A stretch of DNA of 35,248 bases from an uncultured Alphaproteobacteria bacterium (lineage in GTDB: Bacteria; Pseudomonadota; Alphaproteobacteria; HIMB59; GCA-002718135): positions 1 through 35,248 of the forward strand of contig CACJSL010000008.1 in assembly GCA_902596065.1 (NCBI GenBank), written 5' to 3'. Shown in pieces: positions 1 to 35,248 of the stretch (position 1 is its first letter; each line of letters opens with the position of its first letter). The translations under genes and the position numbers were made by a program. Below the pieces are notes generated by a model. That model saw only the letters and a program-made list of their open reading frames with translations, ran no database searches and was not told the DNA's origin.

Positions 1-128
1 TCAAAAAGGTGTTTAGAAAAACTATCAGGTGGAGAAAAGTTTGCATTATTGAGTTTTTCATAGCTAGATGAGCAAGAATATAGAAAAAAAAATGTAAAAA
101 TTAATAAAAGTTTATTGTAAATTGCCAT
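1..128 (-). CDS. Lipoprotein N-terminus, probably OmpA family (partial)
   Basis: The minus strand from an ATG at 128 reads without a stop to the window edge, giving 42 residues. They form a lipoprotein signal peptide: Lys after a short polar start, a hydrophobic Leu/Ile/Phe core, and a lipobox ending YSC at residues 17-19, followed by Ser-rich mature sequence. The next motif, NANFSPPDSFSKHL, resembles the start of OmpA-type peptidoglycan-binding lipoproteins I know from marine alphaproteobacteria, which end in an OmpA C-terminal domain. That domain would lie outside the window, so the family call is an inference; the lipoprotein signal is directly visible. It is divergent from the GcvT-like gene at 292. 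It matters because an OmpA C-terminal fragment in the opposite orientation ends at 3136. Confidence 0.65.
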   Translation of the reverse strand, partial: MAIYNKLLLIFTFFFLYSCSSSYEKLNNANFSPPDSFSKHLF

Positions 129-164
129 AAATTTACATATCTAAGTTTTTAATGGCAAAATAAA

Positions 165-199
165 GGCTTAAGAAAGACCAAATAATGATTTTTAAGTCC
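165..199 (+). promoter_or_regulatory. Weak leader hairpin upstream of GcvT-like gene
   Basis: GGCTTAA at 165-171 can pair with TTAAGTCC at 192-199, leaving one unpaired base, around a 20-base loop. It lies about 90 bases before the GcvT-like start codon. It does not match any riboswitch consensus I know, and I see no glycine or SAM riboswitch core. It could be a leader structure or chance pairing in A+T-rich DNA. The rest of 129-291 holds no gene. Confidence 0.2.
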
Positions 200-291
200 C
201 CAAATTATTTCACAAAAATCAAATTTATCATTGCGTTCAAAAAGAAGTTTAGATACCGCACACAGATATAATTATTTAGAAGGAGTTAAGC

Positions 292-1647
292 ATGACTAAG
301 CATGTTACAACAGTTGACCAGTCTGACAGAAAAGTTCCGTATAATCTTCGTCAAAGTGGACCAACTCCTGTGCAAATGTTGATTTCTACAAGAGTAAGAA
401 AATCTCCATATTGGCACTTATCTATGGAAGCAGGTTGCTGGAGAGCAACTGTTTATAATCGTGTCTATCATCCTAGAGGGTATGTTAAGCCTGAAAATGG
501 TGGTGCAATGGTTGAATATGAAGCTATAAAAAATCACGTTACTATGTGGAATGTAGCCGTTGAAAGACAAATTCAGGTTAAGGGCCCTGATGCTGAAGCA
601 TTTACGGATTACGTTATTACTCGTGATGCAACAAGAATACCAGTTATGAAAGCTGATGGATCTGTTAGGGCGGCTAGATACGTTATTCTTTGCAATCATA
701 TGGGTGGTGTTTTAAATGATCCTATTCTGTTAAGAGTAGCAAAAGACGAATTTTGGTTTTCATTATCTGACTCTGATATTGGATTATACTTACAAGGAGT
801 TAATCACGACAAAAAATTTGATGTTGAAATTGATGAAATTGATGTTTGTCCAGTTCAAATTCAAGGCCCTAAAGCTCATGCATTAATGAAAGACTTAATT
901 GGTGATCAAGTGGACATAGATGGTATGCCTTTTTATGGTTTAGCTGAAGCAAATGTTGGAGGAAGAAAATGTGTAATTTCTCAAACAGGTTTCTCTGGGG
1001 CGGCAGGTTTTGAAATATATCTTTATGATGCAACTCTATATGCAGATGATATGTGGAATGCTGTTTTAGAAGCAGGTAAAAAACATAATTTAATGGTAAT
1101 TGCTCCTGCTCACCATAGAAGAATTCAAGCTGGAATTTTATCTTGGGGTCAGGATATGGATAACCAACATAATCCTTTTCAATGTAACTTAGGATATCAA
1201 GTATCTCTGTCTGGTGTAGGAGAATGGAATAAATCTAGTGATTACATTGGTAAAGAAGCTTTAGAAAAAATGAAAAAAGAAATTACTGCAGGAAACAAAC
1301 CTTACAAATTGCAATTAGTAGGAATGGTATTAGGAGGAAAGCCAATAGAGGAATATGCTCCTGATTTTTGGTTAATTTCTCCTGCTGAAGGAGGAGATCC
1401 TTGTGGTTATGTTACTTCACCGTGGTACCATCCAGAACAAAAAAGAAATATTGCTATGGGCTATGTTCCTTTTGATGGAACTCTTAGTAATAATGGTTTT
1501 CCAATTGGTAAAGTTGGGCAAAAATTTAAAGTTCATCTTCCAGATGAATATGCTGACTCACCAGGTGTACCAGTAGATGCTGAAGTTGTTTCCATACCAT
1601 TTACTGAGTCTTATAATGCTAACACCAGAGAAGTTTCAAAAGCTTAA
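292..1647 (+). CDS. GcvT/DmdA-like folate-dependent aminomethyltransferase
   Basis: This 451-residue protein belongs to the aminomethyltransferase fold family shared by glycine cleavage T-protein and DMSP demethylase (DmdA), which move a one-carbon unit from a substrate to tetrahydrofolate. Family marks are the N-terminal STRVRKSPYW block (about residues 32-41), MWNVAVERQIQVKG (about 85-98), ITRDATRI, LNDPILLRV, SLSDSDIGLYLQG, IQGPKAH and TGFSGAAGFEIYL, in the order expected of GcvT/DmdA proteins. It is longer than DmdA or GcvT (about 370). The start is firm: AAGGAG at 280-285 sits six bases before the ATG. A flavoprotein of the sarcosine/dimethylglycine dehydrogenase type lies nearby on the same strand, which points to methylated amine or glycine-betaine breakdown as much as to DMSP. 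The substrate cannot be decided here, so I give no gene symbol. Confidence 0.8.
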   Translation: MTKHVTTVDQSDRKVPYNLRQSGPTPVQMLISTRVRKSPYWHLSMEAGCWRATVYNRVYHPRGYVKPENGGAMVEYEAIKNHVTMWNVAVERQIQVKGPDAEAFTDYVITRDATRIPVMKADGSVRAARYVILCNHMGGVLNDPILLRVAKDEFWFSLSDSDIGLYLQGVNHDKKFDVEIDEIDVCPVQIQGPKAHALMKDLIGDQVDIDGMPFYGLAEANVGGRKCVISQTGFSGAAGFEIYLYDATLYADDMWNAVLEAGKKHNLMVIAPAHHRRIQAGILSWGQDMDNQHNPFQCNLGYQVSLSGVGEWNKSSDYIGKEALEKMKKEITAGNKPYKLQLVGMVLGGKPIEEYAPDFWLISPAEGGDPCGYVTSPWYHPEQKRNIAMGYVPFDGTLSNNGFPIGKVGQKFKVHLPDEYADSPGVPVDAEVVSIPFTESYNANTREVSKA

Positions 1648-1668
1648 GATTTAAAATTAATTTTTTTT

Positions 1669-1696
1669 AAGCTCCTAATAATTTTATTAGGGGCTT
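1669..1696. terminator. Hairpin between convergent genes
   Basis: AAGCTCCTAATAA and TTATTAGGGGCTT form a near-perfect inverted repeat with one G-T pair. It lies between the stop of the GcvT-like gene and the stop of the convergent DsbA-like gene, whose TAA overlaps it. Neither side has a proper T tract in the direction of transcription, so it may act as a shared barrier or mRNA-end structure rather than a strong intrinsic terminator. Confidence 0.45.
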
Positions 1697-2318
1697 ATTG
1701 ATTTAAAAGACCTTCAATTCTGTCCTTTGATAGATATCCAGGATAAAAAAATTCATTTACAAACATAGAAGGTGTTCCTCTTGCTCCTGATCCTCCAGCT
1801 ATAAAAGAAGATAGGGCAATTAATTTATCAACCTCATCTTTTTCTAAGTCTATTTGAAATTTTATCTGGTTTACACCAGATTTAATAACCGCTTCTTTTA
1901 ATTTTTCCTGAGTGATTGAACCTTCTATTGAAAAAATTTCATTATGAAATTCAATACCTTTTCCTTGCATATTTGCTGCAATAGCAAATCTGGCAATTAC
2001 ATTAGAACTTTCATTGAGAATAGGATGCTGTAAAAAAACTACTCTAACATCATCTCTAGAATTAGCTAAGTTAATTAATTCAGGATGAATTTTTTTACAG
2101 TATCCGCAAAAGTAATCAAAAAATTCTATAACAGTATGTTTGGCATTATCTGGTCCCACTTGAATAATAGCATTCTTTGGAAGTGTTGCTAATATCTTTA
2201 TGTGATAAGGCTTGCTATCATCAAAAATTAGATCTTTGAGGGTAATCTCAGCTTTGGTGGCAAACGATATTACAGAAAAAAAGAATACTATAAAAAATAC
2301 CCTAAGTGACAATCTCAT
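1695..2318 (-). CDS. DsbA-family periplasmic thiol oxidoreductase
   Basis: The protein has 207 residues with an N-terminal signal sequence (about residues 1-23) and a thioredoxin-like domain. The redox motif Cys-Gly-Tyr-Cys is at residues 71-74 after IEFFDYF, and the cis-proline loop is GTPSMFV near residue 183. The sequence HPILNESSNVIARFAIA is typical of the Com1/DsbA-like branch in alphaproteobacteria. It would introduce or rearrange disulfides in exported proteins. It sits between the GcvT-like gene and the flavoprotein gene but on the other strand, so it is probably not part of their pathway. Its start (ATG at 2318) is 56 bases from the divergent flavoprotein start, so the two promoters share that gap. 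Confidence 0.88.
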   Translation of the reverse strand: MRLSLRVFFIVFFFSVISFATKAEITLKDLIFDDSKPYHIKILATLPKNAIIQVGPDNAKHTVIEFFDYFCGYCKKIHPELINLANSRDDVRVVFLQHPILNESSNVIARFAIAANMQGKGIEFHNEIFSIEGSITQEKLKEAVIKSGVNQIKFQIDLEKDEVDKLIALSSFIAGGSGARGTPSMFVNEFFYPGYLSKDRIEGLLNQ

Positions 2319-2374
2319 GATTGACCCACATTAGTTAATGTGATTAGAGAAGTACAGAATTTTTTTTATCAATT

Positions 2375-3136
2375 ATGAAAAGTAAAACTAAAGTTGTAGT
2401 TATTGGAGGTGGGGTAGTAGGAGTTAGTACTCTTTACCATCTGGCTAAAAAAGGATGGTCCGATGTTGCCCTTGTTGAAAGAAAAGAATTAACATCTGGA
2501 TCAACATGGCATGCAGCAGGATTACTTCCTTTATTTAATATGAGCTATTCTGTTGGTCAGTTGCATAAATATGCAGTCAATTTTTATAAAACTTTAGAAG
2601 AAGAGACAGGACAAAACGTTGGGTTTAGTGTTGTATCTAATATTAGGTTAGCAAGCAATAAAGATAGAATGGATGAATACCATCAGTATGCAGGTGTGGC
2701 ACAAACTATTGGTGTTGAAGTGAAGTTTCTTTCACCTGAACAAGTAAAAGAAATTTGGCCATTATGTAATACTGAAGGGTTAATTGGAGCTATTCAACAT
2801 CCTGAAGATGGTTATATTCAGCCAGCTGATCTAACTCAAGCTCTTGCCACAGGCGCCAGAAATAGAGGAGCTGAGATTTATAGAAATACTAGTGTTATTG
2901 GAATTAAACAATCATCAAATGGTTGGGTTGTAGAGACAGATAAAGGTACAAAAGAGTATAATTACAAGCTTTCAATAGAAAGGGCTAATGTAGTTAAAAA
3001 TTTGTTAATAGATTTAGGTATAAAAGAAGATAATATTAAAATTTTGGGTAAAGGTGAAATTGACTTAAATATCAAAACTAATGATGAAGTTCCTCATCCA
3101 GCAAATAGAAGGGCAGAAATCAGCCCTATAAATTAG
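2375..3136 (+). CDS. Chimeric ORF: truncated FAD oxidoreductase fused to OmpA C-terminus
   Basis: The first ~190 of 253 residues are the N-terminal part of a DAO-family flavoprotein of the sarcosine/dimethylglycine dehydrogenase type. A Rossmann motif GGGVVG lies at residues 11-16, then LVERKELTSGSTWHAAGL, and HPEDGYIQPADLTQALA. Such enzymes normally run to about 800 residues with further FAD and GcvT domains. Here the FAD part stops at WVVETDKGTK (residues 184-193). The last 60 residues, EYNYKLSIERANVVKNLL to NRRAEISPIN, are the second half of an OmpA-type peptidoglycan-binding domain, including its NRRAEI end. The reading frame is kept through the join at about 2936-2953. The product lacks most of the FAD domain and half of the OmpA domain, has no signal peptide, and is unlikely to be functional. 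It may be a rearrangement scar or a sequencing or assembly chimera. Confidence 0.85.
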   Translation: MKSKTKVVVIGGGVVGVSTLYHLAKKGWSDVALVERKELTSGSTWHAAGLLPLFNMSYSVGQLHKYAVNFYKTLEEETGQNVGFSVVSNIRLASNKDRMDEYHQYAGVAQTIGVEVKFLSPEQVKEIWPLCNTEGLIGAIQHPEDGYIQPADLTQALATGARNRGAEIYRNTSVIGIKQSSNGWVVETDKGTKEYNYKLSIERANVVKNLLIDLGIKEDNIKILGKGEIDLNIKTNDEVPHPANRRAEISPIN

Positions 3137-3181
3137 CTTCTATAAGACTTTAACTTGGTGTAATAGGAAGCTGAATTTTCA

Positions 3182-3574
3182 ATGTATACTAAAACAACAA
3201 AAAAAATTTCTATCACGGTTAATCCATATTATTTAGAAGATCAATCAGAACCAGATGACCAACATTATGTATGGGCTTATCAAGTAACTATAAATAATCA
3301 AGGAGAAGAGCGCGTACAATTAAAAAATCGATATTGGAAAATTATTGATAGTAACGGAGAAAAACAAGAGGTAAGAGGTGAGGGAGTGGTTGGGGAACAG
3401 CCTATTCTTAATCCAGGTGAAAAATATGAATATACAAGTGGAACTCCTTTAGCTACTCCCTCAGGTTTTATGGAAGGTCACTATGAAATGGAAACAAAAA
3501 ATGGTTTTATATTTGAAGCTTCGATACCTTTATTTTCTCTAGATAGTCCTTTTACTTCTTCAAAATTAAATTAA
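3182..3574 (+). CDS. apaG: ApaG family protein
   Basis: The 130 residues match the usual ApaG length (about 125). Family marks are YVWAYQVTINNQGEE (about residues 29-43), LKNRYWKIIDSNG, the Gly-rich EVRGEGVVGEQPIL (about 63-76), and YTSGTPLATPSGFMEGHYEM (about 85-104). ApaG folds as a fibronectin-III-like beta sandwich. It has been linked to cobalt and magnesium resistance in enterobacteria, but its biochemical role is unclear. The start follows a modest AGGAAG. trkH begins eight bases after the stop, so the two are probably co-transcribed. If the join upstream is artificial, the true 5' neighbour of apaG is an OmpA-family gene. Confidence 0.93.
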   Translation: MYTKTTKKISITVNPYYLEDQSEPDDQHYVWAYQVTINNQGEERVQLKNRYWKIIDSNGEKQEVRGEGVVGEQPILNPGEKYEYTSGTPLATPSGFMEGHYEMETKNGFIFEASIPLFSLDSPFTSSKLN

Positions 3575-3582
3575 AAACTTAA

Positions 3583-5031
3583 ATGAGAGATTTTCGCTCA
3601 GTAATTCATATCATAGGCTTGTTACTTTGCATAGAAGCAATAGCAATGACAATACCGATGATAACAGACTTGATTTATAAAAATGAAGATTGGGATGAGT
3701 TTTTATTATCTTCATTAATTACTTTTTTTATTGGTTTAGTACTATATTTCTCATTTAGAAAAGAAAAAATAGTTATCAAGGTAAGGCAAGCTTTTGTTCT
3801 AACTTTTTTATCATGGATAGTTATAGCAATATTTGCTTCAATACCTTTTGTTTTTACCTCAGCTAATCTAAATTATTCAGATTCTTTTTTTGAGTCAATA
3901 AGTGGAATAACCACTACTGGAGCAACAGTTATAAGCAATTTAGATGATCTTCACCATGGGATTTTAATATGGAGAGCTTTATTACAATGGTTTGGTGGAA
4001 TTGGAATAATTGTTTTAGCAATGGCAATTTTACCAACACTTCAAATTGGTGGTATGCAGTTACTTCATATGGAGCATGATGATCCGTATGAGAAGACTCT
4101 ACCTAAAATAAATCAGTTTGTAGTAGAAATTTTTTTGCTTTATTCTTTTTTAACTCTACTTTGTGCAATCTTATATTATTTATTGGGAATGAGTGGTTTT
4201 GATGCAATTACTCATTCTATGACCACAATTTCTACTGGAGGTTTCTCTAATCACAATTCTTCTTTTAGTTTTTTTAACTCCCAGAATATTGAAATTATAA
4301 GTATAGTTTTCATGATTATTGGAAGTTTGCCGTTTGTAATTTTCTTACAATTTATTCATGGAGACAAAAAATCTATATTTAATGATGATCAAATTAAATT
4401 ATTTTTTTCTATATTATTTGTTTTAGTAATCATAACTGGATTTTGGCTATATTATAATTACTATTCTAATTATACCCTTTCATTTAGGCTGGCTATATTT
4501 AACATTACATCAATATTAACTGGAACTGGTTATGTAACTACAAATTATAATCTATGGGGGGGTTTTGGTTTTGTAATAATGATAATAATAATGTTTATTG
4601 GTGGATGTGCTGGCTCTACTACTGGAGGTATCAAAATTTTTCGTCTTCTACTTTTGTTCAGAGGAGCAAAAATTCAAATTAAAAAATTAACTCAACCTCA
4701 TGGAGTATTTATTACTTCTTTTAATGGACGGTCAGTAAATGATGACACTTATAATTCTATTATGGGATTCTTTTTTATTTATATATTGATTTTTATATTG
4801 GCATCTATATCTCTAAGTTTTTTTAATTTAGACTTTTTAACTGCATTTTCTGCATCAGCTTCAGCTATTTCTAATGTTGGGCCTGGCCTTGGAGATGTTA
4901 TTGGCCCTCAAGGAAATTATAGCTCCTTACCAATAGGCGCAAAATGGATTTTATCTTTTACAATGCTTATTGGTAGATTAGAATTATTCACTTTTTTAGT
5001 AATATTATCTGTCACTTTTTGGAAAAAATAA
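3583..5031 (+). CDS. trkH: Trk-type potassium uptake channel subunit TrkH
   Basis: A 482-residue integral membrane protein with the four pore-loop repeats of the Trk/Ktr family. I can place the selectivity-filter loops at TTTGAT (about residues 110-115), STGGFS (217-222), TGTGY (314-318) and SNVGPG (431-436). Other family marks are WRALLQWFGGIGIIVLAMAI, the GCAGSTTGGIK loop (about 342-352) and the closing GRLELFT. It takes up K+ across the inner membrane together with a cytoplasmic NAD-binding TrkA subunit, which is not encoded in this window. It follows apaG closely and ends three bases before the stop of the convergent lipoprotein gene, with no hairpin between. Confidence 0.95.
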   Translation: MRDFRSVIHIIGLLLCIEAIAMTIPMITDLIYKNEDWDEFLLSSLITFFIGLVLYFSFRKEKIVIKVRQAFVLTFLSWIVIAIFASIPFVFTSANLNYSDSFFESISGITTTGATVISNLDDLHHGILIWRALLQWFGGIGIIVLAMAILPTLQIGGMQLLHMEHDDPYEKTLPKINQFVVEIFLLYSFLTLLCAILYYLLGMSGFDAITHSMTTISTGGFSNHNSSFSFFNSQNIEIISIVFMIIGSLPFVIFLQFIHGDKKSIFNDDQIKLFFSILFVLVIITGFWLYYNYYSNYTLSFRLAIFNITSILTGTGYVTTNYNLWGGFGFVIMIIIMFIGGCAGSTTGGIKIFRLLLLFRGAKIQIKKLTQPHGVFITSFNGRSVNDDTYNSIMGFFFIYILIFILASISLSFFNLDFLTAFSASASAISNVGPGLGDVIGPQGNYSSLPIGAKWILSFTMLIGRLELFTFLVILSVTFWKK

Positions 5032-5034
5032 ATA

Positions 5035-5613
5035 CTATAAAATATATTGATTCATATGATCTTTAATAAGATCTTTTGATTTATTTGAGAAATCTTTTAA
5101 GCACTTATAAATCATATCATCAATTATTCTTTCTACTTCTATTAAAGAAATATATTTCCCTGAAGTTGTAGTTCGATTTGCCTCAACAATAGCACTTGCT
5201 AACTTAAAATTAGAATCATCATAAATTACAAACTCCACTAAATAATTGACTTCATATAAAAAAATTGTTTTTTCTTCATATTTTTTTGAATCTATATTTG
5301 GTATTTCAGTTTTCTTTACTGAAGCATCTATAACATTTATTTCAAAATAATTTTTCGTACCAAAAGTTTGTATATTATTTTTAGTCCAGCTGTTTAAATA
5401 TAATATTGGTGAGTTTTCTAATGAATGATCTACAAACGGTTCTGAAAATTTAGGTTCATATAAAATTATAGTATTCTTTTTTTCTGCATTAATAGATATC
5501 TTAGTAAACTGATTATAATCAAAAACTATAGGATCTAAAATCTCTACTTTTTGACATGATGAAATAAATACTAAAATTATAAATATAAATATTTTATTTC
5601 TATTTTTTAACAT
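5035..5613 (-). CDS. Conserved lipoprotein of unknown function
   Basis: The 192-residue product starts with a clear lipoprotein signal: KNRNK, a hydrophobic Phe/Ile stretch, and the lipobox ISSC with Cys at about residue 20. The mature part is rich in Lys, Asn and Ser and has no domain I can name; LYEPKFSEPFVDHSLENSP and a stretch ending TTTSGKYISLIEVE look like conserved blocks. It is the last gene of the argDF operon: its ATG at 5611-5613 lies inside argF, 14 bases overlapping, so translation is probably coupled. The position is the only functional hint. It is probably anchored in the outer membrane facing the periplasm, or stays at the inner membrane. Confidence 0.75.
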   Translation of the reverse strand: MLKNRNKIFIFIILVFISSCQKVEILDPIVFDYNQFTKISINAEKKNTIILYEPKFSEPFVDHSLENSPILYLNSWTKNNIQTFGTKNYFEINVIDASVKKTEIPNIDSKKYEEKTIFLYEVNYLVEFVIYDDSNFKLASAIVEANRTTTSGKYISLIEVERIIDDMIYKCLKDFSNKSKDLIKDHMNQYIL

Positions 5614-6508
5614 TTTTTAATAAATAATATAAAATACTTTGCTGAACATACATTCTATTTTTGGCCTGCTCCCATACTAAAGATTTATTACTATCTATAA
5701 CAGAATCAGTAACTTCTTCATTTCTATGAGCAGGTAGACAATGCATAAATATAGCTTGTTTTTTTGCTTTTTTCATAATCATATCATTAACTTGAAATTT
5801 TTGAAGAGATTTTATTTTACTTTGAGATTTTTTTTCACCCATAGAAATCCAAGTATCAGTCATAACACAATCAGAATTTTTTAATGCTTGATCAAAATCA
5901 AAGCAAAAATTAGAGTTTGCTAATTTTTTATTGTATAATTTTTTCTTAGCCATTTCCATAATTTTTTTAGGTATCAAAATATTTAATTTAAAATTAAATA
6001 TTTCGGCAGCTTGTATTAACGAAGTTAGAACATTATTATAATCACCTAACCAAGTTACTTGCTTATTTTCAATCATTCCTAATTTTTCAGTAATTGTAAA
6101 AATATCTGCTAAAACTTGGCAAGGATGACTGTAATTAGACAAACCATTTATAATACTAATTTTATTATAATTAGCACATTGAACTAATTCTTCATGAGAG
6201 TTATTTCTTATCATTAATACATCTATATATTGAGAAAGAACTTGTAATACATCTGAAATAGACTCCCGCTTACCAAATCCAATTTTTTTACTATCCAATT
6301 CTATAACATTTCCTCCAAGTTGCTGCATGCCTATATTAAATGAAACCCTTGTTCTTGTAGACTCTTTTTCAAACAATAAACCTAAAGATTTATTATTTAA
6401 AATATTTGAATATTTTTTTTGATTTTTTTTTATTTTAGTAGCAAAATTTAAAATATTTCTTAATTCAATTTTGCTAAAATCATCTAGATCTATAAAATGT
6501 TTAATCAT
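5600..6508 (-). CDS. argF: Ornithine carbamoyltransferase
   Basis: This enzyme joins carbamoyl phosphate and ornithine to give citrulline in arginine synthesis in the cytoplasm. The 302 residues are the usual length. The carbamoyl-phosphate motif STRTR is at 50-54, the HPCQ loop at 128-131, and HCLPAHR near 256-262 carries the active-site Cys. The ornithine loop region reads TDTWISMGE. The ATG overlaps the stop of argD by four bases, and the next gene starts inside its 3' end, so this is a translationally coupled operon. The pairing with acetylornithine aminotransferase supports an anabolic role. Confidence 0.96.
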   Translation of the reverse strand: MIKHFIDLDDFSKIELRNILNFATKIKKNQKKYSNILNNKSLGLLFEKESTRTRVSFNIGMQQLGGNVIELDSKKIGFGKRESISDVLQVLSQYIDVLMIRNNSHEELVQCANYNKISIINGLSNYSHPCQVLADIFTITEKLGMIENKQVTWLGDYNNVLTSLIQAAEIFNFKLNILIPKKIMEMAKKKLYNKKLANSNFCFDFDQALKNSDCVMTDTWISMGEKKSQSKIKSLQKFQVNDMIMKKAKKQAIFMHCLPAHRNEEVTDSVIDSNKSLVWEQAKNRMYVQQSILYYLLKNVKK

Positions 6509-7680
6509 AAATTCTCTTTAAAGGTTAAATCTATAATTTGTAATGCTTTATCTATTTCTTTTTTGGTAACAATTAGTGGAGGTGCAAATCTTATAATATT
6601 ATCTGCCGCCGGCACACATAATAACTTTTTTTGAATAAGCTTATTACTCATTTTTTCATTGTTCATTTTTGTTTGTATTCCTAATAATAATCCAGCACCT
6701 CTAATTTCAGTTACTCCTTCATACTTAGCTTCAATATTTTTTAAACCATTCCATAAATAATTAGATTGCTTAATTACATTTTCTAAAAAACCTTCTTCAA
6801 GAATAATTTTGATAACTTCGATCCCCACTGACATTGCCAAAGGATTTCCAGCATACGTAGAGCCATGTACACCTTTAGTCATGCCTATAGATGCTTTATT
6901 TGTAGATAAACAAGCACCCATAGGAAATCCTGAGCCTATACCTTTTGCTGTAGCCACTATATCAGGCTCAAAATTTGCCCACTCATGAGCAAATAATTTT
7001 CCTGATCTTCCAAAGCCACTTTGAACCTCATCTAAAAATAATAATAAATTATTTTTTTCACATATTTTTTTTATATCTTGTAAAAATTTTAAATTAGCAG
7101 GCCTAATACCACCTTCACCCTGAATAGGTTCTATCATTATAGCTGCAGTATTTTTGTTAACATTTTTTTTAACAGCCTCAATATCATTGAAAGGAATTTT
7201 AACAAATCCAGATAATAATGGCCCAAATCCTTTAGAATACTTTTCATTTTGTTGTGCTGATAAAGCGGCAAAAGTTCTGCCGTGAAATGCTCCTTCAAAA
7301 GTAATTATATTCTTTTGATCTAGATTGTTATGATAATGATGATAACTTTTTATAACTTTTATCCCTGCTTCAATTGACTCAACACCAGAATTAGTGAAAA
7401 ATATTTTTTCAGCAAAACTATTTAAACATAAAAGTTTAGCATATTCTTCCTGTGTAGAGTTATAGTAAAGATTAGATATATGCCACAACTTAGAAACTTG
7501 TAGCTGCAAAGCTTTCACTAATCTAGGATGGCAATGGCCTAAAGAAGTAACAGCAATACCACTACCAAAATCTAAGTATTTATTATCATCTAAAGAAGTT
7601 AAGTAACATCCTTTACCTTCCTTAAATTCTAGATTTCTATCACCATATGTTGGCATTATATATGTTAAGTTTTTAGACAT
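6505..7680 (-). CDS. argD: Acetylornithine aminotransferase
   Basis: A 391-residue class III PLP-dependent aminotransferase that makes N-acetylornithine from the semialdehyde in arginine synthesis, and may also serve lysine synthesis as succinyldiaminopimelate transaminase. Visible motifs are FTNSGVES (95-102), EGAFHGRT (129-136), EPIQGEGGI (184-192), LDEVQSGFGR (216-225) and the PLP lysine K246 in ATAKGIGSGFPMG. The C-terminal IRFAPPLIV is typical. It starts ten bases after the ABC permease gene and overlaps argF by four bases. Confidence 0.95.
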   Translation of the reverse strand: MSKNLTYIMPTYGDRNLEFKEGKGCYLTSLDDNKYLDFGSGIAVTSLGHCHPRLVKALQLQVSKLWHISNLYYNSTQEEYAKLLCLNSFAEKIFFTNSGVESIEAGIKVIKSYHHYHNNLDQKNIITFEGAFHGRTFAALSAQQNEKYSKGFGPLLSGFVKIPFNDIEAVKKNVNKNTAAIMIEPIQGEGGIRPANLKFLQDIKKICEKNNLLLFLDEVQSGFGRSGKLFAHEWANFEPDIVATAKGIGSGFPMGACLSTNKASIGMTKGVHGSTYAGNPLAMSVGIEVIKIILEEGFLENVIKQSNYLWNGLKNIEAKYEGVTEIRGAGLLLGIQTKMNNEKMSNKLIQKKLLCVPAADNIIRFAPPLIVTKKEIDKALQIIDLTFKENL

Positions 7681-7690
7681 ATTTCTACTT

Positions 7691-8461
7691 TTAATATTTT
7701 AATTTGTATCCAGTTTTAAACATTAAATAACAAAAAAATAACAAAATGGTATTTAGAAAAATCAAAGTTAAACTACCTATAATCAATGAACTATCTGATT
7801 GTCCAATAAATGCGAATCTGAAACCGTCAATATTATAAAAAAATGGATTAAAATATGCAAATTTTTGCCAAAATTCAGGTAATCTTGCTATAGAATAAAA
7901 AGTCCCAGATAAAAAAGTAAGAGGCAATACTATAAAGTTAGTTATGCCTTGTTGCTGATCCCACTTATCTGCCCATATTCCTACCATTGTTCCTAGTGTG
8001 CCCATCATTAAACAGCCCATAAAAGAATAAAATAGTAGTGCCGAAATTGAATAAATTGAGATAGGTATAAAAATATAAATACTTATTCCAGTAACAATTC
8101 CACAGATTAATCCTCTTGCTATAGAGCCTCCAACATAACCAAATGTCAGGTCCACACTATCTAAAGGTGCCATTAAAATATCTACTATATTGCCTTGAGA
8201 TTTGGCTTGCCCTATGCTCGAAGCAGAATTAGCAAATGAATTTTGAAGCATTGTCATCATTATTAATCCTGGAGCAATAAAATTAGCGAAATTTACACCA
8301 TTGATAGTCTGAACAGATCTACTTAAAGCTAAGTTAAAAACAGCTAAAAATAGTAATGAACTAATAGCTGGGCCAACTATAGTTTGAATGCCCACCTTTA
8401 GAAATCTTAATACCTCTTTTTTAAATAATGACCAAAAAGATAGATAATTTGAAGAAATCAT
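7691..8461 (-). CDS. ABC-2 type export permease
   Basis: This is an ABC-2 family inner-membrane permease with six predicted membrane segments and the family signature near the C-terminus (FLSGTFYSIARLPEFWQKF, then NPFFYNIDGFRF). Earlier marks are FIAPGLIMMTMLQNSFANS and QGNIVDILMAPL. An upstream ATG at 8494 would add 11 residues, but the Met at 8461 gives the usual N-terminus (MISSNYLSFWSLFKKEV) and I prefer it. The partner ATPase is not in the window; the gene upstream, recX, is divergent. The permease heads the argD-argF-lipoprotein operon, which says nothing clear about its substrate. Confidence 0.85.
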   Translation of the reverse strand: MISSNYLSFWSLFKKEVLRFLKVGIQTIVGPAISSLLFLAVFNLALSRSVQTINGVNFANFIAPGLIMMTMLQNSFANSASSIGQAKSQGNIVDILMAPLDSVDLTFGYVGGSIARGLICGIVTGISIYIFIPISIYSISALLFYSFMGCLMMGTLGTMVGIWADKWDQQQGITNFIVLPLTFLSGTFYSIARLPEFWQKFAYFNPFFYNIDGFRFAFIGQSDSSLIIGSLTLIFLNTILLFFCYLMFKTGYKLKY

Positions 8462-8520
8462 AAAATTGTTTATCCTAATCACATAATATATCATTTAATA
8501 AGAATAAACAAATTTTTAGA

Positions 8521-8997
8521 ATGCCTGAAATTTCTGATTTAGTAAAATACGCTATAAATTACTTAAGTAAATATAGCTCAAGTAAAACAAATTTAGAGAG
8601 AATATTAAGAAATAAAATTAGGAAAACAAATATTGAGAAAAAAGAAAAATTTATTTTATATAACTCAATACCTGATATTATAAAAAAATTAGAAAAAAAT
8701 AATTTTATAAATGATTATAACTATGCAAGTTCAAAAATTAATATATTTATTTCAAATGGTAAATCAAAAATATTTATAAAAAATTATTTGTTTAAAAAAG
8801 GAATAGATGAAAAATTATCTTCAGAAATATTTGCACAATTAAATGAAGAAGATTCTAATTGGGAAATTAAATCTGCAAGAACATTTGCAAGAAAAAAAAA
8901 TTTTCAAAAAAATAATAATAATGAAAAAAACTTATCTAAAATGGCTAGAGCTGGATTTAGCTATGAAATAGCAAAAAAAATTTTAGAGGAAAATTAA
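8521..8997 (+). CDS. recX: RecX family regulatory protein
   Basis: The 158-residue protein is built of short three-helix repeats, with the RecX-type SSSKTNLERILRNKI block (about residues 19-33), INDYNYASSKI (about 64-74), ISNGKSKIFIKNYLFKKGI, and the C-terminal MARAGFSYEIAKKIL. RecX proteins bind RecA filaments and limit recombination. The protein is extremely Lys/Asn-rich and diverged, so similarity is carried by pattern more than by exact residues. It is a single gene, divergent from the ABC permease operon and convergent with the AI-2E transporter gene, whose last four bases it overlaps. Confidence 0.8.
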   Translation: MPEISDLVKYAINYLSKYSSSKTNLERILRNKIRKTNIEKKEKFILYNSIPDIIKKLEKNNFINDYNYASSKINIFISNGKSKIFIKNYLFKKGIDEKLSSEIFAQLNEEDSNWEIKSARTFARKKNFQKNNNNEKNLSKMARAGFSYEIAKKILEEN

Positions 8998-10010
8998 TTA
9001 TTTTTTAAGTGAATTTTACCTTCTAGAAAAAGTGATATAGGTTTAGTAGTTTCAAATTTTTCAAAAGAAATCTTAATAATAGCAGTTAAAGGGGCTGCAA
9101 GTAAGACACCAATAATACCCCAAATCATGCCCCAGAAGATCAAAGATAAAATAACAGTTATTGGATGCAGACCAAATGTTTCACCAAAAATTTTAGGTTC
9201 TATTATATTGCCAATAATAATATGAACTATTGCCGGTAATAATATGATTAAAGCAAAAAAGGTAGGATCTTGAAATTGAAGAAAGGCAACAGGTATGGGT
9301 ATTAGAACTGCTATAACAGATCCAAAGACTGGAATAAAATTTAATATAAAGGTTAAAGTTCCAAAAATAAATGCTAGTTCAATACCCAAAAACCAGTAAA
9401 TTAAACCTGCTAAAACACCAGTTGCAGAAGAAGTTATAAACTTGGTAAAAATATATTTTTTTACATTAAAAATTATTTCATTCCATTCGTTTGAGGTATT
9501 AACATTTTTTTTACCTAACAATAAAAATAATGTCATAATTACAACAAGTACAAACTTTGAAATAAAATTGGCGCTATTGCTTAATATTGTTGAAGCCCAA
9601 TCTAAAAAAGGAAGTGTTGTAAGAGTATTACGAATAACTTCTCTATCAATTTCTATATCATATACAGAAAGTTGATTAATTATATAGTCAATCAATACTA
9701 ATACTTTTGCATTATAATCATCAGCTGACTCAAGAAAAGTTCCCACAGAACCAAATATGAAAGGAACAATAATTATAAATAAAATTACTATTAAAATTAA
9801 ACTAACGAATACAGCTATAATTCTATGAACTCTAAGATTTGTGGTTTGAAAATCAATTATTGGATCTATAAGAATTCTAATTAATAGAGCCATTACAAAA
9901 GGAATCATTATAGGCTTAGTAAAATTCAGAGTGAAGGCTACTGCAACTAAAGCCAGAATCAACAATGAAGCTGTAATAAATTTATTGTTTTCTAAATTAC
10001 TTTGATTCAT
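8994..10010 (-). CDS. AI-2E family (PerM-like) transporter
   Basis: A 338-residue membrane protein of the AI-2E/PerM family with about eight membrane segments. The N-terminus has KPIMIPFVMALLIRILIDP (about residues 32-50), and the C-terminal half holds the conserved FIPVFGSVIAVLIP, GNIIEPKIFGETFGLHP and FWGMIWGIIGVLLAAPLTA blocks. Members include TqsA and sodium/proton antiporters, so the substrate is open; an autoinducer-2 role should not be assumed. The start codon overlaps the stop of the upstream mechanosensitive channel gene (TAATG), so the two membrane proteins are translated together. Confidence 0.9.
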   Translation of the reverse strand: MNQSNLENNKFITASLLILALVAVAFTLNFTKPIMIPFVMALLIRILIDPIIDFQTTNLRVHRIIAVFVSLILIVILFIIIVPFIFGSVGTFLESADDYNAKVLVLIDYIINQLSVYDIEIDREVIRNTLTTLPFLDWASTILSNSANFISKFVLVVIMTLFLLLGKKNVNTSNEWNEIIFNVKKYIFTKFITSSATGVLAGLIYWFLGIELAFIFGTLTFILNFIPVFGSVIAVLIPIPVAFLQFQDPTFFALIILLPAIVHIIIGNIIEPKIFGETFGLHPITVILSLIFWGMIWGIIGVLLAAPLTAIIKISFEKFETTKPISLFLEGKIHLKNN

Positions 10011-11143
10011 TAAGTTTTATTTTTTGGATTAAATATTTCAGGTACCTCTTCAGGAAAAGATTCTAAATAAACAGACTGACTTGGAAAAGCAAAACCAGCT
10101 TTATTTTTTTCAACTATTTCAATAATATTTACTGCTAAAGACTCTTTAATTTTCAAAAATTCTCCCCAATCATTTGTTTCAGTAAAGGCCTGAACAAGCA
10201 TATCTATTGAGCTATCAGAAAAACTGTCAATTCTTACAAAAAAATTTGTATTTTCATTTTTTGCATATTTTGAGTCATCTTGAATTAAAGCACTTATCTG
10301 ATCTCTAATACTTTTAAGTTGTTGTGTAGTTGTTCGATATTCCAAACCGATAAGCCATCTAATTCTTCTATGATGTCGACGAGTATGATTTATTACAGAT
10401 TGTTCAGCAAATTTATAATTTGGTATCATTACTGGGGTAGTATCAAATCTCCTTATTAAAGTAGATCTAAAACCTATTTGTTCCACAACACCTTCCACTT
10501 CACCTGAAACTAAAATTACATCTCCTATAGTAAAACGTTTTTCCATTAAGATCATAATACCAGAAATTAAATTTTTAAATAAATCTTGGGCGCCTAAAGC
10601 AACAGCTACACCAAATAAGCCTAAACCAGCAATAACTGGACCAACTTTTATACCCCATAACTCTAAAATTGCTACTATACCTAAAACAAATATTAGAATT
10701 TTTAAACCTCTCAGTGTCCAGTCAACTAATGGTTTAGAAATTTTATCTTCAAATTTTTTTATTAAAAAAGAAAAAGGTACAACCAATTGATGTAACAACC
10801 AAAAAATAAAAATTGTAATAAGACTTCGATTAATCAAATCAATAAAATTTTGAACATTTTCAGAAAAATCAATGTAAGCAGAAGCTATAAAAAATCCAAT
10901 TACTACAGGTAAAAACTTTAAAGGACCTTCAATTACATCTATGATAGCATCATCAATTTGATTTTTTGATCTTAAGACAAGCTTACTTAATCTTCTTATT
11001 ATGAAACGAGCAAATAATCTTCTTAAAACATAAAAAAATAAAAAGATAATTAGTCCTATTATAATTTCTGATACATTTATTCCAAAAATACCTTGAAACC
11101 ATACTTCTTGAAAAAGATTGAAAAATTGATTGAAAGCTTCCAT
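10010..11143 (-). CDS. MscS family mechanosensitive ion channel
   Basis: A 377-residue small-conductance mechanosensitive channel. The N-terminal half has about four membrane segments. The pore helix TM3 and following beta domain are clear: GVAVALGAQDLFKNLISGIMI (about residues 178-198), then FTIGDVI, GVVEQIGFRSTLIR and the MIPNYKFAEQSVIN motif. The C-terminal alpha/beta vestibule follows. It would open under membrane tension to release solutes during osmotic downshock. It is the first gene of a two-gene unit with the AI-2E transporter and is divergent from the glutathione peroxidase gene. Confidence 0.93.
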   Translation of the reverse strand: MEAFNQFFNLFQEVWFQGIFGINVSEIIIGLIIFLFFYVLRRLFARFIIRRLSKLVLRSKNQIDDAIIDVIEGPLKFLPVVIGFFIASAYIDFSENVQNFIDLINRSLITIFIFWLLHQLVVPFSFLIKKFEDKISKPLVDWTLRGLKILIFVLGIVAILELWGIKVGPVIAGLGLFGVAVALGAQDLFKNLISGIMILMEKRFTIGDVILVSGEVEGVVEQIGFRSTLIRRFDTTPVMIPNYKFAEQSVINHTRRHHRRIRWLIGLEYRTTTQQLKSIRDQISALIQDDSKYAKNENTNFFVRIDSFSDSSIDMLVQAFTETNDWGEFLKIKESLAVNIIEIVEKNKAGFAFPSQSVYLESFPEEVPEIFNPKNKT

Positions 11144-11182
11144 TTATAAACTATGTAAATTAATATTAAAAAATGTCATATC

Positions 11183-11719
11183 ATGAAAAAGATAAAATTA
11201 TTCCTAATATTACTTATTTTTTTACTAACCAGCAATAAACTTATGGCTGAAAGTAAGTCAATTTATGATTTCAATTTTTTAGATATTGATGGAAATAAGG
11301 TAGAATTGTCTACTTTTAAAGGAAAGCCATTACTAATAGTTAATACAGCTTCGAGATGTGGTTTTACACCTCAGTATGAAGGGCTTCAAAATCTTTTTAC
11401 AAAATACAGAAAAACAGATCTTACAATAATAGCTACTACTTCGAACTCGTTTAATCAAGAATTTGAAAATCCAGATGATATTAAAAGAATTTGTTTAGTA
11501 AATTATAATGTCGGTTTTATTACTTCTAGCCCAATAGAAGTTAAAGGCATGAATGTTCATCCAATATATAAATGGATTAAAAAAGATTATAATCAATCAC
11601 CCAAGTGGAATTTTTATAAATACTTATTTAATCGTTCTGGGAAGCTTGAAGATTCTTGGAGTTCAATTATTAAACCTGATAGTAAAAAAATAATCAAAAA
11701 AATTGATAATTTAATATAA
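11183..11719 (+). CDS. Exported glutathione peroxidase family protein
   Basis: The 178-residue protein begins with a signal peptide (about residues 1-22, ending LMAES), so it acts in the periplasm. The peroxidatic Cys is C59 in NTASRCGFTPQY, the standard glutathione peroxidase motif. The usual FPCNQF block is replaced by TSNSFNQEF, and the conserved Trp/Asn are in SPKWNFYKYL. Such Cys-type enzymes often use thioredoxin rather than glutathione, so the electron donor is uncertain. It is a single gene, divergent from mscS, and closes with a strong bidirectional hairpin shared with groEL. Confidence 0.9.
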   Translation: MKKIKLFLILLIFLLTSNKLMAESKSIYDFNFLDIDGNKVELSTFKGKPLLIVNTASRCGFTPQYEGLQNLFTKYRKTDLTIIATTSNSFNQEFENPDDIKRICLVNYNVGFITSSPIEVKGMNVHPIYKWIKKDYNQSPKWNFYKYLFNRSGKLEDSWSSIIKPDSKKIIKKIDNLI

Positions 11720-11721
11720 AA

Positions 11722-11749
11722 AAAAGAGCCACTTTAAAGTGGCTCTTTT
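11722..11749. terminator. Bidirectional intrinsic terminator, gpx/groEL
   Basis: A perfect 14-base inverted repeat, AAAAGAGCCACTTT followed by its complement, has an A run on the left and a T run on the right, so it can end transcription on both strands. It lies between the convergent stops of the glutathione peroxidase gene and groEL. Confidence 0.85.
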
Positions 11750-11774
11750 CAAGTATTACAATTTAATTGATAAA

Positions 11775-13454
<1,680 letters not shown>

Positions 13455-13465
13455 TTAATTATTAT

Positions 13466-13771
13466 TTATTTCTTTTTTTTGCTTGATGTAATGATACCCA
13501 TAATGTCAGATTCTTTCATTATAAGGTACTCTTCTCCATTCATCTTTACTTCTGTTCCAGACCATTTGCCAAACAAAATTTTATCTCCTTTTTTAACATC
13601 TAACGGTTCGAGTTTTCCGTTTTCATTTCTAGAACCAGAACCAACTTCAAGAACCTCTCCTTCCATTGGTTTTTCCTGAGCTGTATCAGGTATTATTATA
13701 CCACCAGCTGTTTTTTCATCAGAGGCCACTCTCTTAACAAGCACTCTGTCATGTAATGGTTTAAAATTCAT
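13466..13771 (-). CDS. groES: Co-chaperonin GroES (10 kDa)
   Basis: The 101-residue lid of the GroEL chamber. It shows the family N-terminus [13 protein letters not shown], the mobile loop region [19 protein letters not shown] (about residues 17-35), and [10 protein letters not shown] and [15 protein letters not shown] blocks; the tail ends in Lys residues. GAGG lies upstream of the ATG. It is the first gene of groESL, with the CIRCE operator 43 bases upstream of the start codon. Confidence 0.97.
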
Positions 13772-13813
13772 ATTTTACCTCAATTTAAGTTATTGATAAT
13801 TAGTAATTATTTA

Positions 13814-13840
13814 TTAGCACTCTTTATAATAGAGTGCTAG
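13814..13840 (-). promoter_or_regulatory. CIRCE operator of groESL (HrcA site)
   Basis: TTAGCACTC, nine bases, then GAGTGCTAG form the CIRCE inverted repeat, matching the 9-9-9 consensus except the last base (G for A). It lies in the groES leader. The heat-shock repressor HrcA is expected to bind here; no hrcA gene is in the window. Confidence 0.95.
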
Positions 13841-13922
13841 TCATGTAATCATTCTTATAAAGTATTCAAGAGAAATTTAAAAAATATTTATAATTTATTG
13901 ATAAACAGATAAATAAGTAGCT

Positions 13923-14981
13923 ATGAATCATTTTTTTCAGGTATTTTCAAAAACATTAGGTTTTTTGCTAGCTATACTGTTTCTAATAGTTTTGATAAGC
14001 TTTTTTTTATTCTTTTTTGGTGAAAATAAACAAAAATATTTTACTTATTTAGATGGAAGTAAAGATTCTTCTGAAATTATTGCAATTTTAAATTTGAATG
14101 GACCCATAATTTCGGAACCTCCTAATTTTAATAATTACAATATATTTCAAAATTTAGAAGTAATATATCCATCACTAATAAGAGAATACTTAAAAGAATT
14201 AGAACAAAAAAAAGCAAAAGGCTTAATAATATCAATAAACTCTCCAGGAGGGGGTGTTTCTGCTACACAAAAAATATATAAATTAATAAAAGATTTCAAA
14301 GAAAAAAATAATATTCCAATTTTTTTTCATACTAAAGATATGCTTGCTTCAGGTAGTTATTGGGTTGCCTTGTCTGGAGATAAAATTTTTGCTGATTATG
14401 GAAGTATTATAGGAAGTATTGGGGTAAGAGGTCCAAATTGGCTATATTATAATTCCCCAACTTTATTATCTGAAGGTCTGTTTGGTAAATCTGTAGAGTC
14501 ACAAAATGGAATAAAATTATTTTCAAATACTGCAGGTATGCACAAAGATATTTTTAATCCTTTTAGAAAACCAACAAAAGAAGAATTAAATAAACTGCAA
14601 ATCATGGTTGATGATATTTATAATCATTTTGTTAATTTAGTTTCTATAAATAGAAAAATAGAAAAAAATATTATTACTAATGAGATAGGCGCCATGGTAT
14701 TTAACTCAAAAAGAGCAAAGCTTAATTATTTAATTGATGATGAAAAGAATATTGATGAAATAATTGAATTGATTTCAAAAAAATTAAAATTAGAAAATAA
14801 AAAAATTCTTATAAACAACTATGGAGATAAGTATAATTTATTTAATTTAAATTTTATTAATTTTTTTGATAATAAAATTAACAATAAAGATTTAAAAATA
14901 ATAATTAATAAAAAGCTTTGTAATAACTATTATAATGAATTCAGCAGTATATCACTAAATTATATATCTATTAATTGTTAA
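13923..14981 (+). CDS. SppA-like signal peptide peptidase (S49 family)
   Basis: A 352-residue membrane-anchored serine protease of family S49, which clears cleaved signal peptides. One membrane segment covers about residues 10-32. The family core shows IISINSPGGGVSATQKIY (about 102-119), the catalytic Ser S143 in MLASGSYWVA, IGSIGVRG, and a candidate catalytic Lys (K266, in SKRAKLNYLIDD). The Ser/Lys dyad follows the short SppA pattern, with one catalytic domain. The last ~60 residues, rich in Asn and Ile, have no obvious family match. It is divergent from groES and overlaps the convergent GT61 gene by 11 bases. Confidence 0.85.
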   Translation: MNHFFQVFSKTLGFLLAILFLIVLISFFLFFFGENKQKYFTYLDGSKDSSEIIAILNLNGPIISEPPNFNNYNIFQNLEVIYPSLIREYLKELEQKKAKGLIISINSPGGGVSATQKIYKLIKDFKEKNNIPIFFHTKDMLASGSYWVALSGDKIFADYGSIIGSIGVRGPNWLYYNSPTLLSEGLFGKSVESQNGIKLFSNTAGMHKDIFNPFRKPTKEELNKLQIMVDDIYNHFVNLVSINRKIEKNIITNEIGAMVFNSKRAKLNYLIDDEKNIDEIIELISKKLKLENKKILINNYGDKYNLFNLNFINFFDNKINNKDLKIIINKKLCNNYYNEFSSISLNYISINC

Positions 14982-16002
14982 AGTTTAATATATTTTTTAA
15001 TTTTTGAACCTTAACTATTAAATCTTTAAAGTAGTTGCTTTCATTATAAATTTGAGGAATAATTGTTCTCCGAGATTTAGAATTATCAACATTTATTGAA
15101 TCAGCTTCTAGACTAAAATAATCAAGACCTAAAATTTTTGCAATTGAGCTATATCGGTTTTTAAAAATATCTTCATATTTGTGATTGTATTTTGGGGTAA
15201 TCTCAATAATTTTAGTTCCTTTTTGACAAAACACCGTATTAACTAAACCTGAGCCAGTAGATGATATAATTGTTTCAGCGCTTGAAAATAAATCTATCTG
15301 ATCTGGTATACTAAAATTGTTTAAATCAACAATTTGAAAATTTAATTTAGATAAAAAAGATAATATATCATTTTCATTTATTAAATTTCTATAGTTGCAG
15401 TTTTGCCTACTTATATATACTTTTTTCTTATTGTCATTCTTATTAGAAGCTAAATTATTTAATATCTTAATAGAATTATTTTGATTCAAAAATTGAGGTA
15501 TTTGTGAATTTTTAAATTTATAAAAACCGTCATCTAAAAAAATAAATTTTGTTTCTATTTGATTTTTATTACAAATTATTTTTATAAAATTTCTTAATTT
15601 ATTTGGTGTATTTCTATGAACAGCAATATTAATCTTTTTTTTATCTGTATAAAAAATCCTTGGTAAAAAACTAATTATATTTCTGTAATAATTATCTTGT
15701 GCACTTGACCCGAGAATAAAGGTATTAGAAAATGATTTAAAATTTTTTTTATTTATATTAAAATTATCAATAAAGTCTTTTTTATAAAAATTATCATATT
15801 TTAATGTATCTCCCCACATAAACAGTTCAGAGAAAGTAAACATCTCCTCTGTAATAGGATAATAATTATGTGTATCAAGATAAAAATTATCATTTAAAAC
15901 ATTGCAGTTAAAATTAACATTATTTCCTTTTATAGATTGAAACTTAGATGTTAGGTTTTCTTGTTTTTTAATATCTAAATTATTATAGTCACTAATTTTC
16001 AT
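14971..16002 (-). CDS. GT61-family glycosyltransferase (DUF563)
   Basis: The 343-residue protein matches the GT61 pattern in its C-terminal half: FILGSSAQDNYYRNIISFLPR (about 95-115), KKVYISRQNCNYRNLINEN (about 203-221), and the ISSTGSGLVNTVF block (about 257-269) that corresponds to the GxGLxN motif, followed by GTKIIEITP. GT61 enzymes add sugars such as xylose or GlcNAc to glycans; in bacteria they are usually found with surface polysaccharide genes. There are none beside it, so acceptor and donor are unknown. No signal peptide or membrane segment is visible. The gene is very A+T-rich. Confidence 0.75.
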   Translation of the reverse strand: MKISDYNNLDIKKQENLTSKFQSIKGNNVNFNCNVLNDNFYLDTHNYYPITEEMFTFSELFMWGDTLKYDNFYKKDFIDNFNINKKNFKSFSNTFILGSSAQDNYYRNIISFLPRIFYTDKKKINIAVHRNTPNKLRNFIKIICNKNQIETKFIFLDDGFYKFKNSQIPQFLNQNNSIKILNNLASNKNDNKKKVYISRQNCNYRNLINENDILSFLSKLNFQIVDLNNFSIPDQIDLFSSAETIISSTGSGLVNTVFCQKGTKIIEITPKYNHKYEDIFKNRYSSIAKILGLDYFSLEADSINVDNSKSRRTIIPQIYNESNYFKDLIVKVQKLKNILNFNN

Positions 16003-16052
16003 TTTATTTTTTTATCATTTTTGTTTGAATTTTGTCATCGTAAAAAATAAAT

Positions 16053-16129
16053 TGGCGCGCCCGAGAAGAGTCGAACTCCTAACCTTATGATCCGTAGTCA
16101 TACGCTCTATCCAATTGAGCTACGGGCGC
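16053..16129 (-). tRNA. tRNA-Arg (anticodon ACG)
   Basis: The minus strand folds into a full cloverleaf: acceptor GCGCCCG pairing with CGGGCGC, D stem GCTC/GAGC, anticodon stem TATGA/TCATA around loop CTACGGA, and T arm AGGAG-TTCGACT-CTTCT. Anticodon ACG reads CGN codons after deamination of A34. The discriminator is G and the CCA end is encoded. Confidence 0.97.
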
Positions 16130-16162
16130 TTTTTAAAATTTAAAATTCAAATAGTTATTATA

Positions 16163-16191
16163 TTGACACTTAATATATAAAATAATTTAAA
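16163..16191 (+). promoter_or_regulatory. Possible sigma-70 promoter for SH3 protein gene
   Basis: A perfect -35 TTGACA at 16163-16168 is followed after 17 bases by TTTAAA (16186-16191, four of six matches to TATAAT). The predicted start of transcription, about 16198, leaves a 65-base leader. A+T-rich DNA gives many weak -10 matches, so this rests mostly on the -35 box. Confidence 0.4.
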
Positions 16192-16263
16192 ATTTCTATG
16201 ATTTATAATATTCAAAGATTTCTATAATTGGCAAATTAAGTACATTAATGCTAAAATAAAATA

Positions 16264-16812
16264 GTGAAAAAATCAATTTTATTAATACTATTATTTTGTT
16301 TATTGCATAATATTTCATTTTCAAATGAAATTGGTCAGGTAACTGGTTATAAAATTCCTCGATTTGTTTCTTTAAAATCAGATGAAGTAAATCTTAGAAT
16401 TGGCTCTAGTACCAATTATCCGATAATTTTAAAATATATAACTAAAAATATGCCAGTAGAAATAACGGATGAATATGAAAGATGGAGAAAAATTAGAGAT
16501 ATAGAAGGAAACGAAGGTTGGATTTATGGAGATCTTCTTAAAGGGGATAGATTTGTAATAATTATTAAAAATACTGAATCTAAAATTTATATGTTTTCAA
16601 AACCAGATGGAGTTCCAATAGGAGAAATTGGAGAATTAAATGTTGTAAAAATAAAAGTTTGTTTAAAAAAATGGTGCAAAATACAATTTGATAATCATAA
16701 AGGTTGGATGAATAAAAAAAACTTATGGGGCATATATGAAAATGAAACAATAAATGTTCCATTTTATCAACCTTTAATTAGTTTAATTTGGAAAATTAAT
16801 ATCAATAAATAA
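16264..16812 (+). CDS. Exported bacterial SH3-domain protein
   Basis: The 182-residue protein has a signal peptide (about residues 1-20, ending ISFSNE) and two bacterial SH3-like segments. The first is KSDEVNLRIGSSTNYPII (about 38-55) through WRKIRDIEGNEGWIYGDLL (about 76-94), and the second ends KWCKIQFDNHKGWMNKKNLWG. Such periplasmic SH3b domains usually bind cell-wall peptides. The start is a GTG at 16264; no better start keeps the signal peptide. It lies between tRNA-Arg and a broken transporter gene and appears to be a single-gene unit. Confidence 0.85.
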   Translation: MKKSILLILLFCLLHNISFSNEIGQVTGYKIPRFVSLKSDEVNLRIGSSTNYPIILKYITKNMPVEITDEYERWRKIRDIEGNEGWIYGDLLKGDRFVIIIKNTESKIYMFSKPDGVPIGEIGELNVVKIKVCLKKWCKIQFDNHKGWMNKKNLWGIYENETINVPFYQPLISLIWKININK

Positions 16813-16832
16813 AAAAGTAGATAGGTTTGTAC

Positions 16833-17105
16833 TTAACTCCATCCTCTTACCTTTATTCTACCTTGACTTATAGCAGCTCCAAACAATACTATTGCACAAC
16901 CAATAGGCTCATTCCATGTAAGAGATTCTCCTAATAAAGTAATTCCTAAAATAGTAGCAACAATAGGTATAACATACATAGTAGTAGAAGATATAAGTGA
17001 TCCTACAGCTTCTTGAATTCTGAAATTCCAAACATAGGCGATACCACTACAAATAAAGCCTACACCTAATGCTGCTCCTACTTGAGATAAAGTGCTTGGA
17101 GGACT
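16833..17105 (-). pseudogene. EamA/DMT transporter remnant (C-terminal fragment)
   Basis: The minus strand from 17105 to a TAA at 16833 reads 90 codons plus stop with no start codon. The product is the end of a drug/metabolite transporter: GVGFICSGIAYVWNFRIQ, then SSTTMYVIPIVATILGITLL, the characteristic GESLTWNEPIG, and a last membrane segment AIVLFGAAI. About three of the ten expected membrane segments remain. The reading frame is intact, but an in-frame TAG (17106-17108) stands directly before it, and 17 bases further upstream is the 3' end of tRNA-Gln. The break at a tRNA 3' end suggests a recombination scar. It accounts for the otherwise empty stretch between 16813 and 17121. Confidence 0.85.
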
Positions 17106-17121
17106 CTAAACACGAAAAATT

Positions 17122-17196
17122 TGGCTGGGGCGGTAGGATTCGAACCTACGAATGTCGGCTCCAAAAGCCGATGCCTTACCGCTTGGCGACGCCCCA
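17122..17196 (-). tRNA. tRNA-Gln (anticodon TTG)
   Basis: The minus strand folds as acceptor TGGGGCG/CGCCCCA, D stem GCC/GGC, anticodon stem TCGGC/GCCGA with loop TTTTGGA, and T arm CGTAG-GTTCGAA-CCTAC. The anticodon TTG reads CAA and CAG. The discriminator is G and CCA is encoded. Confidence 0.97.
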
Positions 17197-17210
17197 ATTT
17201 TTTAATTACG

Positions 17211-17216
17211 ATTATA
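17211..17216 (-). promoter_or_regulatory. Probable -10 box of tRNA-Gln
   Basis: The minus strand carries a perfect TATAAT 15 bases upstream of the tRNA-Gln 5' end, which would start transcription about 8 bases before the mature tRNA. The -35 region is weak: TTGATT is only 14 bases away and the hexamer at 17 bases matches poorly. Confidence 0.4.
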
Positions 17217-17315
17217 GATTCTTCGATGCAAATCAACCATAATTTATTTTAAATATAAAATATTGAATATAATTATATGCCAATATAAAATAATTAAAAT
17301 TGTTTATATCTCATT

Positions 17316-18221
17316 ATGAAAAATATTATAGCCCTAGATATTGGAGGTACTTCAATAAAGTCAGCAATTGTAAAATCAAATGGTAATTTTTTTAAAAACT
17401 CATGTAAATTATTAAAAATTGATTCTACTAGAGATAAAGACTACATAATCAATAAGTTTACCTACCCTATTAAAAATTCTCTTAATTTATTGAGCAAAAC
17501 AAATAAAAATTTTGAAGGAATAGCTATTTCAATTTGTCATCCATTTGATTTTAAAAAAGGAATATCATTAATTCAAAATCTAGATAAATACGAATCTATA
17601 TACGGTCTAAATATTAAAAAGATTATTCAAAAAAAATTTTCACTTAGTGCTAATAAGCCTATAATTTTTAATCATGATGCTAGATGTTACGGAATTGGCG
17701 AAGTTTTATTCAATGATTATAAAAAATATAAAAAAGTGATAGTGTTAACAATGGGCACAGGTATAGGAAGTAGTTTTTTAAATAATCAAAAAATAGTTCT
17801 TAAAGGAAAAGGAGTGCCTAACTTTGGTTGGATATCTGGACAAAAGTTTAAGAATGGTATTCTCAATGATTATACATCAAGTATTTTTATGCAAAAACAG
17901 TATTATAAAATAACTAAAGAAAATATAAGTATCAAAACGATGGCAGAGAGAGCTAGAAATAAAGATAAGATTGCATATAAAATTTTTTTTAATATGGGTA
18001 ATACTCTTGGTATTTATTTAAAAAAAAATTTTATTAATGATTTTAATACAGAATGTATAATTTTTGGTGGTCAAATTTCTTTATCTTCAGATCTTTTTTT
18101 CGATAGAATTAATTATCATCTTAAAAATTGTAAAAGTTTAAAAAAAATTACAAAAGCTAAAAATATTAAATTTGCAGGATTAAAAGGTGCAGCACACTTA
18201 TTAATAAAAAATTATGAATAA
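17316..18221 (+). CDS. ROK family sugar kinase
   Basis: The 301-residue protein has the ROK/hexokinase fold. The ATP-binding start is IALDIGGTSIKSAIV (about residues 4-18), the sugar and catalytic-base segment is FNHDARCYGIGE with the Asp of the NHDA motif, and the second phosphate loop is TMGTGIGSS. The zinc-binding CxCGxxGC segment of most bacterial ROK kinases is not present; GWISGQKF stands about where it would begin. The substrate is probably a hexose or amino sugar released by the cassette's glycosidase. It is the first gene of a four-gene operon and overlaps the next gene by eight bases. It could instead be a ROK protein with altered substrate range, but it has no DNA-binding domain. 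Confidence 0.85.
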   Translation: MKNIIALDIGGTSIKSAIVKSNGNFFKNSCKLLKIDSTRDKDYIINKFTYPIKNSLNLLSKTNKNFEGIAISICHPFDFKKGISLIQNLDKYESIYGLNIKKIIQKKFSLSANKPIIFNHDARCYGIGEVLFNDYKKYKKVIVLTMGTGIGSSFLNNQKIVLKGKGVPNFGWISGQKFKNGILNDYTSSIFMQKQYYKITKENISIKTMAERARNKDKIAYKIFFNMGNTLGIYLKKNFINDFNTECIIFGGQISLSSDLFFDRINYHLKNCKSLKKITKAKNIKFAGLKGAAHLLIKNYE

Positions 18222-19029
18222 ATTAAAAAGTGAATTATTCGAAAAAGGATATGTAAAAGTATCAAATTTAATTGATAAGGGTCTTCTTACTAAAATGAAC
18301 AATTTAACTACTAATCTTGTCAATCAACAATCAGAAGAAGATAAAAAAAAACAAGTTTCAACTGGCAGTATGATTAGTGTATCTCATGATGAAAGTTTTT
18401 TAAATTTAATAGTAAATGATGAATTACTCAAAATTTTTAGTAAGATGGGGTACAGTAATCCTAAATGGTCATCAGGTTATATCATTGGTAAAACGGCAAA
18501 TTCAGCACCTTTATATTGGCATACTGATTGGTGGGGATGGGATGATCCTATAAGTTTTGTTAAAAAACCTCCAATGATATTCGTAATGTTTTATTTAACA
18601 AATACAAATAAAACAAATGGTTGTCTAAGGGTAATTCCTGGATCTCATTTAAAATATAATGAAGTGCATAAATATATAAAGAAACACCATTCGCATTATA
18701 GATTGTATAATAATCCTGATGACCCCATATTCAAATCTGTAAAAGACGAATTAGATGTAACATCAAATTTAGGAGATGTTATTATTGGAGATGGTCGTGT
18801 CCTTCATGCAGCTCATCCTAATTTAAGTAATAAAATGCGGACTGTTGTTACCTTATGGTATTATCCTGACTTTAATGAATTACCTGATCATATTAAAGCC
18901 AGTTCAGAAGATCATCATAAATGGCCAAAAAATTGGAATAAAAAATCATTAGATATTCTCGAAAAATACTTTCCAAAATATGAAGGAAATGCAAAAAAAA
19001 TTGAATGGAATAGAATAAGATATGAATAA
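18214..19029 (+). CDS. Phytanoyl-CoA dioxygenase (PhyH) family Fe(II)/2OG enzyme
   Basis: The 271-residue protein is a cupin-fold dioxygenase. The iron-binding HxD pair is H103 and D105 in YWHTDWWGW. The distal His is H198 in GDGRVLHAAHPN, and R209, 11 residues later, is placed to bind 2-oxoglutarate. NGCLRVIPGSHLKYNEVH (about 135-152) is the typical PhyH block before it. PhyH enzymes hydroxylate many small molecules; here the gene is wedged between a sugar kinase and a sugar isomerase-like gene with eight-base overlaps on both sides, so the substrate is likely a sugar derivative, for example oxidative removal of a substituent. That is inference only. Confidence 0.88.
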   Translation: MNKLKSELFEKGYVKVSNLIDKGLLTKMNNLTTNLVNQQSEEDKKKQVSTGSMISVSHDESFLNLIVNDELLKIFSKMGYSNPKWSSGYIIGKTANSAPLYWHTDWWGWDDPISFVKKPPMIFVMFYLTNTNKTNGCLRVIPGSHLKYNEVHKYIKKHHSHYRLYNNPDDPIFKSVKDELDVTSNLGDVIIGDGRVLHAAHPNLSNKMRTVVTLWYYPDFNELPDHIKASSEDHHKWPKNWNKKSLDILEKYFPKYEGNAKKIEWNRIRYE

Positions 19030-19789
19030 AAAAGAAATTTCAATTCAGATTTATACAGCTAGAAATTTTAAACCTTATGAAAATATATTTAAATTTTTAT
19101 TTGAACAAGGTTTTAAAAATGTTGAATTATTTGAGGTTGAAACTTTTAATGAGACTAAAATTTTATTAGAGAAATATAATTTAACTGCACAATCTTCTCA
19201 TATAGGCTTCGATACTCTTAAAGATACGAAAAATATTATTTCATGTTTACAAAAATTAAATGTTAAACATGCTATTGTACCATGCCCAGTTGGTAAACCA
19301 GGAGGAAAGTTTGAAGAAATCTTTGATAAAAATGAAGAGGAATGGCATCATTTTGGTAAAGAATTAGCCTCCTATGTAAAAATTTTTGAGGATAATGGAA
19401 TTACCTTAGGTTATCACAATCACGCATTTGAATTTAATATGCTTCCTAGTGGTAAAATGCCTATAGAGTGTATTTTGGAGCATAATGAAAAATTAAAATA
19501 TGAAATTGATATAGGATGGGTAGTAGCTGGAAAGGCAGATCCGATATTTTGGATTAAAAAATTTGCTTCGAGAATCATTGCTTGTCATTTGAAAGATTTT
19601 TCTTCACCTGATAAAAATTTAATTAATCACGATTCACAATGTGCAATTGGTAATGGTTTTATAGATTGGGAATCTATTCTTTATGAAATAAAAAAAACCA
19701 ACTGTGAAATTTTAGCCTTAGAACATGATGATCCTAAAGATTATAAAGACTATGTTTCAAAATCTTTAAATTTTTTGAGTAACATATAA
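19022..19789 (+). CDS. Sugar phosphate isomerase/epimerase-like TIM barrel
   Basis: A 255-residue protein of the xylose-isomerase-like (AP endonuclease 2) TIM-barrel superfamily. Probable metal ligands lie in the expected strand ends: GYHNHAFEF (about 130-138), YEIDIGWVVAGKADP (about 160-174), IIACHLKDFSS (about 183-193) and the C-terminal ILALEHDDP. The pattern GYHNHxFEF is typical of members found next to Gfo/Idh/MocA dehydrogenases. It overlaps the dioxygenase gene by eight bases and ends one base before the dehydrogenase gene. It may isomerise or epimerise a keto-sugar, or take part in a beta-elimination of a keto-glycoside; sequence alone cannot choose. Confidence 0.85.
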   Translation: MNKKEISIQIYTARNFKPYENIFKFLFEQGFKNVELFEVETFNETKILLEKYNLTAQSSHIGFDTLKDTKNIISCLQKLNVKHAIVPCPVGKPGGKFEEIFDKNEEEWHHFGKELASYVKIFEDNGITLGYHNHAFEFNMLPSGKMPIECILEHNEKLKYEIDIGWVVAGKADPIFWIKKFASRIIACHLKDFSSPDKNLINHDSQCAIGNGFIDWESILYEIKKTNCEILALEHDDPKDYKDYVSKSLNFLSNI

Positions 19790-19790
19790 A

Positions 19791-20915
19791 ATGAAAGTTG
19801 GAATAATAGGTTGTGGAAATATTTCTGAAATATATTTTAAATGTCAAAATATTTATAATAATTTTGAAATAGTCGCATGTGCAGATATAAAACTTGAAGC
19901 TGCAAAAGAAAATGCAGAAAAATTTAATTTAAAGTTTCAAAGTGTTGAAAACCTTCTTTCAAATAATGAAATTGACTTAATAATTAATCTAACCATTCCA
20001 TCAGCTCATAAAGAAATAACAATTAATTCTTTAAAAGCTGGAAAACATTGTTTTAGTGAAAAGCCACTTGCGATGAACTTTGCTGAAGGAAATGAAATTC
20101 AAGAAATATCTAAACAAAAAAATCTTTATGTAGGTTGCGCTCCTGATACTTTTTTAGGTGCAGCAGGTCAAAAAGCAAGGGCTTTAATCGATGAAAATAA
20201 AATTGGAAATATAGTTCTTGGAACTTTTAATCTCATGAATCACGGAATGGAACATTGGCACCCCAACCCAGATTTTTTTTTCAAACCTGGTGCAGGGCCT
20301 GTATTTGATGTTGGAGTATATTTTATTACTCATTTAGTTAATTTAATTGGTCCTGTAAAAACTATAAGTGCTACAAGTGTAACAGCAAATGAAGAAAGAA
20401 CTATTACAAGTGAACTTAGAAATGGAGAAAAAATAAAAGTTGAAACTCCCACAACATTAATAGGTACTTTGGGTTTTACAAATAATGCAAAAATACAGTT
20501 TTTTTGTTCTTGGGATGTTTGGAAACATCAACACTCAACAATAGAGCTATATGGTTTAAATGGATCAATGATATTACCAGATCCAAATTTTTTTAGTGGT
20601 GATATTTTGGTTGCTAATAAAGATAAAGATTGGCAATTAATTAACAATGATAATATGTTGTTAGGGATACCAAACATGACTGATAATGATGGATCTAAGA
20701 TAGCTAATTATAGAGGTATAGGATTGTCAGATATGATTGATTCTATTAAAAATCAAAGGCAGGCGAGATGTTCGCTCGCTCTTTCAATGCATGTTTTAGA
20801 AGTAATGGAAGGAATCATTAAATCTGCAGAAAAAGAAGAGGTTTATAATTTAAAAACTAAACCTTCTCAACCCGAATTTTTTGATGAGAATGAAATTAGA
20901 AAATTAAAAAAATAA
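19791..20915 (+). CDS. Gfo/Idh/MocA family NAD(P)-dependent oxidoreductase
   Basis: The 374-residue protein starts with a Rossmann motif (VGIIGCGNISEIY, residues 2-14), has ADIKLEAAKENAEKF after the second strand, and the family EKP triad in HCFSEKPLAMNFAEG. The C-terminal alpha/beta domain holds GPVFDVGVYFITHLVNLIGP (about 168-187), the usual substrate and dimer region. These enzymes oxidise a sugar or polyol hydroxyl with NAD(P). It is last in the plus-strand operon and convergent with the GH38 gene, whose stop is 29 bases away. It may make a 3-keto sugar used by the TIM-barrel enzyme, which is inference. Confidence 0.9.
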   Translation: MKVGIIGCGNISEIYFKCQNIYNNFEIVACADIKLEAAKENAEKFNLKFQSVENLLSNNEIDLIINLTIPSAHKEITINSLKAGKHCFSEKPLAMNFAEGNEIQEISKQKNLYVGCAPDTFLGAAGQKARALIDENKIGNIVLGTFNLMNHGMEHWHPNPDFFFKPGAGPVFDVGVYFITHLVNLIGPVKTISATSVTANEERTITSELRNGEKIKVETPTTLIGTLGFTNNAKIQFFCSWDVWKHQHSTIELYGLNGSMILPDPNFFSGDILVANKDKDWQLINNDNMLLGIPNMTDNDGSKIANYRGIGLSDMIDSIKNQRQARCSLALSMHVLEVMEGIIKSAEKEEVYNLKTKPSQPEFFDENEIRKLKK

Positions 20916-20944
20916 ATTTATATAAAATTTTGTTAAAAAAATTT

Positions 20945-23596
20945 CTAAGAAATCACTATAACTTTTCTTTCATTAGGCTTAAAATCAATAAAATATTTTC
21001 CTGAAGAACTAGGATCTACTTTTTTTAACAATTTATTTGACATATTTTCAATATATAATTTTTTTATCTCAATATAGTTAGATTCAATTTCAAATGTTTT
21101 ATTCTCAGAAGAGTAGTTCATAAGATGTAAATATGATTTTTTATTATTTTTTTTCACATCAGTAATATAAATATTATTTGAAGAAATATTGAACATTTTT
21201 ATATTAGTTCTTTTTTTAGAATTTCCTCTATCTTGGTAGTTATGAACAACCGGTTCATATATATAAGGCATGATATCTTGTATACGTTGCAAAAGATCCT
21301 TTTCTTTTTCAAAATTAATTACAAATTCATATTTTATGAGCTTTGATTCATCTGCTAAAAAATTAGTATTCCAATAATTATTATATAACCAAGCAGAAAG
21401 CATTTTATATTTTCTCTCTACTTTATTATTTTTGTCAAATTTACCAAAATTTAATCCCCCTACTTGCCATAGCGGGCAATCTTTAGTTGAAATTGTAATA
21501 CCTCCATTATTTCCATGATAAGATATCCAATTTTGAGTTGTAAGATAGTGTTTACAAGAGAAAGGAAGATGATCTTTATCTAACTGAAGTATTGCCCCGG
21601 CAGTTTCGAAATGGCATTTTGTATTTGTTCCTGAATTTATTGGCATTGGTAAATAAAGAGCATGAGGATTACTATCTGGTTTTTTCAAAATTTCCAAATT
21701 TATAGTTAAAGATGGTTGGTTAGTAAAAAGTTTGTAATTAATTTTAAATTCATCACCGTTAGATAAATAAAACTCTTCTTCAACCAAAATGTAATTTGTC
21801 TTTTTAAAAAATTTTCTTTCTTTTAATTTTGCATTCTCTTTAATATTTTTCCATTTATTATTCCAAGAAGCGCTCCAGTCAAGTGAACCGGAAGCAACAG
21901 GTTTGAAAATTTCAGTTCTTTTTTGAGTTTTAGGATATTCCAAAACAGGAACACCAAAGAAAAATTCTTTATTATTTTTAATAAAACTATGTTTCTTTGA
22001 AAAAATATTTTCAATTCCTCCTTTTTCTGCAAATTGAACACTAATTTTTTTATTGTTAATTTCTAATTTTTTTATTTTTAAATCATTAGAAATACTTTTT
22101 TGAAAATCTATTTTTTTAGCAGTTAAAGGAGGTATTTCTATTGGACCCACCCAATCAACAAGATCATCATTTATTTCAGACATAGTCATATCTTGACGAT
22201 GAACTGAATTTACTTTTTTTTGTCTTGTTAAGTCAATTTCTCTTCTTACCCACCAATTGTCTTTTTCATTCATTTTATCAAAATCAAGTTTCATTTTTTT
22301 TCCTGCCTTATTCACTTCACTTAAATATGAATAGACACCTTTGAATTTAGGAATTTTGATAAATGCTTTTATTTTAAAAGGAAGGGAGTTAAAAGCTATA
22401 GCGCTTGCTTTTTCTCCTCCCATTAATTGTGCTATTTTTTCAACACCATCTCTTCTAAGCATTCTAGCTATTGATAATCCTTCGTAGGGTAAGACTTGTT
22501 TCATGATCCACTGCATTTTAGTTTCATCGGAAAAAGGGAAGTTGATTGATCTATCTGCTCCCCATGTATGTTCAGCATATAAAGCTAGGGATTCTTTTGA
22601 TTTTTTTTCTAGATCTGTTCGTCTAATGTCATCTTTTTTAGTATGCGTAAAAAGATTAACTATGTTAGCCTGACGTAAGGCTTTCTGCCCAGCTGAATTT
22701 ATACGAGTTTCATTAGGCGTACTTCCACAACCAAAATTCCACCAATCAGACCAATCTCCTTGCATAGTTGGGATTTTTTCTTGGGTTTTTAGTTTTTCAA
22801 AAAACTCTGAAATGGTCACCATGCGTATAGGAAAATCTTTATATTTATTATTCCAAGTTTTTAAAAAAGGAATAATATCTGGATTTGGAGGAGCATTATC
22901 ATGATGATTTGTATTTGTAATCTGGGCCATAAAAAAATCATATGAATAATTTGGCTTTTTTAAAAACTTGGGAAAATTTTCAATTGTTTTTTTTGTTCCA
23001 GATATTGAAAATGGTATTTTTAAAAAATGTCCTGCAGTAGCTCCGTATATAGGGCCATTATAAGCAAGTAGTTTTCTTTTTGTTGGACTTTGCCAATAAA
23101 AACCACTTGGCCAAGGCTTCAAAGCATGTCCATAAAATTCATTGATAGCCATGCTGAAACCCTTAATACCAAAATCGAGCAATGCATCTACCATCCCCCA
23201 AGGAACACCATTAATATCACAATCCATTGAATAATTAATTTTCATTCCTTCTTTGCGTAAAAAAGTGATCGGTTCTAAGTTTTCAATAATCATTTGATGG
23301 TCCATTAAAGGTGTCATATGCCATTTGCATCCTGCTACATCAATTAATCCTTTATGATGCAATTTTAAAAATCTTTTGCGATATTGGGGTGTTGTATTTT
23401 TCCACCAATCCATTGTTATTCCTGTAACCTCACATGTCCATTTAAATTGACAATTAGGTTCATTAGATGCATTTTTTTCTGCTAACTCTATTGCTTCTTC
23501 TATATATCTTTTATGTAATTCAAATATTACAGGCTGAGGAGAAGTATAACCGATATCAGTGTGAGAATGATGAAGAAGTAAAATTTCTTTAATCAT
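20945..23596 (-). CDS. GH38-type glycoside hydrolase (alpha-mannosidase-like)
   Basis: An 883-residue protein with a GH38-like catalytic domain in its first ~400 residues. The zinc-site motif is LLHHSHTDIGYT, with H12 and D14. The likely nucleophile is D127 in MDCDINGVPWGMVDALLDFG, and a third zinc ligand candidate is the His in LYAEHTWGADRS. The large C-terminal half matches the beta-sandwich region of the family in size but is weakly conserved; SGSLDWSASWNNKW and NYQDRGNSKKR are visible. There is no signal peptide, so it works in the cytoplasm on imported glycosides. The substrate may be an alpha-mannoside, but the active-site loop DINGVPWG differs from the classical DxFG, so another sugar is possible. 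It is the last gene of the ABC operon, three bases after the second permease. Confidence 0.85.
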   Translation of the reverse strand: MIKEILLLHHSHTDIGYTSPQPVIFELHKRYIEEAIELAEKNASNEPNCQFKWTCEVTGITMDWWKNTTPQYRKRFLKLHHKGLIDVAGCKWHMTPLMDHQMIIENLEPITFLRKEGMKINYSMDCDINGVPWGMVDALLDFGIKGFSMAINEFYGHALKPWPSGFYWQSPTKRKLLAYNGPIYGATAGHFLKIPFSISGTKKTIENFPKFLKKPNYSYDFFMAQITNTNHHDNAPPNPDIIPFLKTWNNKYKDFPIRMVTISEFFEKLKTQEKIPTMQGDWSDWWNFGCGSTPNETRINSAGQKALRQANIVNLFTHTKKDDIRRTDLEKKSKESLALYAEHTWGADRSINFPFSDETKMQWIMKQVLPYEGLSIARMLRRDGVEKIAQLMGGEKASAIAFNSLPFKIKAFIKIPKFKGVYSYLSEVNKAGKKMKLDFDKMNEKDNWWVRREIDLTRQKKVNSVHRQDMTMSEINDDLVDWVGPIEIPPLTAKKIDFQKSISNDLKIKKLEINNKKISVQFAEKGGIENIFSKKHSFIKNNKEFFFGVPVLEYPKTQKRTEIFKPVASGSLDWSASWNNKWKNIKENAKLKERKFFKKTNYILVEEEFYLSNGDEFKINYKLFTNQPSLTINLEILKKPDSNPHALYLPMPINSGTNTKCHFETAGAILQLDKDHLPFSCKHYLTTQNWISYHGNNGGITISTKDCPLWQVGGLNFGKFDKNNKVERKYKMLSAWLYNNYWNTNFLADESKLIKYEFVINFEKEKDLLQRIQDIMPYIYEPVVHNYQDRGNSKKRTNIKMFNISSNNIYITDVKKNNKKSYLHLMNYSSENKTFEIESNYIEIKKLYIENMSNKLLKKVDPSSSGKYFIDFKPNERKVIVIS

Positions 23597-23599
23597 AAA

Positions 23600-24451
23600 T
23601 TATCCCTTACCTGTTCCCATAGATCCAAGAGTAAGTCCACGAATAAAATGTCTTTGAAGTAATAAAAAGATAACTAATGTTGGTATGCTAGCCATAACTG
23701 TAGCCATTAAAATCGTAGGACCGTCCATTTGTGCATATAAGTTTTGCATTCCAACTAAAGCGCTTGTAACAGGCCTAACAGAAGTTGATCTTGATAAAAC
23801 CATTCCAAAAAGTAAATCATTCCATATCCAAGTAAACTGAATTAAAAAAACTAATAGCAAAGGTGCTTTAGCTAAGGGCATCATAATTTTATAAAGTATT
23901 TGCAAATTAGATGCTCCCTCTATTTTAGCTAATTCTTGTAATTCCCAAGGAACAGTTAGAAAAAAACCTCTTAAGACAAATGTTGCAAAAGGTATACATA
24001 TAGAAACATACATCAAAATAAGCCCAAATTTTGTATTATAAATTCCAATAGCTACATAAGCTTCAAATAAAGGTAATAGATACATTTGAAAGGGAAATAC
24101 AGTTCCGGAATATATAAGTAAAAACCATAGTAAACCGTTTTTCATTTTTAGTCTCACTATTCCAAATGCTGCTAAAAAAGCAAAAATTACAGCTAAAGAA
24201 GAGCCACAAAAACCATATATGAGACTATTTAAAACTCCGTCCCCTATTCCTTTATTCCAAGCTTTAATTGCATTATCAATAAAGGCAGTACCAAATATTA
24301 TTTCTGTTTTATCTCCTTTGGAATATTCAGAAGCAGTTTTGTTAGCATTAACAATAAGAAAAAAAACTGGATATATCCATGCCATAACAACAATTATCAT
24401 GCCTATATATCCAACAGTTAAATTAACTTTTTCTTTAGTTTTATAATTCAT
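23600..24451 (-). CDS. Carbohydrate ABC transporter permease (MalG-like)
   Basis: The 283-residue protein is a six-helix permease of the CUT1 sugar group. The cytoplasmic loop that docks the ATPase, the EAA motif, reads ELAKIEGASNLQILYKIMMP (about residues 174-193), and TWIWNDLLFGMVL follows, as in MalG-type subunits. The C-terminus ends RHFIRGLTLGSMGTGKG. It pairs with the MalF-like subunit encoded three bases upstream. No ATP-binding subunit is encoded in the window. Confidence 0.94.
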   Translation of the reverse strand: MNYKTKEKVNLTVGYIGMIIVVMAWIYPVFFLIVNANKTASEYSKGDKTEIIFGTAFIDNAIKAWNKGIGDGVLNSLIYGFCGSSLAVIFAFLAAFGIVRLKMKNGLLWFLLIYSGTVFPFQMYLLPLFEAYVAIGIYNTKFGLILMYVSICIPFATFVLRGFFLTVPWELQELAKIEGASNLQILYKIMMPLAKAPLLLVFLIQFTWIWNDLLFGMVLSRSTSVRPVTSALVGMQNLYAQMDGPTILMATVMASIPTLVIFLLLQRHFIRGLTLGSMGTGKG

Positions 24452-24454
24452 AAT

Positions 24455-25327
24455 TTAACTAACATCCTCTTTAGTTAAAACTGATTTTAAATAATAATAA
24501 GAAAATACAAGACCAACTAAACTAATTAATACTGCTACTGCAGCAGCATAACCAAGATCAAAAATTATAAAACCTTCTCTATACATTGTAACTGCTAAAG
24601 TTTCTGAATATCTTCCTGGTCCTCCCATTGTCATAACCCACACTGAATCAAAGATTCTAAAACTATTAATTAAGGCGAGTAATGATGCTATAACAAAGTA
24701 TGGCATGATCATTGGAATAACTATTTTAAATATTAAAGTGAAACCTTTGGCTCCATCAATTTTTGCTGCCTCCATTGGTTCTTTGGGTAAACCTTGTAAA
24801 CCAACTAAAAAAATCATCATATTGATGCCTGTTGCTTGCCAAGTATATGCACCAATCATTGAGTAGGTATTTTCAGGTGCTCTAAATAACCAATCTCTAT
24901 TTAAATGTTCGAATCCAATTAATGCTAACACCTGATTAAATAGCCCACTTTTATCAAGTATAAAACCAAATAATACTCCCGCAGCTGCAGCAGAAACTGT
25001 TGCAGGAATATAAATTAATATTTGAAAAAAATTTGACCTAGGTAAAAATTGTATGGAGTAGGCAAATAAAAATCCTATTGCAACCGGAAAAACTGTTGCG
25101 AGAACAGTCCAAATTATTGTATTTTTAATTGGTATTATATAATTTGGATCAAGAAATAGTTTTATGTAATTATCAAATCCAATAAAGTTTGCAGGGTTAA
25201 GACCATCATTATCAGTAAAGCTCATTATAAAAGTTCGAATAATTGGATAAATACAAATTAATGAAACTAAAATAACTGCAGGTGCTATATATAAATAAGC
25301 CTGATTAGTGTCTTTATTAAAATTCAT
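24455..25327 (-). CDS. Carbohydrate ABC transporter permease (MalF-like)
   Basis: The 290-residue inner-membrane permease has six predicted membrane segments. Family marks are the N-terminal AYLYIAPAVILVSLICIYPI (about 10-29) and SFTDNDGLNPANFIGFDNY (about 36-54), and the EAA loop MEAAKIDGAKGFTLIFKIVI (about 183-202), with VWVMTMGGPGRYSETLAVTM just after. It starts 60 bases after the solute-binding protein gene, with a hairpin in that gap that should lower its expression relative to the binding protein. Confidence 0.94.
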   Translation of the reverse strand: MNFNKDTNQAYLYIAPAVILVSLICIYPIIRTFIMSFTDNDGLNPANFIGFDNYIKLFLDPNYIIPIKNTIIWTVLATVFPVAIGFLFAYSIQFLPRSNFFQILIYIPATVSAAAAGVLFGFILDKSGLFNQVLALIGFEHLNRDWLFRAPENTYSMIGAYTWQATGINMMIFLVGLQGLPKEPMEAAKIDGAKGFTLIFKIVIPMIMPYFVIASLLALINSFRIFDSVWVMTMGGPGRYSETLAVTMYREGFIIFDLGYAAAVAVLISLVGLVFSYYYLKSVLTKEDVS

Positions 25328-25352
25328 CTAAAATACAGTTTTTGAAAAAAAT

Positions 25353-25375
25353 AAAGCCCCTATAAAAGGGGCTTT
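25353..25375 (-). terminator. Leaky terminator between SBP and permease genes
   Basis: On the minus strand AAAGCCCC, a seven-base loop and GGGGCTTT form a stable hairpin followed by ATTTTTTT, an intrinsic terminator shape. It stands inside the operon, after the solute-binding protein and before the permeases. Such partial terminators keep binding-protein mRNA in excess of permease mRNA. Confidence 0.8.
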
Positions 25376-25386
25376 AAATAAATTAA

Positions 25387-26619
25387 TTAGTTATTTGACC
25401 AATAGTTGTCAGCTAAAGTTTGTAAATTTTCCATTACATCTTTGTAGCTTGTTGGATCAAGTACAAATTTTGAAATTTCATCTACAGCAGCCTCACAAAT
25501 TTCTGTTGGAGTAGCTTCCCAATATCTATTGATTTGGCGATAACCTCCTTCATTAATTTCTTTAACTAAGTCTCCAACTTCACCTCCTGGTAAAGCAGCA
25601 TTTAAGTTATGAGGGGGAAAGAACATAAGTTCTGTCCATTTAGCTGAAGCAGCTTCAGACATCCAAAAATCAATTGCATCTAACGCTGCATCTTTGTCTT
25701 TTGCATTTTTTGCAACCATTATTGGACCAGCTTCAAAGATTACTGATGGAGGAAGAGATGCATTTTTATTTGGTAATACAAAGTATCCCCATTCATCACC
25801 TTCTTTAATTCCGCCTCCAGTAACAGTAGAAGCAAACCAAGTACCAACTAACATGTGAACTACTTCTCCTTTAGAGAAACTGTTGTTCATTGAATCACCT
25901 GTTGTGAATCCAAAAGCTGCACTTCCATCATCCATCCAACCTTTGTCCATCCAAGATTTCCAAGTTAAAAACGCTTCCTCAACTTGAGGGTCAGTATATT
26001 TAGCTCTTCCTTCTACTAAATCTTCATAAAAGTCAGGGTCAGAACGAATTAAAAACTCTTCAAACCAAATAAATGCAGGCCATCTGCCTTCTATTGTTTG
26101 TCCAACAGGAGTTCTGCCAGATGCTTTTATTTTTTCAAAATTTGATTCTAATTCTTCCCAAGTTTTTGGTTCACTAAGTCCAAGTTCTGCGTAAACAAGT
26201 TTATTGTAATACATTGGCCAAAAGGCAATTAAACTTGGAACAGCATAAGTTTTGCCATCAAATTGAAAAGCTTTTGCCAAGTCAGGAGAAACTTGTCCTG
26301 CAGCAATATATTTATCCCATATTGGACTTAAATCCTCAACTAAACCAGCGTCAACCATATCTTTCATTCTGTATCCAGCCCACCAAGTAAATAAACCTGG
26401 AGGATCAGCTCTTAAAGATTGTCTGACAGTAGCTTGGAAACTAGAAGTATCTGCAAACGGAGTAATCTCATAACTATTGTTAGAGTCCAAATCAAAAGTT
26501 TCTATCCACCAGTCTTGCCAACCTGCTTTGTCATGATAAAGTTGAACATCTCCTGCTAAAGAAAAATTAGCAGAAAATAAAAACGTCAATCCAATTAATA
26601 TTGAAGTTAATTTTCTCAT
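25387..26619 (-). CDS. ABC transporter sugar-binding protein
   Basis: The 410-residue family 1 solute-binding protein has a cleavable signal peptide (about residues 1-22, ending SLAGD). Blocks typical of sugar binders are GLFTWWAGYRMKDMVDAGLV (about 75-94), YAVPSLIAFWPMYYNKLVY (about 128-146), PKTWEELESNFEKIKASG, and FSKGEVVHMLVGTWFAST. Many Trp residues line the likely pocket, as expected for carbohydrate ligands. A near-perfect Shine-Dalgarno AGGAGGAA (26626-26633) precedes the ATG. The protein is less Lys/Asn-rich than its neighbours, as expected for an abundant periplasmic protein. It is first in the operon; 26620-26777 contains only A+T-rich promoter DNA with no operator I can identify. 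Confidence 0.94.
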   Translation of the reverse strand: MRKLTSILIGLTFLFSANFSLAGDVQLYHDKAGWQDWWIETFDLDSNNSYEITPFADTSSFQATVRQSLRADPPGLFTWWAGYRMKDMVDAGLVEDLSPIWDKYIAAGQVSPDLAKAFQFDGKTYAVPSLIAFWPMYYNKLVYAELGLSEPKTWEELESNFEKIKASGRTPVGQTIEGRWPAFIWFEEFLIRSDPDFYEDLVEGRAKYTDPQVEEAFLTWKSWMDKGWMDDGSAAFGFTTGDSMNNSFSKGEVVHMLVGTWFASTVTGGGIKEGDEWGYFVLPNKNASLPPSVIFEAGPIMVAKNAKDKDAALDAIDFWMSEAASAKWTELMFFPPHNLNAALPGGEVGDLVKEINEGGYRQINRYWEATPTEICEAAVDEISKFVLDPTSYKDVMENLQTLADNYWSNN

Positions 26620-26777
26620 TATAAATTCCTCCTATAGAAATAGTAATTATAATTAAGATTTATATTGAAGTAATAAATTAAATAAGGAAACTAAATAAAA
26701 TATATATAATTAATATATGCATTATTACTATTTTCTTTATATTCTATTAAAACAGAGATAATTATATGCTCTAAAAT

Positions 26778-27533
26778 ATGAGCGCCAAAAAGAATTATGT
26801 AAAACAAAAATTAATGAAAAATGAAATATGCGTTGGGATTTGGTCAATAATTTCATCAGAAAGTAATCTTGATATTTTCTCAAAATCAAAACTTGATTTT
26901 ATACTTTTAGATATGGAACATGGCAACTATATACACAACATAGAAAATTCAATTAGAATAGTTGAGTCAAATAATTGTTCACCTATTTTAAGGCCTCCAA
27001 CTTTCAACTCTCATTTTATTCAAAATGCTTTAGATTTTGGAATACATGGATTAATTGTTCCTCAAATTAAGTCTTTAGAAGAACTTAATCAATATATCAG
27101 CAATACTGTATTCCCTCCAAAAGGAATTAGAGGATTTAATCCTTTTGTTAGATCAGCTTCTTACGGTATGAAAAATAATTTAAATAATAATAATGATGAA
27201 TTCGCATTAAAGTCGATGATACTTGAACATAAGGATCTTTTAAATAAACTTGATGAAATTAGTAAAATAGAATTTTTAGATTTAGTTTATATTGGCGCTT
27301 ACGATTTATCCAAGTCATTAAATATTGACCCAACAGGAAATGAAATGAAAAAAATTATAAAAGAAACAACTGAAGTTCTTCGAAAGAATAATATTAATGT
27401 TGGAGCTATTGTATTTAATAAAGAAGATTTCAAAGAATTAACAAATTATGGTGTCAATTTTATAGTTTACTCCGTCGACTCTAAGATTATTGCTTCAGGA
27501 ATAGATTCATTTATTAGTGATATTGAAATATAA
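26778..27533 (+). CDS. HpcH/HpaI family aldolase
   Basis: The 251-residue protein belongs to the class II, metal-dependent pyruvate aldolases that split 2-keto-3-deoxy sugars into pyruvate and an aldehyde. Marks are VGIWSIISSESNLDIF (about 19-34), FILLDMEHGN (about 41-50), ILRPPTFN, FGIHGLIVPQIKSLEE (about 92-107), the PPKGIRGF loop and a metal-site region near MILEHKD. The usual GPxDLS segment is GAYDLSKSL here. It lies directly beyond the solute-binding protein gene on the other strand and shares its promoter region, so it may take a keto-deoxy acid formed by the cassette. It is convergent with ispE, seven bases away. Confidence 0.85.
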   Translation: MSAKKNYVKQKLMKNEICVGIWSIISSESNLDIFSKSKLDFILLDMEHGNYIHNIENSIRIVESNNCSPILRPPTFNSHFIQNALDFGIHGLIVPQIKSLEELNQYISNTVFPPKGIRGFNPFVRSASYGMKNNLNNNNDEFALKSMILEHKDLLNKLDEISKIEFLDLVYIGAYDLSKSLNIDPTGNEMKKIIKETTEVLRKNNINVGAIVFNKEDFKELTNYGVNFIVYSVDSKIIASGIDSFISDIEI

Positions 27534-27540
27534 ATATAAC

Positions 27541-28350
27541 TTATAAATAATTTATATTATTTTCACATACGTGGGTCCAAAGTTTACTATACTTATTTTT
27601 AAAAATTTCATTAGCCTTTAAAGCTTCTAATTTTTTTTCAAATGCTGCATAAAAACAAGAGCCTGTTCCTGTCATTCTTGTAAAAAGAGTGTTATCAAAA
27701 GTCTTTAAATAACTAAAAATTTCATTGAAGTATAAATTTTCTTCTATTACAATTTTTTCAAAGTCATTTCCTGTATCATTACTATTTTCATTAGTACTTT
27801 TTATATCTAATTTTTCATACATTTCTTTTGTTGAATGATTAAAATTAGGTTTAATTAATAAAAAATATAATTTAGGAAAAGTAGCTGGAGAAATTTTTTC
27901 TCCAATTCCAGTAATTATGCAATTTTTTGCAAATAAAAAACTAGGAATATCAGATCCTATAGAAACATAAGCACTCGGCTCTTTTAGATGAATATAATTC
28001 ATATCATGTAATCCTTTTATTAATCCTGCTGCATTGGTAGAAGCTGAGCCGAGCCCTCCTTGCACTGGAATGTTTTTAGTTACAGTAATATCAAAATGTA
28101 AATTTTTATCTAAGTCCAAAAACTTTAGCGTTTTTAGAATAATACAATCATTATATTTATTATTTTTAGGTTTAAAAAATCCTTTATATTTTATTTTTGT
28201 TTCATCACTTTTTTTAATGTCAATTTTATCAAATAAATCAATAAATGTTATTCCTGTTCTTAGTGAATGAAATCCATCTATTCTTTTGTTTAAAACTTTT
28301 AAAAATATATTCAATTTAGCAGGTGCTAAAATAGTTTTACTATCCAGCAT
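27541..28350 (-). CDS. ispE: 4-diphosphocytidyl-2-C-methyl-D-erythritol kinase
   Basis: The GHMP-family kinase that phosphorylates CDP-methylerythritol in the non-mevalonate isoprenoid pathway. The start reads LAPAKLNIFLKVLNKRIDGFH (about residues 8-28), which is typical of IspE. The phosphate loop NIPVQGGLGSASTNAAGL (about 90-107) carries a GLGSAS core where the enterobacterial form has GLGGGS, and the last motif is MTGTGSCFYAAFE. At 269 residues it is slightly short for the family. Its ATG overlaps the end of the TPR gene by 11 bases, so the two are coupled. Confidence 0.93.
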   Translation of the reverse strand: MLDSKTILAPAKLNIFLKVLNKRIDGFHSLRTGITFIDLFDKIDIKKSDETKIKYKGFFKPKNNKYNDCIILKTLKFLDLDKNLHFDITVTKNIPVQGGLGSASTNAAGLIKGLHDMNYIHLKEPSAYVSIGSDIPSFLFAKNCIITGIGEKISPATFPKLYFLLIKPNFNHSTKEMYEKLDIKSTNENSNDTGNDFEKIVIEENLYFNEIFSYLKTFDNTLFTRMTGTGSCFYAAFEKKLEALKANEIFKNKYSKLWTHVCENNINYL

Positions 28351-29665
28351 TATTTTTTTCCAACTTTTTCTTTATATCGTTTAAGATTATATCTTCTGGA
28401 TTTGCTATATCTAAAACTTGTTTCCATAAATAAATAGCTTCTCTTTTTCTATTTAAAGCTAAATATATATCAGCCAAATGATCCAACGATATTATCTCAC
28501 TTGGAGCAATTGAGATGACTTCTTCCATTAATTCAGCTGCTTTTTTAAACTCCTTTTTTTTATAATAAGCCCAAGCTAGGCTATCTAAAATATAATGATT
28601 ATCAGGCTCGTTTTTATTTGCTTTAATTAACATTTTCATTGCTTTATCAATATTAATATCTCTTTCTAGCCATCCATAAGCTAAATAATTTAAAACATCT
28701 GCAGATTCATAATTAATTAACTCTAAAGATTTAATAAAATCTTTTTCTGCCAAATTCCATTTATCTAATCTTTCAAAACAAATGCCCCTTAGATATAATA
28801 TATTCCAATTTTCATCAGAAGATTGATTAGTATTCTCAATGATTTGAGAATAATAAAAAATTGCATCTTCATATTTTTTTTTCAAACGATAAAGTTCTGC
28901 TAAAGCAAGTTTAAGTTCAAGATCATCTTGATAAATATTTGTTAAGCTTAAAAGTTTTTTTTCACCTTGTTGAAAAAATCCTTCCTTACTTTTATTAATT
29001 GCTATATTTTTCTGACTTTCAATGTAAAGACTGTGGTTGTTGCTAATTTTGCTATAATAATATTCAGCTTTAGAATAATTTTTTAAAAATTGATAAATTT
29101 GAGCAGTATAAAAATTTGTTTCATGAAAATTTTCATCCAAAATATTTGCTATAGATAAATAAAATAGTAAATAATTATAGTTTACCTTTTTGCTAACCAA
29201 ACTTTCATTAGATGTCTGAATAATTTCAAAAATAGATTTAGAATTTTCAGTATTTGTTTTGATTTTTCCATCAGGTAGAAAAAAAATATAATTTAACATT
29301 TCTAGATTATATTTTTTAATATTTTTACTATACTTCTTAAATGTATAAGTATCGTTCTTAGATTTTGCATAACTTAAAATTACCAACAACGCTTCTTCGT
29401 GGCCCTCATTAATTTTAATTAATTTTAAAGCTATTTTTTGAGCCTCTTCTAAATAATTTAGATTAATTGAAACTAAAAGCTGGTTTTCTAAATCTGATTT
29501 GCGCAAATCTTTCTCAGTAGATGCAAGTTCAGTATATGCTGTTTCGTAGTCAAACATATTAATAGCAGTTTTTGAAATTAAAAAAGAAGAAGAGCTCAAG
29601 GCAAAAGCTGAGTTAAAAAATAAAATTGTCCATATAAAAGCGATTTTTTTATAATTATTACTCAT
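28340..29665 (-). CDS. Exported TPR-repeat protein
   Basis: The 441-residue protein has a signal-like N-terminus (about residues 1-23, IAFIWTILFFNSAFALSSS) and at least five tetratricopeptide repeats in its second half. Repeats are seen at AELYRLKKKYEDAIFYYSQI, LRGICFERLDKWNLAEKDFI, LAYGWLERDINIDKAMKML, LDSLAWAYYKKKEFKKAAEL and LDHLADIYLALNRKREAIYL. It belongs to the conserved alphaproteobacterial TPR proteins encoded just before ispE. Its function is likely protein scaffolding in the envelope; no enzyme domain is visible. Confidence 0.85.
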   Translation of the reverse strand: MSNNYKKIAFIWTILFFNSAFALSSSSFLISKTAINMFDYETAYTELASTEKDLRKSDLENQLLVSINLNYLEEAQKIALKLIKINEGHEEALLVILSYAKSKNDTYTFKKYSKNIKKYNLEMLNYIFFLPDGKIKTNTENSKSIFEIIQTSNESLVSKKVNYNYLLFYLSIANILDENFHETNFYTAQIYQFLKNYSKAEYYYSKISNNHSLYIESQKNIAINKSKEGFFQQGEKKLLSLTNIYQDDLELKLALAELYRLKKKYEDAIFYYSQIIENTNQSSDENWNILYLRGICFERLDKWNLAEKDFIKSLELINYESADVLNYLAYGWLERDINIDKAMKMLIKANKNEPDNHYILDSLAWAYYKKKEFKKAAELMEEVISIAPSEIISLDHLADIYLALNRKREAIYLWKQVLDIANPEDIILNDIKKKLEKNNAG

Positions 29666-29715
29666 TTACAAATTTACATTCTAAATTAAAGATACTAAAA
29701 ATAATAATCACTAAT

Positions 29716-30420
29716 ATGACTAATATTTCTATTAATTCCTATATAAAATTTCTTAAAAATATTGGTATTTATTCTTTTTTGCAAGATCAACCGAATAATT
29801 ACTTTAATATAAATGACAATAAAGGTTTAAATAAAAATTTAAATACAATTGAAGAGATAAAAAGTATTGAGGACCTCAAATCCTATATTAAAAACTCAGA
29901 AATATGTAATTTAAAAAAGACAGCTATTAATACAGTTATAGGTGATGGAAATGAAAATGCTAATATTATGCTTATAGGTGAAGCTCCTGGAGCAGAAGAG
30001 GATAAAGTTGGAAAACCATTTGTAGGAGCTGCAGGAATTTTGCTAAATAAGATGTTAAATGCAATTGATTTAAAAAGAGAGGATATCTATATTACAAATA
30101 TTATACCCTGGCGTCCTCCTAATAATAGAACACCTACAAATGATGAGATTTTACAATGCTTACCTTTTGTTCAAAAAATTATTGAAATTGTAAAACCCAA
30201 TTTGATTCTACTTTTAGGAGCTACATCAGCTAAAGCTATACTTAATTCAAATTTAAGTATTGCAAAACTAAGAGGAGAATGGCATGAGTATCAAAGCATC
30301 AACCATAAAGAGAAAGTAAATTGTCTTGTAACTTATCATCCTGCTTTTTTGTTAAGATCTCCAAATTATAAAAAAGAATCATGGAAAGATTTACAGAAAT
30401 TTCAAAGAAATTTTCAATGA
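29716..30420 (+). CDS. Uracil-DNA glycosylase, family 4-like
   Basis: The 234-residue protein has the family 4 catalytic motif GEAPGAEEDKVGKPFVGAAG (residues 88-107), WRPPNNRTPTNDEI (about 132-145), and YHPAFLLRSP near the end. It removes uracil from DNA. The iron-sulfur cluster of family 4 normally uses four cysteines; only C64 and C148 are in place, while the second and third positions are K67 and W132. The alphaproteobacterial branch I recall has the same replacements, so the enzyme may lack the cluster. The first ~55 residues are a variable extension. The stop overlaps the start of the lytic transglycosylase gene (ATGA). Confidence 0.88.
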   Translation: MTNISINSYIKFLKNIGIYSFLQDQPNNYFNINDNKGLNKNLNTIEEIKSIEDLKSYIKNSEICNLKKTAINTVIGDGNENANIMLIGEAPGAEEDKVGKPFVGAAGILLNKMLNAIDLKREDIYITNIIPWRPPNNRTPTNDEILQCLPFVQKIIEIVKPNLILLLGATSAKAILNSNLSIAKLRGEWHEYQSINHKEKVNCLVTYHPAFLLRSPNYKKESWKDLQKFQRNFQ

Positions 30421-32165
30421 TATTTAAAAATTATTTATTTTTTTTATTTTTTTTATTTTTATCATTTAATGGTTCGGCAAATATAATTAATGATCAAATA
30501 AGCAGTAAATATGATCAAATTTTCTCTGATAAATTGTTATCAAACTCAGATATAAAAAGTTACCAAAAAATCTTTGAGTTACAAGAAAGTTGCAAATGGA
30601 AAAAAGCAAATAAAAATATATTATTGTTAAAAAATAAAATCTTAATGGGCCATGTATTGGCGCACCGATACCTTCACCCAAACTGCTATAAATCAGAGTT
30701 TTTGGAACTTACATTTTGGTTAAAAAAATATAATGATCACCCTCAAGCTAAACGGATTTATAGGTTGGCTATAAAAAGAATGCCGAAAGGATATAAATCA
30801 CCAAATAAACCAATTAAACCCATCGGAATAGAAAAACAGAAATTAAACAATTATAAAAAAAATACTGATTATAAAACTATTTTAAAACTCTCCAAAAATC
30901 AAAGACTAGAAAAACAAAAATTACTAAATGCAATTAAATCTCGAGTAAATAGAGGTTGGCCTACTGGAGCAGTTAAATTACTTAGTCAAAGAGATGTTAA
31001 TATTTTACTTGATCAAGTAGAAATAGATCAACAAAAAGAATTAATTGCAAAAGGATATTTTCTTGCAAATAAAAATGAATTATCAATAAAATACTCTGCA
31101 GAAGCTCTTGAAAATTCATCTCTTTATGTGCCTTATGCCGGATGGACTGCAGGATTGGCTGCATGGAGACTAGAACAATACGAATTAGCTGCTGAATATT
31201 TTTCAAATTTCTCTATTTCTCTAAGGGATGATGTTTGGCATCAAGCCTCAGGTGCGTTTTGGGCTGCAAGAGCATATGCTAAACTTAATAAATATGAAGA
31301 TATAAATTTCTGGCTTAATAGAGCTGCAAAAAATCCAGTTAGTTTTTATGGATTATTAGCATCCGAAATATTAGGGATTAATAATCCAATAGATTGGTCT
31401 TCTGAAATATTATCTGAAACAGATGATGTTAATCTTTTTGCACTACCTAGTGGAAAACGTATTAAAGCTCTTATACAAATCGGGCTACCTTATCAGTTAG
31501 AAGATGAAATAGTTCATATGAATTCAGTCATGAATAAAAGTGTTGCAATAAAATCTCTTGATGTTGCTCAACATTTTAATCTAGCTTACACTCAACTTAA
31601 AATAGTAAATACACTAATGCGATATGGTGTAGATATTCCAACAAGACTATTATATCCAACACCTATTTGGAAACCTAAAAATGGCTTTACTCTAGAACAG
31701 GAGTTAATTTATGCATTTATGCACCAGGAGTCCCTATTTAATGAAAATGCTAAAAGTCATAGAGGTGCTATTGGATTAATGCAAATTATGCCTTCAACTG
31801 CAAAATTTATTTCAACAAATAAAGATGTAAAAAGAAATAATTCTAATATTTTAAAAGTTCCAGAAATTAATCTTGATGTTGGTCAAGAGTATATTGAATA
31901 TTTATTAAAATTAAAAATTGTTGATAATAATCTTATTTTTTTAACAGCAGCATATAATGGAGGTCCTGGTAATTTACAAAAATGGAAAGAAAATATTAAT
32001 TATTTGGATGATCCTTTATTCTTTATGGAAAGTATCCCTTCTAGAGAAACAAGATGGTTTATTGAAAAAGTTTTAACAAAATATTGGATATATAAAAACA
32101 AATTTGGCTCTGAAGCTAACTCTCTAAAATTACTCGCTTACGGAAAAAACCCAATATATAAATAA
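30417..32165 (+). CDS. Soluble lytic murein transglycosylase (Slt family)
   Basis: The protein cleaves peptidoglycan glycan strands in the periplasm. I chose the ATG at 30417 over an upstream ATG at 30381 because it gives a clean signal peptide (LFFLFFLFLSFNGSA) and an ATGA overlap with the preceding gene, so 582 residues. The N-terminal two thirds form the helical superhelix, with WAARAYAKLNKYEDINFWLNR as a typical piece. The catalytic domain has Glu438 in MHQESLFNENAKSHRGAIGL, then MQIMPSTAKFI and LTAAYNGGPGNLQKW, the GEWL/SLT motifs. It ends one base before the MoaB/MogA gene. Confidence 0.93.
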   Translation: MIFKNYLFFLFFLFLSFNGSANIINDQISSKYDQIFSDKLLSNSDIKSYQKIFELQESCKWKKANKNILLLKNKILMGHVLAHRYLHPNCYKSEFLELTFWLKKYNDHPQAKRIYRLAIKRMPKGYKSPNKPIKPIGIEKQKLNNYKKNTDYKTILKLSKNQRLEKQKLLNAIKSRVNRGWPTGAVKLLSQRDVNILLDQVEIDQQKELIAKGYFLANKNELSIKYSAEALENSSLYVPYAGWTAGLAAWRLEQYELAAEYFSNFSISLRDDVWHQASGAFWAARAYAKLNKYEDINFWLNRAAKNPVSFYGLLASEILGINNPIDWSSEILSETDDVNLFALPSGKRIKALIQIGLPYQLEDEIVHMNSVMNKSVAIKSLDVAQHFNLAYTQLKIVNTLMRYGVDIPTRLLYPTPIWKPKNGFTLEQELIYAFMHQESLFNENAKSHRGAIGLMQIMPSTAKFISTNKDVKRNNSNILKVPEINLDVGQEYIEYLLKLKIVDNNLIFLTAAYNGGPGNLQKWKENINYLDDPLFFMESIPSRETRWFIEKVLTKYWIYKNKFGSEANSLKLLAYGKNPIYK

Positions 32166-32166
32166 T

Positions 32167-32697
32167 ATGAATAAAATTGATAATTCCATAAAATTTACTT
32201 CTATTAATATTGGTTTAGTTACTATTTCAGATAGTAGAAATGAAGATAATGACAAATCAGGAAATTTACTAAAAGACAAAATTAATAACTTTGGTCATAA
32301 AGTTTATAAAAAAATTATTATTAAAGATGATTTAGATTTAATAAAAAAAACAATCTCAGATTTAACAAATGATACTAAAATAGATGCAATAATTACTACT
32401 GGTGGAACTGGTTTAACAGGTAGAGACTCAACACCTGAAGCTATAATAGAAATGGCTGACAAAATAATTGATGGATTTGGTGAATTATTTAGACAACTAA
32501 GTTATGAAAAAATAGGAACTTCTACTATTCAATCACGTGCGTTAGCAGGAATTATTAATAATACATATATTTTTTCTCTTCCTGGCTCGCCTGGCGCTTG
32601 CAAAGATGGTTGGAATCTAATTTTAAAATATCAACTTGATATTAGACACAAACCCTGTAATTTTATTGAAATCATGCCAAGGTTGAAAGAAAAATAA
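32167..32697 (+). CDS. moaB: Molybdenum cofactor protein MoaB/MogA family
   Basis: The 176-residue protein has the MoCF-binding fold. Clear marks are LVTISDSRNEDNDKSGNLL (about residues 18-36), IITTGGTGLTGRDSTPEAI (about 76-94), and SLPGSPGACKDGWNLIL (about 138-154). It would adenylate molybdopterin before metal insertion, or be the MoaB paralogue with less clear activity. No other cofactor gene is in the window. It sits tightly between the transglycosylase and rnhB genes, with one base on each side. Confidence 0.9.
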   Translation: MNKIDNSIKFTSINIGLVTISDSRNEDNDKSGNLLKDKINNFGHKVYKKIIIKDDLDLIKKTISDLTNDTKIDAIITTGGTGLTGRDSTPEAIIEMADKIIDGFGELFRQLSYEKIGTSTIQSRALAGIINNTYIFSLPGSPGACKDGWNLILKYQLDIRHKPCNFIEIMPRLKEK

Positions 32698-32698
32698 T

Positions 32699-33325
32699 TT
32701 GCCAGATTTTAGTATTGAAAAAGAATACAATAAAAATGTAGTGGGAATAGATGAGGTAGGTAGAGGGCCTTTAGCTGGACCTGTAATAAGTTGTGCTGTT
32801 ATTTTTTATGATCATGAAATGAATAATGATAGTTTTAAATTAATAAATGACTCTAAAAAATTATCAAAAATAAATAGAATAAAAATTTTTAAGTTAATTT
32901 ATCAATTACAAGAAACAAAAAAAATTAAATTTAGCTTAGGAATGGCTAATGTAAAAGAAATTGATGAATTAAATATTTTAGAGGCTACTAAATTATCAAT
33001 GAAAAGAGCTGTTATAAAACTCAACCGCCCCCCTTTACCTTTAATAATTGATGGTAAGATAGATCTTAAATTAAGGAATTATCCCAGTCATGGGATTATC
33101 AAAGGAGATCAAAAATCTTTAAGTATTGCTACTGCATCAATTATAGCAAAAGTTCATCGTGACAGATATATGCAATTTTTATCTTATACTTTTCCTTATT
33201 ACAATTGGTCCTCTAATGCTGGATATGGAACAAAAAAACATATTGAACAAATATGCAAAAAAGGAATCACTATTCATCATCGTAAAAGTTTTGAGCCTAT
33301 AAAGTCGCTTATCCATAACAAATGA
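32699..33325 (+). CDS. rnhB: Ribonuclease HII
   Basis: The 208-residue enzyme cuts RNA in RNA-DNA hybrids and at single ribonucleotides. The first acidic motif is VVGIDEVGRGPLAGPV (about 14-29), with the DE pair. NDSKKLSK follows, then IDGK, and the HRDRYM helix (about 156-161). The family SNAGYGTKKH block is near residue 178. I accept a TTG start at 32699 because no ATG or GTG in frame lies upstream before the previous stop and later Met codons would remove the catalytic motif. Confidence 0.94.
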   Translation: MPDFSIEKEYNKNVVGIDEVGRGPLAGPVISCAVIFYDHEMNNDSFKLINDSKKLSKINRIKIFKLIYQLQETKKIKFSLGMANVKEIDELNILEATKLSMKRAVIKLNRPPLPLIIDGKIDLKLRNYPSHGIIKGDQKSLSIATASIIAKVHRDRYMQFLSYTFPYYNWSSNAGYGTKKHIEQICKKGITIHHRKSFEPIKSLIHNK

Positions 33326-33378
33326 TTCTCCTTGTTGATAACTTAGGTTGACCTGATTCCATAACTCGTTAAAGATTC
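33324..33378. promoter_or_regulatory. Cluster of three GANTC sites in the ccrM leader
   Basis: GATTC occurs at 33324-33328, 33355-33359 and 33374-33378, all within 60 bases before the ccrM start. GATTC is a CcrM methylation target (GANTC). At the approximate base composition of the window about 0.2 sites are expected in such a stretch. The arrangement resembles the methylated sites in the Caulobacter ccrM promoter that switch the gene off after full methylation. Confidence 0.6.
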
Positions 33379-33384
33379 TATGTG

Positions 33385-34458
33385 ATGATTAAAAAAAATT
33401 CTATTATTAAAGGAGATTGTTTAGATTTAATAAAAAAAATTCCTGATAAATCTGTTGATCTTGTTTTTGCTGATCCTCCCTATAATCTTCAATTAAAAGA
33501 TACTTTATATAGACCAGATCAAACAGCAGTTGAAGCTGTTACAAATGATTGGGATAAATTTGACACATATAAAGCTTATGATGAATTTTGTCTAAAATGG
33601 TTAAGAGAATGTAAAAGAGTTTTAAAAGATGGAGGGGCTCTTTGGGTCATAGGTAGTTATCACAATATACTACGTTTAGGAACTGCTATACAAGATTTAG
33701 GTTTTTGGATTCTCAATGATATTATTTGGCACAAAACTAATCCTATGCCAAATTTTAGAGGAACACGTTTTACAAATGCTCATGAAACATTGTTATGGTG
33801 CACAACTTCACGAAAAGCAAAATATACTTTTCATTATCAGAACCTAAAAGAACTTAATGAAGGAAAACAAATGAGAAGTGATTGGCACATCCCTATTTGT
33901 GCAGGAAAAGAACGTCTTAGAGAGAAAAATAATCAAAGATCCCATCCAACTCAAAAACCTGAAGCTCTACTTTACCGAATACTTGTTTCTTCATCAAACA
34001 TAGGAGATACTATATTAGATCCTTTTTTAGGATCAGGAACTACAGCAGTTATAGCAAAAAAATTACAAAGAAATTTCATTGGTTTTGAACAAGATAAAGA
34101 TTATATTAAGCTTGCAAAAAAACGTCTAAAAGACGTTAAGCCCCTTGATAGTGAGATATTAACTATCTCAAAAAGTAGAAAAGATTTACCTAAAGTTCCT
34201 TTTGGTGAACTAGTAGAACAAGGAATTATTCCCCCAGGTGCAGTGTTAACAGATAAAAAAGAGCGTTACAAAGCTAAAGTAGCAATTGATGGGAGCATCA
34301 AGATAAGTAATATTTCAGGATCTATTCATCAAGTTGGAGCTAAAATTCAAAATTTACCGAGCTGCAACGGATGGGATTTTTGGCATTTTAAAGAAAAGAA
34401 TGGATCTATACTACTTGATGAAGTACGTTCACAATATAGAACTAAAAAACTTAATTAA
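33385..34458 (+). CDS. ccrM: Cell-cycle DNA adenine methyltransferase CcrM (GANTC)
   Basis: A beta-class N6-adenine methyltransferase. The catalytic motif DPPYNLQL (about residues 29-36) is N-terminal, and the AdoMet-binding FLGSGTTAV is in the second half, the order of beta-class enzymes. WVIGSYHNILRLG, DLGFWILNDIIWHKTNPMPNF and HPTQKPEALLYR match Caulobacter CcrM closely. The C-terminal DNA-binding extension (PFGELVEQGIIPPGAVL, ISGSIHQVGAKIQ, CNGWDFWHFK) is the part specific to CcrM. I prefer the ATG at 33385; a GTG directly before it (33382) is also possible. It methylates GANTC after replication and in related bacteria is essential for cell-cycle timing. Confidence 0.96.
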   Translation: MIKKNSIIKGDCLDLIKKIPDKSVDLVFADPPYNLQLKDTLYRPDQTAVEAVTNDWDKFDTYKAYDEFCLKWLRECKRVLKDGGALWVIGSYHNILRLGTAIQDLGFWILNDIIWHKTNPMPNFRGTRFTNAHETLLWCTTSRKAKYTFHYQNLKELNEGKQMRSDWHIPICAGKERLREKNNQRSHPTQKPEALLYRILVSSSNIGDTILDPFLGSGTTAVIAKKLQRNFIGFEQDKDYIKLAKKRLKDVKPLDSEILTISKSRKDLPKVPFGELVEQGIIPPGAVLTDKKERYKAKVAIDGSIKISNISGSIHQVGAKIQNLPSCNGWDFWHFKEKNGSILLDEVRSQYRTKKLN

Positions 34459-34487
34459 TTTTTTTAAATTGATTGATAAAAATACAA

Positions 34488-35237
34488 ATGGAAAATATCT
34501 TAAATATCCTACCAAATAATTTTATATTGTTAATGTTAACTATATTATTTGCAGGCTTTGTTAGAGGATTTTTAGGTTTTGGATCAGGACTTATTATAAT
34601 GCCAATATTGTCTTTTTTATATTCGCCTATATTTGCAATTGTGTTTAGTATTATTATAGAAATTCCATCTACTATTTATTTAACTTTTGAAGGGGCACGA
34701 AAATGTAAATTTAAAGAAATAATGCCTATGTTTTTTTCAATGATGATAGCATTTCCAATAGGTATTTTCTTTTTAATTTCTATCAATGCTGAAATAGTCA
34801 AAATCATAATGTCTATTTTTGTAATTTTTTTTGTTATTTTAATTGCAACTGGTTGGAGATTGAAAACTACAATTACAAAATATATTTTAGTAATTAGTGG
34901 TGCGCTTGGAGGATTGATGGGGGGCATCGCAGGTATTGCAGGACCTCCAATTGTAACAGTCCTTCTCTCAAAAGGAGATAGCAACGATGTAACAAGAGGT
35001 AATATATTAATAATGTTTACTGGAGTAGTTTTAATTGCAATTATTAGCTTATATTATTTTAATTTGTTTTCTAAATCTTTGTTGTTATTAGGAGTTATTA
35101 CATCACCTTTTTATATTATTGCAGTAATTACAGGATCAAGATATTATAGTTTTTCTGGAAATAAATATTATCGTAATATCTCTTTATTAATTCTTGGTAC
35201 TATAGGGGTTTCAACATTGATAGGAGCAATTTACTAA
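34488..35237 (+). CDS. TauE/SafE family anion permease
   Basis: A membrane protein of about 249 residues with some eight segments in two repeats. The repeat signatures are FAGFVRGFLGFGSGLIIMPI (about 16-35) and GGLMGGIAGIAGPPIVTVLL (about 139-158). The family exports or takes up sulfite, sulfoacetate, taurine or related anions, but the sequence does not tell which. An upstream TTG at 34473 could add five residues; ATG 34488 gives the normal hydrophobic start. It begins 29 bases after ccrM and may be read through from it. Confidence 0.88.
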   Translation: MENILNILPNNFILLMLTILFAGFVRGFLGFGSGLIIMPILSFLYSPIFAIVFSIIIEIPSTIYLTFEGARKCKFKEIMPMFFSMMIAFPIGIFFLISINAEIVKIIMSIFVIFFVILIATGWRLKTTITKYILVISGALGGLMGGIAGIAGPPIVTVLLSKGDSNDVTRGNILIMFTGVVLIAIISLYYFNLFSKSLLLLGVITSPFYIIAVITGSRYYSFSGNKYYRNISLLILGTIGVSTLIGAIY

Positions 35238-35248
35238 TCAAATAGCAA

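Follow-up and report, generated by a model that had tools for sequence, protein, structure and literature searches.

A putative exchangeable alpha-mannoside cassette with two add-ons at a tRNA-Gln site of an uncultured alphaproteobacterium

The window analysed here, a stretch of 35,248 nucleotides from an uncultured alphaproteobacterium, contains a region of about 10 kb that is best explained as an exchangeable accessory island on which an alpha-mannoside catabolic cassette is joined by two add-ons. We consider this explanation likely as a whole, with its enzyme and ligand steps predicted from sequence. Eight intact open reading frames (ORFs) are arranged in two tight convergent operons between positions 17316 and 26619, and the gene families and convergent arrangement proposed in a preliminary description of this DNA were borne out by the ORFs and by Pfam. 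Neighbouring genes of an operon either share 8 bases or have gaps of 1-59 bases between them. All eight genes are under purifying selection (omega about 0-0.31 against orthologues in same-genus genomes), and the retention of these orthologues at such values argues that the set is not a product of chance. An Rfam scan yielded tRNAs only and no other RNA families. A 554-aa protein neighbouring the region is GroEL.

The variable site is bordered on the left by a tRNA-Gln (ttg) gene (17122..17196, minus strand, found by ARAGORN and Rfam) and on the right by an ispE-like GHMP kinase gene (27541..28350, minus strand, Pfam GHMP kinase). The interval between them is empty in one relative (G006) and holds other cargo in further relatives. 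The same tRNA-Gln borders the site in L004, L006, L031, L034 and L030, and the ispE-like neighbour is kept beside it in seven relatives. This pattern of occupancy marks the interval as a hotspot, and the empty and alternative sites support the earlier suggestion of a transferable accessory unit at tRNA-Gln. A classical integrative element at the tRNA was rejected, since no integrase was found among the island ORFs scanned with Pfam and NCBIfam and the cargo lies on the 5′ side of tRNA-Gln, the wrong side, and not at the tRNA 3′ end. The eight genes listed previously are present, but a ninth had been overlooked: an HpcH/HpaI-type 2-keto-3-deoxy-acid aldolase gene (26778..27533, plus strand, assigned by Pfam/NCBIfam) sits within the segment missing from the empty site and is retained in L004 and L006, so that the island has nine genes. 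Participation of this aldolase in the cassette pathway is putative.

The central enzyme of the cassette is a predicted GH38 alpha-mannosidase (20945..23596, minus strand; Pfam Glyco_hydro_38N 2e-13; PF01074 with 50.7 bits against a cut-off of 25). In sequence the protein is far from GH38 members of solved structure, which counts against the explanation: searches of PDB sequences with it or its profile gave no match at threshold, and the fold was compared instead. The 40 best Foldseek matches of the structure model, itself of modest confidence (pLDDT 61, pTM 0.49), were all GH38 mannosidases, with 2wyi at the top (E=2.8e-27). Across 7 homologues D127 and H343 do not vary, and neither does H12-x-D14 in those 6 whose sequence extends over it. 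By their spacing relative to Drosophila Golgi mannosidase II we take these to be the nucleophile Asp, the distal His and the H-x-D zinc ligands, respectively. Fold and retained active-site residues thus point to alpha-mannosidase activity. No signal peptide could be read in GH38, which is accordingly predicted to be cytoplasmic, whereas the solute-binding protein (SBP) of the importer carries one. These observations support the view of the preliminary description that an intact sugar is imported and cleaved inside the cell.

The sugar ABC importer genes precede GH38 in the same minus-strand operon and encode the SBP (25387..26619; Pfam SBP_bac_1 1e-28), a MalF-type permease (24455..25327) and a MalG-type permease (23600..24451), both permeases matching Pfam BPD_transp_1. 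The best PDB match of the SBP is the chitin-oligosaccharide-binding NagB1 (9.8e-23), and NgtS entries were not among its 60 best PDB matches. No ATPase dedicated to the importer was found in the cluster; orphan UgpC-like ATPases are present elsewhere in the genome of the window strain. The opposite operon begins with a ROK sugar kinase (17316..18221, plus strand; Pfam PF00480 3.2e-24), probably a mannokinase or fructokinase. Two Deinococcus plasmids (NZ_CP044989 and NZ_CP140100) and one other plasmid, CP053689, carry the gene order ROK-SBP-permease-permease-GH38 along with a gene of the class I mannose-6-phosphate isomerase type. The importer genes of the Deinococcus plasmids share 43-52% identity with those of the window (47% for the SBP, 52% and 51% for the MalF- and MalG-type permeases), and ROK is adjacent. 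Unlike the window, the Deinococcus cassettes have the isomerase-type gene inside and neither PhyH nor the TIM barrel-Gfo pair discussed below; our literature search found no characterisation of them. In L005, a member of the same family as the window strain, the cassette occurs alongside another GH38 and an AGE gene resembling D-mannose isomerase. By these sequence comparisons, SBP-permease-permease-GH38 with ROK is an old, recurrent alpha-mannoside cassette conserved across phyla.

Characterised systems resemble this cassette in part. In Streptococcus pneumoniae alpha-mannose glycans are taken up and trimmed in the cytoplasm, and the N-glycan locus NgtS-NgtP1-NgtP2 shares with the window an SBP and two permeases listed without an ATPase, a GH38 and a ROK sugar kinase (PMC5215778). 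The window lacks its GH125, GH92, GH20, GH29 and GH85, while PhyH and the TIM barrel-Gfo pair have no counterpart in the pneumococcal locus (PMC5215778). The N-glycan loci of Cutibacterium acnes likewise have sugar ABC importer genes together with a GH38 located in the cytoplasm, and a second locus has ROK too, but their partners GH5_18, GH20, GH125 or GH4 are missing in the window and the oxidative genes of the window are missing there (PMC6160142). No further exo-glycosidases (GH125, GH92, GH20, GH5_18) were found among the ORFs of the window locus.

One may thus envisage that the SBP binds a small oligosaccharide or glycoside containing alpha-mannose, that uptake is energised by an orphan UgpC-type ATPase encoded elsewhere in the genome, and that GH38 would free mannose in the cytoplasm. 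In sister genomes the mannose may enter glycolysis via ROK and mannose-6-phosphate isomerase, given that two same-genus genomes encode beside ROK a 577-aa protein matching ManA (26% to its Deinococcus counterpart across 385 aa). The cassette of the window strain has no such isomerase-type gene, and here it is more likely that a D-mannose isomerase of the AGE family would make fructose as substrate for ROK. The AGE gene lies elsewhere in the genome, far from the cassette, and was found in 4/4 genomes with the cassette and in 0/2 other genomes tested. The domain PF20511 (PMI catalytic domain) detected no canonical ManA in six genomes, and as these include the two with the 577-aa ManA-like gene, it is uninformative here. 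It must be noted that the window ROK is a different allele, strongly diverged from that of sister genomes (dS 1.7), and with no isomerase in the cassette the mannose route rests on the sisters and on the distant AGE gene. The host is one of a group of streamlined open-ocean Alphaproteobacteria represented by single-cell genomes, probably the AEGEAN-169/HIMB59 order, and the sugar repertoire reported for this group leaves mannose unmentioned (PMC10308909). If our explanation is true, mannose glycans enter these cells intact, phytoplankton being a possible source, and the machinery is carried on an exchangeable island.

The TIM barrel (19022..19789, plus strand; Pfam AP_endonuc_2 7e-16) and the Gfo/Idh/MocA dehydrogenase (19791..20915, plus strand; Pfam GFO_IDH_MocA 4e-21) constitute a separate module. 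A phmmer search matched the TIM barrel to PDB 8bvk, AtOGE (E=1.3e-29), a 3-keto-glycoside beta-eliminase whose metal and catalytic residues are His132, His134, Asp163, His189 and Glu233 (PMC10628242). H132, H134, D163, H189 and E234 of the window protein match these, every listed residue being aligned and identical. It is thus probably an AtOGE-type beta-eliminase, and the label 'xylose-isomerase-like' is misleading, as its closest match among characterised structures is an eliminase of 3-keto-glycosides. The best PDB matches of Gfo are DgpA glycoside dehydrogenases, its catalytic K91 is invariant, and it reaches 68 of the 650 bits set as cut-off for the levoglucosan dehydrogenase model; it is probably a glycoside or sugar dehydrogenase and the partner of the TIM barrel. 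More tentatively than the mannose steps, Gfo may oxidise the glycoside that is left, or a different imported one, at C3, and the barrel may split the 3-keto-glycoside by Mn-dependent beta-elimination, replacing hydrolases, e.g. beta-mannosidase. The AtOGE operon of Agrobacterium tumefaciens shares the TIM barrel and a Gfo oxidoreductase, but there a flavin GlycDH carries out C3 oxidation, Gfo is a reductase and the hydratase AtHYD is present, while the window has two genes only (PMC10628242). Similarly, the levoglucosan pathway LgdA-B1-B2-C of Bacillus smithii has a dehydrogenase and an eliminase resembling sugar isomerases next to a sugar ABC importer, but comprises four enzymes (PMC7676230). 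The window cassette holds the dehydrogenase and eliminase types alone, the hydratase and reductase of complete oxidation-elimination pathways being missing. A four-gene candidate for an oxidation-elimination-hydration-reduction pathway was seen on the Paracoccus plasmid pAK3.

The pair adjoins other sugar ABC importers across the family, also occurs on rhizobial and rhodobacterial plasmids, and is present without GH38 in many relatives; conversely, the sister cassette of L004 has GH38-PhyH-ROK without the pair. These occurrences identify it as a separate, portable and widely spread module related to glycoside cleavage by oxidation and beta-elimination, and suggest that such non-hydrolytic cleavage is common in marine oligotrophs. 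They also led us to reject the single co-inherited eight-gene pathway of the preliminary description. Its statement that no pathway with exactly this set is described agrees with our literature search, which found none, yet the mannoside cassette and the TIM barrel-Gfo module are each known: both halves are known and their combination is undescribed.

PhyH, a PhyH-type Fe(II)/2-oxoglutarate dioxygenase (18214..19029, plus strand; Pfam PF05721, 4e-21), retains H103-x-D105, H198 and R209, the iron triad and the 2-oxoglutarate-binding Arg, invariantly in four sequences. A PDB sequence search gave no matches, and the fold of a modest-confidence model matched generic 2-oxoglutarate oxygenases with mixed substrates, giving no substrate clue. 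Close orthologues accompany only the GH38 cassette (3/3 versus 0/57 genomes), and L005 also has a PhyH. The enzyme may tentatively alter or strip a substituent on the imported glycoside. Chlorella vulgaris N-glycans end in 3-O-methyl and 3,6-di-O-methyl mannoses (PMC6344472). One may speculate, as a rather improbable elaboration, that PhyH uncaps algal oligomannose such as this (O-methyl or similar), that GH38 trims the alpha-mannoses thereby exposed and that Gfo, together with the AtOGE-like barrel, breaks the beta-glycoside left behind. In the last of these steps C3 oxidation and beta-elimination would stand in for a beta-mannosidase. A literature search found no Fe/2-oxoglutarate sugar O-demethylase, and the PhyH-GH38 association is a concrete lead to an enzyme clearing modified mannose. 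A sulfoquinovose cassette with PhyH as sulfonate dioxygenase was rejected on gene content and SBP matches: the cluster contains no sulfoquinovosidase/GH31, and the SBP matches SmoF weakly (5e-5), behind many others.

The independent placement of the TIM barrel-Gfo pair, the exchanged ROK allele and the unrelated cargo of relatives at the hotspot would also fit a site that gathered unrelated sugar genes, the two operons serving different substrates. We find this unlikely, since every same-genus cassette has ROK and PhyH together with GH38, a PhyH recurs in L005, and the plus-strand genes overlap one another and are under purifying selection.

Somewhat less likely again is a nonphosphorylative oxidation of mannose, in which GH38 frees mannose, Gfo oxidises C1, the aldolase splits the 2-keto-3-deoxy acid formed in later steps and the TIM barrel serves as isomerase or epimerase. 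The island aldolase matches 2-keto-3-deoxy-acid aldolases, L005 has an SMP-30-like protein, a KDG kinase and a KDPG aldolase, and the GH38 loci of Devosia (L007) and of G773/G163 contain MR/MLE enolase-type, lactonase/SMP-30 and mutarotase-like genes (in G773/G163 the last two kinds were identified by eye). The Gfo of the Devosia locus is 42% identical to that of the window and, beside lactonase and enolase-type genes, would instead fit a sugar 1-dehydrogenase, which counts against our preferred explanation. However, the window cassette has neither lactonase nor dehydratase, ROK and the mannose-6-phosphate isomerase of the sisters fit phosphorylation, and the TIM barrel retains the AtOGE residues and matched no epimerase model above cut-off. 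Degradation of inositol from a mannosyl-inositol compound by an IolE/IolG-like TIM barrel and Gfo is highly improbable and was rejected, as the weak NCBIfam matches (iolE 38 bits, iolG 58 bits) lie far under the curated cut-offs of 290 and 355 bits, other iol genes are absent from the island, and the nearest structures are AtOGE and DgpA.

The island between tRNA-Gln and ispE reads, from its gene content, as a known type of intracellular alpha-mannoside cassette in a new variant form, residing at an exchangeable site. The eight genes listed in the preliminary description are present as described, in two convergent operons whose stop codons lie 29 bases apart. On the forward strand ROK, PhyH, a xylose-isomerase-like TIM barrel and a Gfo/Idh/MocA dehydrogenase (Gfo) overlap their neighbours by 8 bases or stand 1 base from them, and on the reverse strand SBP, two permeases and GH38 are separated by successive gaps of 59, 3 and 3 bases. 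A HpcH/HpaI aldolase gene (26778-27533) is divergent from SBP, and the cluster itself holds no ABC ATPase gene.

The GH38 catalytic domain was assigned by Pfam. The enzyme is remote from solved GH38 members, and sequence search found no close solved structure; the best 40 Foldseek matches of its model were all GH38 mannosidases, and the presumed zinc and nucleophile residues are kept among homologues. Related GH38 genes of Devosia, G773 and G163 likewise adjoin sugar ABC importer genes. Plasmid homologues were sought by tblastn, and two Deinococcus plasmids (NZ_CP044989 and NZ_CP140100) and CP053689 each carry ROK, SBP, both permeases and GH38 in that order, joined by a mannose-6-phosphate isomerase-type gene of class I; identity between window and Deinococcus is 43-47% for SBP and 45-52% for the permeases.

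The same-genus single-cell genomes AG-414-E06 (L004) and AG-426-I04 (L006) retain a 577-aa gene upstream of ROK, whose product gives a ManA match of 33 bits, under the cut-off, and is 26% identical over 385 aa to the Deinococcus isomerase. This gene was not found in the window strain's assembly (1.05 Mb, 68% complete). The window ROK (17316-18221) is a strongly diverged allele, with dS of about 1.7 versus 0.06-0.56 for the remaining genes and a G+C of 0.23, lower than its operon neighbours. The missing gene and the diverged, low-G+C ROK suggest that the ROK end was probably replaced by recombination along with loss of the isomerase gene. An AGE-family gene, best matching D-mannose isomerase (206 of 600 bits, under the cut-off), occurs in the window strain's genome, G001, G002 and the AG-910-K03 (L005) genome, and is absent from G003 and G011. 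With the isomerase-type gene of related cassettes, its presence in cassette genomes makes mannose the best-supported candidate for the released sugar.

GH38 of the window type was found in three of the 100 relatives searched, own genome counted, all of one genus, and is near-absent across 385 class and 398 phylum genomes. The SBP-permease-permease-GH38 unit also occurs, in different surroundings, in the more distant L005, whose GroEL is 93% identical to the window's, as is that of G011 of the same family. Two divergent GH38 paralogues (4218-6902 and 10001-12637) flank a single sugar ABC importer in L005, adjoining AGE isomerase, KDG kinase and KDPG aldolase; a comparable tandem of two GH38 genes is seen in Devosia algicola (L007). 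In haloarchaeal plasmids (L014, L015) GH38 relatives are divided between two neighbouring ORFs, with Gfo/Idh and sugar-phosphate-isomerase-like genes close by, an independent archaeal case of these families occurring together.

Two additions distinguish the cassette: a portable, probably non-hydrolytic glycoside-cleaving pair and a GH38-associated dioxygenase. The TIM barrel matches PDB 8bvk (1.3e-29), the Mn-dependent O-glycoside beta-eliminase AtOGE (PMC10628242), and all five AtOGE residues His132, His134, Asp163, His189 and Glu233 are present. The solved structures nearest to Gfo are DgpA-type glycoside dehydrogenases; it shares 44-48% identity with Gfo proteins encoded on plasmids of Sinorhizobium, Phyllobacterium, Roseinatronobacter and Paracoccus, where the gene comes after a TIM barrel and sugar importer. 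TIM barrel orthologues (49-90% identity) occur in 26 searched relatives of the family, with or without GH38, and G008 and G011 have the order SBP-permease-permease-UgpC, TIM barrel, Gfo, this Gfo being 73% identical to the window's. The L004 GH38 cassette lacks the pair. Such wide GH38-independent occurrence and the absence from L004 mark the pair as a module joined to the mannoside cassette, or else lost from that of L004. On Paracoccus pAK3 (L019, 3962-12344) SBP-permease-permease-UgpC is followed immediately by TIM1-Gfo1-TIM2-Gfo2, resembling families of an oxidation-elimination-hydration-reduction pathway.

PhyH orthologues at 81-86% identity were found only in the two sisters with GH38; what the other relatives hold is distant, none of it exceeding about 33% identity and that over part of the length, and in L005 a 36% relative adjoins GH38. 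The iron and 2OG residues are kept, and the model, of modest confidence (pLDDT 59), matches generic 2OG oxygenases by fold, indicating no substrate. Since some algal N-glycans are capped by O-methylated mannose (PMC6344472), demethylation of this sugar is a reasonable guess as a candidate reaction. Omega was about 0 to 0.31 for every gene tested, with the strongest constraint on SBP and permeases (0.00-0.04 within the genus).

The interval flanked by tRNA-Gln and ispE is variable. It spans about 130 bases in G006 and about 11.7 kb of different genes in G005, and different cargo adjoins ispE in G008-G010. In G011 (L034, 9143-14764) its contents include a helicase of the Lhr type and an ATP-dependent DNA ligase, accompanied by further nuclease-like neighbours, so that a DNA-repair-like cluster and the sugar cassette share one hotspot. 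Because the cargo lies on the 5' side of tRNA-Gln and the island holds no integrase, exchange by homologous recombination via the conserved flanks appears more likely than site-specific integration. In L006 two look-alike TPR-containing proteins (5776-6792 and 18198-19547), both missing from the window, flank the cassette, one per side, and an FlmC-like 2OG oxygenase lies close to one of them.
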